The position numbers and the translations under genes were made by a program. The notes under the pieces were generated by a model. That model saw only the letters and a program-made list of their open reading frames with translations. It searched no databases and was not told where the DNA came from. From Methanospirillum hungatei (GTDB lineage Archaea > Halobacteriota > Methanomicrobia > Methanomicrobiales > Methanospirillaceae), in assembly GCF_019263745.1 (NCBI RefSeq), contig NZ_CP077107.1, positions 1,116,001 to 1,180,000 of the forward strand: a stretch of DNA of 64,000 nt. Reading direction: 5' to 3'. This document shows positions 1 to 64,000 of this stretch, piece after piece (position 1 is the first letter of the stretch; each line of letters opens with the position of its first letter).

Positions 1-470
1 TATTCTCTTAAAGCTTCCACATCAGACTGTTGATACATTGCATCAATCCAGATCATATAATCCTGTGTGTTTTCAAAAAGATCTGTCTTGGCATTATCCC
101 GACCAAATGTAATTTCTATTAGGTGCTTTCCAATTTTTTCCTTGACATTTTCCATTTCTTTATCAAGAACAGGAAATTCTTTTTCATTAAGATCACCTCG
201 TAAATATACTACACCCGGAGTAATAACTCCAATAAAAAGACCTTTTTCAACTTTCAGAGGAATTCCTTCAGGTCCAATATTGGATATTACTGATTCCATC
301 ATTTCCGGAGATACTATCCTGATCTCAAATAATCCTTTAAAATCTTTTGTATCGCTAATACTCCTAGATATACTTTCATTTTGAATTATCTCCCCAGCCC
401 CCATGCAGGGAATCACAAAGAGAACAGTACATGTAAAAATTAATAAAAAAATTAAAAATTTTTTTATCAT
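1..470 (-). CDS. Secreted protein of unknown function, cut by window edge
   Basis: A minus-strand reading frame opens at ATG 468-470 and runs without a stop to base 1, giving about 156 residues; the C-terminus lies outside the window. The N-terminus is a signal peptide: two lysines followed by a Phe/Leu/Ile-rich core and a Cys at about residue 22, so a lipoprotein or a cleaved secreted protein is possible. The rest is charged and soluble (GLFEIRIVSPEMMESV, later YMIWIDAMYQQSD). I do not recognise a family. Confidence 0.6.
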   Translation of the reverse strand, partial: MIKKFLIFLLIFTCTVLFVIPCMGAGEIIQNESISRSISDTKDFKGLFEIRIVSPEMMESVISNIGPEGIPLKVEKGLFIGVITPGVVYLRGDLNEKEFPVLDKEMENVKEKIGKHLIEITFGRDNAKTDLFENTQDYMIWIDAMYQQSDVEALRE

Positions 471-731
471 TAGTGTATGGTACGAATTTCAGTATGTAAT
501 AATTATCCCATAAGTATTCTATAGAACTATATTAAAATCAGAGACGTATGGTTTTCTCCCTGATGATGATTTCATACTCGCATGAGTACGATTATCTCGC
601 ATCTGGTGACATACAAAGTATAATTTATATAACCTGATATATATTTAGCCTCAATTCGAAAATATAAGAATAATAAATTTCTTTAAAATGATTCCCACTA
701 ATATAATTCACCAGTATGTAAAACGTTTATA

Positions 732-1802
732 CTAACTTCCGGACATTGTATCAACCTGAAAAAAAGGTGCCCCGGGGTTATGCAATATACTGGTGGTTCC
801 TTTTTTATTTCGTCTTATTTTCAGAATATCCTCAATAAAAAGGAGACAATGTTTCAAAAATCGATGATCTACCGGGTTTTGAATACAGACCCCAGTAATA
901 CGTTCGATTATCCTATCATCACCATCATGAGGCATATCCCTGAACCAATGATCTTTGTCGAGTATGACTATTCGACTAATGGAAGAATTTTTTTGCCTCA
1001 ATTTTGTTTCAAGGAAAAAAGCATTACTAACAGGTATGTCAAGGTCTCCTGATCCATGTAGGATAAGGCATGGAGCATCGAGGATAGAAAGAAGAGCAGA
1101 CGGAGATTTATTTTCTGAAAAAAAATCATCCGGCAGGTGAATACTCATTGTATTACCATTATCTTTTAGTTTTATCACTCCTTTCCCTTTTCTAGACGCC
1201 TGGAGTATCTTTCCAAGATTAGACATGATGATTTTTGTTTCCGGATCAAGTAATGGGATAATATTCTCTCCCCGTGAATTGATTCCATTATTTTTCAAAG
1301 GTAGATATTTTTGTGTAAGGATTGAATCAATATCAGTATACATACCACCTGCGATAATATATCCAGCCGGCTTAAGCCCGTATGAAACAATTTCACAGAG
1401 CATTCTACTTCCAAATCCATGACCAAACAAAATCGTTTTTTTGATCATGATGCCAGATTCCTTTGTTATGTCTTTTATTACAGAATATGTTCTGTGTATA
1501 TATGACGATGCCATTATTTCATCATCGGTTGGAATGTTTTGAAGATTGTCTGGTTCAAGAGAAAGGGTGGCAATACCATGGCCGTTGAAAAAGTCACAAA
1601 TTTCCTTTTCGAAAGAGATCTCTCTCTTCCAGGCATCATTCCGGCTTCCCGGACCACAAAATGGAAGTAATCCATATACCCAATTTGGGAAAAATATGAC
1701 CAGAGCTCCTGAATGTTCAATCGTTGGATGAGATATTTTCCATTGCAGAATACTATGATTGGATGTGTTATGAGGATTCATGTGATGATAAAGTAATCTC
1801 AT
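732..1802 (-). CDS. Alpha/beta-hydrolase-like protein lacking the nucleophile Ser
   Basis: About 356 residues with alpha/beta-hydrolase layout: an N-terminal strand region (ALVIFFPNWVYGLLPFCGPG), a nucleophile elbow read as FGHGFGS, and a C-terminal LILHGSGDLDIPV (acid) followed by a DKDHWF segment (candidate catalytic His). The elbow should read GxSxG, but the codon at the Ser position is GGA (Gly), so classical esterase chemistry looks lost. A GTG start at 1841 is possible; I prefer ATG 1802, which has AGGT just upstream. It is convergent with nothing and lies downstream of the hcg cluster on the same strand, but a terminator-like hairpin separates them. Substrate unknown. Confidence 0.6.
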   Translation of the reverse strand: MRLLYHHMNPHNTSNHSILQWKISHPTIEHSGALVIFFPNWVYGLLPFCGPGSRNDAWKREISFEKEICDFFNGHGIATLSLEPDNLQNIPTDDEIMASSYIHRTYSVIKDITKESGIMIKKTILFGHGFGSRMLCEIVSYGLKPAGYIIAGGMYTDIDSILTQKYLPLKNNGINSRGENIIPLLDPETKIIMSNLGKILQASRKGKGVIKLKDNGNTMSIHLPDDFFSENKSPSALLSILDAPCLILHGSGDLDIPVSNAFFLETKLRQKNSSISRIVILDKDHWFRDMPHDGDDRIIERITGVCIQNPVDHRFLKHCLLFIEDILKIRRNKKGTTSILHNPGAPFFQVDTMSGS

Positions 1803-1841
1803 ACCTATTAATACTTTCTTAATTTTTTGTAGCAAAGCCAC

Positions 1842-2124
1842 TTACAAAATTTACGTGAATTTAGATATGATATTGTATTTGTTGTAAATTTGATTGGTGT
1901 TACAAAAATAATGGAATTATAATCTCCATTTAGGTAAGACAAAATTATAATTTCGTAATAATTTTTTACTTAAAAACGAATATCATATTGGCAGGATTGA
2001 GGGAATTTTTTCAGAGATTTTCAAATTTCTGAAAAACGGGAATAAATGAATCACGAAGCTGGAGAGTTATTGATAATTTTCCCAATACCTGCCACATCAT
2101 ACAATACTGATTTTTCTCTCGTTA
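1842..2124. other. AT-rich intergenic DNA, no gene seen
   Basis: About 280 bases between the hydrolase-like gene and the hcg terminator. It holds long A/T runs consistent with a promoter for the minus-strand gene at 1802, but no reading frame or strong hairpin that I can support. Confidence 0.4.
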
Positions 2125-2145
2125 AAAAACGTTATGAACGTTTTT
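2125..2145 (-). terminator. Hairpin terminator after hcgG
   Basis: Inverted repeat AAAAACGTT-atg-AACGTTTTT lies 8 bases beyond the hcgG stop. Read on the minus strand it ends in a T run. It is symmetrical and would act in either direction. It marks the end of the hcg operon. Confidence 0.6.
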
Positions 2146-2152
2146 AATATAT

Positions 2153-3670
2153 TTAGATAAGAGTAATCGCATCAGAATAACTCCATGACATTTTTTGAAC
2201 CAGTGCGGGGATAGTGGAGCAAATAATAGTCGTATCTGCATTTTCATAAGCAGAGAGATCATTCGATTCTGCTGGAATTACTAAAGAGGATAATTCAGAT
2301 TGCAAATTATCAACGGTTGTCTTTTCAACCCAGGGATCGATATCACTGATGGTGATATCTTGAACAATGCCATCTAATTTTTTTGCTATAACCCATGAAA
2401 CAAACCTACCACCAAATAAAGCAACATTATCCCCAATTTGTCCATCCATTGCCATTGCCGCGATATCAGACGCAGTTTTTAACACTCTGGTCTGTTCATA
2501 AAGCGGAGTATGTGAGAGGCATGCCCAATGTGCATCTCCAACATAAGTAAACCCAATCTTTTGTGGGTATACATTTTCAGTCCCGACCACTTTAATTGAT
2601 TTCGCCAGGGCAATGAGTTCTTCTTTCTGAATGGGAGTTTGAGTCCACCGGTCCCTAACTTCTTCTTTCATAATTTGAATAACCCTTGGCAAACCAAACT
2701 GACCTCTTTTTGCAGTACCAGGTTCATATCCGCACATATATCCATGGTGGTTTTTCGGGAAACCAGTGATGATTGCGTTTAATCCTGCCCGAAGTCCAAT
2801 TCTGCATTCATCCTCATATGCACCATTGGTTGCAACAATTTTACCAGGAGCTAGAATCCTACCAATTGTTACAGCATGAGCAAATGAAGTGAGACGATCC
2901 GAAGCACAATTAAAAGGGCCTCCTTCAATAACAAATACATCAATTCCTAGATCAAGACCTGCAGAAAATCCTGAAAGCAAATCTTCATAGCCATCACCTA
3001 CAAAAAGGATTCCTTCTGTCCCTTTTCCATATTTTTTTGCCAGTTCCGCGATTTCTTTTGCTTCATCTAATGGTGCTGCATGCCCTTCTGCACCTTGAAC
3101 ACATGTCAGATTTACAGCTACAGATGATGAGATTTTTATCCACTCTTCTCGATCAAATAGACCATCCCTTTCTTTGTCAAGGAGTCGTGCATGGATTCGG
3201 TCACGAGGACATCCATCAAATGGTGGACCCTCATTATAACACTGTCCAGGACAACTGATAATTTCCTGTGGAAGTCTCATTGGACCATATCTTCCGAAAT
3301 GATCCAAGTCCAATGGAACATCAGTAATTTCTCGAACTTCTCTTAGAAGATCTATTCCCCTCATACCATGTGCTTCGGCAATGTCAGCAAAAGCATAGGC
3401 ACATACATGTATTGATGCTCCAATTAAATCCGCAATTCTTGAATTTCCTAAAATGTCTCGTTTTTCAAGATCTGAAGCGCATGTTCCTACCAGAATTTCA
3501 GTCAGATCACAACCGAGAGGGAAACGCTTGAAATTATTACCTAGGTTGATTGCCTCTTCCCTGTTTAGTGAACACACCGCTTGAACTATTTCTTCAGGAT
3601 CTTTCTCCATTTTAGAGAGTTCCCATGCCTTGTCCAGATCTACTGCAGCTTGCCTTAAGAGTTCTATCAT
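2153..3670 (-). CDS. hcgG: HcgG (HmdC-type) Fe-GP cofactor biosynthesis protein
   Basis: A 505-residue protein matching the HcgG/HmdC family of Hmd co-occurring proteins. Visible conserved stretches include CPGQCYNEGPPFDGCPRD (residues about 140-157), a glycine-rich GTEGILFVGDGYEDLL, NGAYEDECRIGLRAGLNA and a C-terminal Rossmann-like DNVALFGGRFVSWVIAKK. The family is needed with the other hcg genes for the iron-guanylylpyridinol cofactor of [Fe]-hydrogenase; its exact reaction is not settled and it has been described as fibrillarin-like. It is the last gene of the cluster, 120 bases after hcgF, with a terminator right behind it. Cys-rich segments could bind a metal or the cofactor precursor (inference). 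Confidence 0.88.
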   Translation of the reverse strand: MIELLRQAAVDLDKAWELSKMEKDPEEIVQAVCSLNREEAINLGNNFKRFPLGCDLTEILVGTCASDLEKRDILGNSRIADLIGASIHVCAYAFADIAEAHGMRGIDLLREVREITDVPLDLDHFGRYGPMRLPQEIISCPGQCYNEGPPFDGCPRDRIHARLLDKERDGLFDREEWIKISSSVAVNLTCVQGAEGHAAPLDEAKEIAELAKKYGKGTEGILFVGDGYEDLLSGFSAGLDLGIDVFVIEGGPFNCASDRLTSFAHAVTIGRILAPGKIVATNGAYEDECRIGLRAGLNAIITGFPKNHHGYMCGYEPGTAKRGQFGLPRVIQIMKEEVRDRWTQTPIQKEELIALAKSIKVVGTENVYPQKIGFTYVGDAHWACLSHTPLYEQTRVLKTASDIAAMAMDGQIGDNVALFGGRFVSWVIAKKLDGIVQDITISDIDPWVEKTTVDNLQSELSSLVIPAESNDLSAYENADTTIICSTIPALVQKMSWSYSDAITLI

Positions 3671-3790
3671 ATGATTTCCACAATTAAATTTTGTATAAGT
3701 ATTACTTATGATTAAATTATTAAAAATAATTATGTAATTTTTTAATTCTGATCTTATTATAGATTAAAAAACTGCATTTGTATGTTAAAA

Positions 3791-4297
3791 TTATATACCT
3801 GGTGAAAATTCTTGCTCCAATATCTTTTCTAACATCTCGAGTGTTTTTATTATGCCAGATTGTTGTCTTTTCTGAATGACAGGATAAGAATCGAATAGGA
3901 GATTAGCATCACATTCTGAGGAAAATTTTACACATTTATCATGGTAAGAAATAGCTATCCCGCCTTTCCCAATACCTGCAGTTGTGCCAATTCCAATATC
4001 TGCACCAGTAATACGTTTTACGGATTTTGCCATGATCTCCGCCATAATCAAATCCTGATCCTGATCATACACTTTTATATCATGAAGGTTTGCAACTGGA
4101 TTAAGAGGAGCACACCCTAAAACCGTATTGACCCCTGACAAGGTTGGAATAAAAAGTCCGGCAATCAGAGATAATTGGTATCTGCTATTTACTAATCTCC
4201 AATTAAATGAGAGTGGATATCCTCGGGAAAAAGCATGAATTTCAGTAGCAATTTTACCATGGGTAAAACACTCCGCTGTTGCTATTCGGATCAGCAT
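3791..4297 (-). CDS. hcgF: HcgF, guanylylpyridinol-binding protein
   Basis: A 168-residue protein with the N-terminal motif RIATAECFTHGK; Cys10 corresponds to the Cys known in HcgF to form a covalent thioester with the activated carboxyl group of guanylylpyridinol, on the way to the acyl ligand of the Fe-GP cofactor. A second conserved block is GIGTTAGIGKGGIAI near residues 100-115. The start overlaps the end of hcgE by 7 bases, so translation is probably coupled. Length and motif fit the family well. Confidence 0.9.
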   Translation of the reverse strand: MLIRIATAECFTHGKIATEIHAFSRGYPLSFNWRLVNSRYQLSLIAGLFIPTLSGVNTVLGCAPLNPVANLHDIKVYDQDQDLIMAEIMAKSVKRITGADIGIGTTAGIGKGGIAISYHDKCVKFSSECDANLLFDSYPVIQKRQQSGIIKTLEMLEKILEQEFSPGI

Positions 4298-4920
4298 TTG
4301 TTATGCAATGCCTTCAGTATTTCTCGGGTAATTATCTCCGAAACCCTATCAAGAACATATGGAGTGACCGGTTCCCAATCACGGATGAGTTTTCCTGTAC
4401 CAATAAGCAGATGATTATGGACTCCGAATGATTGAAGTGAACTAACAATAGGATTATTCGTATCAGCAGATAAGATATCAGTCGTTACAATTGGCTCTTC
4501 TCCAATCCCAAATACTCCCATCGTACTGATGGTTATTGCCCCTAATTTTTGGGCATGATGAATGATAGCAGCAGTAAGTGGTAATGTATCGCCTCCAGCT
4601 ATCTCAATACAGATAACATCACCAGAAATATGCCCCAGGTTTTTTACAGATATATATTCTGGGATTGCAATAATTTTCTTTGATAATCCGTATCCCATAT
4701 ATTTTCTAAATGCTATTACTTTGAAATCGCCTACTGATCCAAACGGTTTGAATATTACATCATCGTCAGAAATTTTTTGTCCATCTATTACGGTGAGAGA
4801 TGCCGGCCCTCCCCTGTGTACCTGTACCAGATTAAGCGCAGTCCTCAAACCAAGTCTCCCCAGACCAACAAGAGTAACTTTTCCTCGGGGATTTTTATTC
4901 ATTTCAATTGTTTCTATCAT
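4291..4920 (-). CDS. hcgE: HcgE, E1/ThiF-like adenylyltransferase
   Basis: HcgE activates the carboxyl group of guanylylpyridinol by adenylation, like the ubiquitin E1/ThiF family. The sequence shows a nucleotide-binding loop VTLVGLGRLGLRTAL close to the N-terminus, the acidic VIDGQKISDDD strand end, and an Arg/Gly stretch QVHRGGPAS typical of HcgE. I start it at ATG 4920, six bases after the hcgD stop, giving 209 residues; an upstream ATG at 4959 would add 13 residues and overlap hcgD. Neither has a clear ribosome binding site. Fourth-from-last gene of a tight operon. Confidence 0.88.
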   Translation of the reverse strand: MIETIEMNKNPRGKVTLVGLGRLGLRTALNLVQVHRGGPASLTVIDGQKISDDDVIFKPFGSVGDFKVIAFRKYMGYGLSKKIIAIPEYISVKNLGHISGDVICIEIAGGDTLPLTAAIIHHAQKLGAITISTMGVFGIGEEPIVTTDILSADTNNPIVSSLQSFGVHNHLLIGTGKLIRDWEPVTPYVLDRVSEIITREILKALHNKC

Positions 4921-4925
4921 ATTAA

Positions 4926-5666
4926 TTAGACCGAGAGGGTGTTCATAATATTCTGCCATGGCAGAGCTTCGTTTCTTACTATTACATTCGGGCCAAGTGT
5001 GGCGATAAAATTCCCAAGTCTACACAGACCAGGAAACTCAGTTGCATAATGAGTTGCATCAATCAGAGTTAATCCAGCTGCTTTTGCAAGAATCGCACCA
5101 GGATGAGTCATATCTCCTGAAACAAAAACATCAACCTTTTTTTCAATAGCTATCTGAATGAGTTTAGAATTCAAACCAAAACCTGACACCAATGCAACCT
5201 TTTTGATCATTTTTAAGTTATTATAATTCACGATACGAATATCCATTATTCTGAGTTTTTTTTGTAATTCGCGAATAAATCGTTCTAATGACACCGGGCC
5301 ATTCAAGATCTGTCCAATTCTCCCAAGTTTATTCTCATCATCAAGGAGAGATTCTGGGACAATATGGAGACAATCAGCAAGAGCATCGCATGCTCCTCCT
5401 TGAATAATATCCCAGTTTGAATGAATGACATATGTAGGAATTAGCGGAATGGTAATTGGGGGATGATGAAGAATCAGAAGATCAAATTGATTATAATACT
5501 CATTTTCTAAAGGTGAAGGTGAGATATAATCCATTAGTACGAGAATATTTTGGACATAGAATATAGCGGGATCAATAGTACCAATATAACCAACAATATC
5601 ACCCTTCATTGCCAGTTTTAATGGAATTTCCTGCTCAATTATCTGAAAAAGTTCTGATGCTTTCAT
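4926..5666 (-). CDS. hcgD: HcgD, NIF3-like iron-binding protein
   Basis: A NIF3/YbgI-family protein, proposed to supply or handle iron for the Fe-GP cofactor. Family signatures are visible: LLILHHPPI in the first half (metal-binding His pair) and DATHYATEFPGL near the C-terminus (His and Glu of the dinuclear site). I choose the ATG at 5666 (246 residues, MKASELFQIIE), which lies 4 bases after the hcgC stop; an ATG at 5717 in the same frame would overlap hcgC by 47 bases and add a hydrophobic stretch not expected for this soluble family. Confidence 0.88.
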   Translation of the reverse strand: MKASELFQIIEQEIPLKLAMKGDIVGYIGTIDPAIFYVQNILVLMDYISPSPLENEYYNQFDLLILHHPPITIPLIPTYVIHSNWDIIQGGACDALADCLHIVPESLLDDENKLGRIGQILNGPVSLERFIRELQKKLRIMDIRIVNYNNLKMIKKVALVSGFGLNSKLIQIAIEKKVDVFVSGDMTHPGAILAKAAGLTLIDATHYATEFPGLCRLGNFIATLGPNVIVRNEALPWQNIMNTLSV

Positions 5667-5670
5667 GGAA

Positions 5671-6459
5671 TCAACACATCCGATCCAGAAGGCGGGAATT
5701 AATACAAGAAAGAACATTTTCGATTACGTAATTAATATCCAGGTTTTTTAGAGAAGAAGCGACTAGAGCGGGTTTAGAGAGGACCTCTAAAAATAGGTCT
5801 GGATTTTTATCTTTGAACAAGATTCGTTCAAAAAAATCCAGGGTGGAAGAACTGTAGAGCACTCCTTCTTTGCTCTCTACTTCTTTCATCGACTTTTTCA
5901 CTACTTCAAGAGTCAATGTCATAGTGCCCGATGTTTTTGTCATCAAACCATCTGTTTTGATTATCCCACACATACTGGAGGGATAAATACTCATCTGGGA
6001 TAACAGGTTACTGATATTTCTCGTATATTGGTCACTACCATCTGAACTGGGATCTTCAATGATGAATGCCTTTGGAGGATGGAACAGAGCTAATTCTTGT
6101 GAAGTGATCCCACCAAGCCCCGTTGTATTTATGATAACATCGAACTCATCTTTGATAATCTCCTTTATATCCGTTACAAACCGAATATCCGGGTGAAAAA
6201 AACCGCTTAAATGTGGATAGATATCAAGAACAGTAACCTGGGTTGAATGAATGAGGTAATTTGCAAGTCTGATTCCAGTAAGATATGATCCAATTATTAA
6301 ACAGTGGGCAGGGTCAAGATTTTTTTCATCTAGCCAGGACAATACTCCTTGAATCTTTTTTTCACAAATTAATTCAATGATATTGAGGAATGAGTATTGA
6401 GAAAACACTGTAGTAACAGTTTCTGTAATACCAGTTTCTGTATCATACGGGGGTAGCAT
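5671..6459 (-). CDS. hcgC: HcgC, SAM-dependent pyridinol methyltransferase
   Basis: HcgC methylates the pyridinol ring at C3 using S-adenosylmethionine. The 262-residue protein has a Rossmann strand-turn-helix CLIIGSYLTGIRLANYL (about residues 51-67), a following acidic strand end VTVLDIYPHLSGFF, and a second-half NTTGLGGITSQELALF block. The start at ATG 6459 overlaps hcgB by 17 bases in another frame; the open frame continues upstream but that part translates hcgB DNA out of frame. Identification rests on fold motifs plus its position between hcgB and hcgD. Confidence 0.85.
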   Translation of the reverse strand: MLPPYDTETGITETVTTVFSQYSFLNIIELICEKKIQGVLSWLDEKNLDPAHCLIIGSYLTGIRLANYLIHSTQVTVLDIYPHLSGFFHPDIRFVTDIKEIIKDEFDVIINTTGLGGITSQELALFHPPKAFIIEDPSSDGSDQYTRNISNLLSQMSIYPSSMCGIIKTDGLMTKTSGTMTLTLEVVKKSMKEVESKEGVLYSSSTLDFFERILFKDKNPDLFLEVLSKPALVASSLKNLDINYVIENVLSCINSRLLDRMC

Positions 6460-6937
6460 TTTTTTCCCTCGTGAATCCGATACGTTCGAGTGCAGAAGAC
6501 AATTCTTCAACAACAGCATCATAAACAGTCTTCGTATGAAAAATATGGGGTGGAGATAGAGCTGCTGACAGAATACGACCTTTTCTGTCAATGATAATGA
6601 GCATAGAACCAGATCCTGGAATTCCAAGTCTTCCCCGGGCGATAACAAGGTCGGCATCGCATAAATCCAGTGCCATATGTGCTTTGGTGAGAGCAGGTAT
6701 CCGGCTTAAGTCACAACAATGTGTATAAAATTGGAGATGAATCGCCGAATTGAGACCATATGATTCCAATGTTGAGTTAATTGCTTGCAATTTTTCATCA
6801 TTCCAATTCGGAACGACGATTTTTCTTGCTGCTCTAATATAGGATTGAATTTCCTGAACTTCTTCGAAGGTATCCCCTTTACGGAATTTTAACGCAGATT
6901 CTTCATAAGCAACATGGATTTTTTTTTCTAAACTCAT
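6443..6937 (-). CDS. hcgB: HcgB, pyridinol guanylyltransferase
   Basis: HcgB joins GMP from GTP to the pyridinol precursor to form guanylylpyridinol. The 164-residue length fits the family (DUF3236). Conserved stretch ADLVIARGRLGIPGSGSML followed by DRKGRILSAALSPPHIFH is characteristic. An AGGA ribosome binding site precedes ATG 6937, and the gene starts 14 bases after the hcgA stop. Its end overlaps hcgC, consistent with coupled translation. Confidence 0.9.
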   Translation of the reverse strand: MSLEKKIHVAYEESALKFRKGDTFEEVQEIQSYIRAARKIVVPNWNDEKLQAINSTLESYGLNSAIHLQFYTHCCDLSRIPALTKAHMALDLCDADLVIARGRLGIPGSGSMLIIIDRKGRILSAALSPPHIFHTKTVYDAVVEELSSALERIGFTREKNATPV

Positions 6938-6951
6938 AGTATCCTGAAATT

Positions 6952-7995
6952 TTAACTTACTATAGGAATATTACGTTGTAGATGCATCGAATGCGATTTA
7001 AAAGATGTTTTTAATCCCATTTCATGAATTACGGATAGAACATTCGGTAATGTACCACACTCAGGGTTTCCGACTCCTTTGATATCATGAGGATATGAAT
7101 CAGGTATAACAGTCGCAAGATTATCTGCTCCTGCAAGAAGTGAATATCGGACATTTTCAGGACCAATTGTAGGAGTAGGTACTGTAATACGGATTTCTGG
7201 AAAGAGGATCCGAGTTACGGCAATCGTTATCATCTGTTCTTTCAGCGAACAGGGAGGATGATTTTGCATAGGAGTATCCTTATATGGATTAAAACCCATA
7301 ATTGGGATTTCCCGAAGGTTTGGAAATTGTTTTAAAAAATGCAGATGGTGTATCCGATCAGAATAGGATTCACCAATACCGATGAGGAGGCCTGATGATA
7401 ACTCCAGACCACTCTCTGATATCATATTACAGGTCCGGATCCTATGAGAAAGTCTTTCACCGGGTTTGATATAATAAAATAATGTTTCATTCGTAGTTTC
7501 AATGTTACAACAAACAGTATCTGTCCCATAGTCAGCTAATTTTTTGAGAGTTTCAGAGGTAAGATCCGTTCCCACATTTACTAAAAGATTAAGAGAAGTG
7601 TTCTTTTTTACAATTCTTGCTGCATCGACAGCATGTTCTCCGTTATGACCATGTGCTCCTGAACAACTTACTCTGGGAATTCCTGATTCTTCAATGATTT
7701 TTGCTGCTTTAAGAATCTCATCAGGTGTTTTATAAAAGGGATGATAATACCCACCTGTTGATGTTCCTGCAGCAAATCCGCAATATTTGCATTTCGGGAC
7801 AACGGAACATTGATTTGTGATGTGGATGGTAGATGTCAGGGTAATATGTTTACCCAGGTCATCTCTGATAGATTGAGCAATATTAAGAATACGCTGAAAA
7901 TCAACATCATTATTAACTGATGAAAATAATTTCAGAATATCAGACCTTTCTAGAGAATCATCATGTTTTATCTTTTTGAGTATGTCCTGTATCAC
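6952..7995 (-). CDS. hcgA: HcgA (HmdB-type) radical SAM enzyme
   Basis: A 347-residue BioB-like radical SAM protein, the first gene of the hcg operon. Its cluster motif is CSVVPKCKYC, i.e. CX5CX2C, the spacing typical of HcgA rather than the usual CX3CX2C. Other conserved parts are the GHNGEHAVDAARIVKK helix, LLIGIGESYSDRI and PTPTIGPENV. The family is implicated in making the pyridinol ring or its substituents. Translation starts at GTG 7995, supported by an AGGTG ribosome binding site 6 bases upstream; no ATG is better placed. Confidence 0.9.
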   Translation of the reverse strand: MIQDILKKIKHDDSLERSDILKLFSSVNNDVDFQRILNIAQSIRDDLGKHITLTSTIHITNQCSVVPKCKYCGFAAGTSTGGYYHPFYKTPDEILKAAKIIEESGIPRVSCSGAHGHNGEHAVDAARIVKKNTSLNLLVNVGTDLTSETLKKLADYGTDTVCCNIETTNETLFYYIKPGERLSHRIRTCNMISESGLELSSGLLIGIGESYSDRIHHLHFLKQFPNLREIPIMGFNPYKDTPMQNHPPCSLKEQMITIAVTRILFPEIRITVPTPTIGPENVRYSLLAGADNLATVIPDSYPHDIKGVGNPECGTLPNVLSVIHEMGLKTSFKSHSMHLQRNIPIVS

Positions 7996-8246
7996 AATAA
8001 CACCTGATATCTTAAGTAATAATTTTTGAATATTCTTGTTAAAATTTTATACATTTATTATTTTTTATAATTTTTGTTTATTCACATTGAAACTATTGTT
8101 AAATTTATTTGAATCTTATAATTAAAGATTAAATGATAAAATATATAGCATTATAAAATAAGCAATTATTACTGCTATTCATATTTGTATTACTAAATTA
8201 GATTTAAATATAAATTGTGAATATGCAGTAATACATAGGAGAGAAC
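7996..8246. promoter_or_regulatory. Divergent hcgA/hmd promoter region
   Basis: A 251-base, very AT-rich spacer between the divergent hcgA and hmd genes must hold both promoters. On the plus strand TTTAAATATAAA at 8203-8214 is a good archaeal TATA box, about 33 bases before the hmd ATG, implying a short leader that includes the GGAGAG ribosome binding site. A matching box for hcgA on the other strand is likely within the A/T runs at 8030-8110 but I cannot choose one. Co-control of enzyme and cofactor genes is inferred. Confidence 0.6.
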
Positions 8247-9305
8247 ATGAAAGTTGCAATACTAGGGGCCGGATGTTACCGGACACATGCGGCTGCCGGA
8301 ATCACAAATTTTTCACGTGCATGTGCTGTTGCTGAAAAGGTCGGTAAACCGGAGATATCAATGGCCCATTCTACAGTTATAATGGGAGCCGAACTAAAAT
8401 ATTTGGCAGATATATCTGACATAACAATTTCCGATCCAATCTTTGACGGACAATTTACAGTCATTGATGATTTCGCATACGAAGATGTTATGAAAGCTCA
8501 CCTAAGTGGAAATCCTGAATCCATCATGCCACAAATTCGGGCAAAGGTCAAAGAAGTTGCAAAAGAGCTGCCTAAACCACCGAAAGGAGCAATTCATTTC
8601 ACTCACCCAAAAGATCTTGGTTTTAAAATTACAACCAATGATAGTGAAGCAGTTAAGGATGCAGATTGGATCATTACCTGGCTACCTAAAGGCGATATGC
8701 AGAAGGGAATAATCGAAAAGTTTGCTGGAGATATTAAAGAGGGTGCGATAATTACCCATGCATGCACAATTCCCACGACGAAATTCTATGGAATTTTTGA
8801 GGAATTGGGCCTCACGAAATCCAAAAATGTTCAGATATCGTCTTATCATCCTGGAGCTGTTCCTGAGATGAAAGGACAAGCATTCATTTCTGAGGGATAT
8901 GCATCAGAAGAAACCATTAAAAAACTGATGGATATTGGAATGAAAGCACGAGGCGAAGCATTCAAGCTTCCTGCTGAACTTCTTGGGCCGGTATGTGATA
9001 TGTGTGCTGCCCTTACTGCGATTACATATGCTGGACTTCTCACCTATCGTGAATCGGTGATGAATGTTCTTGGAGCTCCAGCTAGTTTCACCCAGATGAT
9101 GGCGAAAGAATCACTGGTTCAACTTACTGCCCTTATGGATAAAGTAGGTATTAAAAATCTCGAAGAACATCTTGACCCCGGCGTATTCCTCGGAACTGCT
9201 GATTCTATGAATTTTGGTGCAATTGGAGAAGTATTGCCCCCGGTTCTTGAAGCGCTGGGAAAACGGAAATTAAAATCCTGTACCCCAGAAGGGATGTGTG
9301 AGTAA
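8247..9305 (+). CDS. hmd: [Fe]-hydrogenase Hmd
   Basis: H2-forming methylene-tetrahydromethanopterin dehydrogenase: reversible reduction of methenyl-H4MPT with H2 in the CO2-reduction pathway, independent of nickel and F420. The 352-residue protein starts with the dinucleotide-type loop AILGAGCYRTHAA, including His14. Cys173 in THACTIPTTKF corresponds to Cys176, the iron ligand of the Methanocaldococcus enzyme; His201 (SSYHPGAVPEMKG) is also in place. The C-terminal helical domain (LGPVCDMCAALTAITYAGLL) is complete. All catalytic residues are present, so this is a true Hmd rather than the HmdII paralogue. Strong GGAGAG ribosome binding site; divergent from its cofactor operon. Confidence 0.97.
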   Translation: MKVAILGAGCYRTHAAAGITNFSRACAVAEKVGKPEISMAHSTVIMGAELKYLADISDITISDPIFDGQFTVIDDFAYEDVMKAHLSGNPESIMPQIRAKVKEVAKELPKPPKGAIHFTHPKDLGFKITTNDSEAVKDADWIITWLPKGDMQKGIIEKFAGDIKEGAIITHACTIPTTKFYGIFEELGLTKSKNVQISSYHPGAVPEMKGQAFISEGYASEETIKKLMDIGMKARGEAFKLPAELLGPVCDMCAALTAITYAGLLTYRESVMNVLGAPASFTQMMAKESLVQLTALMDKVGIKNLEEHLDPGVFLGTADSMNFGAIGEVLPPVLEALGKRKLKSCTPEGMCE

Positions 9306-9348
9306 AATAAGTTTGTTATAACCATACTAAAGAGACAATTTTTTCATT

Positions 9349-9380
9349 AACCTGGCAGATGCCATTCCTGCCAGGTTTTT
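9349..9380 (+). terminator. Intrinsic terminator of hmd
   Basis: Perfect 10-bp inverted repeat AACCTGGCAG / CTGCCAGGTT with a short loop followed by a T run, 44 bases after the hmd stop. Confidence 0.85.
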
Positions 9381-9475
9381 ATCTTTCCTAAATTGTTCTT
9401 CAATCATACTGCTTTTTATTATTTTGTATAATCATTTATAGATTTTAAAGATAGAGATAATATTATTTAATACGA

Positions 9476-9484
9476 TTATATAAA
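9476..9484 (+). promoter_or_regulatory. TATA box for the McrD-like gene
   Basis: TTATATAAA lies about 100 bases before ATG 9587. Transcription would start near 9508, leaving a leader of roughly 80 bases that contains the hairpin at 9527-9572. Confidence 0.5.
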
Positions 9485-9526
9485 TTTGTAAGAACTTTTT
9501 TCATCTCATCATGCAATCTAATACCA

Positions 9527-9572
9527 TGCAGAGAATTATCATAGTCATCATTTGGTATATGATCACTCTGCA
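9527..9572 (+). promoter_or_regulatory. Leader hairpin directly before the ribosome binding site
   Basis: Two nested stems, TGCAGAG/CTCTGCA and inside it ATCATA/TATGAT, form one hairpin ending one base before the GAGGAGGAGAG ribosome binding site of the McrD-like gene. The position would let folding or a bound factor influence translation. Only one copy is seen, so covariation cannot be tested here. Confidence 0.5.
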
Positions 9573-9586
9573 GAGGAGGAGAGAAA

Positions 9587-10075
9587 ATGAAGGATATTAA
9601 TTATCCACAATGTCAAATCATTCCTATCCGTATGCTTCATCCGGATAACGCAGAAAAATTTCTAGATGGGCTTACCTATATACCGGGAGTTAGAAGAGTC
9701 CTTGTACATGGGCCGGGTATAATTAAAGAAGCGATAAACAAACCACGAGATATTTTATCAACCCATATACCAACACCAACCGATATTAAAATTGCCAATC
9801 AACCAATTCAGATGCACATACTTATGGGTGACGTCATTATCGAAGCCTTAGATGAAAAGGTAATCGATGAGGTTGCAGAATATTGCGGAGAATTTTTCAA
9901 TGATTTGGCATTTCAGATTCTTGTTGGAAAATTTATAAAAACAGAACCATCAACTTCAGATCTCATTTCATCTGAAAAAATTTCTGATCCGGATTTTATT
10001 GGATTATCTGAGAATAAACCATTTATTGCCCCAGCAATTATCAAACAAGATAACCAGGAACAATGCATAGTATAA
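9587..10075 (+). CDS. mcrD: McrD-like protein, second copy outside the operon
   Basis: A 162-residue McrD-family protein. It shares with the operon McrD (12103-12639) the order of blocks: IRMLHPDNAEKFLDGL, the IPGVRRVLVHGPGI strand, HILMGDVIIEALDE, and a FF..F..G.FIK segment before a C-terminal DPxxIGL tail. McrD is an accessory protein that associates with methyl-coenzyme M reductase and is linked to its assembly or activation. This copy is more diverged and stands alone between hmd and the mcr operon, with its own TATA box, leader hairpin and very strong GGAGGAGAG ribosome binding site. Whether it serves this or another Mcr enzyme is open. Confidence 0.85.
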   Translation: MKDINYPQCQIIPIRMLHPDNAEKFLDGLTYIPGVRRVLVHGPGIIKEAINKPRDILSTHIPTPTDIKIANQPIQMHILMGDVIIEALDEKVIDEVAEYCGEFFNDLAFQILVGKFIKTEPSTSDLISSEKISDPDFIGLSENKPFIAPAIIKQDNQEQCIV

Positions 10076-10177
10076 TTTTCACCTTTTTATATTATTCCAC
10101 AACCGACAATTTAATTATTTATTAATACGAATTTTTAATTTCGTGATATTTTTGTAGTATTAAAATCAATTCATTAT

Positions 10178-10276
10178 GTGGCGGCGGATTGGGGAAGTAC
10201 TTCAATATTAAATCGTCGTACCTGCTTCATGAGGAAAATGGACAAGAGAATCATGAAAAGACCTAAACTCCGCCAC
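10178..10276 (+). ncRNA. Structured RNA, copy 1, upstream of the mcr operon
   Basis: A 99-base element closed by GTGGCGG (10178-10184) and CCGCCAC (10270-10276). Inside, TTCATGA and TCATGAA pair around a loop that contains ATGGACAAGAGAA. The element at 37302-37397 has the same loop on a stem of different sequence and a different but also complementary closing stem. Both are preceded by ATTTTTGTA about 29 bases upstream of the first G and by TTATGTG at the start, and both are followed by T-rich hairpin terminators. This supports an independently transcribed RNA on the plus strand. It is not a tRNA, rRNA or CRISPR repeat; I cannot name a family. Confidence 0.7.
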
Positions 10277-10298
10277 CCTGCATTCGGTTAATTACGAT

Positions 10299-10335
10299 AA
10301 AAAATAGTGTGTGTTTCCCGCGTTCACTATTTTTT
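10299..10335 (+). terminator. Hairpin terminator after structured RNA 1
   Basis: Inverted repeat AAAAAATAGTG / CACTATTTTTT with a 15-base loop, 22 bases after the RNA element; its right arm supplies the T run. The arm composition makes it workable in both directions. Confidence 0.65.
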
Positions 10336-10798
10336 CCTTTCATAATCACGAGCACACCATCAAAGCATCCTATTAATTATTAAATTCAACACGTGAACAA
10401 AATCTTTTTTTGAAATCCAGTTAGATTTGATTTGTTAATAGTAATAAAATAATATAAAATTTTCACTAGAAATAATAATTTATAGAATTATATCTGCGTG
10501 CCATTTAAATTGTACTTCCGCATATACTTTTACAAAATCATTCAATTTAACTGTTTATTATAGATTTATCGAGCCCACATCTAATACAAATATGATTTTA
10601 TTTTTTAAAATAGAAGAGGCAATGACCAAATAAAAATAAAAGTTTTTATATTCTCAAGGAAAAAATATTCCGAGAATAATGTAATAATATTCAAAATATT
10701 CGTAATACTAATTAAGTAAAACTGCACACCATATTTGTAGCTCAGTACCAGGAACATTCTGGTTTGCTGGACTTTCAATAGTATCACAGGAAAAGACT
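10336..10798 (+). promoter_or_regulatory. Long AT-rich leader/promoter region of mcrB
   Basis: No reading frame is supportable in these 463 bases. The stretch is very AT-rich and must contain the mcr promoter; several TATA-like runs occur (for example around 10610-10680) and I cannot choose one. The mcrB ribosome binding site AGGA lies 9 bases before the ATG. Confidence 0.5.
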
Positions 10799-12100
10799 AT
10801 GAAACAATATCAGGACATCATTGATTTATATTCTGATGATGGAAAACTGTTAAAAAGCGGGACGACAATAAACCGGATCCATCCTCTCCTTAATCCGGCA
10901 ACCCGCCGAATAATTGACCTGACCAAACGAACCATCAATGTCAACCTTCAAGGAATTGAACAGGTTCTTGCAGGAGGAAGACTCGGAAAGGGACGAATAC
11001 CAGGTAGAGAGTTAAAACTCCCTATCATGGAGCATAAAGACTCCATTGTGGCACGAATCAAGGAAATGGTAGAACTTGAAGAGAATGATGATACCAAAAT
11101 TCTTGAATTTAATAATGGGAATCTCCTTCTGGTTCAGGTTCCTACAAAACGGATCACTGGGGCAGCAACATATGATGCAGCCATAACTTCAGTGGCATCG
11201 GCAGTAACGTATGCTATCGTAGATGAATTTGATATTAGTCCTTTTGATGCCTCAACAGTAAAAGCAGCAGCTTGGGGTTCATATCCACAGACACAGGATA
11301 TGGAAGGATCTCTTGTTACCTCTATTCTTACCATACCCCAAAATAATGAAGGAATCGGGTATGCTCTAAGAAATATTTCCGTAAACCATTTTGTCATGAT
11401 GACGAAAAGGAATGCTCTTCAGGGAGCAGCCCTCGCTGCTACACTGGAACATACAGGAATATTTGAAATGGGCTGTGTTGGGCCATATGAACGAAATCAG
11501 CTTCTGTGTTATGCATACCAGGGGCTTAATGCAAACAACATGGTATATGACCTGGTTAAAGAGAATGGGCAAGAGGGAACTGTTGGAACGGTAGTACAGT
11601 CTCTGGTTGAGCGGGCCCTTGAAGACCGGGTGATAAAACCAGGTAAAAAAGGCGGATATTTTACTTTCTATGATACCGATGACCCAATGCTCTGGAATGC
11701 ATACGTTTCTGCAGGAACACTTGCAGCAACAATTGTAAATTGTGGGGCTGGAAGATTTGTTCAGGCTGTATCTGCAACCCTATTATATTTCAATGATCTG
11801 ATTGAACACGAAACTGGCCTTCCTTGTAGTGATTTCGGTAGAAGTATGGGCACAGGGGTAGGGTTCTCTTTCTTTTCTCATTCAATTTATGGTGGAGGGG
11901 GACCAGGTATTTTCAATGGAAACCATGTAGTAACTAGGCATGCTGCTGGAGTTGCTATACCCTGTGTAGTTGCAGCCGCTGCAATGGATGCAGGAACGCA
12001 GATGTTTGCCCCAGAAACAACCTCAAAAGTAATGGGAGAGACATATGGGCAGATCGACGTTTTCAGTAAGCCAATTCACCTTATCGCGGAGGGGACTTAA
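10799..12100 (+). CDS. mcrB: Methyl-coenzyme M reductase subunit beta
   Basis: The 433-residue beta subunit of the alpha2beta2gamma2 enzyme that forms methane from methyl-CoM and CoB, using nickel cofactor F430. Family blocks are clear: [20 protein letters not shown] near residue 120, the glutamine/asparagine-rich centre [20 protein letters not shown], and the active-site loop [16 protein letters not shown] that helps line the CoB channel. Full length for the family. It is the first gene of a four-gene operon; the next gene starts 2 bases after its stop, and GGAGGGG within its last codons is the ribosome binding site for mcrD. Confidence 0.97.
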
Positions 12101-12102
12101 GG

Positions 12103-12639
12103 ATGGGTGCATATACACATACTTCATCAGCATATCCTCAGATCAGGATCTGTTCTATTCGGATGATGAAGCCTGAAACATGTGAGGGATTGCTGAATAA
12201 ATTAGTAGAAATTCCAGGAATTCGCAGAATCCTTCTTCACGGACAGAATATCCCTAAAGTCATACCCTATGGACCGGCCAGAGGAATGGAGAATAAAACT
12301 ACTATGAAACGGGATATCACCGTGGGTGATACAACCTGTAACATCCGGATGCTGGTCGGAGATGTAATACTAGAACTTGATGATGAATGTACTATCGGAC
12401 TTATCAACCGGATTTGCAATGATTTTTTTGTCAAATTTGGATTTATCATGCAAAAAGGGATATTTATCAAACCAAGTATGACCATGGTTGATTATGCGAA
12501 ATACGGGCCAAATGCCGATCCATCACTCATTGGAATGGTTGATCCCCGTTCGAAAGAACGGCCAGTGATGGTTGTTTCTCATGAAGAACAGGACATAAAA
12601 ACGACATACCGTTGTGAAAATAATATGCTTGAAGGATAA
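12103..12639 (+). CDS. mcrD: Mcr operon protein D
   Basis: A 178-residue McrD, accessory protein of the reductase, not part of the crystallised holoenzyme. Blocks ICSIRMMKPETCEGLLNKL, EIPGIRRILLHGQN, IRMLVGDVILELDD and GFIMQKGIFIKP match the family and the more diverged copy at 9587-10075. It sits in its usual place behind mcrB. The expected next gene, mcrC, is missing; mcrG begins 10 bases after this stop, with an AGGTGA ribosome binding site lying over the mcrD stop codon. Confidence 0.93.
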   Translation: MGAYTHTSSAYPQIRICSIRMMKPETCEGLLNKLVEIPGIRRILLHGQNIPKVIPYGPARGMENKTTMKRDITVGDTTCNIRMLVGDVILELDDECTIGLINRICNDFFVKFGFIMQKGIFIKPSMTMVDYAKYGPNADPSLIGMVDPRSKERPVMVVSHEEQDIKTTYRCENNMLEG

Positions 12640-12649
12640 GGTGACTGAC

Positions 12650-13420
12650 ATGAAATATACTCCTCAATACGGACCAGGAACCTCTATTGTTGCAGAAAAT
12701 CGTCGTAAACAGATGAATCCCAATATTGAACTGCAGAAAATGAGAAAAGTGACAGATGAGGACATCGTTTTAATCCTGGGTCACCGTGCTCCAGGAGAAG
12801 GATTTAAAAGTGTTCATCCCCCGGTTGATGAACTCCCTCCAGTAAACTGTCCGATGAGAGATCTGGTTAAACCTACAGAGGGTGCAAAACATGGTGACCG
12901 GGTCAGGTATGTGCAATTTGCAGATTCCATGTTCAACGCTCCATGTCAGCCATACCAGAGAACATATGCAGAAATGTACCGGTTCAGAGGTATTGATCCT
13001 GGAACACTTTCCGGACGTCAGATTGTAGAGTGTAGAGAACGGGATCTTGAAAAGTACTGTAGTACTCTCATTGAAACAGAAATGTTTGACCCAGCACGAG
13101 TAAGTCTTCGTGGTGCCACAGTTCACGGCCATTCGTTACGTCTTTCTGAAGAAGGCATGCAATTTGACGCCATTCAGCGGTGCATCATGGGTGATGATGG
13201 GAGAGTTAAGTACGTAAAAGACCAGATTGGTGTGCCACTTGACCGTCAGGTGGATGTAGGAAAGCCACTTGATGACGACTGGCTAAAAGAACATACTACC
13301 ATGTTCCATTCTCTTGTTGGAACCCCCCTTCGAGAAGATCCTGAATATATCGAATATCTGCAGAGAATACACACACTCCGGACAAAATATGGATTCATGC
13401 CAAAGGAGGAAAAGAAATGA
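12650..13420 (+). CDS. mcrG: Methyl-coenzyme M reductase subunit gamma
   Basis: The 256-residue gamma subunit. Recognisable parts: [20 protein letters not shown] at the N-terminus, [60 protein letters not shown] and a C-terminal [20 protein letters not shown] start at ATG 12650, which has AGGTGA 10 bases upstream, rather than an in-frame ATG inside mcrD. The last codons overlap mcrA by four bases (ATGA), so the two are translationally coupled. Confidence 0.96.
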
Positions 13421-15123
13421 CCCGGGTAGAACACTCACAAAAACGTTTTTTAAAAGCACTGAAGGATAAGTTCAAAGATCAGAATGTAGAATCCACAAAG
13501 ACCACATTTTACTGCTTTGACGGTGTACACCAGTCAGCACGAAAACGTGAGTTTATTGAAATTAATAAACGAATTGAAGAAAAACGTGGAATGTCCATGT
13601 ATGATCCTGATCATTGCCATCTTGGTGGGATCCCCATGGGCCAGCGTCAGCTCATGTCATACGAGGTATCTGGAACAGGAACCTATGTCGAAGGTGATGA
13701 TCTTCATTTTGTAAATAATACTGCAATGCAGCAGATGTGGGATGAAATCCGCCGGACAGTTATTGTCGGAATGGACATGGCTCACAACACATTGCAAAAA
13801 CGTCTTGGAAAAGAGGTTACCCCGGAGACTATAAATGAATATCTTCATATCCTGAACCATGCGATGCCAGGTGGGGCAGTTGTTCAGGAACACATGGTTG
13901 AGACTCATCCAGGTCTGGTTGACGACTGTTATGTAAAAATCTTTACCGGGGACGATGAAGTAGCAGATCAGATTGATAAACAATATCTCCTGAATATCGA
14001 GAAACTTTTTTGCAAAAAACATGCTGAAGAGTTAAAAGCAGAGATTGGGAAGTCTATGTGGCAGGCTATTCACATCCCTACCATTGTCAGCCGTACCTGT
14101 GATGGAGGCACAACAAGCCGATGGTCAGCGATGCAAATTGGAATGTCATTTATTGCTGCATACCGGACCTGTGCCGGAGAAGCTGCTGTTGCCGATCTTT
14201 CCTTTGCTGCAAAACATGCCGGAGTTATCCAGATGGGGAGTCACCTTCCGGCCCGTCGTGCACGAGGTCCAAATGAACCAGGAGGTATTAAGTTTGGACT
14301 TTTCAGTGATATAATACAGACAAACAGAAAATATCCTGATGATCCAGCTTGGTCAGCCCTTGAACAGGTAGCTGCTGGTGCAGTCCTCTTCGACCAGATC
14401 TGGCTGGGATCATACATGTCTGGTGGTGTCGGATTTACCCAGTATGCAACCGCTGCATATACTGATAACATCCTCGATGATTTCACCTATTATGGGATGG
14501 ATTACATCAAAGACAGATATGGATATGATTATACACAACCAGGTCCGGACAAGACTATAAAACCAACACAGGAGATGGTTAACGATCTTGCAACCGAAGT
14601 TACCCTGTATGGAATGGAACAGTACGAACAATTTCCAACTCTTATGGAGGATCACTTTGGTGGTTCACAGCGTGCAGCTGTTCTAGCAGCAGCATCCGGG
14701 ATCACCTGTTCCATGGGTACCGGCAATTCCAATGCAGGTTTAAACGGCTGGTACCTCTCGATGATCATCCACAAAGACGGCTGGTCCAGACTCGGATTTT
14801 TCGGGTATGACCTCCAGGACCAGTGCGGGTCAGCAAATTCCCTCTCAATGGAACCTGACCGTGGTGCGATGGGAGAGCTTCGAGGTCCGAATTATCCAAA
14901 CTATGCCATGAATGTCGGCCATCAGGGTGAATATGCTGCTATTGTCGGAGCAGCACATTTCGGTCGTAATGATGCATTCTGCTTTGATGCCCGGGTAAAA
15001 ATTACCTTTGCCGATCCCTCCCTCCGGTTTGATTTCTCAGAACCCAGAAAAGAGTTTGCACGTGGTGCAATACGAGAATTCGAACCGGCCGGGGAACGAT
15101 CTCTGATAATTCCTGCAACATAA
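13417..15123 (+). CDS. mcrA: Methyl-coenzyme M reductase subunit alpha
   Basis: The 568-residue catalytic subunit. Gln157 ([10 protein letters not shown]) corresponds to the axial F430 ligand Gln147 of the Methanothermobacter enzyme. Sites known to be modified there are all present: His267 (AAKHAG), Arg281 ([12 protein letters not shown]), Gln418 (FGGSQRA), the thioglycine position Gly463 and Cys470 ([13 protein letters not shown]); Tyr343 in [15 protein letters not shown] is the active-site tyrosine. Thus a canonical methanogenic enzyme, not an alkyl-CoM-type variant. AGGAGG lies 9 bases before the ATG. The sequence style is Methanomicrobiales-like, but without mcrC in the operon it could be the second isoenzyme. 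Confidence 0.97.
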
Positions 15124-15146
15124 TACAATATTTTTTTTACATTTAG

Positions 15147-15184
15147 TACACGTCCCGGAGAGGAACCTGCAATCCTCTCTTTTC
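15147..15184 (+). terminator. Mcr operon terminator with conserved 5' flank
   Basis: Hairpin GAGAGGA / TCCTCTC (15158-15179) followed by TTTTC, 24 bases after the mcrA stop region. The preceding TACACGTCC and loop ACCTGCA recur in nearly the same form at 37430-37466, so the unit is more conserved than a plain terminator needs to be. Confidence 0.7.
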
Positions 15185-15366
15185 ATTCGATAATATTATT
15201 TCAGGTACTATTTTGTTAAATAAGTGCTCGAACAACAAAAGGAGAATTTTATTAAATTGTAGCAACATACACTATAATTGTACCACAGCTAGGAGCATGC
15301 AACAAAGGTGTTTGTACAAGAAGAACCAGAAGAGACAACGATCTAATCCAAAAAATACCGATCTTA

Positions 15367-15426
15367 GGGCAGATGCACCTCGTTAGCTGTGTCACCTTCT
15401 TACACCCCAAAAATTTGCATCTGCCC
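15367..15426. ncRNA. Possible small structured RNA
   Basis: GGGCAGATGC (15367-15376) and GCATCTGCCC (15417-15426) pair perfectly around a 40-base interior. It stands in AT-rich DNA away from genes and is not followed by a long T run. It may be part of a larger RNA beginning near 15240 or a DNA-level palindrome; strand unknown. Confidence 0.35.
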
Positions 15427-15829
15427 GTATTCTATCACCTCATTATCAGATTGGTATTTGAAATTAATACGAAGGGGATGACAGAGTAATTCTTCTCATA
15501 CACGCTATCTTCGTCACCCATATTCTTTTAATGCAAAAGAACTATTTTATTTATAACTGATAAAATTAATATATTTTAAGAAATAAAATTAGTATTGTAC
15601 TACTACTGATGGGGAATATTGAAGAGGTGTAGTACATGAATGTAAAAATTCATTCGAGCAGTTTCATACATGATTTATCGTGATCATGAGGGGTATTCTT
15701 GCCGGAAAAGTACCCATACGTTCCCTTTCAGAATCTGCCTCTTCTCTTTTCAATAAAAGATGCACCATTCCCACGGAAAAAACCTAAAAACAGAAGTTTT
15801 TAGAGAATTCCAGATGGATGTACAGAATC

Positions 15830-15964
15830 CTATGTGACATTATTTTGAGTTACGGTTATTATCCGAACCTCTTTCTCCAAATCTGAAATCTTCTTCTCAT
15901 AATAAAGGATCGACTCATGAAGGATCTGGCGGCGAATGAGATTAATTCTATCTGACTGATCCAT
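15830..15964 (-). CDS. Small charged coiled-coil-like protein (44 residues)
   Basis: A minus-strand frame from ATG 15964 encodes 44 residues beginning MDQSDRINLIRRQILHES and ending VTQNNVT. The middle (YYEKKISDLEKEVRII) has a heptad-like pattern. A textbook GGTGAT ribosome binding site lies five bases before the ATG, and TATA-like DNA (ATTTATAAATATTT on the minus strand) lies about 60 bases further up. These signals make it a plausible real gene. No family recognised. Confidence 0.55.
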   Translation of the reverse strand: MDQSDRINLIRRQILHESILYYEKKISDLEKEVRIITVTQNNVT

Positions 15965-17235
15965 CAAATCACCATATAATATGATGAGAATTATGAATAA
16001 ATATAATTATCGTATTACTAAATATTTATAAATATAAACAAATTCATAAGTCCTCATTACATGCCATTATATCGAATATGGAAACAGACCTGATTGCTAA
16101 TAATAATATCAGAGTATTCATTCAATTAATGGATTCAATATCCCATTATATATTTAAATCGGCAGAATCTCTTCTTTTAGTTATCTAAATCGGAATGAGA
16201 AGTCACATGTTTTTTTGCACGGAGATATCTCAAAAATAGGGCAATTTGAGGGTAATTTTTGTACGGATCAATGTGCCCCATATAAACCGCATTAAATTAC
16301 CCAGATATAAAAAATAAGTCCAAATTTAAATTTCTCAAGGTATCGCTATTCTCATGGAAAAATGATCCGAATAAAGTATCAAAGGGACTGAGATCTGCCA
16401 ACTATGACCTGCTATGGAGCTGAAATGCCAAAAGTTAGAGTAAACCATAAGTGATTCACACCAGAGAAATTTAACAATATAATTTTAACTATTACCTCTT
16501 ACAGTATACATTATTCAATAATCCATCAAATTACCATCATGAAGGATAATTAGAGTATGAACGTATATATGTCAATTAAGGTAAGGTCTAAACTAAGTCT
16601 CAATTTTACCATATTTCCAGAAAATCTCTACAGAAACCCAAAATTTTTAAATGCAGAAGAATTTTATTATTATCTATTTATATCATGTACTCATTAGCAC
16701 CCCATAATTTGTTATTTATTAGATAGTATTCATACGATGAGATATAAAATATATATAATATTCATAAATATATGATAGATGAAGAAAATATGAGTATACA
16801 TTTAGGATGAAAACAATGACAGATAATCTGAATGAAAACAACAACTCGCGGTACTGGGCTGCATTCTGAGAACAGACAACCCAAACCGGAAACAAGAAAG
16901 GGCCAATGACTCCCGGGTTCTGGAACCATATGGCTCACCGATATGCCCGGGACACACCCCAGGAAAAAGAAGAGGCCAGACTGAAAAAGATATTGGACCT
17001 GATTATCAGTACAGGTATTGACATAAAGGGATCCCAGGTTCTTGACATCGGTGCCGGAACTGGTTCTCTCTCAATCCCACTTGCGCATATGGGTGCACAT
17101 GTGACCGCCCTTGATTTTTCAGAAGAGATGCTGAAAAAATTAAATAAACGGGCAGATGAGGAGAAAGTCACCATACAGACAGTCTTCAAATCCTGGGATA
17201 CAATTAATCTTGATGAAGAAGGATTTCGAAAGAAA

Positions 17236-17449
17236 CGACATGATGTAGCCATCAGGCTCGACCTATGAAAAACAGTTAAGGTACCGAGCTTTACAGAATA
17301 ATGGGCAGAGCAGGCTGTTCAAATTTTAGGATATAATCCTGGGAAAAAAACTAACCGTTAAATTGCTCTCGCAGGCTAAAGTGCGACTTTGATCGCGGAT
17401 GACAAATTGGCCTGTTAGGCAATTCATCTGCCCATTATCAGTGATAACT
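17236..17449 (+). ncRNA. Candidate IS110 guide (bridge/seek) RNA region, copy 1
   Basis: About 214 bases precede the transposase start while only about 31 follow its stop. IS110-group elements carry their guide RNA in this upstream end. Within it, ATGACAAATTGG (17399-17410) nearly repeats the right junction sequence CATGACAAATTTG, as expected for a guide that reads element end plus target. The exact RNA ends and loops cannot be fixed by eye. Confidence 0.45.
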
Positions 17450-18694
17450 ATGACTGAGCAACTTCATATAGCCGCTGGTCTTGACCTTCACAAGTCTTTT
17501 CTAATTGCCACAATCCTGACATTAACTGGCGAAAAAATTGTTGACCGCTTTAACCGAACACAGCCTGGATTAATGGCATTAAAGAATTGGATCGTGACCC
17601 ATAATGTTCAGGCAGTAGGATGTGAATCAACAAGTGATTATTGGATTCAGATTTACGATCTTCTAAGTCCAATCTGTGATGTGATTGTTGGAAATGCACG
17701 GGACATGAAAGCTCTCTCACATAAAAAAACAGATAAGATCGATTCTGAGTTTATTGCTACAATTACTCTGAAAGGAATGATTCATCCCTCTCGAATATTT
17801 CCACGAGAACATCGTGAATTTCGTTCAACGATTCGATTAAGACATAAATTAGTTCAAAAGCGTTCATCCATCAAGAATGAAATTCATCATATTCTTGATT
17901 CAGAGTTATTCCGACTCTCTTCAGTTTTATCGGACATTTTTGGTAAATCGGGTAGTTTAATCATGAGAGGGATTCTCAATAATATTGCAATTGACGACAT
18001 TGTGAGTCTTCTCCCTGCATCAGTTACGAAGAAAGAAGAAGCATTAAGAGAAGTTTTAGAAACTACACTCTCTGAAGGTGCACTAGAACGACTTGCTTCA
18101 TGTCTTCAGATAATAAAGATTCTGAATGAGGAAATTGCCAGTTTAACAAAAATTTCAACGAGCTATGCAGTAACTAATTTTCCAAGGGAATTTGGAATAC
18201 TTAAATCCGTTCCAGGAATTGGAGATATTGTTGCAATCACCCTTCTTGCAGAAATTGGAGATGTAAGAGATTTTTCCTCAGGTGATAAATTATCAAGTTG
18301 GTTAGGGATGGTACCCAGAGTATACCAATCTGCTGATAAACTTCGGACCGGATCAATCACTAAGCGGGGTTCGAAGATTGCTAGATGGATCCTTATTCAA
18401 GCAGCACATGCAGCAGTCAAGTCAAGGGATAACGATCTCAAAACGTTCTATTCCTCAAAAAAGGACATTATTGGTGCAGGGAAAGCTATTGTTAGTGTCG
18501 CAAGAAAGATGGTAGTCATTATCTGGCATCTTTTGACGAATGATGAAATTTACGAAGACACTCAGTATCAATCAATGAAGCAGTCAAAAAAAGTCTATAT
18601 TAAGGTTCCGAAAAAAACTTCGATTGAGGAAGTTTTACGATTATTAAGTGAGGCAGCAGTAATTCTTAAAGAACCAGACCCAGAAACTGGTTAA
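17450..18694 (+). CDS. IS110-family transposase, copy 1
   Basis: A 414-residue DEDD-type transposase/recombinase. The N-terminal RuvC-like part begins HIAAGLDLHKS and continues with VGCESTSDYW and KKTDKIDSEFIA, giving the acidic residues. The C-terminal Transposase_20 part has LKSVPGIGDIVAITLLAEIGD and the conserved serine region LGMVPRVYQSADKLRTGSITKRGS. I start at ATG 17450 (MTEQLHIAAG); an ATG 51 bases upstream lies within the probable guide-RNA region. A hairpin AACCCG/CGGGTT plus T run (18693-18716) ends the gene. Identical protein at 27720-28964. Confidence 0.93.
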   Translation: MTEQLHIAAGLDLHKSFLIATILTLTGEKIVDRFNRTQPGLMALKNWIVTHNVQAVGCESTSDYWIQIYDLLSPICDVIVGNARDMKALSHKKTDKIDSEFIATITLKGMIHPSRIFPREHREFRSTIRLRHKLVQKRSSIKNEIHHILDSELFRLSSVLSDIFGKSGSLIMRGILNNIAIDDIVSLLPASVTKKEEALREVLETTLSEGALERLASCLQIIKILNEEIASLTKISTSYAVTNFPREFGILKSVPGIGDIVAITLLAEIGDVRDFSSGDKLSSWLGMVPRVYQSADKLRTGSITKRGSKIARWILIQAAHAAVKSRDNDLKTFYSSKKDIIGAGKAIVSVARKMVVIIWHLLTNDEIYEDTQYQSMKQSKKVYIKVPKKTSIEEVLRLLSEAAVILKEPDPETG

Positions 18695-19209
18695 CCCGAT
18701 CTTAGTTGACCGGGTTTTTCATGACAAATTTGATCTTGTTATTGCATCCATGACACCTGCAGTCAGGAATCCCCATGATCTCTCCCTCATGCTTGAAACT
18801 GCAAAAGGAATCTGCTATTACAGTGGGTGGGTTCATCGAAAATGGGATCCCTCATACTATGACCTCTACAAAACTCTGTTTCATGAGGAGTTCAAAGAAT
18901 CACCCCATGGGTTTTACCTCCCGTTCATGTATCTGTACCTGCTCGGGTACCGACCGGTAGTATCCCTTCTGGAGGATGACTGGAGTAATTACGAGACGAT
19001 AGATGAGTATATTGAGACTACTGCTGGTTTTTTCAGCACCACAAGACAGATTGATGACCAGATGAAAGACCGTATCAGGGAGTATATCACACCCCATACA
19101 CAAGATGGAAAATACCTTGCCCGATCACAGGTAATAACCGGCATGATGGTCTGGGATGTAAGAGAACAGAACACAAAACCCTGATTTTACAACAGGAGAA
19201 GATTCAATT

Positions 19210-19821
19210 ATGGAACTTAAACCAATGAAGAGGGAATCTGTCTTTCCCCTTCCAATAACCCTTATCTCAACGATCAGTTCAAAAGGCATCAGAAATATCG
19301 CACCATATTCTTGTGTCATGCCAATATTACGACCACTCGATCTGGTCTGTATTGCAACAGCTAAGAGACGTGATACTCTTGACAATATCAGGGAAACCGG
19401 GGAGTTTGTCATAAACATGGCAACAACTGATTTAACCGATGCAGTAATTCCCACTGCCCGATTTTCTCCTCCGGAAGAGGATGAATTTATATCAGCCAGT
19501 CTTGATGAGAAACCATCAGTCGTCGTAAAACCCCCGGGTATAATGGGCTGTTATGCATGGATGGAATGTACATTGGATAAACTCATTGAAGAGCCATCAT
19601 ACATCCTCATTATCGGAAAAGTTGTCCATCTTGAGATTCTTGATGAAATATACAAGCAGGACGGTTCATGGGATGTTGAACGAGCAGAACCACTCCTTAT
19701 GACCGGATCAGATACCAGTATGCATTATTGTACCGTAAATGACACCGGACGGTCGGATCCATTCAGTGCGATGTTCCCGCATAATGTCGATCCCATCGCG
19801 AAAAAATACCAGGATGATTAA
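19210..19821 (+). CDS. Flavin reductase-like FMN-binding protein
   Basis: A 203-residue split-barrel protein of the flavin reductase/flavoredoxin type, which binds FMN and transfers electrons. Visible: PLPITLISTISSKGIRNIAP near residue 16, ATAKRRDTLDNIRETGEFVIN (the typical phosphate-binding and NI-x-tGeFviN block), and an acidic second half with CTLDKLIEEPSYILIIGKVVHLEI. AGGAGA precedes the ATG at a slightly long distance. It follows the methyltransferase pseudogene on the same strand and is convergent with the ABC genes. Physiological partner unknown. Confidence 0.8.
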   Translation: MELKPMKRESVFPLPITLISTISSKGIRNIAPYSCVMPILRPLDLVCIATAKRRDTLDNIRETGEFVINMATTDLTDAVIPTARFSPPEEDEFISASLDEKPSVVVKPPGIMGCYAWMECTLDKLIEEPSYILIIGKVVHLEILDEIYKQDGSWDVERAEPLLMTGSDTSMHYCTVNDTGRSDPFSAMFPHNVDPIAKKYQDD

Positions 19822-19857
19822 ATCCTGGTTTCAACCATATTGTGTGACCAAGTTGGA

Positions 19858-20613
19858 CTATTCAGTCCTGCAGAATGCTGTTTTTCCGATGATGAACATG
19901 ATGATGTCAAAACACAACAGGACCAGGACATCCAGTTCCATCGGGAAGAGCTGCACCCAGGTATCTCCCATCATGACCGTCCGGAGGGCATCAACCCCAT
20001 ACGTAAGAGGATTTACATAACTCGCCCATTGAAGCCATACTGGAACATTGGCAAGCGAAAAGAGTGCCCCGCTTAAAAAGAACATCGGGAGATTGATAAA
20101 CGTCTGAATAAGCCCGAATCCCTCAAAACTTTTCATCAAGCTTGCAAAGGTAAGGCCAATACACACAAGACCGGTCGTTATCAGGATCATGAGTGGCAGA
20201 GCCTCGAATACCATGAACACCGTAACCGGTATTCCGATAAGGTACGCAAACGGAAAGATGATGATTCCCTGGATCATGACATCTGTACTGACTCCAAGCA
20301 TTTTTCCCAGAAAGACTGACGTCCTTGAGATAGGAGAGACCAGGATCTCTTTTAGAAACCCGAATTCCCGGTCCCATATGACCGACACTCCCATGAACAT
20401 AGCTGTAAACAGCATTGCCTGGACCACCAGCCCGGGAAAAATAAACTCCTGATAATTTATTCCAGGCATACCAGATGAAAATCGCATCCCAGTCCCAAAG
20501 ATAAAAAGCCATAACAGTGGCTGACAGATGGCGTTTATGAGCCGGGGTTTTTCCCGCAGAAATTTCTTAACTTCCCGTAGCCACAGGGTGTAAATCCCCC
20601 GAAGTTCACTCAT
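19858..20613 (-). CDS. ABC-2 type permease (DrrB-like)
   Basis: A 251-residue membrane protein with six predicted segments and the DrrB-like cytoplasmic block VIWDREFGFLKEILVSPISR (about residues 78-97), plus NPLTYGVDALRT near the end. It pairs with the ATPase at 20610-21602, with which it overlaps by four bases. Such pairs export drugs, lipids or polymers. It is the last gene of the long minus-strand transport cluster. Confidence 0.87.
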   Translation of the reverse strand: MSELRGIYTLWLREVKKFLREKPRLINAICQPLLWLFIFGTGMRFSSGMPGINYQEFIFPGLVVQAMLFTAMFMGVSVIWDREFGFLKEILVSPISRTSVFLGKMLGVSTDVMIQGIIIFPFAYLIGIPVTVFMVFEALPLMILITTGLVCIGLTFASLMKSFEGFGLIQTFINLPMFFLSGALFSLANVPVWLQWASYVNPLTYGVDALRTVMMGDTWVQLFPMELDVLVLLCFDIIMFIIGKTAFCRTE

Positions 20614-21602
20614 CTGGCTCTCCGCCTCTTCATCATAGCAACCCTGCCGGTCTGCTCCCGAACCTCTCCCCCGACCAGGTCTTTTCCCGTGTAATGGATG
20701 AAGACATCATTCATGTCCGGATGGGTGATGGTAATATGGTCAATCCGTATACCTGCATGAACTGCTGATTCGACAATTCGGGGAAGAAGGAATTGAGCAT
20801 TCTGCACAAAGATTTTAATTTCCGACCCCTGAACGGACACATCTTTTACAATATTATCCCGTATCAGCACGTCTGACAGATTCTGGATCTGATCAGAACC
20901 CATTATAATAGTATCTCCTGCAACTTCCTGTTTTAATAATGACGGCGTGTCCATCGCAACTATTCTTCCCTTATCAATAATTGCAACCCGATCACAAAGC
21001 CGGTCTGCCTCCTCCATGTAATGAGTAGTCAGAATAATGGTCATCTCTTCTCTTTTTCGCAATTCTCTGATGTAATCCCAGATATGTTCACGGCTCCGGG
21101 GATCCAGACCAATGGTGGGTTCATCAAGAAACAGGACACGGGGATAATGGAGCAGGCCGCGAGCGATTTCCAGTCTTCTTCGCATCCCTCCGGAATAGGT
21201 ATACATGAAATCATCAGCCCTATCAGATAATCCGACGAGTTCTAGAACCTCGTGAATCCGCATATTCTGCTCATAAATCGGAACCCCATAGAGATCAGCA
21301 TGCATCTGGAGGTTTTCACGGGATGTCATATCAGAATCAACACTTGGATCCTGAAATACGATACCTATAGACTTGCGGACCTGAGCCGATTCACGAATAA
21401 TATCAAACCCGTTTATTTGTGCAGAACCAGAGGAGGGTTTCAGGATGGTACAGAGCATAGATAAAAAAGTGGTTTTACCCGCACCATTCGGTCCGAGTAG
21501 TCCGAAAACCTCCCCTTTCTGGATAGTCAGAGAGATATTGTTCACGGCAGTGTGTGAACCGAATCGTTTGGTAAGATCGTGTGTTTCAATAATAGATGTC
21601 AT
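20610..21602 (-). CDS. ABC-2 type ATPase (DrrA-like)
   Basis: A 330-residue ATPase: Walker A GLLGPNGAGKTTFL, signature YSGGMRRRLEIARG, Walker B RVLFLDEPTIGLD, H-loop LTTHYMEEADRLCD. The extra C-terminal 100 residues are typical of DrrA-type exporters (DVFIHYTGKDL). It lies 8 bases after the FecE-like gene 21610-22368 and overlaps its permease. Cargo unknown; position suggests a link with the metal-chelate importer next to it. Confidence 0.9.
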   Translation of the reverse strand: MTSIIETHDLTKRFGSHTAVNNISLTIQKGEVFGLLGPNGAGKTTFLSMLCTILKPSSGSAQINGFDIIRESAQVRKSIGIVFQDPSVDSDMTSRENLQMHADLYGVPIYEQNMRIHEVLELVGLSDRADDFMYTYSGGMRRRLEIARGLLHYPRVLFLDEPTIGLDPRSREHIWDYIRELRKREEMTIILTTHYMEEADRLCDRVAIIDKGRIVAMDTPSLLKQEVAGDTIIMGSDQIQNLSDVLIRDNIVKDVSVQGSEIKIFVQNAQFLLPRIVESAVHAGIRIDHITITHPDMNDVFIHYTGKDLVGGEVREQTGRVAMMKRRRAR

Positions 21603-21609
21603 AAATCAT

Positions 21610-22368
21610 TTATCCAGTTAACGGGATAACAACCGGATATCCATACATCTCACTAATTGCTGTCTGTACACCATAGACATCATGGATCATCTCCGGAGTA
21701 ACATCCTTACAGGATCCTGCAGAATAAATCATTCCGGATTTGAGAAAGATGAACTTATCAAGAAATCGCAATGCAAGGTTGAGATCATGCATGGTCATGA
21801 TGACAGAGACTGAATGAAACCGGGTAATATTGCGGATCTCGGAGAGTATCTCTAGCTGGTTTTTTAGATCCAGGCTGGATGTTGGCTCATCAAGGAGAAG
21901 TAAATCAGGCTCCTGGACAAGAGCTCTGGCTATAGATACTTTTTGAAGTTCCCCACCGCTCATCTGGTCAATATACTGAAGAGAGAGATGTTCCAGGTTT
22001 AACCGCTTTATGACTCCATGAACGATCTTCAGATCTTTTTCTGAAATATCCCAGGTGATATGAGGCCGCCGCCCAAGAAGAATAGCATCAAATGCCGTCA
22101 TCCTTCCACTTTCCTGTTTCTGTGGGACGTACCCGAGCCGTTTTGCCACGTCACGTTTCGCAAGATGCATGATATTCTGTTCTTCTACCATAATCGTCCC
22201 CCCGGTTGGTTTGAGGATCAGATTCAGGCATCTCAGCAAGGTAGTTTTCCCAACCCCATTCGGGCCCATTATGGCAAGAACTTCGTTTCGTCCCAGGTCG
22301 AAGGTCACATCATTAAAAATTTCCCTGCTTTTATACTGAAACGATAAATTACCGACGGTAAGAATCAT
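21610..22368 (-). CDS. FecE/BtuD-type ABC ATPase
   Basis: A 252-residue ATPase of the iron-siderophore/cobalamin import class: Walker A AIMGPNGVGKTTLLRCL, Q-loop YVPQKQESGR, signature MSGGELQKVSIARAL, Walker B LLLLDEPTSSLDLKNQ, H-loop MTMHDLNLAL. It overlaps the FecCD permease by four bases, so the two form one importer with the binding protein at 23457-24569. Confidence 0.92.
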   Translation of the reverse strand: MILTVGNLSFQYKSREIFNDVTFDLGRNEVLAIMGPNGVGKTTLLRCLNLILKPTGGTIMVEEQNIMHLAKRDVAKRLGYVPQKQESGRMTAFDAILLGRRPHITWDISEKDLKIVHGVIKRLNLEHLSLQYIDQMSGGELQKVSIARALVQEPDLLLLDEPTSSLDLKNQLEILSEIRNITRFHSVSVIMTMHDLNLALRFLDKFIFLKSGMIYSAGSCKDVTPEMIHDVYGVQTAISEMYGYPVVIPLTG

Positions 22369-23435
22369 CGATTATACCCCCTGATCAGGAGATAGAGAAA
22401 CACAGGTGCACCAAGGAATGAGGTGACCACAGCAACCGGTACAACATGCGGGACTATTATCACCCTTCCGACGGTATCTGATGCCAGAAGTAAAATTGAC
22501 CCCATGATAATCGTCCCCGGAATAGTAAACCGATGGTCATCACCCACAATCCTCCGGATGATATGAGGAGAGATGAGACCCACAAATCCAATAATTCCTA
22601 AAAATGACATTATCACCGCAGTTATCACTGAAACAACGATCATTCCTACAATCCGAACCCTTGCTACATGAACTCCAAGACTTGATGCAGTCTCATCGCC
22701 GGCATCGATAGCATTGTAGTCCCACCGGTGATAGTAAAAATATACCAGGGATAATACAGTAACAACTGCCATAATTGCTAGTTCCCCCCAGTCTGCCCTG
22801 CTCACATCTCCAAAGGTCCAGAATACAACCGCTGCAAGCTGGGTATCATCTGCAAAAAGCTGGAGAAACATGGTCGCGGCAGTACATAATGAACCAATTG
22901 CAACTCCGGCAAGAACAGTAACTTCAGGTGTCGCCCGTTTCAGGTGGGAAATCAATAAGATTACTGCGGTAGCCATCAGGCATGAAATGAAAGCGACAAA
23001 TGTAGTCGCGAATGGATTATCAATGACATACGGATTGATGGAACTATTCTGCATCACACCTGAACCAAGGATAATTATAGAGAATGCTGCTCCAAACGCT
23101 GCTGCATGAGCTATACCAAAAGTAAATGGTGAAGCAAGAGGATTTCGTAAGATCGACTGCATCGCAAGACCGGCACACCCCAGTCCGGCACCGGCTACGA
23201 TAGCAGTCAATGCCTGAGGAAGTCTGATACTCAGAATGATCTTATTCCATTTTGGCGATACAGACTCCCCTATTAATGTCTGAAACACTTCAATCGGGGG
23301 AATTGATACCGCACCGCTTGAAATTGATAATATCAGGAGAAAAAAAAGAATAATTATCCCGATACGGAGGATAATGATCTTCGTCCGGGTATACTGGAGA
23401 TAAGCTACTGGTAGTTCTTCATTGTCAAAATGCAT
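22365..23435 (-). CDS. FecCD/BtuC-type permease
   Basis: A 356-residue permease with about ten membrane segments. FecCD family marks: IRLPQALTAIVAGAGLGCAGLAMQSILRNPLA near residues 70-100, TVLAGVAIGSLC, and the coupling-helix region GFVGLISPHIIRRIVGDDHR near 305. It imports a chelated metal or corrinoid with the ATPase that follows. The first 20 residues are cytoplasmic before the first helix. Confidence 0.92.
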   Translation of the reverse strand: MHFDNEELPVAYLQYTRTKIIILRIGIIILFFLLILSISSGAVSIPPIEVFQTLIGESVSPKWNKIILSIRLPQALTAIVAGAGLGCAGLAMQSILRNPLASPFTFGIAHAAAFGAAFSIIILGSGVMQNSSINPYVIDNPFATTFVAFISCLMATAVILLISHLKRATPEVTVLAGVAIGSLCTAATMFLQLFADDTQLAAVVFWTFGDVSRADWGELAIMAVVTVLSLVYFYYHRWDYNAIDAGDETASSLGVHVARVRIVGMIVVSVITAVIMSFLGIIGFVGLISPHIIRRIVGDDHRFTIPGTIIMGSILLLASDTVGRVIIVPHVVPVAVVTSFLGAPVFLYLLIRGYNR

Positions 23436-23456
23436 GAATTACTACTTCCTCTCTCC

Positions 23457-24569
23457 TTATTGCATACTCATTTGTGTGAATGCCTGACCTTCAAATCCAT
23501 CCCTGTTGATCTGTGAGAACAACTTCTTCCCAACAAGGAATTCATAGATATCATCAGCCTCACTGACCGGATCGATATCGGAGAATTTTTCAGGATAGAG
23601 TAATTTTCCGATGTAATAGGCATCTGCAAGAACGCTCTCCTGGTTTGTGGTATACCAGTTAAAGGAGAGTAACCCATATACATCCCCGCTCTTTACCGCT
23701 TTCATATCCTCAAATTCTGATTTTTTCAGTTCACTTAAAGCATCTGCACCCTGGGACTTGAGTTGTTGTGAACCAAGGTCAATGAATACCATGTCCGGAT
23801 CCCAGCCGATGATAGATTCCTTTGCAACATCACCACAATCCATATCAGGTTTTGCTGATTCTGCTGCAACATTTTTGACTGCTACCAGCTGAAACGGGGT
23901 ATATGCAAATGAAGTTCCCTGTAGACCATGTGATCCGGCACATCCCACTCCTCCGACATATGCAGATATTTTGTCTGCATCGGGTACATCTTTCGTCCGA
24001 TCAGAGAGATCCTGCTTACGTTCGTTAAAGAAAGAGATTACCTCTTCTGCACGGTTCTCCTTATTGAGGATTTTTCCCATGAGACGAAGGGTTTTCTGCA
24101 TATCCTCATACTCATCAACCAGGTCCCCATAATTTAATGCAACTACCGGGATTCCAGTCTTTTCCTGAAGCTGATTTGCCTCATCCTTGTTTGTGTATGT
24201 TTTGAAGATTACCTGTGGACCGATATTTGTGATCTTTTCCGGATCATCCTTCCTGAACTCACCAAAGATAGGGAGATCGCCAAACTGTGGATTTGCAAGA
24301 CGGTATGCACGTGAATCGTCCGGAGAGATATTTACCTCCAGGGCATCAACCGCGATTACCCTATCCTGTGCCTGCAGGTAAGTCAGGTATCGCAGACATC
24401 CAGCTCCTGAACAGATTACCGAATCAGGGTTGAGAGGGACCGTGACCTCTCTTCCGAGACCGTCAGTAATCGTTGTCTCTTCTCCGGAAACAGGAAATAC
24501 AAATGTTCCTGCGAGGAGAGAAACCACCATAAACCCTAGAAAAAAGGTTTTAGAGAATGAACGAAACAT
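23457..24569 (-). CDS. Metal-chelate/corrinoid binding protein 1
   Basis: A 370-residue extracytoplasmic substrate-binding protein. Signal peptide with core FFLGFMVVSLLAGTFVF, then ITDGLGREVTVPLNPDSVIC as in the FecB/BtuF family. An internal CAGSHGLQGTSFAYTPFQLV loop and an MDCGDVAKESIIGWDPDMVFI helix/strand are conserved. Three cysteines (SGAGCLRYL, GVGCAGSHG, DMDCGDV) stand out and may bind metal. First gene of importer module 1, 21 bases before the permease. Ligand not deducible. Confidence 0.88.
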   Translation of the reverse strand: MFRSFSKTFFLGFMVVSLLAGTFVFPVSGEETTITDGLGREVTVPLNPDSVICSGAGCLRYLTYLQAQDRVIAVDALEVNISPDDSRAYRLANPQFGDLPIFGEFRKDDPEKITNIGPQVIFKTYTNKDEANQLQEKTGIPVVALNYGDLVDEYEDMQKTLRLMGKILNKENRAEEVISFFNERKQDLSDRTKDVPDADKISAYVGGVGCAGSHGLQGTSFAYTPFQLVAVKNVAAESAKPDMDCGDVAKESIIGWDPDMVFIDLGSQQLKSQGADALSELKKSEFEDMKAVKSGDVYGLLSFNWYTTNQESVLADAYYIGKLLYPEKFSDIDPVSEADDIYEFLVGKKLFSQINRDGFEGQAFTQMSMQ

Positions 24570-24639
24570 ACAGATGTACGATTAGATTGTATTTATTATT
24601 ACGTTTTTTGAATTGTTATGATCTTTTTCTAATTATATT

Positions 24640-24944
24640 TTAATGGGTAAATATTTGATCCGATTCCCCCTTTATATACGCAAGCCGTGCTAATTTTAAA
24701 AGGACTATCGCTACGGCAACCCGTGGGCCGACTGCCCCGAGTGCCGGGGATATAACACCTATTCTGGCTAATACTATCAGCGTAAAATTTGCAGGAGGGC
24801 CAGCACCACATTTACAATGATAATTATGCTGGTATGTCTTCCGAGCCTGAAAAAGTCAGGCAGTGCTGAAAGAACACCCTGCATAAGAATTACATTGGAG
24901 GATAGAAACCATATCAAAGGAAAAATAATGCTTTGGATACTTTT
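24640..24944 (-). pseudogene. Decayed small membrane-protein gene
   Basis: Between the two binding-protein genes, two overlapping minus-strand frames each carry one half of a hydrophobic protein. The first reads SIIFPLIWFLSSNVIL, then MQGVLSALPDFFRLGRH (ATG 24884) and a hydrophobic helix before a TGA; a one-base shift continues with TLIVLARIGVISPALGAVG and VAIVLLKLARLAYIKG to TAA 24640. Sequence composition is coding-like, unlike the AT-rich DNA around it. No ribosome binding site is seen. A frameshifted remnant is the simplest reading; a programmed shift or sequencing error is possible. Family not recognised. Confidence 0.45.
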
Positions 24945-25000
24945 TTAGTGGTTTCATAAAATAAAAATAAGAGTGAAACTGACTATCAGGGGAAAAAGCC

Positions 25001-26008
25001 CTATAAGGTCGGAGAGAAATATTCCCCTCCAGTACTTCCGGGAATAAAAGTATCTGCATATTCTTTAAGCACATCTGACGGATGAATATTTACAAATTTT
25101 TCCGGATGCAAAGATTTTGCAATATATACCAGGCCCGCCGGACTCCTTGGTCCGTATGCCAGATCACCGTTCAGAACATATACCCGGTCGTTTTGAACTG
25201 CTGACAGGGTATCAAATCCTGCTCTTTTAAGAACGTCTTCCCTGACCTGGTCAAGTGTTTTATCAGGTTTTACCGATACAACCTTCAGGATAACTTCAGG
25301 GTTTGTACTCATGACCCATTCAGAAGTGACCTTCGGCCACTGTTCTTTCAGATCTGCAGCAATATTCTTTCCTTTTGCCATTCTAACCAGAAGATCAGTT
25401 CCACTATCAAGTCCCTGTGCAGTAAAGTCAGTATACCCTTCAATATAAACAGCAGGTTCATCATCAGAAGCGATATCCTGAAGATCCTCATCTACAACAC
25501 TCTTCCATTTTTTGAAAAATTTTAGATAATTCTCTGATGCTGTTTCTGCACCGGTCATGATACCGAGTGCTACAACATCGTGTTCAAGGGTGTTAATCTT
25601 GTAACAGTCAAGATAGATCAATTGAATTCCTGAATTTATAAGTTGGTCTGCATTTTTTGGCTTTGAACTTGAGTATGAAACAACCGCATCAGGCTGTAAT
25701 GAAAGCAGCCGTTCAGGACTCGGAGTTTGCCAGTTTCCAACACTTTGTGCATTTGGAAGATGTGACATGAGTTGTGGATCGGTGGTTGTACTTTCTACAA
25801 CACCGACAACCTTATCTCCAATGCCAAGTACAACCATCATCTCTGCTGCATCACTATTCAGGCATACCACCCGTTCTGCAGTCTTTGGGAGCGAGATCTC
25901 CTGCCCGGTTGAGTCGGTAAATGCAATGGTTGCACTACAGATGGATGCTCCGGTCAGAAAAATGAGCAATACGACCATACAAAATTTCATAACGGTTATG
26001 TTCTTCAT
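25001..26008 (-). CDS. Metal-chelate/corrinoid binding protein 2
   Basis: A 335-residue FecB/BtuF-type substrate-binding protein. I start at ATG 26008, preceded by AGGT; the frame stays open for 36 more codons upstream but those overlap the permease gene. Signal peptide core MVVLLIFLTGASICSA, then FTDSTGQEISLPKTAERVV, a VVSYSSSKPKNADQLINSG region and a VYVLNGDLAYGPRSPAG segment. It closes importer module 2 (FecCD 30059, FecE 29269). Different enough from binding protein 1 to suggest another ligand. Confidence 0.88.
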   Translation of the reverse strand: MKNITVMKFCMVVLLIFLTGASICSATIAFTDSTGQEISLPKTAERVVCLNSDAAEMMVVLGIGDKVVGVVESTTTDPQLMSHLPNAQSVGNWQTPSPERLLSLQPDAVVSYSSSKPKNADQLINSGIQLIYLDCYKINTLEHDVVALGIMTGAETASENYLKFFKKWKSVVDEDLQDIASDDEPAVYIEGYTDFTAQGLDSGTDLLVRMAKGKNIAADLKEQWPKVTSEWVMSTNPEVILKVVSVKPDKTLDQVREDVLKRAGFDTLSAVQNDRVYVLNGDLAYGPRSPAGLVYIAKSLHPEKFVNIHPSDVLKEYADTFIPGSTGGEYFSPTL

Positions 26009-26042
26009 AATTTTACCTGGATTTTTTCTTATACTGAGATGT

Positions 26043-26768
26043 TCATAGTCCAACCTTTCTGAATACCCGCACAGAGAGGCAAAGAACCGCAATGCACAGA
26101 ACAGAAAGGACTTCAATCTGTAAAAACGGGATTATCCCATCAGCCACCAGTCTGATGCCATCTATTGCATAACTCAGGGGATTGATATGAGCTATGACTC
26201 GTAGCCATTCAGGCATCTGATCGTAGGGCATCATCGCGGTTGATGCAAAAAATATGGGCATAGTTACCATGGCATTGACCGCCGAATACTGGTCATGATC
26301 CCCGACGTAAATCGCAAGTGTTGTTGCCGCTGATGACAGAAGGGCCCCGAAGATGAAGAGGATGAGATATGTCATCAGGAGCTGTGACGGAGAGTAGAGA
26401 CGGGCACCAAGCAGGAATGCGATGATGAAGATCACAGTCGTCTGGATAAGGCCTCTGATGGTAATGACAAGGATCTTTCCAAACAGGATCGTCTCGCGGG
26501 GAGGAGGAAGAGCTAAAAATTTATTGAAAAACCCCAACATCCGATCCATGATTAGCAGCCCCCCGCCAGTCATTGAGGCAGAGAGGGTTGTCATTGCAAG
26601 AATACCCGGTGTTACAAAATCTATGTAATGATCGGTAAACCGAATCGGAAGGGCAAGGCCCACAAATATTAGCCAGGCCGCTGGCATGACCATAGCAGAG
26701 ATAAAACCCCATCTTCCCCGAAACCACCGGATAAGATCCCTCCGGCAGTAGACAAGAACTGGATTCAT
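26043..26768 (-). CDS. ABC-2 type permease, partner of the disrupted ATPase
   Basis: A 241-residue, six-segment ABC-2 permease. It begins MNPVLVYCRRDLIRWFRGRW and contains LLIMDRMLGFFNKFLALPPP and NPLSYAIDGIRLV. It closely resembles the intact protein at 43733-44458 throughout, so the two are recent paralogues. It overlaps the upstream ATPase by four bases. With that ATPase interrupted by an IS, this permease may be unpaired or served by the paralogue (inference). Confidence 0.88.
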   Translation of the reverse strand: MNPVLVYCRRDLIRWFRGRWGFISAMVMPAAWLIFVGLALPIRFTDHYIDFVTPGILAMTTLSASMTGGGLLIMDRMLGFFNKFLALPPPRETILFGKILVITIRGLIQTTVIFIIAFLLGARLYSPSQLLMTYLILFIFGALLSSAATTLAIYVGDHDQYSAVNAMVTMPIFFASTAMMPYDQMPEWLRVIAHINPLSYAIDGIRLVADGIIPFLQIEVLSVLCIAVLCLSVRVFRKVGL

Positions 26769-27719
26769 CCTCTCCTTCCGGTCATATTACGAAAGGTACT
26801 CAGTTTAAACGGGCTTGTATCCTCTTCTGTCCCAACAAGATGGAGAAAAACATCATCCAGTGACGGTCTCCTGAGCGACATAGCCTGAACGCGAATTCCT
26901 GCATCAGAAAGTGCATCCTTTACCAGAGGTAATGCCGATTCTCCATTATCAGCATAAAAGATGAGATCATCACCATCATGAAATGCAAACCTGACTCCGG
27001 GAATGCTAATGCCCTGATACTCACCCTCAATCGATACTGAGATAACATCCTTAGATATGAATCCTTTCAACCTTTCAGGAGTGTCTATTGCCCTTATTAC
27101 TCCATGATCGATGATTGCAACCCGGTCACAATACCGATCAGCCTCATCCATATAATGAGTTGCTACAAAAACCGCCATTCCATTCTTTTGGAGGACTTTG
27201 ATATGCTCCCAGATCTTTTTTCGTGCCGCTACATCAAGTCCAACGGTTGGTTCATCCAGAAAGAGTACCTTCGGATTATGTACGAGAGCCTGGGCAAGTT
27301 CAAGCCTTCGCCTCATTCCCCCGGAATAGACCTTTGCAAAGTCATCTGCCCGATCCAGGAGATCAAGAGTCTTCAGGGCATTTTCAGTTTTTTCAGCAGG
27401 ATTTGGGACGCCGTAGAGTTCTGCATACAGCATTACATTCTCCCGGCCGGTCAGTCTGACATCAACCGCCATATCCTGGGGGACATAACTTATCGATTCT
27501 CGAACCTGACGAGGTTCTTTTAAGATATCAAAACCACAAATACTGGCCGTCCCTTCTGTTGGTTCCAGAAGTGTTGTAAGCATCAGGACCGTAGTCGTCT
27601 TCCCTGATCCGTTCGGACCTAAAATTCCAAATATTTCATTCCCTACGGATATATTCATCCGATTCACTGCACAGAATTCTCCAAATTTGTCATGAAAAAC
27701 CCGGTCAACTAAGATCGGG

Positions 27720-28964
27720 TTAACCAGTTTCTGGGTCTGGTTCTTTAAGAATTACTGCTGCCTCACTTAATAATCGTAAAACTTCCTCAATCGAAGTTTT
27801 TTTCGGAACCTTAATATAGACTTTTTTTGACTGCTTCATTGATTGATACTGAGTGTCTTCGTAAATTTCATCATTCGTCAAAAGATGCCAGATAATGACT
27901 ACCATCTTTCTTGCGACACTAACAATAGCTTTCCCTGCACCAATAATGTCCTTTTTTGAGGAATAGAACGTTTTGAGATCGTTATCCCTTGACTTGACTG
28001 CTGCATGTGCTGCTTGAATAAGGATCCATCTAGCAATCTTCGAACCCCGCTTAGTGATTGATCCGGTCCGAAGTTTATCAGCAGATTGGTATACTCTGGG
28101 TACCATCCCTAACCAACTTGATAATTTATCACCTGAGGAAAAATCTCTTACATCTCCAATTTCTGCAAGAAGGGTGATTGCAACAATATCTCCAATTCCT
28201 GGAACGGATTTAAGTATTCCAAATTCCCTTGGAAAATTAGTTACTGCATAGCTCGTTGAAATTTTTGTTAAACTGGCAATTTCCTCATTCAGAATCTTTA
28301 TTATCTGAAGACATGAAGCAAGTCGTTCTAGTGCACCTTCAGAGAGTGTAGTTTCTAAAACTTCTCTTAATGCTTCTTCTTTCTTCGTAACTGATGCAGG
28401 GAGAAGACTCACAATGTCGTCAATTGCAATATTATTGAGAATCCCTCTCATGATTAAACTACCCGATTTACCAAAAATGTCCGATAAAACTGAAGAGAGT
28501 CGGAATAACTCTGAATCAAGAATATGATGAATTTCATTCTTGATGGATGAACGCTTTTGAACTAATTTATGTCTTAATCGAATCGTTGAACGAAATTCAC
28601 GATGTTCTCGTGGAAATATTCGAGAGGGATGAATCATTCCTTTCAGAGTAATTGTAGCAATAAACTCAGAATCGATCTTATCTGTTTTTTTATGTGAGAG
28701 AGCTTTCATGTCCCGTGCATTTCCAACAATCACATCACAGATTGGACTTAGAAGATCGTAAATCTGAATCCAATAATCACTTGTTGATTCACATCCTACT
28801 GCCTGAACATTATGGGTCACGATCCAATTCTTTAATGCCATTAATCCAGGCTGTGTTCGGTTAAAGCGGTCAACAATTTTTTCGCCAGTTAATGTCAGGA
28901 TTGTGGCAATTAGAAAAGACTTGTGAAGGTCAAGACCAGCGGCTATATGAAGTTGCTCAGTCAT
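27720..28964 (-). CDS. IS110-family transposase, copy 2
   Basis: A 414-residue protein identical to that at 17450-18694, with the same N-terminal DEDD part (AAGLDLHKS) and C-terminal SVPGIGDIVA and RTGSITKRGS motifs. Intact, so probably functional. Start chosen at ATG 28964 as for copy 1. It runs in the same direction as the ATPase gene it interrupts and its own hairpin (CCCGGTCAACTAAGATCGGG on the plus strand) would tend to stop read-through into the downstream genes. Confidence 0.93.
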   Translation of the reverse strand: MTEQLHIAAGLDLHKSFLIATILTLTGEKIVDRFNRTQPGLMALKNWIVTHNVQAVGCESTSDYWIQIYDLLSPICDVIVGNARDMKALSHKKTDKIDSEFIATITLKGMIHPSRIFPREHREFRSTIRLRHKLVQKRSSIKNEIHHILDSELFRLSSVLSDIFGKSGSLIMRGILNNIAIDDIVSLLPASVTKKEEALREVLETTLSEGALERLASCLQIIKILNEEIASLTKISTSYAVTNFPREFGILKSVPGIGDIVAITLLAEIGDVRDFSSGDKLSSWLGMVPRVYQSADKLRTGSITKRGSKIARWILIQAAHAAVKSRDNDLKTFYSSKKDIIGAGKAIVSVARKMVVIIWHLLTNDEIYEDTQYQSMKQSKKVYIKVPKKTSIEEVLRLLSEAAVILKEPDPETG

Positions 28965-29178
28965 AGTTATCACTGATAATGGGCAGATGAATTGCCTAAC
29001 AGGCCAATTTGTCATCCGCGATCAAAGTCGCACTTTAGCCTGCGAGAGCAATTTAACGGTTAGTTTTTTTCCCAGGATTATATCCTAAAATTTGAACAGC
29101 CTGCTCTGCCCATTATTCTGTAAAGCTCGGTACCTTAACTGTTTTTCATAGGTCGAGCCTGATGGCTACATCATGTCG
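28965..29178 (-). ncRNA. Candidate IS110 guide RNA region, copy 2
   Basis: Same upstream end as in copy 1, read on the minus strand, containing the near copy of the right junction (ATGACAAATTGG). See the reasoning for copy 1; the RNA itself is inferred from the family's known layout. Confidence 0.45.
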
Positions 29179-29268
29179 TTTTTTTGTCAGATTATTTGTG
29201 AGAATCATCGGTTTTGGATCATTCGTATCTTCATGGCCGGTGTTCATTGTATTACCCAAGATCTAGTG

Positions 29269-30048
29269 TCATCCATCTTCTGCTTTTTTCCAGTCAGGTA
29301 CAACATATTGTCCTGATTCGGTTGAGATAAACTGCATAGGGACACCATACACCGAGATGATATTCTCTTTGGTCATGACTTCATCAGCTGTTCCCATTGC
29401 AACGATCTTTCCTTTATTCAAAAGGACGACACGGTCTGCATAATGGTAAGCAAAATTGAGATCATGCACGGCAACAAATACAGAACCTCTCCCGGATTTG
29501 GTTATGGTCCGGATCATGGTGAATACATCAATCTGATGCCTGATATCAAGGGCACTTGTGGGTTCATCGAAGAGATAATACTCCGGTTCCTGGGCGATTG
29601 CCCGGGCGATGAAGACACGTTGTCGTTCACCTCCGGAGAGTTTTGTCAGCATCTTCTCTGCCATGGGAGTAATATTGAGCATGTCCATCGCAATATCAAC
29701 TTTTTCCAGGTCATGAGGGGTCAATGCCCATTGAACGTGAGGACGCCGGCCAAGAATAACAGCTTCGAGAACGGTAGAAGAGGTCAGATATTGAAAGTCC
29801 TGGGGGACATATCCTATCTTTTTTGCGACATCATTCCGGGAGAACTCTGACAATTTTCTTCCGTTCATTGACAAGGTTCCTGATTTCTGGTCGATGATTC
29901 CTGCTATGGTCTTAATGAGGGTACTTTTTCCAGACCCATTCGGACCGATAACACACAGAACCTCTCCATCGTACACGGAGAAACTGATATCATGGAGGAC
30001 CTGAACAGGACCATACCATACATTCAACTGCTCAATTGTCAGGGCCAT
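29269..30048 (-). CDS. FecE/BtuD-type ABC ATPase 2
   Basis: A 259-residue import ATPase: Walker A CVIGPNGSGKSTLIKTIAG, Q-loop YVPQDFQYL, signature LSGGERQRVFIARAIAQ, Walker B YYLFDEPTSALDIRHQ, H-loop VAVHDLNFAY. It sits 10 bases behind the permease 30059-31129 and 21 bases before the disrupted ABC-2 ATPase gene. Part of importer module 2. Confidence 0.92.
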   Translation of the reverse strand: MALTIEQLNVWYGPVQVLHDISFSVYDGEVLCVIGPNGSGKSTLIKTIAGIIDQKSGTLSMNGRKLSEFSRNDVAKKIGYVPQDFQYLTSSTVLEAVILGRRPHVQWALTPHDLEKVDIAMDMLNITPMAEKMLTKLSGGERQRVFIARAIAQEPEYYLFDEPTSALDIRHQIDVFTMIRTITKSGRGSVFVAVHDLNFAYHYADRVVLLNKGKIVAMGTADEVMTKENIISVYGVPMQFISTESGQYVVPDWKKAEDG

Positions 30049-30058
30049 ATAATTCTCC

Positions 30059-31129
30059 TCAGGTAATCACCCGGTGTTTTCCCCGAAGAATCAGGAACAG
30101 GAAAAAGATTCCTCCAATGACATACATGATAACCCCGACTGGAATCTCAACAGGATCCATTACAGTCCTTGCAGCGGTATCTGAAATGAGCAGGATCAAT
30201 GCCCCAAGCAGGGCAGCACAGGGAATAAGGTACCGGTTATCATTCCCAATGAGCATCCGTCCGATATGCGGCCCCATCAGCCCGATAAAGCCAATAATCC
30301 CGGTAAATGCAAGACAGGCAGATGCTGCAAGGGTGGATACACATAATCCGGTCAAACGAAGCCGGTTCACATTCACTCCCAGGTTTTTGGCAACATCATC
30401 ACCGGCTGAAAGACTGTTCAGATCCCAGGCACATGATTCAAGATAGAGGAAACAAAGGAGTGTTATGGGAGCGACAATAATGACTGCTCCCCAGTTTGCC
30501 CCCCACATCCCGCCCATGAGCCAGAGGGTAATCTCCCGTAATTTTTCATCATTTGTCAGGTATTTCAGGATCATGACTCCAGCGGTGAAGATATAGCCAA
30601 TGACCACACCGGCGAGGATAAGAGTAGCACTGGATGAACCTTTCATCCGTGATATCACGTAGATGAGAAGAATTGAGAGCCATCCAAGGAGAAATGCACA
30701 GAGGATAATGACTCCGTTCTGAAATTCTGCCGGAATGAAGGGCATAAGTGATACACCAAACACAATTGCCAGGGCGGCACCGAAGGACGCAGCTGAAGAG
30801 AGACCAAGAGTAAAAGGGCTTACAAGGGGGTTTCGAAGCAGAGCCTGCATGACACAGCCGGCTATGGAGAGGCTTATTCCGGTCAGGATAGCAAGGATAA
30901 CCCTGGGCATTCTAAAATCTATGACAACAGTCTTCTCTGATTTAACAGATTCAAGAGCTGCAGGATCTGTTATCGCCTGAATGATAATTGTTATAATCCT
31001 ATCAAAGGGGATGTGGTATGATCCGGCATATAATGCATAGAAGATGGTTACAACAAGAACAACAAGCAGTGAAATAAGAATGATAAGTTTCTGCCGTTTC
31101 CCTGTCAGATATAATGATGTGGGAGTCAC
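30059..31129 (-). CDS. FecCD/BtuC-type permease 2
   Basis: A 356-residue permease with about ten membrane helices. Family marks: FRMPRVILAILTGISLSIAG, MQALLRNPLVSPFTLGLSSA, LAGVVIGYIFTAG, and GFIGLMGPHIGRMLIGNDNR near residue 290. Same length as the module 1 permease but clearly diverged. It follows the ChlI/D gene by 44 bases on the same strand, tying uptake to the chelatase genes. Confidence 0.92.
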   Translation of the reverse strand: MTPTSLYLTGKRQKLIILISLLVVLVVTIFYALYAGSYHIPFDRIITIIIQAITDPAALESVKSEKTVVIDFRMPRVILAILTGISLSIAGCVMQALLRNPLVSPFTLGLSSAASFGAALAIVFGVSLMPFIPAEFQNGVIILCAFLLGWLSILLIYVISRMKGSSSATLILAGVVIGYIFTAGVMILKYLTNDEKLREITLWLMGGMWGANWGAVIIVAPITLLCFLYLESCAWDLNSLSAGDDVAKNLGVNVNRLRLTGLCVSTLAASACLAFTGIIGFIGLMGPHIGRMLIGNDNRYLIPCAALLGALILLISDTAARTVMDPVEIPVGVIMYVIGGIFFLFLILRGKHRVIT

Positions 31130-31173
31130 AATTCACCAATTTTTAAAAAATTTCCGGGGACGTATCCTGATTA

Positions 31174-33228
31174 TCAGCCCGTTCCATTAACTGTAGAGAG
31201 AGAGGACAATACTGCACCGGATACCGTTTCAGCTGATAGATCAGATATTCGGAAATATCTTCCATGAGTTCGTTCAGCAATTGAAGGACAAAAACCGAGT
31301 TTCAGTCCAAACCCTGACTTTTTATTCTCTGTATCTATTACCACGGTCTCAATACCTGCCCTGGCAAGGTCATCAGAGGCGGACATTATCTCCTCCTTGA
31401 GTCGTCCACCAGTTCCAACATTAGCCCTCCCATCGGTTATCAGAACAAGAAGGGGCTCCAGGGAGGGATATTTTCGCTTCTCATTGAGGAATATTGTAAG
31501 GGCTTTTTGAAGTCCGGCAGCAAGGGGTGTTTTTCCACCGGTCGGGAGTTCTGACAGACGGGTAAAAGCAAGATCGATGCTTGATGTAAGAGGGAGGATG
31601 AGATCAGCGGTCTCTCCCCTGAAGGCGATGAGCCCTACACGGTCACGGAATGTATACGCTTCTTCCAGCAGAGAGAACACTGCTCCCTTTGCTGCTGCCA
31701 TCCGCTGTTCTACCCCCATAGACCCGCTTGCATCAACAACGAAGAGGCATGCGGTTGCAGATTTACCTATCCGTCTCTTCTGGAGGAGTTCATCTGCCCG
31801 TATTACTACTGCAAGATCACCTGAAGGTCTTGTTCGTTGACCAGGTGCTACAGCACGGATAGTGGCATCAAGTGCAATATCTGTACCGGATACTCTCTTC
31901 TCTGCCCCAATATAATGGCCCCTCCGGTCAGATCCCTTTGTATCAAACCTCCGGCCTGGGGCATATATTTTATCAGGTCTCTTCTTGTTCTTCGGCCTCA
32001 GTTTTTCCGGATCGATGGGAGATCCGATACAAAAAAGTTGTTGTTCCTGCGGATCTGAACCCCGGGATCCAGATAGTTCATTCTGGCAATTCTGACTGTT
32101 TTGTTCGCAGGATACGTTCTGTGGCTCTGAATTATCAGAACCAGTCTGCTGTGTTGAGGGGGTATCATTGAGATCATCAGGTTGCTGCTCAGGTTCCTGG
32201 TACATAAGGTCATCAAGCTGCTGGGGATCTACTTTTGGCTCCTCAAAGGGCCTTCTTCTCATCCGGTGAGGAAGTGCCAGTTCTATAGCCTGTCTAAGAT
32301 CATCAGGAGATACTTTATCCCTACCATCCAAGGCCGCCAGGGTTTTTGCTGTGCGTACAATGGTGATCTCCGCACGGTGGGTCCTTACACCAAGGCTGAT
32401 ACAGATATCGACCGCTTTTCTGACAAGCATCTCTGATATAACAACCTGTGGAAGAATCTCCATGGCCTTTTGTATCTGCCTTGAGATTCGTTTCTGGCTT
32501 TTTTTGAATCTCCTGCGAACCTCTCGCGGATTCTGATGGAATTCTTCAGCCCTCCTGACAATCTCCATCCGGTCATCCGGGTTATCAATCGCTTCAACAG
32601 AGACCTGCAGACCGAACCGGTCAAGAAGCTGGGGTCTGAGTTCCCCTTCCTCAGGATTCATGGTGCCGATGAGGATGAACCGTGCGGGATGAGAGAATGA
32701 GATCCCCTCTCGTTCCACCGTGTTTACTCCCATCGCTGCTGCATCAAGGAGAACATCCACAACATGATCATCAAGTAGGTTCACCTCGTCGATATAGAGG
32801 ATCCCCCGGTTTGCATCTGCAAGAATACCTGGTTCAAGTGCCTTGATTCCCTTTTTTAATGCTCGTTCGATATCGATTGTTCCAACCACCCTATCTTCTG
32901 TCGCTCCTATCGGGAGGTTAACAACCCTGACCTTACGTTTGATTGAATCGGAGAGATGTTTCTTACCCTTTTTATCAGTACAGAGATCACAAAGCTCTGT
33001 CTCTCTCTTTGGGTCACATGAGAACGGACACCCGGGTACTATCTTAATTTCTGGTAGGATCTCTGCCAGAGCACGAACGGTGGACGATTTTGCTGTGCCC
33101 TTCTCTCCCCTGATAAGCACTCCTCCAATCGAAGGATTAATAGCATTGAGAAGGAGGGCTTTTTTCATCTGTTCCTGACCAACAATTGCACTAAACGGAA
33201 GAAGAGTTTTTTTTAATTGATGTGTCAT
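31174..33228 (-). CDS. Fused ChlI/ChlD-type chelatase ATPase subunit
   Basis: A 684-residue protein joining the two motor subunits of a class I tetrapyrrole chelatase. Residues about 1-340 are the AAA+ ChlI/BchI part: Walker [18 protein letters not shown], a Cys-rich insert ([16 protein letters not shown]), Walker [14 protein letters not shown], sensor [20 protein letters not shown] polar Gln/Asn/Asp linker spans about 340-400. The C-terminal part is a VWA domain with MIDAS motif [10 protein letters not shown] and [12 protein letters not shown]. It would drive metal insertion by the CobN subunit encoded next door; TAATG overlap couples their translation. The metal (Co, Ni or Mg) is not fixed by sequence. 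Confidence 0.92.
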
Positions 33229-36200
33229 TATTTACCCACCTTCATATGCCCAATCTTCTCTTTCCAGCCGGCGATGTCGTTCATGGTAAAGATATCAATC
33301 GAACCGCCCTGCACATCTCCTCCTGTTCCATCCATTTTATCTTCCATCCATCCTTCAATCATAAGATATGCCTCTTTCAGGTCGTCGATGACATCAGGAT
33401 CAGCCTGCCATATCCCACGCTCACTCGCTTCAAGGAGTCTTCGTCCTATTTCCTCAAGGGCATACGGATTATTCTCTTCAAAAAACTCACGGTTCTTGTC
33501 ATCCAGGATAAATGTCCGTGCTATGTCATCAAAGATCCAGTCGTCCACCTGGCCGGTTGTGGCATCCCACCCATATAATCTACCAATTCTTCGTGAAAGT
33601 TCCCCGGCTCCTACATACCCATGTTCTTTGAAACCATCGATATATCTCGGGTTGAGTAATTTTGTCCTGACCACTCGGGTTAACTCCTCAGCAAGTGTTC
33701 GAACCTCAATCTGGGAGGGATTACGGGTATCCCCATAATATGTCGCTATTTTCTCTCCTTTCACCGTCTCTGCGGCGATGGTCAGTCCCCCATGAGTTCC
33801 GAAGTAACAGCAGCATCCAAGGAGATCGTATTCATCTGTAGCAGTTTTATTAAAGGTGACATCAACCATTTTCAACTGGGCAATGAGTTCATCATGAGAA
33901 GCTGTTCCATAGGCATCTCTGCCATATCCATACCCGTTCCAGGCGATGTAAATATCGGCAAGTTCAGCCTCTTCTTTCCATGCCGATGCATACAGGGCAA
34001 GATTCACTCCCATCCCATATGTTCCGGCTTTACTCCCAAATATCCGTGGAGTCGATCTAGTGCTTTCTCCCTGGTGTTTTCTGAGGTAATTCATCTCATC
34101 AGGTTCGTCAAGAGCAGCAACCATTGAGATTGCATCATCCAGTAGTTCGATACAGTTATAGAAACAATCACGAAGAATCCCGGAGGCCCTGATATTGATA
34201 TCTATTCTGGGCCTTCCCAGACTCGAAATGGGTATAATTCTTACATCTCTGACCCGCCCCTGTCTCCATACCGGCTCTACTCCAAGAAGATGGAGGAGTT
34301 TTCCAAATGTCTCCCCATCTGACCACATGATGTCAGATGCCATCCAGTACACGGCCACCGTTTCAGGATATCTTCCCTCTTCTATCAGGTATTTCTCCAG
34401 AAGAACTTCGGCAAGTTTTCTTCCAACCCGGAATGCTGCCTCGGTCGGGACCGAGTACGGGTCAAGACTGTAAAAGTTCCTGCCAGTCGGGAGGATGTCA
34501 GTTCTGCCCCTGCTCACAAGACCTGATGGCCCGGGTTCGATAAATGCACCGGAAAGGCCCCGTAAAAGGGCAGTATGTTCATCTGATGATTCTATCTGGT
34601 CAGATAATTCCAATATCTTATTGGTAACCGGAGTAAGAAGTAAGGATTCGCTCCTCTGGAGACGGGAACCCAGGGCTGTTACTGCAGCATCTTCAGGGGT
34701 TTTTCCGTCAAGAATGGCTTTAGTAAATACTATCCCTGCCTCATCAAGCATCCTGAGGAGAGCTAATTCACCGGACTTTGGTGTGATATCAAGACCCATC
34801 AGATCTACGATAAGTAACCGAAGCTCCTGATTGAACCGGAGAAGACCGGTGATGTAGGCCGCCCGTCTCTCACCTTCCGGAACAGAACCAAATATGTGCA
34901 TCCCATCAGGAATCTGAGTGTTATAGATCCGGGTCAACGATCCATGAACGGCATCAATAACCTCATTCATCCCTCCGCCACTCTCCCGGATCTTTTCCAG
35001 GTTAATCTCCTGCTCCAGCCTGGATTTTTTGATGAGTTCCAGGATGACATGCTCTAATGCATGGGCCCTAGAAGGATCTCCATCTCTGGTTCTGGTGTAT
35101 TCATCAATCCGGTCAGCAAGTTCAGACAACTCTCCATAGAGGCCACTTTCGGTCATAAGCGATTGCATATGTCCGATGAGGGTTGCCTGAGTCCGCCTTT
35201 TTGCGATGGTCCCTTCAGGGGGGTTGTCGGTGTTATAGATGTAGAGATACGGAACCGGACCAAGGATGGCATCAGGGATACAGGAACCTGAGAGAACGGT
35301 TGATTTCCCTGGAAGGAACTCAAGGGTTCCATGTGTTCCGACGTGAATTACGGCATCAGCCTTGTATTCCCTCACCAGGTACTGGTAGGTTGCCAGGTAA
35401 TGATAGGGGGGAGGAATCGTTGGATCATGCAGGATTTTACAGACCTGACCATCACACCGACTGCCTGCACATCCCCGTTTCGGCTGGGTCATGACGAGGG
35501 CATTTCCATAGGAGATACCGGTAATGACAAGTTTCCCATTGTGGAGCATCCCCGCTGGAACCCCGTCTTTCTCCTCTCCCGGGGGGTTTCCCCAGGTTTC
35601 TTTGAGCTGGTCCCGAAGTGTGTGAGGAAGATCAGCAATCCATGGTCCCCAGGTTTCCTGCCCGATGCAAGCAAGAGCCCCTCCTTTGGCAACCGTTTCA
35701 GAAACCGATGTCCACCTGAACTCTGAAAAGGCCTTTTTATCAAGTATCGTGGTTATAAGTTCCTTTCCATCTGCCGGAGGATCCACGCTATAACCTGCAT
35801 CTTTCATTACCTGTAGAATCCGTGCTACTGACTCCAGGGCATCAAGATGTGCAGCCGTTCCGACGGTAGCTTCCAGTGCAGCACAGGGTGAATTATTCAG
35901 GATGAAAGCAACTTTTCTATCGGCTGGAACTTTCTTCTTCAATCGGACCCATCCGGAGATGAGCTGGGTTAATCGGTTTATCCGCTCAGGGAGAGGGTCA
36001 TGCCATTCGGTCTCTCCCATGACCGGATCGTCTGGTGATTTAACACCGATGGGTATCATACTTGTCATCCCCATAAATTCAGGGACAACAATCGCCCATC
36101 CGACCTCTGATGCTGTAAGGCCTGCACTATCCTGTTCCCAGTCTTCTCTGGTCCGGTTATAGATGACAACCGGGTGGATGATAGGAACATTCAACCCCTT

Positions 36201-36947
36201 GAGTCCTTCCACCGTCTCTTTCGGGTTTTTTGAGAGGGTGACTGACTGAAGGTTGATGAGCAGATCTATTATTCCAGAGAAATATGAGTTGATTACTTCC
36301 TGTCCGGGTCGTGCACCAAGATCTGCATCTCCGGTTCCGATACAAAAAACCGGAATAACATCATGATACTCCTCAACTGTTCTGATAAGTGCATCAATGA
36401 CCCGGAGATCACGGTTTGCCCAGTACAGGCGATAAAAGAGAATCCCGATGAGAGAATCATGTTTTCTTCCCCGCCATGCGAAATAATCCTCGACAGTGGT
36501 AAAGATCTCCGGGGCATCCGGGTGATAAATCCCATCCCAAACCGCCGGTTCAGGGGAATCATATACGATGAGTTCATGGAGGACCTCTGCCCGGAGATAC
36601 CGGATAAGATTATCTAGATTCTTCTCTCCACCATAGATATAATAGGTCGAGGTGGTTATTGCTATTTTAAGATCGACTGTTGATGCAGATAGCCCTTCCT
36701 GGTCGTATCCAATGGGAATCACAGGGATATTTTTTGGGATTTTAGGAATGAGTTCATCCCAGAAGGGATCGGTTGATGGATGAATTAAGAAAAGATCTGA
36801 TGATTCAAGGTGAGCGAGTATCTCTTCTAATTTCTCGGGATTCCGGGCAGCAATGCTTGTAAAGAAGTTATGATCAAACCCCTGGTTTGTACATGCCTGA
36901 GTGAGGAGTGGTAGTTCCCCGCCCCAGATAATACCTGAAATTTTCAT
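33228..36947 (-). CDS. cobN: CobN/BchH-type chelatase large subunit
   Basis: A 1239-residue CobN-family protein, the porphyrin/corrin-binding catalytic subunit of an ATP-dependent chelatase. Conserved blocks: [18 protein letters not shown] near residue 170, [19 protein letters not shown], the central [17 protein letters not shown] (His-rich, around residue 550), [20 protein letters not shown], and a C-terminal [13 protein letters not shown] and [12 protein letters not shown]. Full length. In bacteria CobN inserts cobalt late in aerobic B12 synthesis; methanogens use the early-cobalt route with CbiX-type chelatases, so the substrate here is uncertain. First gene of the long minus-strand cluster; its promoter must lie at 36948-37300. 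Confidence 0.92.
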
Positions 36948-37301
36948 TATTGATTCATTTTTGCTGATTTTTTGAGAGTCGAGAAAGGAAGAAGGTTTTT
37001 TTAAGATACCAATGTCTCATAATTTATGAGAACACTATATCTCATTCTATTTTAATATAATTATTCATAAAAATTTTAAAAAAGTAAGAATTATAGATGA
37101 GGCTTTGTTTTTTCTATTCTTCAAATTTTCATGAAAAATTTCAATTCATTCGTAATTTTCATATTCTATTGTAAACAAAAATTGGCTATGATAAGATAGT
37201 ATTGTGAATAGAAAAAATTCGAAACCTACAAATATTGAATTAATATTATGAATGATATTATTAGTAACATTTTTGTATCTGTATTGTATACATTATTATG
37301 T
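36948..37301. promoter_or_regulatory. Divergent promoter region, cobN and structured RNA 2
   Basis: About 350 AT-rich bases with no gene. They must hold the cobN promoter on the minus strand and, on the plus strand, the box ATTTTTGTA near 37270 that is shared in position with structured RNA 1. Confidence 0.5.
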
Positions 37302-37397
37302 GATGGCAAGAGGGGATTTGATACCCTGTATTAAAAAAGCATTTCTACAATGTGAACATGGACAAGAGAATCACATTGCACCCATTTCCTTGTCATC
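37302..37397 (+). ncRNA. Structured RNA, copy 2
   Basis: A 96-base element. Closing stem GATGGCAAG (37302-37310) with CTTGTCATC (37389-37397), one G-U pair. Internal hairpin CAATGTGA / TCACATTG around a loop with ATGGACAAGAGAA, identical to the loop in copy 1 (10178-10276) while every stem differs and still pairs. A small extra stem GGG-atttgata-CCC lies after the closing arm; copy 1 shows GGGGAAGTAC at the same point. Promoter box and start context are shared with copy 1, and a T-rich hairpin follows at 37430. Function unknown. Confidence 0.7.
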
Positions 37398-37429
37398 CAG
37401 TCCTGAACGATATCACTAAACCAGAATTG

Positions 37430-37466
37430 TACACGTCCTAAGAGGAACCTCCATCCTCCCTTTTTT
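37430..37466 (+). terminator. Terminator after structured RNA 2
   Basis: Hairpin GAGGA / TCCTC (37442-37458) followed by CCTTTTTT. The 5' flank TACACGTCC and loop ACCTCCA repeat the mcr operon terminator at 15147-15184 almost exactly. Confidence 0.65.
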
Positions 37467-37492
37467 CTCCAGGATTACCGATTTATATTACA

Positions 37493-37664
37493 ATGCGTAT
37501 TCCGGATAAAATAATCAGACAATTAGAATGAGGAGGAAGTGTTGAGGGAGATATCCCCCCTGAAATGTTAGAGGAATGATTCACACGATTACAATCTTGA
37601 TGATCCCCATGATCATCCTTTTCGTGAGGTTCTTCTCCTGTCATCCCGGAGAATGACGGTGTGA
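37493..37664 (+). pseudogene. Possible remnant of a small gene
   Basis: From ATG 37493 the frame reads MRIPDKIIRQLE, TGA, GGSVEGDIPPEMLEE, TGA, FTRLQS; a shift of frame then gives NLDDPHDHPFREVLLLSSRR to a TGA at 37664. The pieces read like one short hydrophilic protein with two nonsense codons and a frameshift. No convincing ribosome binding site. Could be chance. Confidence 0.25.
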
Positions 37665-38016
37665 TGAATAGTAGTTGTTCCCCTGAATGTATATAATTAA
37701 CGTATAGTGTTTCGACATATAACGAATAAAAAGAAGTACCTTACATGATTCCAGAATATCGGCAAATAAAAAAAATACAAAAATTTATCAATAAAATGTC
37801 ATTTTTGGGGATATTTCTCCTCCAGAGGATTATCCCTTCCCGGAAACATAGCGCTGAATGAATCAGAAACACTGAACATCAAACTGTTCCTTCAGGTATA
37901 TTAATACATGAACCGATCCTCGTAATGATATCTGAAACCAGACACCCAGAAGATGAGAGTCGGTTATTGAAAATTATAAAAAAGGAGGATTATCTGGAGA
38001 TAGTACTTTCAGAAAT
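37665..38016. other. Intergenic DNA, nothing further identified
   Basis: About 350 AT-rich bases between the possible remnant and the 3' end of the minus-strand secreted-protein gene. No hairpin or frame that I can support. Confidence 0.35.
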
Positions 38017-38646
38017 TTACACAATCCGCTGCCCGGTGAAATCGAGGGTTCCAGTAACGCCCGCTGCAGTGATAACTTTGGTTCCCTCAAACTGGTCTCC
38101 GGTATATTGAGCATTTACATTCATGCTAATCGGATAGGTTTGTCCGGCATATTTCACCATTGCATCATCAGAGGTAAGGGTAAGGGTACCGTCTGGGGAT
38201 ACCTCACCAGATACTGTGCCTTTTACTTTGATAGTCCATCCTTGTTCTATGAATTTATATGCAACTGTTTCGGATACTGAGTTGTCATGGGATACCGTGT
38301 AATCAATATCAGCTCCTCCCTCAAAGAGAGAGCCATCAACTCCGGTTGTCTTCTTCATAGTTGTATCCTGATATGATCCAACAATCTGATCTGGAGAGAA
38401 TGATTGGGTGTTCCCGGCAACCAGGGTGTTTTGTGGTTCGTTTGCAAGGTTTACATGGAGACTGCCATCTGAACCAACCGTTCCTACTCCATCAGGAAGT
38501 TCAAACGGGAGTGATGATGGGAGCCCGGGAGTGACCGGATCTCCAGCGTATTCAAAGGGATCTGCATCGGCTGATACAGGGAATATAATGAATGATACTA
38601 GTACCATTCCTATCAGAACAGCACCAATGTTGATTTTTATGGTCAT
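38017..38646 (-). CDS. Secreted protein of unknown function
   Basis: A 209-residue exported protein. Start at ATG 38646 is fixed by AGGAGG seven bases upstream. The signal peptide (core IGAVLIGMVLVSFIIFPVSA) is followed by a mature part rich in Gly, Ser, Thr and Asp (FELPDGVGTVGSDGSLHV, VSGEVSPDGTLTLTSDD), which looks all-beta and ends TGTLDFTGQRIV. Family not recognised. Monocistronic, in AT-rich surroundings. Confidence 0.7.
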   Translation of the reverse strand: MTIKINIGAVLIGMVLVSFIIFPVSADADPFEYAGDPVTPGLPSSLPFELPDGVGTVGSDGSLHVNLANEPQNTLVAGNTQSFSPDQIVGSYQDTTMKKTTGVDGSLFEGGADIDYTVSHDNSVSETVAYKFIEQGWTIKVKGTVSGEVSPDGTLTLTSDDAMVKYAGQTYPISMNVNAQYTGDQFEGTKVITAAGVTGTLDFTGQRIV

Positions 38647-39080
38647 GATGAATCCTCCTTTCCGGACATGAGATCTGAACTCATGTTCTTTACTCCCTCT
38701 TGCGGAAGTACAGGTATTAATCAAACCAATGCGGTGCAATTCTAAAAACAGAAGAATTTTACTTATATATTAAAAGAGGAAAGTAAGTAGGTTGTAGTGC
38801 AGACTGTATTATTTATATATTAGTAATTGACACAAAAATAACATATTAATAAATGTTTTTAGATAAAATTGTACCATTACCTCCTTTATCTAAAAATATT
38901 ACAATTATGAATTGAATTTTTTAATGCAAATATTAAAATCAATTAAATAGAGGAATTATTTTATCAACCAAAAGTATATGAGCAGGTATTTGTAGTGTCA
39001 GGTGATAATTACTACTCATATCAGAATGCAGCAAAAACGGCTGTTTCGGATATATTCCTGGTCCTTTGTTTCTTATTACA

Positions 39081-41693
39081 ATGCCACAAAATAACATCGT
39101 TTCAAAAACCTGTTATGTATGCCAAAATACATCTCATCATCTGAAAAGAGATAAATTTCAACATCCTGATTCATTGGGTCCATCAAAAATCGTAGACCTT
39201 GATGGCCGGCCAAAAGAATTAACCGAATACATCCTCAAAAATCTCCTTGAAGTATGCCCTCATTGTGGATATGTTGCAGAAAATATCGAGAAACCTACAT
39301 CAATAAACCGGGAATATCTTCGATCACCAGAATACGTGAGTCTGTGTCACACTGAGGGGGCAGAATCTCCTTATCTTTTTCTTCGTGCTGCGTTCATCAA
39401 GCTGGGAGAACAAAACCATGAAAAAGCCATAACATACTATGTATATGCTGCCTGGTGTGCTGACAGCCGATTTCAACATGAATTAGCGTTACAATGTAGA
39501 AAAAATGCAATATCACTAATTTTTTCAAACAACAAATCATTTGCAGATATTTCATCGAAAAAATGGGTGCAGGTTATTGATTTAATCAGGCGATATGGCG
39601 ATTTTCAAGCAGTGATAGACCATTGCACCACCCTTCTGCCTATTGCCGGGCCTATCCTTACGCTTGGGATGGAATACGAACTTATTTTAGCGAAAAATAA
39701 TGATCGTGAGTCGCATACGAATATTGACGCAGCCATCGTCATCCAGAATAGGGCACGGACCCACTCATCAACCGAAAAATATGTCATTGCTGGAAAAGTC
39801 TATTCCATCGAGGAAAATGGATATGGAAGTGGATGGGCCTGGATTTCTGAAACCAGAACATTAATCCTTACTAACTACCATGGCTCGGCCATTGAAGTAT
39901 CAGGTTCTGTTACCATCCGAATTGACCAGGCAGATAACCATATCACGAGTCCTCATGGTCCGGCTATTCATGTCTTAAATGGGGATCTGAAAATAACCGG
40001 ATATGGGATATTATCCATCAAGGCAGAAGAACAAGGAATTTTTGTCTCATCCGGTTCGCTGGAAGTCCAACAGTCAGTGCTGGATATCCGGACAAAAGGA
40101 AATGGAATGCATGCGTCCGGTACAATCTACCTGACAAATAACACAGTAATTGAGATTCATTCCCGATCAAACGGTTTGATATCCGATTCTGGAAACCTAC
40201 ATTCAAACCTTGGAACGGTTTTAAAAATATTCGGAGAAGAATCCGGCGTTATTATATCCAGAGATGTTACTATTTCAACCGGTCTGTACCACATAGAATC
40301 CTCGCAGGGCTCTGGAATACAAATCCATCATGGTTCACTCTCTCTGGCAGACTGCCTTCTGGATATCATAAGTAGTGAAATATGTATCCATATCAAGAAC
40401 GGAAATCTGGTTTTTAATGTAATGAAATGTAACTTGCACGGATCATGCGGGATTGTGGTTCATGGGATGAGTTCCTTTGAAAAAAGTCTGCTTACCATAT
40501 GCGGAGATGAAACCGGATTATTTGTCTCAAGAGACGCGAAATTTACAGGAGGACGCTTTGAATGCTCAGCAAAAAATGCTTTGTCGATCAAAGGAAGTCT
40601 ACAGATAGCAAATTCTAATATTACTGCATCAGGAGAAAATGCAATCTACTCTGGTGGTGATTTTAAATTAGCCGGAGGAATTCTTATTCTCAATGGAGAC
40701 ACGGTCATGCATGTCTCCAACAATTTTGAGATATCTGATGGACTCATCATCGGTGTTGGAAAGTTGCATGGAATTATTATAGAAGGATCATACACACAAT
40801 CCGGTGGCGACATTACGATATCCGGGGAATCTCATGAAGGAATGAAGATCTCTGGAAAAGAAATGATAATGACACATGGTATCCTCAAGACAAACGGGAG
40901 GACTTGTGGGTTGGAAGTATCAGGGAATGTCTTTTTATTAGGATTTACCTTATTTGCATCAGGAAACATTGGATTTTCTGTGCAGGGTTCTCTGAAGATG
41001 GATAAAGGAGAACTAAACGTCACTGGTGAAGAGATAGGTATTTCTCTAAAAGGAGGCTCCCTCCATATTGGATCCACACTCTCAGTAATTATTACCGGAA
41101 ATACCGGGATTTACGCAATCAATGATATTGAAATTGCGGGATCATCCTTTCATGTTTCTGGTCAATTCGCAGGAGTGGTTCAGGAAAAAGGAAACCTGAT
41201 TATAAATGGCGGCGCTATAGACATTTCTGCGGAAGAATACGGTATTCTGGTTCAGTCAGGCTCCATGAATATCCAGGGAGGGATCATTACAGTAATGAAT
41301 ACCCGTATGAAAGATTTGGGAGGCTCCGGAATTGTTGTCGCTCAGGGAAATTTTCATGCAAACAGTCTTTTGACAGTAAACGGCGAGAGCATCGGGATAT
41401 CTGTTCCCAATGGAACAATTGCGATTCAACAGGGATCCCTGAAAGCCTATGGGTATCGTTCAGCGATTATCGGAGAATCATTGCATATTCGAGGATTTTC
41501 TTCGCTTACTGCATACGGTAAAACGCAGGGTGCGATAATACTTACAAATAAAGAATTCCTGGATGATGAACGGATACATTTCTGGGCTGGAACCTCGGAA
41601 AAAACTGCAATCGAAGATGTATATAAGGATCAGAGATATGTGCATGCCTATACAGATGAACCAAGAATTCCAGATAGCATGGCTGAAGATTAA
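39081..41693 (+). CDS. Zinc-ribbon plus giant beta-helix repeat protein
   Basis: 870 residues in three parts. Residues 1-75 carry two Cys pairs (CYVC 11-14, CPHC 59-62) like the DUF2225 zinc-binding type. Residues about 75-200 are helical (AITYYVYAAWCADSRF). From about 235 the motif GSGWAWISETRTLILTN begins some 25 irregular coils of 20-23 residues, each with a G-I/L-x-V/I-S-G pattern (SGSVTIRI, NGDLKITG, SGSLEVQQ, GGDFKLAGG), typical of carbohydrate-binding beta-helices. There is no signal peptide, so this is apparently a cytoplasmic or non-classically placed protein. I use ATG 39081; a TTG 15 bases upstream is less likely. Confidence 0.75.
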   Translation: MPQNNIVSKTCYVCQNTSHHLKRDKFQHPDSLGPSKIVDLDGRPKELTEYILKNLLEVCPHCGYVAENIEKPTSINREYLRSPEYVSLCHTEGAESPYLFLRAAFIKLGEQNHEKAITYYVYAAWCADSRFQHELALQCRKNAISLIFSNNKSFADISSKKWVQVIDLIRRYGDFQAVIDHCTTLLPIAGPILTLGMEYELILAKNNDRESHTNIDAAIVIQNRARTHSSTEKYVIAGKVYSIEENGYGSGWAWISETRTLILTNYHGSAIEVSGSVTIRIDQADNHITSPHGPAIHVLNGDLKITGYGILSIKAEEQGIFVSSGSLEVQQSVLDIRTKGNGMHASGTIYLTNNTVIEIHSRSNGLISDSGNLHSNLGTVLKIFGEESGVIISRDVTISTGLYHIESSQGSGIQIHHGSLSLADCLLDIISSEICIHIKNGNLVFNVMKCNLHGSCGIVVHGMSSFEKSLLTICGDETGLFVSRDAKFTGGRFECSAKNALSIKGSLQIANSNITASGENAIYSGGDFKLAGGILILNGDTVMHVSNNFEISDGLIIGVGKLHGIIIEGSYTQSGGDITISGESHEGMKISGKEMIMTHGILKTNGRTCGLEVSGNVFLLGFTLFASGNIGFSVQGSLKMDKGELNVTGEEIGISLKGGSLHIGSTLSVIITGNTGIYAINDIEIAGSSFHVSGQFAGVVQEKGNLIINGGAIDISAEEYGILVQSGSMNIQGGIITVMNTRMKDLGGSGIVVAQGNFHANSLLTVNGESIGISVPNGTIAIQQGSLKAYGYRSAIIGESLHIRGFSSLTAYGKTQGAIILTNKEFLDDERIHFWAGTSEKTAIEDVYKDQRYVHAYTDEPRIPDSMAED

Positions 41694-41973
41694 TTATTCA
41701 GGATCACTGGTGTATCATTATCATTCGCTCATCCAGCAAGATACTTTATCAGCAAAATTACCTTTTTTTCAGAGAATGACTTGTAATATTGCAGCATGAA
41801 TCCTCGCATAATTCTACATCATCATTCTTTGAATAGATCTTAAATGAATTATACAGAATTAGCACAGATTTAAATACTAATTCTAAGTCACAAACACAAT
41901 TAGCATAATCATTATATAACATTAAAATTTTATTGTAAATAACTATAAATAAAATAAGAGCAACCATCTACAT

Positions 41974-42345
41974 ATGATAGAGAGAAGGGGATTCGGTACA
42001 GACACACGTATCATATCCCATCTGAACCCTCATGTGGAGAAAATGCTCCATCAGGCAGATGAGCTGAAAATGGACGGGAAATATGAAAAAGCAATTGAGG
42101 TATACGATCAGGTCATAACCATAGATCCACGGAATGCCAGGGCATTTCATTCACGGGCAAATGTTCTAGATATGATGGGTCGATTTGAAGATGCTATTTC
42201 AAGTTATAATGACGCTATTGTCTGTGATCCACTCAATGCCGAAACATGGTATAATAAAGGATTGACTTTGAAGAAAATCGGAAAACGAATTGAGAGTTTT
42301 GCCTGTGTTCAACGCGGACTCTATATCTATCTCGGAACTGAGTGA
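41974..42345 (+). CDS. Small TPR protein
   Basis: 123 residues, mostly three TPR units: VEKMLHQADELKMDGKYEKA, then ARAFHSRANVLDMMGRFEDA, then AETWYNKGLTLKKIGKRIES. A protein-protein adaptor by family; partner unknown. No ribosome binding site precedes the ATG, and TATA-like AACTATAAATAAAA lies about 30 bases upstream, so the message may be leaderless. Methanospirillum-type genomes are rich in such proteins. Confidence 0.75.
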   Translation: MIERRGFGTDTRIISHLNPHVEKMLHQADELKMDGKYEKAIEVYDQVITIDPRNARAFHSRANVLDMMGRFEDAISSYNDAIVCDPLNAETWYNKGLTLKKIGKRIESFACVQRGLYIYLGTE

Positions 42346-42746
42346 TAAATAAACAAAATCCCTACGTATAAGAGAAACGAAGCGTTGCTTGGTATTTCGG
42401 AAATCCAGATCATGTAAGACATTGTATGGAGGATTTGATACCACTGTTTTTCCTTACCGCATACATGTAGGGCTTTTCTTTTTCAAATCACCATCCTCCA
42501 TTCTCCAGGATAGAGAGAAGGGGTACCACCATCCCAGTATCTAATCCGTTCATGTACTGAATAAAATCTTAACCGAATGGTTATTCGTTCCATGATCTCA
42601 TGCATCGCTCTGTCTCTGAAAGCAAAGAAAATTTATTACTTTAAAATATAATTGTTATACTTCATACTACAATTCATAATAGTTTTATATACAGCCCATC
42701 CAAACACTCATAAATACATATCAGAATACAAGAAATACGAGGAGAT
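42346..42746. other. 400-base intergenic region with an inverted repeat
   Basis: TGGAGGAT (42427-42434) and ATCCTCCA (42493-42500) form an 8-bp stem with a 58-base interior, which may be an attenuator or the end of a small RNA. GGATTTGATACC within it also occurs in structured RNA 2. The remainder is the AT-rich promoter of the ABC genes, with a TATA-like AGTTTTATATAC near 42680. Confidence 0.4.
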
Positions 42747-43736
42747 ATGGACAAATACACTGATAACAGCCTATCAAAGAGCGAATATCCGATAATTACA
42801 CAAAACCTGACAAAAAAGTTTGGAGATCTCTATGCTGTTCACCAGATGAATCTCTCCGTAGGAAATGAAATATTTGGAATTTTAGGCCCGAATGGCTCTG
42901 GGAAAACCACAACTGTTCTGATGTTGACAACACTTCTTGAACCTACCGACGGAACAGCAAGTATCTGCGGATATGATATCCATACCCATCCCAGACAGGT
43001 CAGGGATTCTATCAGTTATGTCCCTCAGGATATGGCGGTAGATGTCAGACTCTCCGGACGGGAAAATGTCATGATGTTTGCCGAACTCTATGGTGTCAGA
43101 GATCCCGCCAGGAAAACCGAAGAGGCACTGAGGATTTTAGAGCTTGCAGACCGGGCTGATGAACGGGCGAAGGTGTATTCGGGCGGGATGAGAAGAAGAC
43201 TTGAACTGGCACAGGCACTTGTTCACAATCCAAAGGTTCTCTTTCTGGATGAACCAACTGTCGGACTTGATGTAGCAGCACGAAAAAAAATCTGGGAGCA
43301 TATCAAAATACTTCGTAAACAGGGAATGACAATTTTTGTGACGACCCATTACATGGACGAAGCAGACAAATATTGTGACAGAGTTGCAATAATTGACCGG
43401 GGAAGAGTTCAGGCTGTTGATACTCCGGATAATTTGAAAAACATGATTTCTCAGGATATCATATCGGTCACCATATCCGGTTCCTTTTCCACGATAGATG
43501 TGCCGGGGGTCAGATTTGCATTTTCTGAAGATGAACAACTGATCTTTTATGCAGAACATGGCGAGGCTGCATTGCCACTGGTACATAATGCTCTGACCGA
43601 AGCAGGTATGAGAGTTGAGGCCATGTCTCTTCGAAGACCCTCTCTTGATGATGTCTTTCTTCACCTCGTAAGTAGTGCAGATGATAAAAGTCCCTTTAAA
43701 CTAAGTACTTTCAGGAACATGATGGGGAAACGATGA
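42747..43736 (+). CDS. ABC-2 type ATPase, intact paralogue
   Basis: A 329-residue exporter ATPase: ITQNLTKKFGDLYAVHQ, Walker A GILGPNGSGKTTTVLML, signature YSGGMRRRLELAQALV, Walker B VLFLDEPTVGLDVAARK, H-loop VTTHYMDEADKYCD and a DrrA-like C-terminus (LRRPSLDDVFLHLVS). Very similar to the IS-disrupted gene at 26765-29247 from end to end. An AGGAG ribosome binding site lies just before the ATG. It overlaps the permease gene by four bases. Confidence 0.92.
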   Translation: MDKYTDNSLSKSEYPIITQNLTKKFGDLYAVHQMNLSVGNEIFGILGPNGSGKTTTVLMLTTLLEPTDGTASICGYDIHTHPRQVRDSISYVPQDMAVDVRLSGRENVMMFAELYGVRDPARKTEEALRILELADRADERAKVYSGGMRRRLELAQALVHNPKVLFLDEPTVGLDVAARKKIWEHIKILRKQGMTIFVTTHYMDEADKYCDRVAIIDRGRVQAVDTPDNLKNMISQDIISVTISGSFSTIDVPGVRFAFSEDEQLIFYAEHGEAALPLVHNALTEAGMRVEAMSLRRPSLDDVFLHLVSSADDKSPFKLSTFRNMMGKR

Positions 43737-44458
43737 ATCCAATTCTGGTATATTGTCACCGGGATCTTAGGCGATGGATTCGGGGAAAATGGGGATTTAT
43801 TGCTGCTATGGTGATGCCGGCAGCATGGCTGATATTTGTTGGGCTTGCTCTTCCTATCAGGTTTACAGATAACTATATCGATTTTGTGACACCAGGAATC
43901 CTGGTCATGACTATCCTTTCCGCCTCATTAGCCGGTGGAGGTCTCCTGATTATGGATCGGATGCTTGGTTTTTTTAATAAATTCCTTGCACTTCCCCCGC
44001 CCAGGGAGACTATTCTTTTTGGGAAAATTCTGGTCATTACTATCCGGGGAATCATCCAGTCAACCATAATTCTCCTGTTTGCATTTATGCTCGGGGCACA
44101 TCTGTATACACCAGTCCAGCTCCTTGGAACATACATTATCCTGTGTATTTTTGGAGCACTCCTCTCTGCTGCCGCAACATCAATCGCGATATATCTAGAT
44201 GATCATGACCAGTATGCAGCAGCAAATGCGATGATATCAATGCCTCTATTTTTTACATCATCAGCCATGATGCCCTATGATGTCATGCCGGAGTGGTTAG
44301 CCCCTATAGCGAGGCTGAATCCGTTAAGTTATGCTATCGACGGTATCAGGATATTACAGACCGGAGAGGTTCCGGTTACCCAGATAAGCCTTCTCTCCAT
44401 CCTCTGCATTATCGTAGTAGGACTTGCAGTCCACGCATTTAGGAAAGTTAAAATCTGA
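43733..44458 (+). CDS. ABC-2 type permease, intact paralogue
   Basis: A 241-residue permease with six membrane segments, starting MNPILVYCHRDLRRWIRGKW and containing LLIMDRMLGFFNKFLALPPP, MMPYDVMPEWLAPIARLNPL and SYAIDGIRIL. Close paralogue of 26043-26768. Works with the ATPase before it; cargo unknown. Being intact, this pair may cover for the disrupted copy. Confidence 0.9.
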   Translation: MNPILVYCHRDLRRWIRGKWGFIAAMVMPAAWLIFVGLALPIRFTDNYIDFVTPGILVMTILSASLAGGGLLIMDRMLGFFNKFLALPPPRETILFGKILVITIRGIIQSTIILLFAFMLGAHLYTPVQLLGTYIILCIFGALLSAAATSIAIYLDDHDQYAAANAMISMPLFFTSSAMMPYDVMPEWLAPIARLNPLSYAIDGIRILQTGEVPVTQISLLSILCIIVVGLAVHAFRKVKI

Positions 44459-44611
44459 TATTAAAGACTAATCACATGATAATGCGTTAAGACCTGATGG
44501 ACATAATACTCTGCTGATTCGGAGAGTTCCCGGATTCAATGAAAACTTTTTTCATCCGATAAAAATAGTTTAATTCATTCAAACCGAACTCCTTAAGCAG
44601 GATACCCATTC

Positions 44612-45769
44612 ATGAACCCTGACGATATAAGACCTCATACTGATCAAAACGAATCCAATACCAAGGTTCAGGACTATTTTTCTGCCCGAATCGTGCTTCA
44701 TGAGATAAGGGGTGATCTCTACCAGTATATCTGTACTCCACAAAGACGCAAATCCTTAAAAGCAAAAATTTCAGAGAAATTGTCCGGTCTCAAATCTTTA
44801 ACCTCAACACATATTTTTCTTGGCCTTGACAAGACTGATACAAATACTATTCAGGATTTTTCAAAATTATTGACTCAGTACGAAGAATTGCTGGATGATG
44901 CTCTTGAAGCGATTAATTTCGGAAAAGAGCAACAAATAATCGAATCGCTCGATAACGGACCACTCCAACACACCCATCTGAAGATGAACGAATATCTCTC
45001 AATGGGAACGAAAGATACACAGACTGCCCAGTCTGTAAGTCATGATGAAACTCTTCAGGCACAGATACGTGCCCTTTTTACCATTATCGAAATAATCGGT
45101 GCCGTTGCAGTTCTATTTCCGGGAGTTTTTGTTTCGATTGGTGTCCCTGCTACCTTTGCCAAATCTCTCACCATGCTCAATCAGGTGCAAAAGATATATC
45201 CTGGTGTCCAGCTAGCCCTTGACCGAAAGAATGAGATCATGATACTGGCAGGAACTATGGCAGCTTTTGCGGGTGGCATGCACAAAAACGCCACCCATTT
45301 GTTACAGCAGATGGCAAAGGATGAAAATATACAGAATATTACGGTTGTTGATGAGAGCGGTAAGACCATCTCTGCGTCAGAACTTGTTCAATATGCCCTT
45401 GATATTGAGACCGGCCATGACATCCTTCATCAAACAATACCGGAAAGAGAACAGAAAAAAAGCCAAACTGGACAATCACCCCCATTATCAGCAGATCATG
45501 ATATGTTACAAAAACTCATCAGACTCATGGAGACGGTTACAAATCCTGTTGGGGAATCACTGAAAAACGTCGATAAAATAGCACAGCAGAATATTCAGGC
45601 CAGGTTGGAGGATGCTTCTCGGGGGAAAGAGTTTATTTTTCAGATCCCCATGACACTGAGCGACGTGGGAACCAGTTTCGGGACTGATATAAGTGCAAGG
45701 ATGAGAGAATTTGCGAAAAAAGTCAATTCAATAACAGAAAAAGAAATAACGGATAATAAAAAATTTTAA
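44612..45769 (+). CDS. Unrecognised protein with central hydrophobic hairpin
   Basis: 385 residues, family unknown. The first 150 are charged and helical (LKAKISEKLSGLKSLTSTH). A hydrophobic stretch of about 35 residues follows (FTIIEIIGAVAVLFPGVFVS, then IGVPATFAKSL), and another helix EIMILAGTMAAFAGGMH. The C-terminal part is polar and helical (VKDxx-type, ending ITEKEITDNKKF). Probably membrane-associated through the centre. Stands alone between the ABC pair and the secreted protein at 45882. Confidence 0.6.
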   Translation: MNPDDIRPHTDQNESNTKVQDYFSARIVLHEIRGDLYQYICTPQRRKSLKAKISEKLSGLKSLTSTHIFLGLDKTDTNTIQDFSKLLTQYEELLDDALEAINFGKEQQIIESLDNGPLQHTHLKMNEYLSMGTKDTQTAQSVSHDETLQAQIRALFTIIEIIGAVAVLFPGVFVSIGVPATFAKSLTMLNQVQKIYPGVQLALDRKNEIMILAGTMAAFAGGMHKNATHLLQQMAKDENIQNITVVDESGKTISASELVQYALDIETGHDILHQTIPEREQKKSQTGQSPPLSADHDMLQKLIRLMETVTNPVGESLKNVDKIAQQNIQARLEDASRGKEFIFQIPMTLSDVGTSFGTDISARMREFAKKVNSITEKEITDNKKF

Positions 45770-45881
45770 AGATCAGGTGATAATTACTAATATTACGATC
45801 ATCACTCCTCACCACTGGACCCAGAATTTTCACGAAAACTCAATTCATAATATTTTTCTCCTGACCATCTCTATTCATGGT

Positions 45882-47291
45882 ATGCACGATATGATTCGGA
45901 TCGCAGCATTCCTGATTATGATAATCCCTTTCAGTTTTTCTTGTATGGCTGACATTACCGGAATTGACGAAAATACAACAATTCAGGCATTCCAGGAAAA
46001 CGGGTTTGAGATAGGTCTTGGAAAAATGCAGACCGTTGATGCAATCGGTCTCTATGATGCAGGAATTACGCCATCCTGCTATGCAATTAACCCAAGTGCA
46101 CCATATATGTCTTTTAAAGTTCCAAAAGCACCAGGACAAACCAGTAATAACACAATATCAGATTCACCGATCAATCCGGATAACAAAGGACTCTGGCTTG
46201 ATTACCATACACGTCCGGATGAGGCTTTTGTCTATATTGGGACAACTCCACCTGAGTGTGATTATTTCAGTTATTGTGGGTATATAGCCATGAGATATTT
46301 CCCGTTAACAAAGGAAAAAAGCCGGGTGTATGCAAGTCTTGGAGATGCAATCAGTCTTGCCAGGCTGAAAAAAGAACCTGCATACATGAATGGTGTCTTT
46401 TCAAAACCGATCATTATCATCTTTACCGCTGATCTGAACGCAGATGCACAGGCAAGAACAGCTCTTACCACTGCCGGATATCCGGAGGATATCATCCATA
46501 CCCTCGTGATTCCGCATACCCTTGTGAACCTGGGACTTGAATCAGAAACCGATACCCTCACAACCCTTCATCGGGTAGCGTTTTTCACAAATCAAGAAGA
46601 AGGAGATGCATACATGAATAGTACTCCGGGAGTTGTATACAGGCTAACCCCGGAAAATGAGGAAGAGCCTTCATTTATTGAAATCCCTGACCTAATCCCA
46701 CGAGGAAATGGGGATGTACATGAATTGGATCTGATGGATGATCTGAAAGAACTTCGCCAGGCCATTATTGACCGGTACGACGGATACCAAGCAGATGATA
46801 TGGAGACCAAGATCTGGATATTTGAAGGGTATGATGCCATCCAGAGAGGAATAGATGCTTTGGGCGATATCAGGGATACCGTCTACCTGAATACCACAAA
46901 TACCATCCTCGGAGACAAAACAGGGGAATGTATCATAGTATACGGGGTAAATCATGTCGCAACCGGAAAGGCGACCTATGCAAATTTTGGTCTGTATGGC
47001 CTTGCTGCCCTCAATGGCATACAAGGGGTCTCTAATCATGACTATTCAGGGACTGCAGAAGAGTATTTGCCAGGAAACCCAAATGCACAATACCTCTATG
47101 TTGCAAAAATAAGTCGTGAAGAAGATGGAAATCCATCAACCTCAGTGATTCCATCTGGAGTTGGAGCACATGGAGTTGAACCTGATGAACCCTGTTTTAT
47201 CGGATTCAGAGTATATGTAGAGCCTGAAACATCAGTAGGTCCGGCCTGGAATGAGATAGTCTACGACCGGGCAATAAAAATAACCCCCTGA
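45882..47291 (+). CDS. Large secreted protein of unknown function
   Basis: 469 residues beginning with a signal peptide (MIRIAAFLIMIIPFSFSCMA; the ATG at 45882 or 45891). The Cys in SFSCMAD could be a lipobox. The mature protein is rich in aromatic and acidic residues with blocks GLWLDYHTRPDEAFVYIG, IIIFTADLNADAQARTAL, GECIIVYGVNHVATGKATY and EPCFIGFRVYVEPETS. An upstream in-frame ATG at 45777 would place 35 residues before the signal peptide, so I reject it. No family recognised. Confidence 0.65.
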   Translation: MHDMIRIAAFLIMIIPFSFSCMADITGIDENTTIQAFQENGFEIGLGKMQTVDAIGLYDAGITPSCYAINPSAPYMSFKVPKAPGQTSNNTISDSPINPDNKGLWLDYHTRPDEAFVYIGTTPPECDYFSYCGYIAMRYFPLTKEKSRVYASLGDAISLARLKKEPAYMNGVFSKPIIIIFTADLNADAQARTALTTAGYPEDIIHTLVIPHTLVNLGLESETDTLTTLHRVAFFTNQEEGDAYMNSTPGVVYRLTPENEEEPSFIEIPDLIPRGNGDVHELDLMDDLKELRQAIIDRYDGYQADDMETKIWIFEGYDAIQRGIDALGDIRDTVYLNTTNTILGDKTGECIIVYGVNHVATGKATYANFGLYGLAALNGIQGVSNHDYSGTAEEYLPGNPNAQYLYVAKISREEDGNPSTSVIPSGVGAHGVEPDEPCFIGFRVYVEPETSVGPAWNEIVYDRAIKITP

Positions 47292-47565
47292 TAATCCCTT
47301 TTTTTCGAAGTGTCAACCACCATCACCACTATGCCTATCACTCCAGATGTGACAATCCTTGGAGATGATATCGGCACTTTCCTTATCTCTACCCCGTCTT
47401 TTTCCATGATCCAGGATGTCTGTTCGGTGATGATATACCCGGGATTCCGGTTCCATATATACATACAGAAATCAGACCTGCTATCTCTAAAAATTATATG
47501 TAGATATGGATGCAAACAAAGAATTATCAATAAATATCTCTTATTGATTTAAACGGACGTTCCCA

Positions 47566-48192
47566 ATGGCAATACATGAACCGATAACCAAAGTCAACCT
47601 GGACAGAATCACCAATGGTATTTTTGCATTTACCATGACGCTCCTTGCCCGGAATATTGTAACTTCTGATCAGTATTTGCAGGCATCCCAGATCACGGTT
47701 GAAAATTTTGTTGATGAAACGATTTTTTCAATTATGGATTTTTTGGGCGTTTTTATCCTTTTTGCCATGTTCTGGATGTTATTCTTTCAGATGTTCCACC
47801 GGATGAAAACCTTTGATTATCATTTCTTACACGTCCATATGCTTGCCCTGATGGCTATTGTTCTTATCCCTTTTTCATCATCGTTCAGTAATTTGGGAAA
47901 TAAAAATTACATCTTTACGGATTATTTTTTCCAGATCAATTATTTCGTACTCGCAATATTACTTGTCTATCTCTGGTACTATGCACATTCACATCCATTC
48001 CTTCTTGACCCTGATTTGACTCCCACCGAAACAACCCTTCTCCTGAAAAAATGCTTTGTCCCCCTTTTTGTAGCAGCATTGGGAATTTTCTGGATATATG
48101 CCAACCTTCCGCTCATTGATATCCTGTATTTTGTTCCGTTTATCATACTGGGAATTTTTTTCAGAAATTCACCGGATAATCCGATTGAATAA
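47566..48192 (+). CDS. TMEM175-like integral membrane protein
   Basis: 208 residues with about five to six membrane segments. The first helix, DRITNGIFAFTMTLLARNI, resembles the RxxxFSDGVFAIAMTLL signature of TMEM175/DUF1211 potassium-channel proteins, but FSD is replaced by ITN. Later segments: FLGVFILFAMFWMLFFQMF with His-Arg after it, and ILPxx helices near the C-terminus. Known relatives form K+-selective pores; whether this one does with the altered motif is uncertain. Confidence 0.65.
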   Translation: MAIHEPITKVNLDRITNGIFAFTMTLLARNIVTSDQYLQASQITVENFVDETIFSIMDFLGVFILFAMFWMLFFQMFHRMKTFDYHFLHVHMLALMAIVLIPFSSSFSNLGNKNYIFTDYFFQINYFVLAILLVYLWYYAHSHPFLLDPDLTPTETTLLLKKCFVPLFVAALGIFWIYANLPLIDILYFVPFIILGIFFRNSPDNPIE

Positions 48193-48405
48193 TTTATTAT
48201 TCTGTTTTGTACACAACCAGTAAATGGGTTATTCTGTCACAACTGATAAGGATCAGTCCAAACATAGGTGAAAGTCGTCATGCAAAAGAGTGTGAAAATT
48301 CAGAATCAGAAAATAAACCAAAAGGGCGTGATTACTAGTGTGTTACAACAAATGCGTTCAAAGACGAAGATAAATACAATAGTATTAGGATTATCCAGGT
48401 TTCAC

Positions 48406-50334
48406 TCAAAGATTTGATAATATCCGGTAATTTTCTTTTGGAATGATTATCTCAAACCTGACACCCTGCCCATGAGCACCATTCTCAACAATCCGAATAT
48501 CATTATATTCAAGAACCTCTTTGATGAATGCCATACCAATGCCAGTCCCTTTCCCATATCCTCTGCAAAATATCTTTTCCTTCTCATTATCCGGAATTCC
48601 AATCCCATTATCCTGGTATATAAGGTGACCTGATTCTCCCTCTTCAAAGGACACGATTATTGTATCTGCGGTTATTCCGTGACGGATGGAATTATCGATA
48701 AGATTGTAAAAAACCTTTTTTATAAGTCGATCAGCCTTTACATCGAGATCATTGAGGGAATGAATGATGGTAATCTTTCCGGCGAATTCGCTCTGACTCT
48801 GATCCAGAATCTCCCCGATATTCTGCCATACCGATCCATCTTCTCCGATTTTTTCATAATCATATGTAAATGCAAGGAGCATAGATATTCGTTTCAGCAC
48901 ACGACTGGCTTTTTCAGTATAAACAGGAATTTCAGATATATCTTCAAGCTCAGATATCAATCCCAGGTATAACTGGAGAGATGTAACCTGGTTCAAAACA
49001 TCATGCCTGGTTATCTGTGAAAGCTGGGTTAGTCTCTTATTTGCCTTGGCAAGCGATTTTTCTACCTTTTCACGAAGCCGAAGTTCAGATTCGAGGGTGG
49101 TTTTCTGGGTCTCAATTTCAGAGATATATTCATTGATGCTGGCCACCATCTGATTAATACTTTGCCGAAGCATCTCTGTTTCACGAAGACCAGTGGCCCG
49201 GATCGGGTGAGAAAGAGACGAAGAGGCGATAATTCCAATATCCTCTGTCATCATGGTTATAGGTCGGGAAATATAAATCGAGAGATATTGTGCAATAAGC
49301 AGGCCTAATATCAAAGAAATAATAGTGATGACAATGAATCCTATCTGGTAATAAAAAATCACCGTCTCAATTTTTTCTTTGCTTAATACTAGAATACCAA
49401 CAACACTAAGTTCTGATCCAGACAGTGACCTGACGGTTGAGAGATTGATATATTGAATCGAAATGACCTGGTTTTTCTTCGGATTATTAAAAAAGAAGGA
49501 TTTTTTTGATTCAAATGTCTGGTTTAAAATAGTATGCAGGCTTTCATTATCAAAAATGCCGGTAACCGAAGACAATGTCTGACTTTTATTTTGTATCCAA
49601 TACGTCTGTTTTCGATATGCTTTATCATACACCTCTACATGAACAATATTCGGGATGTTCATGGCTTCTTCGGTTATATCCTTGAGCGACGAAACCATCG
49701 TTTTATGCATCTTTGAATACTTATCATTCCGAAGGCCGAGCTCGAGGATATACTCATGATCATCTGTGGGGTAGTATCCATATTTCCAGTACAATTTCGA
49801 ATCATTATAATCCCTTATCCAGCGATCGGATTTGAACTCAGTTCCATTAATAAACTGAGATAGAGATGTATAAAAATCAGGATATTTTTTAAAATCCAAA
49901 TTTAAATCTCGTGCATATGTTGTAAACTCTACGATTCCGTTCTTGTTTATCATGAATAATTCAATCTCACCAGGAACACCGGATGAAATGTTCTTTTTAA
50001 GAGAGATGAGATCAATTGACGAGGGATCATTCCGGTTCTTTTGGTATGCCTCCAAAAATGGGATCATTCGATCCTGGAGAAGGAAATCAAACTGAGCATC
50101 GAAATTCTCAATGCCATATTCTGTCAAAATGACAGATGAAATGAAGGTTTTTTCTGCCTGGAGCTGTGAGTCGATAAATTCATTTGATACCTGATGAATG
50201 GAAAATATATAGAGCGTTGATGAAATCAGGACTATAAAAATGAAAAAGATCAAGGTAATTACAAGAAACAACCGTGTACGGTATGACGGATAATCATCCG
50301 GCTTACTTCCTGATACTGGTTTTTTCTCTGACAT
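48406..50334 (-). CDS. Membrane sensor histidine kinase
   Basis: 642 residues. Helix 1 (about 18-40, LFLVITLIFFIFIVLISST), an extracytoplasmic Cache-like sensor of about 270 residues, helix 2 (IGFIVITIISLILGLLIAQ, about 330), a HAMP linker (YISRPITMMTEDIGII), then a coiled coil. The phospho-acceptor block is QITRHDVLNQVTSLQLYLGL, followed by an ATPase domain with N-box NLIDNSIRHG, G1 DNGIGIPDNEKEKIF and G2 GKGTGIGMAF. All catalytic residues are present. No response regulator gene is adjacent. Signal unknown. Confidence 0.88.
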   Translation of the reverse strand: MSEKKPVSGSKPDDYPSYRTRLFLVITLIFFIFIVLISSTLYIFSIHQVSNEFIDSQLQAEKTFISSVILTEYGIENFDAQFDFLLQDRMIPFLEAYQKNRNDPSSIDLISLKKNISSGVPGEIELFMINKNGIVEFTTYARDLNLDFKKYPDFYTSLSQFINGTEFKSDRWIRDYNDSKLYWKYGYYPTDDHEYILELGLRNDKYSKMHKTMVSSLKDITEEAMNIPNIVHVEVYDKAYRKQTYWIQNKSQTLSSVTGIFDNESLHTILNQTFESKKSFFFNNPKKNQVISIQYINLSTVRSLSGSELSVVGILVLSKEKIETVIFYYQIGFIVITIISLILGLLIAQYLSIYISRPITMMTEDIGIIASSSLSHPIRATGLRETEMLRQSINQMVASINEYISEIETQKTTLESELRLREKVEKSLAKANKRLTQLSQITRHDVLNQVTSLQLYLGLISELEDISEIPVYTEKASRVLKRISMLLAFTYDYEKIGEDGSVWQNIGEILDQSQSEFAGKITIIHSLNDLDVKADRLIKKVFYNLIDNSIRHGITADTIIVSFEEGESGHLIYQDNGIGIPDNEKEKIFCRGYGKGTGIGMAFIKEVLEYNDIRIVENGAHGQGVRFEIIIPKENYRILSNL

Positions 50335-50663
50335 GAGTGTATAAAATCCATGTATGTTCTATAATTCACGGTGCCCGGCTAAGTGTTTTGATAATATCGT
50401 TACGAACGGGTTATGATTTTTGAAACCTGAGCTTTTTGTAGACTTCACTTTCAATTTAATATTTTTAGGTATTTTGTGGAAGATTTGCATTAAACCATAA
50501 TGAACATATGGTTTTTCATACAGAGCATAGGGAAAGAGTGGGTGGGATGTGGAGCACTTGTCTTTAACAGATCGGTTTTCTCAAAACGTTTATCAAGGGT
50601 TAATAATAATATGACAAATATATTATTCATTCAATAATCTGGTGATGATGAGGGAAAAAGGAA

Positions 50664-53228
50664 ATGAAAAAATGGAATACGAACACTATTTTGGCTTTTT
50701 TGATAGTACTATTCGTTCTGACTCCGGTCATAGGAGATGAAAACAAAATCCTGCCACACGTTGAAGAACACATCCCTGATCCAGGATATGACAAAGCGGG
50801 TGACGGTGATGTATCCTGTCCAACTTGTGAAGAGATGAACGGAGTTATGCTTCAGAACGTGAATCCCATGAATCCTGAAGAAATTCTTTTGGCAACACAA
50901 GCTGAGGTAAACGAACTGAATGCATTCAATCAGGAGCACAATTATTCATGGACTGCAGCAGTCAACCCGATAGCATTGATGACCGATGAGGAACGTAAAA
51001 ATCTGACCGGATTTCGAAATGATCTGAATCAGCTTTCATCACACATTTCATCAAAGAATATTACAGCCTCATCTGATCTCCCAAAATCTTTTGACTGGAG
51101 AAATTATGGCGGTGACTGGACAAACCCCATTCGAGATCAGGGGAATTGTGCAAGTTGCTGGGCGTTTGCGGTTACCGGAGTATTTGAATCATATAAAGAA
51201 ATCAAAAACCACAATCCTCACTTAAATCCTGACTATGCTGAACAATACCTGGTAAACTGTGCCAATGATATGCAAGGATGTAATGGTGGTGGATTTAGCT
51301 CATTATCATATTTTGTTGATAAAGAAGGTGCATCAGGTGGAGTTGGGACAGTCCTTGAATCTGATTATCCCTACACAGCAACGGATGGAGCATGCAAGAA
51401 TCTCTCCTCATGTACCCGGTATACCATGGATACCAGTGCCGGAGAAACATGGTATTATGTATATCCAGGCCCTTCCGAGATTCCTGCTATTGATGTAATA
51501 AAGACTGTAATATACCAACATGGACCGGTTGCATCAGCATTTTATGTAGATAAAGGATTTTCCTATTATAGTTCGGGAATTTATGACAGTGATACCAAAG
51601 CCACATATTCTAATCATGGAATTATAATCGTCGGATGGGGAGAACAGGATGGAAGAGTATATTGGATCTGTAAGAACAGCTGGGGTACAAAATGGGGTGA
51701 ATCAGGCTGGTTTAAGATCTATGCAGACATTCTGCGGATTGGTGATTCAACTGCATTTTTAGCTTATGATATGCCTGATCCAAAACTGGAGACAGTTTTG
51801 GAGCCAAACCATACTGGGCCGGATTATAATTTTACCGGAAATTATTCTGACGGACAGATCATCATAACCGGAGCAGGGAGATATCGTCTTTCAGATGATT
51901 TGACGAGAAAGACTTCAGGAAATGCTATCACAATAGAATCTCCAGATGTTTTTCTGGACGGATATCAACATACGATAACCGGTTCAGGTGAGGGGACAGG
52001 TATCGAAGTTCAGGAAGAGGGAGAGGATTGTACCATTCAGAACATCTCCCGGATATCAGATTTCCAGTTCGGGATCTATTCATTTGGTGATCATTTCACC
52101 ATTTCTAATACACAGGCACATAACAATCACTGGTCAGGTATTGTATCATTTGGCAATAATTCTGTGATTACGCGAAATGTTGCGTCGAATCACAATGACG
52201 TGGGAATATATTCATGGGGACATAATTCATCTATTCGTGATAACGCAGTATTTTACAACAGGAATGGTATCTTATCTCAAGGTAATTATGCTGACATCTC
52301 CAGAAATATGGCATTTTACAACACGAAGACAGGGATATATGCCGGTGGGTTGTATGTCGGGCCTGATCCTGGTGAAGAGGGGCATGGATATTATCCCAAT
52401 TTGTCAGAAAATGTTGCGATTTTAAATAAGAAGGAAGGAATTAATAACTTCTTTCCCCATGCCATCATCGAAGATAATATTATGATTCAAAATGAAGCAG
52501 CCGGGATCACTCTCTCAGCCATGAGCAGTAATACATCAGTATCCGGAAATGAGATGTATCGAAATCCAATAGGAATAAACCTCAATGACCGGGCAGAAGA
52601 TCTCTCCTTATACTCAAATTTTATCATTGCGAGTGATGATGCAGGGATTTTCGTCAATGCAGGGAATGGCAATGGCTCTGGAAATATCTTTGATAATTAT
52701 CTGACCGGTCAGGTGTCAGTAGATGGATCCGGAGATATCGGACGTTATACCTGGAATCATCCATCCGGCCCGGTTCCAGGCTCAAATATTATCGGCGGCC
52801 CATACATTGCTGGAAATTGCTGGAGTAATACGAACCAGACTGGATGGTCAGATATTTCAGAATTTGACCGGTACAAGGAATATGCATACATACACCAGAT
52901 TCCTGCAGGGATTGGTTTTGTTGATACCGATATACCAGTGAATAAAGGATATTCCAAGATTCCATATGAGATAATGAGTGGAACCGGTGTTTTTGATAAT
53001 GCACCGCTGGTCTGGAATGATTATGAATACCTGAAAACCCATTTCGATACATCTGATGATATGAGAATGAATGAAGAAAAAATGAAAGATATATTCAAAG
53101 AAATATCAGGGGTTTCATTAGATACCTCTGTTTTTAAAGGAGATGTCCCATCTCATTCTCTCTCACAAAATCTTGGAGATGAAACTATCGAATACTTTGT
53201 TGAAGTTTCCGGAAATCCGGAAGAATAA
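50664..53228 (+). CDS. Secreted papain-like protease fused to a beta-helix
   Basis: 854 residues. Signal peptide 1-24 (LAFLIVLFVLTPVIG), a propeptide-like region to about 138, then a C1A peptidase: Gln159 and Cys165 (IRDQGNCASCWAF), CNGGG, His318 (YSNHGIIIVGWG) and Asn338 (ICKNSWGTKWGESGWFKIY). All four catalytic positions are intact. From about 390 follow NosD/PbH1-type beta-helix coils (ITIESPDVFLDGYQHTITG, then repeated N-x-G/A-I-x-S/L units such as NHWSGIVSFGNNSVITRN). Such fusions suggest an extracellular or surface protease docked to polysaccharide or the archaeal sheath (inference). Confidence 0.9.
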   Translation: MKKWNTNTILAFLIVLFVLTPVIGDENKILPHVEEHIPDPGYDKAGDGDVSCPTCEEMNGVMLQNVNPMNPEEILLATQAEVNELNAFNQEHNYSWTAAVNPIALMTDEERKNLTGFRNDLNQLSSHISSKNITASSDLPKSFDWRNYGGDWTNPIRDQGNCASCWAFAVTGVFESYKEIKNHNPHLNPDYAEQYLVNCANDMQGCNGGGFSSLSYFVDKEGASGGVGTVLESDYPYTATDGACKNLSSCTRYTMDTSAGETWYYVYPGPSEIPAIDVIKTVIYQHGPVASAFYVDKGFSYYSSGIYDSDTKATYSNHGIIIVGWGEQDGRVYWICKNSWGTKWGESGWFKIYADILRIGDSTAFLAYDMPDPKLETVLEPNHTGPDYNFTGNYSDGQIIITGAGRYRLSDDLTRKTSGNAITIESPDVFLDGYQHTITGSGEGTGIEVQEEGEDCTIQNISRISDFQFGIYSFGDHFTISNTQAHNNHWSGIVSFGNNSVITRNVASNHNDVGIYSWGHNSSIRDNAVFYNRNGILSQGNYADISRNMAFYNTKTGIYAGGLYVGPDPGEEGHGYYPNLSENVAILNKKEGINNFFPHAIIEDNIMIQNEAAGITLSAMSSNTSVSGNEMYRNPIGINLNDRAEDLSLYSNFIIASDDAGIFVNAGNGNGSGNIFDNYLTGQVSVDGSGDIGRYTWNHPSGPVPGSNIIGGPYIAGNCWSNTNQTGWSDISEFDRYKEYAYIHQIPAGIGFVDTDIPVNKGYSKIPYEIMSGTGVFDNAPLVWNDYEYLKTHFDTSDDMRMNEEKMKDIFKEISGVSLDTSVFKGDVPSHSLSQNLGDETIEYFVEVSGNPEE

Positions 53229-53439
53229 TTTTTTGCATAGAGAGACACTGAACGATCCGGTTTCCATATAATGTAAGTTTTTAATTCATCCACGAAAAGC
53301 CAGTTTATCACCATAATGCAAACATACGCTCCAATTGAGACGACATTTCATGACCATCGTTGATAACCAAAAATGCCCATCACAGGAAGTCTTACATAAA
53401 ATTAATAATAGGATTTGAATCAAGATAAAAAACCTTATT

Positions 53440-54996
53440 TCAATCATGAACGTATTTGCTGGATAAACGTGTCGAAATATCTGGATCTAATTTTCTTGCT
53501 TTGCTTAAGGTCTGGTATGCCTGTTGTTTCATACCGAGTTCATCAAGCACCCGAGCTTTCCAGACTAACGCTTTTACATGTTCAGGCCTGATCCGGAGAG
53601 TTTGCTCAAAACAAGAGAGAGCTTCAGTCAGTCTGACGAGGCTTGCATAAATCTGCCCAAGAAAAAACCAGCTATCCGCATTATCTGGAGAATATTGGAT
53701 GCTTTTTTTATACGATGTGATTGCCTCACGGGTCTGATGTAGTGCCTGATATGCTCGTCCCATATTAAGTAATGAACGTATATCTGAAGGATTTTTGGAT
53801 AATACCTGCTTGTAGCAGTCAATCGCTTCCTGGAACCTCCCTGCACGATGAAGCAGGATACCTTTATTATACCAGGCATTCTGGTTTTCAGGATCAGTTT
53901 CAGTGATGTATTCATAATATTGCAGCAGGTCGCCATATCGCTTGAGTTTTCGTAAGGCAGTAATCCGGTATAATTGGGTATTCTTATCATGTGGATTTAA
54001 TTTTAACGCCTGTTCGAGAGGTGCAATGGCATCCTGATAGCGATCCATCATCATCAATGCAAGACCTACCTGTGTCCATCCCGAAGTTTTGAGAGGATAG
54101 TCCTTTGTCAATTGTTTGGATACAGAGAGAGCTTCATCATACCGACCGAGTTTCAGAAGGGAGAAACAGATGAGATTCATACCCTGAAAATTCCCGGGAT
54201 TATGTTTTATGAGGCGTTTTGCACTTGATAAAGCTTCAGCATACCGCTCAAGTGTCAGAAGTGAACGTGTTTTTAATTCCCATGCGACAATGTTTTTTTC
54301 ATCCAATTCCAGGAGATGATCCAGGTACCCAATTGCATTATCCGGCCTTTCAAGGTTGAAATGACAATAACTGATAAGTAAAAGTGCCCGATCATGATCC
54401 GGATTTTGATGAAGGATCTCCTCAAATTCTAAAACTGCAGGATGATACTGATTCAAACGTACCAGACAAAGCCCAAGGAGAAACCGAGAACGGATTTGGC
54501 TTGCATCAAGGGTGAGAAGATCCTGGAGATACTTCTGGGCCTCTATATATCTACCCTGACGATAGTCATTCAGCGCAATAAAAAATAAGGCTGACATTCG
54601 TGTATCTTCGTAGAGAAGTGCACGATTTAAATTTTCAGATGCTTCTGTCGGTTTACCGGTATATATACATACTATCCCGAGATAGAGCCATCCTGATGAT
54701 TCATTAGGATCGAGCGAAATAATCTGGTGAATAAAAGGGATAGCTTTCTGCCACTCGTGCTCCCTGATGAGCTGTCTTACAACTATAAGAAGTGTGTTTA
54801 GGCTTGTGTCTACTATTATCTTTGGCTTTGGAGGAATACAGGATATTTCTTCATCTTCATCGCAGGATATAACCGATTCATCCATGTATTCTGGTTCATC
54901 AGGGTAATCCTGGATTACTACTCCTGGAGATAAAGGTGGAATACCTCCTAAAGCCTCACTATCCGGTGCTTCATCAGGAGGAGGAACCATAACCAT
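53440..54996 (-). CDS. Large TPR protein
   Basis: 518 residues. After an acidic Pro-rich N-terminus (VPPPDEAPDSEALGGIPPL), about twelve TPR units follow, for example PNESSGWLYLGIVCIYTGKP, PENQNAWYNKGILLHRAGRF and PDNADSWFFLGQIYASLVRL. No signal peptide or membrane segment, so a cytoplasmic scaffold. Partners unknown. It is separated from the ABC operon that follows by about 200 bases. Confidence 0.85.
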   Translation of the reverse strand: MVMVPPPDEAPDSEALGGIPPLSPGVVIQDYPDEPEYMDESVISCDEDEEISCIPPKPKIIVDTSLNTLLIVVRQLIREHEWQKAIPFIHQIISLDPNESSGWLYLGIVCIYTGKPTEASENLNRALLYEDTRMSALFFIALNDYRQGRYIEAQKYLQDLLTLDASQIRSRFLLGLCLVRLNQYHPAVLEFEEILHQNPDHDRALLLISYCHFNLERPDNAIGYLDHLLELDEKNIVAWELKTRSLLTLERYAEALSSAKRLIKHNPGNFQGMNLICFSLLKLGRYDEALSVSKQLTKDYPLKTSGWTQVGLALMMMDRYQDAIAPLEQALKLNPHDKNTQLYRITALRKLKRYGDLLQYYEYITETDPENQNAWYNKGILLHRAGRFQEAIDCYKQVLSKNPSDIRSLLNMGRAYQALHQTREAITSYKKSIQYSPDNADSWFFLGQIYASLVRLTEALSCFEQTLRIRPEHVKALVWKARVLDELGMKQQAYQTLSKARKLDPDISTRLSSKYVHD

Positions 54997-55194
54997 AGAT
55001 ACCTATTCGAATTTGGTTGCAATGAATACATTGGTTCATAGAAACTTGTTCTGACCGATTTTCTCAATAGAGAAATTTAAATATTCCAGCAAACCAGGTA
55101 ATTCTGTGCCTGCATACAGTTCATCTTAGCCCAATCTCTCCAACCAGAATTACCTGTTCAATATCAAAAAGATCTATACCTTGTTCTCCAAACT

Positions 55195-55896
55195 TCACTC
55201 ACTATTGTTTTTTGTCATTTTACATGCCTTTTCATCTTCAATCATCCCGTCCTTCATATTCAGTACCCGGCACATGTATTCCTCATGCCAGTCCTCATGA
55301 GTAACCATAATGATTGTCTGACCAAATTTTTCATTTAACTCACGAAATAGGTTAAGAATTGTCCTCGATGTATTTGAGTCAAGATTTGCACACGGCTCGT
55401 CAGCAAAGAGAATCCGGGGACGGTTGATAAGAGCACGTGCAATGGCAACCCGTTGTTGTTCTCCACCGGAGAGCTCAAACTGACGGTGATGAATACGGTG
55501 ACCAAGGCCAACCTGGTTTAAGATCTTTTCACTCTCTTTCAGATACTCATCAGGTGAAATTCCTCTTGCCATAGCCGGAAGAACAACATTCTCCTGTACG
55601 GAAAGTTCAGGGACCAATGCATAATCCTGGAAGACATACCCTAGCTTATTCAGCCGAAAGTCACTCTTCTCCTCTTCAGACAGGGCCTCTACATGTATTC
55701 CGTCAATTGTCACAGACCCGGTGGTTGGTTCATCTAGCAGACCAAGGATATGAAGCAGGGTTGATTTCCCACTCCCGGAAGGCCCCATAATCCCGACAAA
55801 TTCGCCACTTTCTATTCTACATCTGACTCCCCGGAGTGCCTGAACTTCAACAAGCCCCATCTGGTACACCCGTGTGACATCAGTAACCTCGATCAT
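55195..55896 (-). CDS. MacB/LolD-type ABC ATPase
   Basis: 233 residues: Walker [22 protein letters not shown]-loop [11 protein letters not shown], signature [16 protein letters not shown], Walker [18 protein letters not shown]-loop [14 protein letters not shown]. It powers the FtsX-like permease whose gene ends on the same base where it starts. Families of this type work mechanically on extracytoplasmic substrates rather than as pores. Confidence 0.92.
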
Positions 55897-57104
55897 TACT
55901 GCCCCCGAATTGCATCAAGAATCGGTTCATTTGCAGTCTTCCATGACGGAATAAATCCGGATATCAAAGACACCAGAGCAAGACTGATAACACTTCTTAT
56001 GACCGGCCCTGATTCAACAACCGGATATACAGCTCCTCCAGGAAAAACAAGCGGATTATACGTAAGATACGTCACAAGACCTGAACTTAAAGCAAGGCCC
56101 AGAAGAATACCACAGGTTGCAATTATTAAAACCTGAATGATATACGAATAGACAATAATTCGTTTATTTATACCGATAGCCTTGAGAATGCCGATCTGAC
56201 GTCTTTTATTGATAGTATTGATGAAAATAACGATAAAGATAACCACGATAGCGATTACCAGGCTCACCATGGTTGAGATAGCATTAATGATCTCAAAACT
56301 CCGGATTGCATCATTAACAAATCCCTGGCCCTTCTCCTGAAACGTTCTAATCTTTTCAGCAATCCCATATTCCATGAGGATCATTTTGTACTTCTCTTCA
56401 TCGCCATTCTGACTGAGTTTTACCAGGACCGATGTAGCCGTATCTGATATCCCATATACCTGTTCCATCTCTTTTAAGGTCACAAATCCATTCCTATCAA
56501 CACCAAATGAGCCGGTTTCTAGAATTCCTTTTACTTTCAGAGTTTTTTTTACTCCATTGTTAAAGATCACATCAACAGAATCCCCGGTTGTGACCCCACC
56601 AAGAGAATCGGTTTTATCCAGACGTTCATCGATGTTTCCGGCAAGTTGCGACCCGAGTAGGATCCGATCTGTATCACCTTCGGCTAGGAATTCTCCTTCT
56701 TTGAGTTTCGTATGAAGGAGAGTTACTTCCTGCTCATACCTTGGATTAAAACCAATTATCTGCCCTGATATCTGATTTCCATGATAATTGTATGTAGCAC
56801 CGGCTGAAAGTCGTGGTGATGTGCCGGTCACCTCAGAGATCTGATCTATTTTCTGCTTAACTTCTGAAACACCAGTAATGTACAGACTATTCTCCCGTGG
56901 TTCGATGACCAGGTTCCCATAATTGTAGTCAATGGACTGGCTGTTAAAGTTGACAACGACACCAGAGATTATAGATGGAAGAAATACAAGGTTTACAAAC
57001 ACCAGTCCCATAATAGCAACCGTGAGGAGGAAGGTAAACCGGTTCCCACGCTGGATCGAACGGATTGCAAGAAAAAATGCAACGGATAGGTGATGTCCGG
57101 TCAT
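55896..57104 (-). CDS. FtsX/MacB-like permease
   Basis: 402 residues with one N-terminal membrane helix (TFLLTVAIMGLVFVNLVFLP), a large extracytoplasmic domain of about 200 residues (ISEVTGTSPRLSAGATYNYH onward), and three C-terminal helices (VSLVIAIVVIFIVIFINTIN; VLIIATCGILLGLALSSGL; VISLALVSLISGFIPSWKTA), the MacB/LolC layout. KRRQIGILKAIGINKR is the family's coupling motif. Lies 2 bases behind the gene 57107-58348. Confidence 0.9.
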   Translation of the reverse strand: MTGHHLSVAFFLAIRSIQRGNRFTFLLTVAIMGLVFVNLVFLPSIISGVVVNFNSQSIDYNYGNLVIEPRENSLYITGVSEVKQKIDQISEVTGTSPRLSAGATYNYHGNQISGQIIGFNPRYEQEVTLLHTKLKEGEFLAEGDTDRILLGSQLAGNIDERLDKTDSLGGVTTGDSVDVIFNNGVKKTLKVKGILETGSFGVDRNGFVTLKEMEQVYGISDTATSVLVKLSQNGDEEKYKMILMEYGIAEKIRTFQEKGQGFVNDAIRSFEIINAISTMVSLVIAIVVIFIVIFINTINKRRQIGILKAIGINKRIIVYSYIIQVLIIATCGILLGLALSSGLVTYLTYNPLVFPGGAVYPVVESGPVIRSVISLALVSLISGFIPSWKTANEPILDAIRGQ

Positions 57105-57106
57105 GA

Positions 57107-58348
57107 TCAGGGCTGACGCTGTCGTCTCCAGTAGAGGAATCCTGCTCCGGCCAAAAGAACCAGTACCAGAATGATTATCATCCCCGAACCATTCTGTTCA
57201 CCCACAAAGACATGGAGTGGAATAACCTCTTCATGAAGACCAAAATCATCTTTGTACCTGATGGTCAGATGAAAAGGAATGTCTCCTGCCTGTGTCGCCT
57301 TCAGGGTGAAGACTGCAGGTGCATCGTTATCCGGTCCGATTGTTCCGACAAACGCCTCTTTTGTTCCATCAAACGGAATATCAAGTGTTGCCCGGACTGA
57401 TTTTGCCTTATCTGTTCCGGTGTTCTCAATTCTACACACCAGACTAAACATATCACCAAGGTAAACCTGTTCAGGATCAAGAATCTGTTTTGCAATTCCC
57501 AGTTCGCCCATCCCCTGAATGAGTATACCCACCTGTTCGTTCTGAATAAGCCTTGTTCCGTCTGCATTCAGATATGAGATGCGAACCGGAATCTGCCTGA
57601 TTCCTATAGGAATGTCATTATCTGATTGGAATGAAAGCGTTACTGTTTTAATATCTCCGGATTTCAACTCCCGGATAAACTGTCGTTCAGGACTTTGTGA
57701 AGATAGTGAAGTATTGGGGGTTATTATCTCGACGATGATATCATGAGCCGATGCAAGGCCCTCATTTTGGAGTTCAAGAGTCACATCAAAAAAACTTCCC
57801 GGTGTGATGTTTCCAGGTATAGACCGTGAGAGACGGATGGATGGCTGCTTGATGAGCGTATGCCGGGTATTGACATTGACCGGGATCGGATACTTTACAC
57901 TCTCCGCCCCTCTGACCCGAATCCAGACTTCAGGGAAAAAGAGACCTTCACGACCAGGTGCCTGAACAAGAAATGTCAGGGTTGTCGACTGCCCAGGACC
58001 GATCTCGCCGATGTCCTGGTACCATCCGGATAATACCGTAAAATCAGTGGTTTTTAGAGTTGCAGACTCAATAAAGGCGTTGACTGGAACAGTTATGGAT
58101 TGGGCAAAAGGATCCTCATCTGATCCCACCGATTCTGTTGCCGTCTTAGATGCCTGCATCGCAGTATTTGCTATGGTGACCTCAATTGTTCCCACCTCAT
58201 TCGGGAGGATCACATCTGGAGATATTTTATATCCTGTTATGATAACCGTGGGCTCAGTGCTGAGCCCATAAACACTGGGCATCATGAACACTATCAAAAC
58301 CATAGAAAAAAAGAGTAAGCGAGAAATATTATCAAAAATTCGGAGCAT
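57107..58348 (-). CDS. Membrane-anchored protein with NEW3/CARDB-like repeats
   Basis: 413 residues. Signal peptide (LLFFSMVLIVFMMPSVYGLS), then three all-beta Ig-like units with sentences typical of NEW3/CARDB domains (PNEVGTIEVTIANTA, GSFFDVTLELQNEGLASAHD, GDMFSLVCRIENTGTDKAKS), and a C-terminal anchor MIIILVLVLLAGAGFLYWRR. It heads the operon with the MacB/FtsX-type transporter and probably acts as its extracytoplasmic partner or substrate receptor. Confidence 0.83.
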   Translation of the reverse strand: MLRIFDNISRLLFFSMVLIVFMMPSVYGLSTEPTVIITGYKISPDVILPNEVGTIEVTIANTAMQASKTATESVGSDEDPFAQSITVPVNAFIESATLKTTDFTVLSGWYQDIGEIGPGQSTTLTFLVQAPGREGLFFPEVWIRVRGAESVKYPIPVNVNTRHTLIKQPSIRLSRSIPGNITPGSFFDVTLELQNEGLASAHDIIVEIITPNTSLSSQSPERQFIRELKSGDIKTVTLSFQSDNDIPIGIRQIPVRISYLNADGTRLIQNEQVGILIQGMGELGIAKQILDPEQVYLGDMFSLVCRIENTGTDKAKSVRATLDIPFDGTKEAFVGTIGPDNDAPAVFTLKATQAGDIPFHLTIRYKDDFGLHEEVIPLHVFVGEQNGSGMIIILVLVLLAGAGFLYWRRQRQP

Positions 58349-58541
58349 ATATCTCTTATTGACAGGAATCTACTTAAATTATTGGCTGATCACCAAGTCT
58401 GTTAAAATTGCTAAATTTTGAATCGCTTTTTATTTAAAATGAAATATAAGAACAATATTAAAAAATATTGATTTATTTAGGATTTCTGACCGTCCTCAAT
58501 GATACACCTCTTTATATATCTAAAAAATAATTGATACCATT

Positions 58542-59756
58542 ATGAAAGTTCTTCTCTTTTTTCTGCTGCTCAGTATACTCATAATTCCTGCTTCCGTCTT
58601 TTCTTTACCGCAGCAGCAAACCACTGTCGAAACACCGATTACCAATCTTCCCCTTATTGCCACATTTGAGGGTGGTCAGCGGTACCAGGCTGGAATCTAT
58701 CCGGTCATTGTCCTTTCCGGATCCTATCATGAGATGGGTCGTCAGTATGGTGGTCTTATGAAAACTGAACTGAACGATGAATATTCATACCTTATAAACA
58801 CAGTAACCAGTCAGGGAATAACAAAGGAAGAGATCATGAAATCTGCCAGAGAGGTTCATGCTTATTACCCGGAGAGGATAAAAGAGATCTTTACTGGTAT
58901 GTCTGAGACGACAGGACGTACCTATGATGATATCGCATTCCTCTATTACGGGCCAATTTTCCTGTTATTAGCCTCAAGTAACTCAGAACCAGTCCCTGCG
59001 TCCTGTTCTTACCTGGCTGCCTGGGGGAATTATACAAAAAGCGGCTCTCCGGTGGTCTCCCGGAACTGGGATCTGGTCGATACGATAATGCCACTCACAG
59101 AATGGTATGTTCTTACCATATTCCGTCCGACGGATGGAAGTAATAGTGTTGCTACCTGGAGTCCAGCGGGAGCTCGGCCAGAGACCTTCATGAACAACAA
59201 AGGCCTCTTTATTGCTGATGACAACTGTGGGCGGGAAGATAATGCACCAGAAATTCGTCCGGAATTTATCACCGAATACTATAGGTTCATGTTCGACTAT
59301 TCTGATCTGAACGCACTCGAGGCTGCAATCAACGGCACTGCCCCGGATGTCGGCTGGATTGTTGATGTCGCAGGACCTGATGAGGCTTTTGTGCTTGAGA
59401 AATCAACCGACCGGACGGTAAAGAGAACTGGTGACGAGGTTATCGCTGCTGCGAACCGTTTCGTTGATCCCTCCTGGAACCTACCAGACCCTCCTGAACA
59501 TTCGCTTTCCCGGTACAATAATCTCCTTCGGCAGGCAGAAGAAGCAAAAGGAATGATTGATGCAGAGAAGATGATGGAGATACGGGATGTCTGTATCGAA
59601 AATGGGGGCTCAAAGTTTTGCCACTCTGAACTGGGTGGTGGGAAATACTCGAGCAATCACCAGATCGTCTACGAACCACAGAACCAGACACTCTGGATGA
59701 ATGTCATGGACAAAGACTGGCAAAAGGTCGAATTATCCCCGCTTTTTGAGAATTAG
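58542..59756 (+). CDS. Secreted C45-type acyltransferase/amidohydrolase
   Basis: 404 residues with a signal peptide (FFLLLSILIIPASVFS). Features of C45 Ntn-hydrolases (penicillin acyltransferase-like): SGSYHEMGRQYGGLMKTEL, then the autoprocessing/nucleophile candidate Cys155 in ASCSYLAAWGNYTKSGSPV, followed by SRNWDLVDTIMP and GLFIADDNCGREDNAPEIR. If the family model holds, Cys155 becomes the new N-terminal nucleophile after self-cleavage. The C-terminus ends MNVMDKDWQKVELSPLF. Substrate unknown; in an archaeon beta-lactams are unlikely. Divergent from the MacB operon. Confidence 0.82.
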   Translation: MKVLLFFLLLSILIIPASVFSLPQQQTTVETPITNLPLIATFEGGQRYQAGIYPVIVLSGSYHEMGRQYGGLMKTELNDEYSYLINTVTSQGITKEEIMKSAREVHAYYPERIKEIFTGMSETTGRTYDDIAFLYYGPIFLLLASSNSEPVPASCSYLAAWGNYTKSGSPVVSRNWDLVDTIMPLTEWYVLTIFRPTDGSNSVATWSPAGARPETFMNNKGLFIADDNCGREDNAPEIRPEFITEYYRFMFDYSDLNALEAAINGTAPDVGWIVDVAGPDEAFVLEKSTDRTVKRTGDEVIAAANRFVDPSWNLPDPPEHSLSRYNNLLRQAEEAKGMIDAEKMMEIRDVCIENGGSKFCHSELGGGKYSSNHQIVYEPQNQTLWMNVMDKDWQKVELSPLFEN

Positions 59757-59768
59757 ACTGGCAGATTA

Positions 59769-61490
59769 CTACCCAGATGAGTTACTGGGATAACTATCCA
59801 GCCGCTCATTTTTTTGAGCCACGATGCGATACTCACTTTTTGGTATAGTAATTTCAAAACAGATACCTTTGTCTGCTTCTCCGGTCTCATGCAGGGATAT
59901 TTCTGTTATGGAGAGGATCTCGCGGGCAAGAAAGAGACTGGTTCCACTTTTGCCAAGAAACTCCCATTTGAAAATCTTCTCTTTCTCTTCTGCTGGTATT
60001 CCCTGACCATCAGACTCAATAATGAGAGTAAGGCTCTCCGGATTTTTTCGACACTTCAGTCCTATGCTGGTAACCTCTCCCTGTCTGGCAATTAAATCCA
60101 TGAGAGCCAAAAATGCATCTTCAAGCAGAGGATCAGCGAATATCTCGATATCAGGCAGATCTATCGTCCGGTTGAGAGAGGAAAGGTCAAGGTGGGAGAT
60201 GGCATTCAGAAGAACAAACACTACATTCTGCCATCGAGGCTGGTTGATCCCGAGTGTCTGATATTTCTCTGAGAAGGCGAGGCTTTCCTGAACGGATTGC
60301 ATGATAATCTCCTCTTTCTCAAAGTATCCCTTTGCTTCATCAAAGGATTCAGATTCTTTTGATATCTGGATATATCCTGCCAACTTGAAGAATGCATTCT
60401 TAATTTCCTGGCTTGTGAGTTTGTTGAGGAGATTTAATTTTTCCCGAGCCTGAATCAGTGCACTTTCACTTTTTCTCAGTTCATTATAGTTTTGCCTCAG
60501 CTCTTCATCCATCGCAGTAAGCTGGTCATATGCAGCTCCTAACTCCTCATTTTTCCGAACCAGTTCCTCGTTCTGCTTTGCAAGTTCAGCAGTTTTCCGT
60601 CTGACCTCACGCCGAAGAAGATAACTCATGATCAGAAAGAGAGAAGCAAGACCTGCAACTCCTTCAAGAACCCACCATAGAAAAGCAGGAATTATCTCTT
60701 CGGCTGTTATACTATACCACCTCCGCATTGACATACTGTAGGTGGATGAGGGATCTTTCTTCCCTGCTGCAATATACCGATCTATCTCCTTGAGGAGGTC
60801 AGGATTCTTCCCTTTCAAGGTTGCAAATCCAAAATTTGCCGGATTAAACATCACCGGAGTGGCAGTAAGCCCATGTTCTTTCATCTCTTCCTGACCTGCA
60901 GAATTATACACTACCAGAGCGTCCGCTTCTCCTTTTGAGACTGCAGTAAGAACTTCAGCAGGCGTACCTTTCTCTAGATATGTAGCAGTGATACCGAATT
61001 TTGTTGCATATTCTTTCAATCCGATCCCACTGGATGCACCTTTGACAAATGCAACATGTTTTCCTTCAAGATCAAGGATGGTATTAATGCCAGAATCAGG
61101 GCGTGCATAGACCTGGGACCAGATAGACATAACCGACTCATTTGTGAAGTCGTACATTTTCAACCGCTCTGATGTGACCGTCACGGCAGGTATGAGATCA
61201 ATTTCACCACTGGAAAGTCTATCCCAGCTCTCAGAGAGCGTCCCCCTGATCCAGATGACATCATAGCCCTCTTTTTTTGCCAGGTCTTCGATCAGGTCGA
61301 CTATAAATCCAGCCGGATTTCCTTGTTCATCGGTGAAAAGGGTAGGTTTCAGCTCAGTCTGGGCAATCCTGACCTCTCGGGCTGTAGCAAACGGACAGCA
61401 ACAGAGCAGTATAACACTCAGGATAACTAGGAGTATTATCACCTGACGTAGAGAAATTTTTTTAGCATTTGGATGAAGAAACGGGATCAT
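59769..61490 (-). CDS. Solute-binding sensor with degenerate kinase domain
   Basis: 573 residues. Signal/anchor helix (VIILLVILSVILLCCCPFA), a periplasmic-binding-protein-3 domain (ARPDSGINTILDLEGKHVAF, 40-270), a membrane helix (FLWWVLEGVAGLASLFLIM), a long coiled coil (KTAELAKQNEELVRKNEEL), then a kinase-like domain. Compared with the kinase at 48406-50334, the phospho-acceptor TRHDVLNQ is TSQEIKNA (no His), the N-box NLIDNSIRHG is ALMDLIARQG, and DNGIGIP is SDGQGIP. It is therefore probably a pseudokinase that binds an amino-acid-like ligand and acts by contact. Confidence 0.85.
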   Translation of the reverse strand: MIPFLHPNAKKISLRQVIILLVILSVILLCCCPFATAREVRIAQTELKPTLFTDEQGNPAGFIVDLIEDLAKKEGYDVIWIRGTLSESWDRLSSGEIDLIPAVTVTSERLKMYDFTNESVMSIWSQVYARPDSGINTILDLEGKHVAFVKGASSGIGLKEYATKFGITATYLEKGTPAEVLTAVSKGEADALVVYNSAGQEEMKEHGLTATPVMFNPANFGFATLKGKNPDLLKEIDRYIAAGKKDPSSTYSMSMRRWYSITAEEIIPAFLWWVLEGVAGLASLFLIMSYLLRREVRRKTAELAKQNEELVRKNEELGAAYDQLTAMDEELRQNYNELRKSESALIQAREKLNLLNKLTSQEIKNAFFKLAGYIQISKESESFDEAKGYFEKEEIIMQSVQESLAFSEKYQTLGINQPRWQNVVFVLLNAISHLDLSSLNRTIDLPDIEIFADPLLEDAFLALMDLIARQGEVTSIGLKCRKNPESLTLIIESDGQGIPAEEKEKIFKWEFLGKSGTSLFLAREILSITEISLHETGEADKGICFEITIPKSEYRIVAQKNERLDSYPSNSSG

Positions 61491-61670
61491 AAGCCATCAG
61501 ACAAGTGACCTGGAGCGGGATGTAGATGACATCTTATTTCAGTTACAGAAATTTAATAGTGTGGATGGACAATAATTGTTTTTGGAATGTCCGACAAATA
61601 ATTGAAAGATATAATGATGGTCTGTTCAGCCGTTTCAGCATAAGAACATCGATTATGTGTAGTTGATTGT

Positions 61671-62702
61671 ATGTCTGGCTCTATACCGAAGATAATCCTG
61701 GGATCGATAACCTTTTTCCTTGTGGCAATTGGTCTTTTTCTGCTCTTTGCCATCACGATGGAAGTCCTGGAGACATCACGTGTTCTCTGTGTGATACTGG
61801 GGATCTTCGTGGTGTATTCTGCATGTATTCTTCCAGCAATTGACCGAAGAGTTGAGCGTTCCAAATCTGGCGATGAAGATACAGGAAACCGGCGATACAG
61901 GGTTAAGAAAGAAAATGGCCTGAAAATACAGAAAAGACGGAGATACTGGGATTTAATCTCATATCTGGCACTTCTTACAGGTACCTTTGTAGTTGTTTAT
62001 CTAGTGGTTCTCCTGATGCATGAACTCTCCCATAGTCTTCTTGCTGTGTTGCTTGGGGCAAAACAGGATCCTCTTGATATCGTCTATGGAAGTTGGATTG
62101 GATCACATTGGGATGAAAATGTAGATTATACAAGCCTGTTTGCAACTGGAAAAGGTACATTGGCAGCAACCATTGCATGTGCAGGGCCATTCTCCAACAT
62201 ATTGCTCTTTATTATTACCGCCTGGATTTTATCGATAAAAGCAATGAAAAACCATCCCCGAATATTTCATTGCATCTTCTGGACCTGTATCGTAACCTTT
62301 TCAATGGTGTTTGAATATGTGTATACCCGGTCATTCCAGGCTCATGACGATTTTGGGAATATCACTCATGGTCTTGGTATCTCACCCTGGTGGATCTTTA
62401 TCACTGGAACAATCCTTGGGATTATCGCTCTTTATTACATAATTACCCAGTTACTTCCTACATACCTGGCTATTGTAATCCCGAATAACCGGTTACTACA
62501 ATATACAGCGGTTTCATTTTTCTCGTTTATTATCTTCCTTTTTTATATTGGTCTTCGTATCACAAACTATCCCGATGTTCCTGAATGGTGGTGTGGGGTA
62601 TCTGGGATCGCTGCTTTATTTATTGTCCCATTTCTGGCAAGTCCCGCCCGAGGGTGGGTGAAAAGGAGAATGAAGGCGGATTTTTGGGAGAGGAATTTAT
62701 AA
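61671..62702 (+). CDS. M50-like membrane metalloprotease
   Basis: 343 residues with about seven to eight membrane segments. HELSH (His117, Glu118, His121) lies inside a helix (VVYLVVLLMHELSHSLLA), the zinc-protease arrangement of site-2 proteases. A later ATIACAGPFSNILLFIITAW resembles the helix that normally carries the third zinc ligand, though the usual NxxPxxxxDG is not obvious, so the activity is not certain. Loop residues 55-92 are strongly basic. Start at ATG 61671; no close ribosome binding site. Neighbours give no substrate clue. Confidence 0.68.
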   Translation: MSGSIPKIILGSITFFLVAIGLFLLFAITMEVLETSRVLCVILGIFVVYSACILPAIDRRVERSKSGDEDTGNRRYRVKKENGLKIQKRRRYWDLISYLALLTGTFVVVYLVVLLMHELSHSLLAVLLGAKQDPLDIVYGSWIGSHWDENVDYTSLFATGKGTLAATIACAGPFSNILLFIITAWILSIKAMKNHPRIFHCIFWTCIVTFSMVFEYVYTRSFQAHDDFGNITHGLGISPWWIFITGTILGIIALYYIITQLLPTYLAIVIPNNRLLQYTAVSFFSFIIFLFYIGLRITNYPDVPEWWCGVSGIAALFIVPFLASPARGWVKRRMKADFWERNL

Positions 62703-62874
62703 TGAAAGCATCTTTGAAAGTATTTCCCGTATTTACTAACAAGAAAAACTCCGATTAAAACCCAAAAGTTTTGAAAAATTATATGTTTCACAAATTTTCC
62801 TTTGATTCTTCCATAACATGAGGTTGATAAAAGTAATAAGGCAGTTTTATTGTTTTATACCCCAATCAGGTACC

Positions 62875-63267
62875 ATGCAGGAACAGAATCAACAGATCAT
62901 TTCGGATTTTTTAGAGCATAGTGAGGAATTAAGTGATGATATCATGCTTGAAGTTGAAAAGATGCTTGGGGTTACCCCGTTTATTTTTTCGGTCATGCAA
63001 GAGAGAACCGATACATTTGTTCTATCAACCCTTGCCGATTGTAAAACCGGAAGACCGAACCATCTTTCTCCAAAGATAGCTGAACTCGTTGCTATTGCAG
63101 CTGCGGCAGGAGCCGGTGCAGAAAATTGTTTGAAAGTTCACATCAATACTGCACAAAAGGAAGGAGCAACCCGCGATGAGATATTTGACACTATCATGAT
63201 TGCGGCCTTAATAGGAAAGACAAAAATCCTTGCATCTGCTCTCCGATTGTTACCAGAAAAGGAATAA
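62875..63267 (+). CDS. Carboxymuconolactone decarboxylase-family (AhpD-like) protein
   Basis: 130 residues from ATG 62875 (MQEQNQQIISDFLEH); an ATG 57 bases upstream adds a hydrophobic stretch and I reject it. Family pattern: LSPKIAELVAIAAAAGAGAENCLKVHINTAQKEGATRDEIFDT. AhpD-like members have CxxC with a following His; here only the first Cys is kept (CLKVH), so a peroxiredoxin-type disulfide cycle is unlikely. Function unknown. Confidence 0.75.
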   Translation: MQEQNQQIISDFLEHSEELSDDIMLEVEKMLGVTPFIFSVMQERTDTFVLSTLADCKTGRPNHLSPKIAELVAIAAAAGAGAENCLKVHINTAQKEGATRDEIFDTIMIAALIGKTKILASALRLLPEKE

Positions 63268-63295
63268 GACAAAAAAATCATTTTACAGGATGATA

Positions 63296-63475
63296 ATGAC
63301 CGACAACATGACATGTTGTGTCTGTGGCAAACCCGCTATAGGTATGCAGTTTCTTGGATGCTGTGTATCTGCGGTATGTGAAGACCATGCTGAACGGTTT
63401 TTGCTCGCACTGGTTCCCGGAGAAACCATGAAATCTGGTACATGTACTTTTGTTAGATATCCGGATAAGAATTGA
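63296..63475 (+). CDS. Small Cys-rich zinc-binding protein
   Basis: 59 residues starting MTDNMTCCVCGKPAIG. Cys-rich pairs CCVC and GCCVSAVCEDHA look like a treble-clef or zinc-knuckle site with a His. I use ATG 63296 because AGG lies six bases upstream; ATG 63290 is in frame but abuts the AGG. It follows the AhpD-like gene by 28 bases and may be cotranscribed. Confidence 0.65.
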   Translation: MTDNMTCCVCGKPAIGMQFLGCCVSAVCEDHAERFLLALVPGETMKSGTCTFVRYPDKN

Positions 63476-63565
63476 AAAACTCATGCCATTTTTTCATCAT
63501 CATTACCTCTATTTGGGTATGCTCTCTGCCTCATCTTTTATATCCTATCTCATCGATCTCTTTTT

Positions 63566-64000
63566 ATGGCACTTACCGATTTTACCCCACTGATTTTTAT
63601 AATTGTAGCAATTGTTGGCACTTTTGCCCAGATGATGAAAGAAAATAGGGGAATTACCACATCCCGCCGGATTGAAATACTTCTGAGCTGGATATTTCTC
63701 GTAATAGTCGGATTTGGTGGTATCTGGGCATTTATCGGGCATACCTTTTTTGCAGACCGTGTAGCGGAGAGTATTGGATGGCCAGTTGGAAATCCCTTTC
63801 AGCAGGAGGTTGGGCTGGCAAACCTGGCTATCGGAGTTCTTGGACTATTATCATTCAGGATGATAGGATCATTTCAGGTTGCGACAATCATTGCATACAG
63901 CATATTCATGATCGGAGCCGGGATCGGCCATATCTGGCAGATAATCACAACTGGAAATATGGCAGTCAACAATGCCGGCCCTATTCTCTGGATGGATCTG
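63566..64000 (+). CDS. DUF6790-like membrane protein, cut by window edge
   Basis: 145 residues from ATG 63566 to the window end, no stop reached. Four hydrophobic helices and the motifs WAFIGHTFFADRVAESIGWP, GNPFQQEVGLANLAIGVLG and IGAGIGHIWQIITTGN match the DUF6790 type of small integral membrane protein. Function unknown. The C-terminal few residues lie outside the window. Confidence 0.68.
   Translation, partial: MALTDFTPLIFIIVAIVGTFAQMMKENRGITTSRRIEILLSWIFLVIVGFGGIWAFIGHTFFADRVAESIGWPVGNPFQQEVGLANLAIGVLGLLSFRMIGSFQVATIIAYSIFMIGAGIGHIWQIITTGNMAVNNAGPILWMDL

Follow-up and report, generated by a model that had tools for sequence, protein, structure and literature searches.

A cysteine-rich CobN-type chelatase gene linked to importer and ABC-2 transporter genes in Methanospirillum hungatei

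What a CobN-type chelatase does in a methanogen, and why its gene should lie beside two sets of importer and ABC-2 genes, is the question raised by the stretch of Methanospirillum hungatei DNA analyzed here (the window: 64,000 nucleotides, G000:C1:1116001-1180000, from a host genome that is one contig of 3.39 Mb). The host genome contains F430 genes (CfbA with CfbE, CfbD, and CfbB) and a cobalt-early B12 cluster (CbiM, cobalt-factor II methyltransferase, and CbiD, seemingly joined, on inspection of the sequence, by CbiN, CbiQ, CbiO, and CbiT). AhbB is also present, together with an AhbA-like protein that narrowly misses its cut-off and two radical SAM proteins that do not reach family cut-offs; at one locus (L191, 7065-10304), AhbA/AhbB-like siroheme decarboxylase genes are flanked by two radical SAM genes that are NirJ/AhbC/AhbD-like and below all cut-offs. 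To our knowledge, none of the F430, cobalt-early B12, and related Ahb-type routes needs a class I chelatase. With its F430 and cobalt-early B12 genes in place, the host needs the CobN of the window (CobN-A) for neither route. The view of the initial annotation that a CobN calls for explanation in a methanogen is therefore sharpened: The cfb and cobalt-early clusters are in place, and CobN-A itself is cysteine-rich and non-canonical.

Two gene blocks on one strand

The twelve genes named in the initial annotation lie in the order given there, all on the minus strand from 36947 to 19858, and searches against Pfam and NCBIfam confirmed their families. The "many 4-base overlaps" described between them were overstated, since 4-base overlaps occur at three of the 11 junctions and a 1-base overlap at one, that between CobN and ChlID; a 431-base gap separates the SBP1 and SBP2 genes. 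An IS110 element had also been overlooked, and the first ABC-2 ATPase gene is not intact. The features are as follows.

33228..36947, minus strand: CobN-type class I chelatase large subunit of the cysteine-rich clade (CobN-A); PF02514, 1189.5 bits
31174..33228, minus strand: ChlI/ChlD fusion (ChlID; AAA+ and VWA), the ATPase partner; TIGR02442, 786.5
30059..31129, minus strand: FecCD-type permease 1; PF01032, 305 bits; 82-86% identity in relatives
29269..30048, minus strand: FecE-type ATPase 1; PF00005; best NCBIfam model PRK13548 (heme ATPase), 219.8, under the cut-off of 261
26765..29247, minus strand: ABC-2 (DrrA-like) ATPase 1, interrupted; N-terminal codons at 29247-29186, the rest from 27681; intact in relatives
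27682..29185, minus strand: IS110-family insertion element; PF02371 and PF01548; transposase at 27720-29015
26043..26768, minus strand: ABC-2 permease 1; PF01061, 105.6 bits; 74-95% identity in Methanospirillum relatives
25001..26008 (likely start 26008), minus strand: SBP1, a Peripla_BP_2 binding protein; PF01497; 57-59% identity in relatives
23457..24569, minus strand: SBP2, binding protein of the second module; PF01497; 2etv, 241.7 bits; 96% in G002 and G008
22365..23435, minus strand: FecCD permease 2 (second module); PF01032; 97% in L144/L145
21610..22368, minus strand: FecE ATPase 2 (second module); PF00005; 98-99% in L144/L145
20610..21602, minus strand: ABC-2 ATPase 2 (second module); TIGR01188, 374.7, above the cut-off of 312.45; 96-97% in L144/L145
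19858..20613, minus strand: ABC-2 permease 2 (second module); PF01061; 27% identity to permease 1
42747..44458, plus strand: intact extra ABC-2 pair (A3/P3); 77%/75% identity to A1/P1

At gathering thresholds, an Rfam scan of the window detected no cobalamin riboswitch or other RNA element, and ARAGORN found no tRNA in it.

The run on a single strand stands, but it consists of two units. In two related genomes, the second module (SBP2-FecCD2-FecE2-ABC2A2-ABC2P2, followed in G002 and G008 by a flavin-reductase-like gene and a methyltransferase gene) is located elsewhere. In the complete genome G002, it lies near 245-250 kb and the CobN operon near 322-333 kb, about 78 kb apart; in G008, the two are on different contigs. 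We therefore reject a single operon with a duplicated importer and exporter, as the initial annotation had proposed: The second module is an independent block beside unit 1 in the host genome, and the doubled arrangement is a local juxtaposition. The similarity of the block to G002 and G008 (96-99% for protein, 94.3% for DNA over 6178 bp, window 24901-18726) begins at 24901, 100 bp past the end of SBP1, and takes in 331 bp upstream of SBP2, including a TATA-like GTATATAAAG that may act as a promoter element for this block. For comparison, the DNA identity of unit 1 to the same genomes is about 72-78%, and that of the mcr operon to G008 is 82%. Since the second block is more alike across genomes than unit 1 or the mcr operon, it may recently have undergone lateral exchange. 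Recombination between insertion sequences as the event joining the two units was unsupported: One copy is within the methyltransferase gene and the other within the ABC-2 ATPase gene, whereas the boundary of the block falls at 24901. In the window, the mcr operon (10799-15123) matches G008 at 82%, G007 at 74%, and G002 and G005 at about 71% and only partially; it may be an isoenzyme operon.

Two copies of the insertion element, at 17229-18732 (plus strand) and 27682-29185 (minus strand), are 1504 bp each and align at 99.93% identity, and their DEDD_Tnp_IS110 and Transposase_20 domains place them in the IS110 family. The second copy sits between FecE 1 and ABC-2 ATPase 1 and splits the ATPase gene: The gene starts at 29247, its first codons run to the element, and the frame picks up again at 27681 as EFCAVNRMNISVGNEIFGILGPNGSGKTT, in agreement with the intact gene of relatives. 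The residual open reading frame (26765-27667) keeps Walker A and has lost the N-terminal strand region, so its product is probably inactive and the ABC-2 ATPase of unit 1 probably non-functional in the host genome. The intact A3/P3 pair may substitute for the interrupted pair; similar pairs in G002 and G008 are located away from CobN (L146, L147). The other IS110 copy breaks the methyltransferase gene, which is intact in L144, and both targets have an A-rich stretch, with ATTTG common to the ends. A further ABC-2 copy in the host genome also looks broken (L149, 5976-7665, G000:C1:2384000-2398000), its ATPase being two open reading frames and its permease match carrying a TAG stop.

The cysteine-rich CobN clade

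CobN-A scored below the cut-offs both for the cobaltochelatase CobN equivalog (TIGR02257, 760.9 against 822.05) and for magnesium chelatase BchH/ChlH (TIGR02025, 750 against 829), and the sole model it passed was NF004646, which is named CobN. Some members of its clade do pass TIGR02025 (for example L127, 879.3), a score of 918.3 puts the second CobN of the genome (L117) above the TIGR02257 cut-off, and a homologue from ANME (L079) passes BchH with 991.2. The AlphaFold2 model of CobN-A (mean pLDDT 85.5, pTM 0.87) has the class I chelatase fold, aligning with M. tuberculosis CobN (7c6o) at Z 40.2 (rmsd 4.1, 1050 residues), with ChlH at 37.9 (2.8, 970), and with HmuS at about 33 (3.9-4.2, about 1000). 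ChlID passes TIGR02442, a putative cobaltochelatase subunit (786.5 against 779.45), and carries AAA+ and VWA motifs (Walker GEKGTAKSS, DASGS). CobN-A thus resembles the CobN of CobNST in its fold, in a catalytic-type histidine within HxGxHG, and in having an ATPase partner. It differs from that enzyme in failing TIGR02257, in carrying Cys-Cys-Cys in place of Asp-Asp, and in a 5-residue loop insertion with three cysteines in and around it; the operon has ChlID in place of CobS/CobT, and the host makes B12 by the cobalt-early route. We conclude from its sequence that CobN-A is a non-canonical CobN of a cysteine-rich subfamily.

Two neighboring observations concern other homologues. The second CobN of the genome (L117, G000:C1:1058000-1076000) is of the canonical DD type and is followed by its own ABC-2 pair; near it are a NifH-NifD-like fusion, a second nitrogenase component 1-like protein, a FecE-type ATPase, and a CobO-type corrinoid adenosyltransferase. 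In ANME (Methanophagales), an HmuS/BchH-like chelatase gene with the motif DLDHYYEFFGG directly adjoins a cysteine-type CobN (L079, 6051-9821).

An alignment of archaeal homologues sorted the metal-facing motif into three types: DD (as in M. tuberculosis CobN), DH (as in HmuS, ChlH-like), and CC[C]. Among the 114 sequences of the CC type (79 at under 90% identity), C355, C493, C498, C503, C1045, and C1046 are present in 100% and C1047 in 95%, whereas these signature cysteines occur in 0% of 42 sequences of the other types. Sequences of the CC type, one CSC variant among them, group as a single clade (support 1.0) with members in Methanospirillum, Methanolinea, Methanoculleus, Methanothrix, Methanosarcina, ANME-1, ANME-2, Methanocaldococcus, and a few bacterial MAGs. 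Our literature search found no description of a cysteine-type CobN.

Where these cysteines would sit can be read from the better known enzymes. With phmmer, C1046-C1047 fall opposite the Asp-Asp of M. tuberculosis CobN and C1047 opposite the histidine of ChlH; the catalytic-type histidine, H539, is present in HxGxHG. The central cation of HmuS is held by His-538 and His-1209 (PMC12583661), to which H539 and C1047, respectively, correspond by motif register. C493, C498, and C503 are found within and beside an insertion that M. tuberculosis CobN and ChlH lack; in the model, it falls between the strand 424-428 and approximately the helix 442-447 (model residue = protein residue - 59). Judged by its spacing to the catalytic histidine, this insertion would correspond to Loop I, which the HmuS authors placed over the edge of the ring (PMC12583661). 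Most of the signature cysteines are therefore predicted to map to the metal-facing site and the gating loop, where they may meet in space; the confidence of the model is low in the cysteine loop (residues 435-443 under 50).

Conservation of unit 1 and its link to ABC-2 genes

Unit 1 (CobN-ChlID-FecCD-FecE-ABC2A-ABC2P-SBP) is kept in other members of Methanospirillum and recurs in a different order in further Methanomicrobiales, with relatives' genes taken as mechanical open reading frames labeled by similarity to the window proteins and several assemblies being fragmented. The colinear seven-gene set was found in L033, in L114, and across L118 and L119, which are two contigs of one assembly. 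Elsewhere, the genes regroup: CobN-ChlID-ABC2A-ABC2P in L034; CobN-ABC2A-ABC2P-SBP divergent from ChlID-FecCD-FecE in L153, with the same set in L152; and a FecCD-FecE-ABC2A-ABC2P-SBP block away from CobN in L148. Across 61 relatives, a close ABC-2 permease gene lay at most 10 kb from 17 of 35 CobN genes, compared with 0.44 expected from random placement (maximum 5 in 20000 draws), a comparison in which the genomes are related and the events not independent. The link between CobN and ABC-2 genes is thus far above chance, and a check of gene order in relatives, as suggested in the initial annotation, bears out the conservation of unit 1. Because peptides of CobN-A served as queries for the related loci, the cysteine clade is over-represented among them; in a second, partly independent set of genomes, drawn from around a Methanocaldococcus, both DD and CC types occur.

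The ABC-2 pair beside a cysteine-type CobN is recurrent and not universal. Where a cysteine-type locus had 4 kb or more of flank on each side (42 loci), we counted ChlID near 28, SBP near 23, FecE near 22, FecCD near 21, a Gate-domain membrane protein near 15, ABC2A near 13, and ABC2P near 12. No ChlID lay within reach at about a third of them, and about 70% lacked an ABC-2 pair, which indicates that the exporter is not obligatory. No conserved block was found upstream of CobN, where similarity to relatives ends about 15 bp from the gene. In the corresponding upstream position, a divergent CobW-type GTPase gene precedes the operon in M. hungatei M59 (L033, 1120-2160) and a ZnuA/ABC-3 metal transporter in G002 (L114).

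What unit 1 may do

The transport proteins narrow the substrate to a degree. Among solved structures, matches of SBP1 include heme- and B12-binding proteins; neither the two binding proteins nor the FecCD proteins reached a curated substrate-specific cut-off in NCBIfam, the score of FecCD1 against the vitamin B12 transporter BtuC being 210.9, below 461. The ABC-2 genes are like DrrAB-type exporters in pairing an ATPase with a permease of the same families. They differ in that the permeases are under the DrrB cut-off (TIGR01247, 120.1 and 220.5 against 223.05) and the genes are linked to a chelatase and an importer. The open reading frame of ATPase 1 falls just under the DrrA cut-off (TIGR01188, 308.4 against 312.45), so that ATPase 2 alone passes (374.7) and overall the pairs fall outside DrrAB. 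Neither ABC-2 permease matched a solved structure in a sequence search.

We favor the following reading, which we hold to be plausible at somewhat less than an even chance: Unit 1, the first seven genes and the ancestral set, would bring in a tetrapyrrole-type metal chelate, use ATP to handle its metal at a thiolate site, and export a product. SBP1, FecCD, and FecE would import the metal chelate; in the cytosol, the cysteine-rich CobN and the ChlID AAA+ motor would move metal into or out of the ring, with the active-site chemistry performed by cysteine thiolates or by an iron-sulfur cluster that the cysteines hold; and the ABC-2 pair would export the finished or spent ring. Here we infer the substrate class, the metal, the direction of the reaction, and the export. 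The grouping of importer, chelatase, and exporter suggests the handling of a tetrapyrrole-type metal complex, and the conserved link of CobN to FecCD/FecE/SBP and ABC-2 genes is consistent with combined import and export, as first proposed, if not with importer and exporter doubled in one system. With regard to direction, the ChlID partner suggests ATP-driven action and hence insertion, whereas the flanking importer, HmuS, and a CobN1 induced by nickel limitation suggest salvage or removal. This CobN1, from the methanogen Methanothermobacter (M. marburgensis), reaches a high level only under nickel limitation (PMC12350162); we count the response in favor of our reading by analogy, likening CobN1 to CobN-A simply as a CobN homologue.

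Removal, which is one direction of the favored reading, is possible on its own terms if on the unlikely side. Metallo-tetrapyrroles brought in by the importer would lose their iron or nickel to an HmuS-like de-chelatase, and the empty ring would leave through the ABC-2 pair. The structural relative HmuS (Z about 33) takes iron from heme (PMC12583661), CobN-like BtuS proteins of M. barkeri vary with the iron source (PMC10846266), a CobN is induced by nickel limitation (PMC12350162), and the chelatase gene is flanked by importer and exporter genes. With the HmuS of the Bacteroides hmu operon, CobN-A further shares the class I chelatase fold, tetrapyrrole-type uptake genes, and an anaerobic host. 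However, the HmuS motif LSLDHxxEFMGG, which includes His-1209, is replaced by the CCC motif in CobN-A, and a DLDHYYEFFGG-type motif is found in other archaeal homologues (L079, L025). The operon is missing hmuY and hmuR and so is no hmuYRSTUV operon, its importer is of the ABC type instead of TonB-driven, and HmuS needs no ATP (PMC12583661), whereas here the gene of an AAA+ partner overlaps the chelatase gene.

Cobalamin salvage is unlikely. The importer would bring in cobalt-free or incomplete corrinoids, and CobN with ChlID would insert cobalt late, a role speculated on for Haloferax. BtuF is among the proteins that SBP1 resembles, ChlID passes the putative cobaltochelatase model TIGR02442, and salvage has been suggested for haloarchaea that have CobN and ChlID without a cobalt-late pathway (PMC8305020). 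The Haloferax pair HVO_B0051/HVO_B0050 is, like the genes here, a mosaic of a CobN-like large subunit and ChlID; in that source's account of the pair, the salvage role is a speculation and no FecCD/ABC-2 unit is reported (PMC8305020). Against this role, CobN-A fails TIGR02257, which the other CobN of the genome passes, the canonical Asp-Asp motif is replaced by Cys-Cys-Cys, and a cobalt-early pathway is present with a CbiM-type cobalt transporter.

The metallophore system of the initial annotation, in which ABC-2 would export a metallophore, FecCD/FecE/SBP would re-import its metal complex, and CobN would use the metal, is quite unlikely. The FecCD and SBP families often carry siderophores, SBP2 resembles an iron-binding SBP (2etv), and the block of importer and ABC-2 genes also exists without CobN (L148); but Pfam and NCBIfam scans of the operon proteins and scanned neighbors found no synthesis gene, and the link to a chelatase points to a tetrapyrrole. 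An accidental grouping of genes in a gene-rich region, with no functional unit, is highly improbable: The second module is adjacent in the host genome only, so the accident reading holds for the junction of units 1 and 2, and it is disfavored for unit 1 by the conserved seven-gene set and the strong ABC-2 enrichment.

Extended across methanogens and ANME, our favored reading would amount to a novel class I chelatase with a cysteine-lined site (thiolate or iron-sulfur) that works alongside ChlID and an ABC importer, often also with an ABC-2 exporter, and that would salvage, for example, nickel from environmental tetrapyrroles (such as F430 from dead cells), demetallate them, and export the empty ring; in this full form, it is a decidedly speculative proposal. 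The 2025 survey of the chelatase superfamily describes the roles of archaeal CobN homologues as unclear (PMC12583661). A clade with invariant cysteines at the metal site and a conserved transport set gives this problem a handle. The known F430 and B12 routes of the host genome mean that neither explains the cysteine-type CobN, and the automatic name "cobaltochelatase CobN" is unsafe for the cysteine clade.

What the first reader, a model, noticed from the sequence alone, without database searches (positions are those of the whole stretch)
39081..41693. Giant beta-helix with an N-terminal zinc ribbon and no export signal
Carbohydrate-binding-type beta-helices are normally secreted, but this one starts with a double CxxC domain and TPR-like helices and lacks a signal peptide. 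The combination is unusual.
Basis: partly seen in the sequence, partly recalled or inferred. Interest (0 to 1): 0.5.

Follow-up and report, generated by a model that had tools for sequence, protein, structure and literature searches.

The report
Intracellular beta-helix protein of methanogens
Some methane-making archaea carry a sugar-binding-type beta-helix that appears to stay inside the cell, joined to a zinc-and-helix module, and in distant relatives it is fused to a signalling kinase, so a fold known from secreted proteins seems to have been reused for internal signalling or scaffolding.

Summary
Window 39081-41693 (+) is one intact 870-codon gene: a CxxC...CPxCG and TPR-like module (divergent DUF2225), a linker, then about 600 residues of right-handed beta-helix of the Cthe_2159 type (PF14262). 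At most five codons could be added upstream, so no signal peptide is hidden.

New here: (1) a small TPR gene (window 41974-42345) lies beside it in 13 of 13 genomes, and a polytopic membrane-protein subfamily is found in 12 of the 13 and in none of the other 186; (2) in 5 of 25 genomes of one genus the same beta-helix is fused to an RsbW/SpoIIAB-type kinase, with SpoIIE beside it and STAS in 4, and once zinc module, helix and kinase form one chain. The helix is therefore most likely an intracellular part of a signalling or scaffolding module, not a secreted lectin. Conserved residues cluster at its two ends.

What the window's own kinase-less protein does is inferred, not shown. New variant of known kinds; interest 0.55.

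The parts
39081..41693 (+). 870-codon gene: zinc-ribbon/TPR-like module + beta-helix, no signal peptide
39111..39266 (+). Two Cys pairs (C11/C14 and C59/C62), presumed zinc ribbon, invariant in 13 of 13 full-length proteins
   Evidence: zinc binding itself is inferred
39366..39710 (+). TPR-like helical part (residues 96-210) of a divergent DUF2225 module
39711..39785 (+). poorly conserved linker (residues 211-235)
39786..39980 (+). strongly conserved N-terminal cap / first rungs (residues 236-300; G..Y...G.GW.W...R.L.L..YHG..I...N)
   Evidence: these positions kept in 18 or 19 of 19 aligned proteins, kinase-fused ones included
39858..41654 (+). right-handed beta-helix (residues 260-858), about 26 rungs by a 23-residue period (my estimate)
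39957..40460 (+). stretch matched by Pfam PF14262 (Cthe_2159)
41247..41666 (+). conserved C-terminal end of the beta-helix (residues 723-862), after which the kinase domain follows in relatives
41974..42345 (+). 123-aa TPR protein, constant neighbour of the beta-helix gene

Best explanation
The gene encodes a cytoplasmic protein in which a beta-helix of the Cthe_2159 type serves inside the cell as a rigid stave of about 600 residues with two conserved working ends. The N-terminal DUF2225-type zinc-ribbon/TPR module and the conserved first rungs form one docking end; the conserved C-terminal end forms the other. It acts together with a small TPR protein (window 41974-42345) and, in most carriers, a polytopic membrane protein, as a membrane-linked signalling or scaffold module. 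In relatives of one genus the C-terminal end carries an RsbW/SpoIIAB-type kinase and lies beside a STAS antagonist and a SpoIIE phosphatase, so there the helix is probably the regulatory part of a partner-switching kinase. Shown by computation: domain order, lack of an export signal, conserved partners, kinase fusion in relatives. Inferred: zinc binding, cytoplasmic location, physical contact with the two partners, and that the kinase-less form signals or scaffolds through protein docking.
For: Co-linear full-length orthologues in 13 of 199 genomes of the order, the window's included, 46-60% identical to the window protein and without internal stops. No N-terminal hydrophobic segment in 10 of 10 proteins tested. 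TPR partner beside the gene in 13 of 13, gaps 280-2567 nt. Membrane-protein subfamily in 12 of these 13 genomes (468-707 bits in 11; 320+135 bits in two pieces in G172), at most 227 bits in the other 186. Caution: that profile was built from neighbours of the gene, so the carriers score high by construction; independent are the low scores elsewhere and the unlinked copy of G000. Relatives: L047-L050 (4 of 4) end in an HATPase_c_2-like domain, with a STAS gene on the same strand 6-27 nt downstream and a SpoIIE gene next (Pfam run on L048 only, the others by local profiles built from the same set). L046 has zinc module, helix and kinase in one 1023-aa chain with SpoIIE beside it. The kinase domain of L048 aligns with RsbW 6m36 (E 1.5e-4), keeping E...N, DxG and GGxG positions; its STAS neighbour aligns with SpoIIAA structures. 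Invariant non-Gly residues per 100 in 13 proteins: 13.8 in the first rungs, 1.5 in the middle, 7.9 at the C end.
Against: The window protein and its 12 close orthologues have no kinase domain, and none of the 5 SpoIIE and 19 HATPase_c_2 places found in the genome lies in the window; the nearest SpoIIE is about 27 kb beyond the gene's end (a histidine-kinase-like gene lies at 48406-50334). The kinase fusion is seen in 5 of 25 genomes of one genus, at 28-37% identity over parts. In the window's genome the membrane partner is unlinked (about 2.0 Mb along the contig) and closer to copies of other genera (57% to G053) than to G172 of the same genus (33%), so it need not be the same partner by descent; G168 lacks it. 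TPR genes are common and have paralogues almost as similar (166 bits against 175-217). Identity matrices of the gene and the TPR partner correlate weakly (r 0.35).
Confidence: 0.5

Rival explanations
1. Bactofilin-like structural element: the helix stacks end to end or side by side into a cytoplasmic, membrane-attached filament that shapes or organises the cell; the zinc/TPR module and partners recruit clients.
For: Cytoplasmic bactofilins assemble into membrane-associated filaments (abstract of PMC12448750) and archaea have homologues, halofilins (passage of PMC12186497). Conserved ends and a variable middle would fit end-to-end contacts. A membrane partner accompanies the gene.
Against: No bactofilin family at E 1 or better in Pfam. 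Several times longer than a bactofilin domain (recalled size). The C-terminal end carries a kinase in relatives, which would hinder simple end-to-end stacking. Sparse distribution, 13 of 199 genomes, is odd for a shape protein.
Confidence: 0.2
2. Motility factor: like the DUF2225 protein LEPBIa0550, whose inactivation reduces motility of Leptospira biflexa, the protein tunes archaellum-driven movement.
For: The one DUF2225 phenotype that I found (section 12 of PMC12236494 read). In G168 the gene lies beside a response regulator and T2SSE/T2SSF genes.
Against: Archaellin is found in 12 of 13 carriers and 143 of 186 non-carriers, Fisher p 0.30. Carrier G137 and the relatives in G030, G048 and G054 show no archaellin. 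The T2SS neighbourhood was seen at 1 of 13 loci, though not all neighbours at the other loci were named.
Confidence: 0.1
3. Surface carbohydrate-binding protein exported by a non-classical route.
For: PF14262 proteins are described as binding celluloses and polygalacturonic acid (passages of PMC6712302); the solved Cthe_2159 structure 4phb matches the model with Z 20.3, rmsd 2.6, 207 aligned. In G048 the next gene, overlapping by 4 nt, is a PEGA protein with a lipoprotein-like start.
Against: No export signal or hydrophobic N-terminus, four invariant N-terminal Cys, and an ATP-binding kinase-type domain fused to the same helix in relatives.
Confidence: 0.08
4. Artificial or decayed fusion of two genes without a current role.
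For: Sparse distribution; 5 of the 8 sampled genomes of the same genus lack the full-length form.
Against: Same domain order without internal stops in 13 genomes, whole-gene dN/dS 0.15-0.52 over five pairs, conserved neighbours.
Confidence: 0.02

Closest known systems
Cthe_2159 family, PF14262 (Clostridium thermocellum beta-helix, PDB 4phb)
   Same: Fold and sequence: PF14262 hit over cut-off in the window protein and Z 20.3 to 4phb over 207 residues.
   Different: About 600 residues of helix against a solved chain of 248; no signal peptide; zinc/TPR module in front; kinase behind in relatives. Sugar binding untested.
DUF2225, PF09986 (e.g. Leptospira LEPBIa0550)
   Same: CxxC...CPxCG pairs, RP and R..D..RR positions, helical part; relatives L046 and L092 pass the PF09986 cut-off.
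   Different: The window's own module is not matched by PF09986. It is fused to a beta-helix, while the other archaeal copies sit in frames of about 160-540 codons, mostly 220-310; two examined lie beside an ABC-2 permease gene and an AAA ATPase gene.
RsbW/SpoIIAB - STAS - SpoIIE partner switching
   Same: All three parts lie together at the beta-helix-kinase loci L047-L050 of genus g27.
   Different: The kinase carries a beta-helix of some 600 residues; archaea lack sigma factors (recalled), so the target is unknown; the window's gene itself has no kinase.
Bactofilins and archaeal halofilins
   Same: A beta-helix used inside the cell (fold recalled; location).
   Different: No sequence match, much longer, multidomain; polymerisation untested.

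Membership tests
PF14262 (Cthe_2159) | Profile match over the curated cut-off | tested here: met
   42.4 bits against 25.8, residues 293-460; only 3 of 13 orthologues match at E 0.05 or better, so the match is marginal in the family
PF14262 (Cthe_2159) | Right-handed beta-helix like the solved member | tested here: met
   VIA-align Z 20.3, rmsd 2.6, 207 aligned to 4phb; unrelated tailspikes reach Z 24 with the same fold; Foldseek gave no E of 0.001 or less
PF14262 (Cthe_2159) | Binds cellulose / acid sugars | not testable with these tools
   needs purified protein
PF14262 (Cthe_2159) | Exported protein (usual, not strictly defining; recalled) | tested here: not met
   no signal peptide or hydrophobic N-terminus by hydropathy and frame length
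DUF2225 (PF09986) | Profile match over cut-off | tested here: inconclusive
   no match for the window protein, 1 of 13 orthologues at E 0.009 and below the cut-off; aligned relatives L046 (26.4 bits) and L092 (31.9) pass the cut-off of 21, L085 (20.2) just misses, L094 has none
DUF2225 (PF09986) | Two CxxC-type pairs and conserved RP, AW, R..D..RR positions (as seen in the alignment; the motif list is mine) | tested here: met
   alignment A3 of 12 sequences
RsbW-STAS-SpoIIE partner switching | Kinase domain (HATPase_c_2) in the protein | tested here: not met
   absent from the window protein; present in relatives L046 and L048 by Pfam and L047, L049, L050 by local profile
RsbW-STAS-SpoIIE partner switching | STAS and SpoIIE genes nearby | tested here: not met
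   no SpoIIE or HATPase_c_2 place in the window; STAS sought in window ORFs only with a small local profile
Bactofilin | Bactofilin profile match | tested here: not met
   only PF14262 and a weak UPF0547 are listed at E 1 or better
Bactofilin | Nucleotide-free polymerisation | not testable with these tools
   needs purified protein

The most novel reading that the evidence does not exclude
A carbohydrate-polymer-binding beta-helix has been internalised in methanogenic archaea as the sensory and scaffolding stave of a partner-switching system: the helix reads an intracellular or membrane-associated ligand between its conserved ends and passes it to a kinase, fused in cis in one genus and supplied in trans, through the TPR and membrane partners, in the window's lineage.
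Probability: 0.2. Interest if true: 0.8.

Novelty: new variant of a known kind. Interest (0 to 1): 0.55.

Why it matters
Partner-switching kinases are well studied in bacteria as controllers of sigma factors, which archaea lack (recalled). A beta-helix fused to such a kinase in an archaeon gives a concrete handle on what archaeal partner switches sense and control. It would also be another kind of cytoplasmic beta-helix in archaea beside halofilins. DUF2225 has little literature (3 papers hold the word in the library), and the fusion links it to a defined partner set.

Tried and rejected
Rejected: missed signal peptide; two-gene fusion artefact; paralogous family in the same genome (one PF14262 place and one N-module place); phage or plasmid cargo (no relative confirmed in viral contigs, by patterns from A1, or in plasmids; the phage collection was not searched); defence system (no PADLOC family for the gene; the TPR partner has one weak TPR hit); motility link by co-occurrence (Fisher p 0.30).

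Led nowhere: the single-query scan of genome contigs found no relative; the alignment query found 9 loci. The profile search of solved structures with the N module gave only weak hits, best E 0.0044 to a designed TPR protein, and its structure comparison reached Z 9.9 at best, no more than a common helical arrangement by that tool's own note. Bactofilins are not among the 50 rows, which excludes nothing. A weak hit in G403 (E 8.1e-4, helix part, 804-codon frame) was not followed up. Bacterial genomes outside the two genome-contig scans were not searched for the fusion. Paper searches gave context only.

Own errors: the TPR gene of G168 was a wrong-frame ORF; it was read correctly, and G168 was not among the 11 genomes used for the correlations. 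The STAS gene of L050 was hidden by another frame in the ORF lists; it was read.

Full report
What is there. Window 39081-41693 on the + strand is an uninterrupted gene of 870 codons. The window is bases 1116001-1180000 of a 3,393,136-base contig. The nine named relatives found are records of Methanolinea, Methanoculleus, Methanospirillum, Methanoregulaceae, Methanocorpusculaceae and unplaced Methanomicrobiales; I infer the order Methanomicrobiales from this and do not name the genus. GC is 41.0% for the gene and 41.2% for the window.

Anatomy. Residues 1-95 hold the Cys pairs C11/C14 and C59/C62, invariant in 13 of 13 full-length proteins. Residues 97-205 are predicted helices, TPR-like, with block pLDDT 69-96 over the two models. 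Residues 211-258 are a low-confidence linker. From about 260 to 858 the model is a beta-helix, blocks from 271 to 820 at pLDDT 79-98 except one at 64; aliphatic residues recur at 23 residues. VIA-align puts it with known beta-helices: phage Pam1 tailspike Z 24.3 (rmsd 3.1, 314 aligned), Cthe_2159 itself Z 20.3 (rmsd 2.6, 207 aligned). Foldseek alone gave no match with E of 0.001 or less. Pfam gives PF14262 at 42.4 bits, cut-off 25.8; only 3 of 13 orthologues match it at E 0.05 or better.

No export signal. The frame reaches 24 codons above the ATG at 39081, and the one other start codon adds 5 residues. The greatest 19-residue hydropathy mean in the first 60 residues is 0.20-0.96 in 10 of 10 proteins, the window's and nine relatives'. 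I ran no dedicated signal-peptide program.

The N module is a divergent DUF2225. The window protein itself does not match PF09986, but a relative with the helix in the same chain does (L046, 26.4 bits, cut-off 21), as does a stand-alone copy (L092, 31.9 bits); L085 falls just short (20.2) and L094 has no match. Twelve aligned copies share the Cys pairs (C59/C62 in all, C11/C14 nearly all), an RP motif and R..D..RR. Two stand-alone copies were examined with their neighbours: L085 lies behind an ABC-2 permease gene, L092 beside an AAA ATPase gene. One DUF2225 gene has a phenotype on record: inactivation of LEPBIa0550 reduces motility of Leptospira biflexa (section 12 of PMC12236494 read).

Distribution. 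In an order-wide sample, 55 of 199 genomes match some part. Thirteen of 199 carry the close full-length form: G000, G172, G168, G053, G137, G185, G057, G045, G009, G060, G151, G072, G104; they belong to 7 genera and 4 families. G048 has a 26% full-length form. In the phylum sample 27 of 392 genomes match; every full-length match is in the order. The pattern is patchy: three of the eight sampled genomes of the window's genus carry it. The copies of G151 and G104 (family f5) are 87% identical to that of G137 (family f1), which suggests transfer between families. Whole-gene dN/dS over five pairs is 0.15-0.52; the lowest value comes from a pair with dS near 2.

Conserved partners. The 123-aa TPR gene at window 41974-42345 has a counterpart beside the gene in 13 of 13 genomes: gaps 280-2567 nt in 12 and 450 nt in G168 (the larger gaps hold another gene). 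It lies on the opposite strand in three (G151, G072, G104) and on the 5' side in two (G060, G168). A polytopic membrane protein, mostly about 400 residues, with 10-12 hydrophobic segments in three copies counted and a DUF308 hit in one of two full copies scanned, lies within 1.4 kb of the gene in 11 of 13. Order-wide, that subfamily scores 468-707 bits in 11 genomes and 320+135 bits in two pieces in G172; all 12 are carriers. The best score in any of the 186 other genomes is 227 bits. The profile came from neighbours of the gene, so carriers score high by construction; the copy of G000 was not in it, and that of G072 was not but is the same protein as that of G151, which was. In G000, the window's genome, the copy is unlinked (C1:3151781) and closer to G053 (57%) and G060 (56%) than to G172 (33%). 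G168 has none above 123 bits. Identity matrices of the gene and the membrane partner correlate (r 0.79, 0 of 2000 permutations), those of gene and TPR partner weakly (r 0.35, 27 of 2000), over 11 genomes.

Kinase-fused relatives. In genus g27, 6 of 25 genomes match. Four of them (L047-L050) have the helix without the N module, joined to a C-terminal HATPase_c_2-like domain (Pfam on L048; a local profile built from the same proteins on the rest). In all four a STAS gene follows on the same strand 6-27 nt on, and a SpoIIE gene with seven or eight hydrophobic segments lies next (Pfam on L048's genes only). L046 has N module, helix and kinase in one 1023-aa frame, with a SpoIIE gene cut by the contig end. 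The sixth, G048, has N module and helix without kinase. The L048 kinase domain aligns with RsbW (6m36, E 1.5e-4) and keeps the E...N, DxG and GGxG positions (the meaning of these motifs is recalled). The STAS protein aligns with SpoIIAA structures (best 4hyl, E 8.7e-9). NCBIfam's RsbW and SpoIIE models match these proteins only far below their own cut-offs; the anti-sigma antagonist superfamily model passes. An ATP-binding domain on the same chain argues that the helix is intracellular there. For the window protein this is inference by homology.

How it probably works. In 13 aligned proteins the invariant non-Gly residues per 100 are 13.8 in the first rungs (236-300), 1.5 in the middle (371-640) and 7.9 at the C end (723-862); across 19 proteins, kinase-fused ones included, the same two ends keep most of the non-Gly positions and the middle keeps mostly glycines. 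I read this as a stave with two docking ends: the N end with the zinc/TPR module, the C end taking a kinase in g27. In the window's lineage the C end may dock a partner in trans. The genome has five SpoIIE places and 19 HATPase_c_2-like places, none in the window, so a partner in trans is possible but unidentified.

Rivals. A bactofilin-like filament is the main one: bactofilins work in the bacterial cytoplasm (abstract of PMC12448750) and archaea have halofilins (passage of PMC12186497). A motility role follows from the Leptospira result, but archaellin does not track the gene: 12 of 13 carriers, 143 of 186 others, p 0.30. Surface carbohydrate binding fits the family (passages of PMC6712302) but not the anatomy.

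Novelty. Searches for DUF2225 (3 papers), Cthe_2159 (7), PF14262 (3), partner switching + archaea + STAS + SpoIIE (2), RsbW + STAS + methanogen + archaea (0) and Methanocorpusculum + anti-sigma factor + STAS (0) showed no description of this architecture in what I saw: the listings, and passages of four of these papers (PMC9674854, PMC12236494, PMC2887360, PMC6712302). None was read in full, and the library lacks most subscription journals. I rate it a new variant of known kinds.

Noticed in passing
G000:C1:24399-25913 (L077:6400-7914): A second unusual kinase fusion in the same genome: HATPase_c_2 (RsbW-type) followed by a GNAT acetyltransferase domain, with a SpoIIE gene about 3.7 kb away.
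   Followed up: partly
G000:C1:1320031-1324744 (L078:6032-10745): An RsbW-like gene of 137 codons, a STAS-like gene (local profile) and a 703-aa SpoIIE gene close together: apparently a full partner-switching set in the window's genome.
   Followed up: partly
G000:C1:445600-446160: A SpoIIE match with one internal TAA stop, 189-codon frame: probably a broken copy.
   Followed up: no
47566-48192: TMEM175-type potassium channel (PF06736, E 2.4e-12).
   Followed up: no
44612-45769 and 45777-47291: Two adjacent genes without a Pfam family over cut-off; the first has a 4HB_MCP_1 hit just under it. No PADLOC hit at E 0.01.
   Followed up: partly
38017-38739 (-): Protein with a signal-peptide-like stretch by eye and no Pfam or NCBIfam family at E 1 or better.
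   Followed up: no
L085:4884-8695, L092:3-2308: Stand-alone archaeal DUF2225-like genes behind an ABC-2 permease gene, and in another genome beside an AAA ATPase gene: possible lead to the function of DUF2225.
   Followed up: partly
L045:8382-13058: In G048 a kinase-less 26% relative has a half-length membrane-protein relative upstream and, overlapping by 4 nt downstream, a PEGA protein with a lipoprotein-like start.
   Followed up: partly
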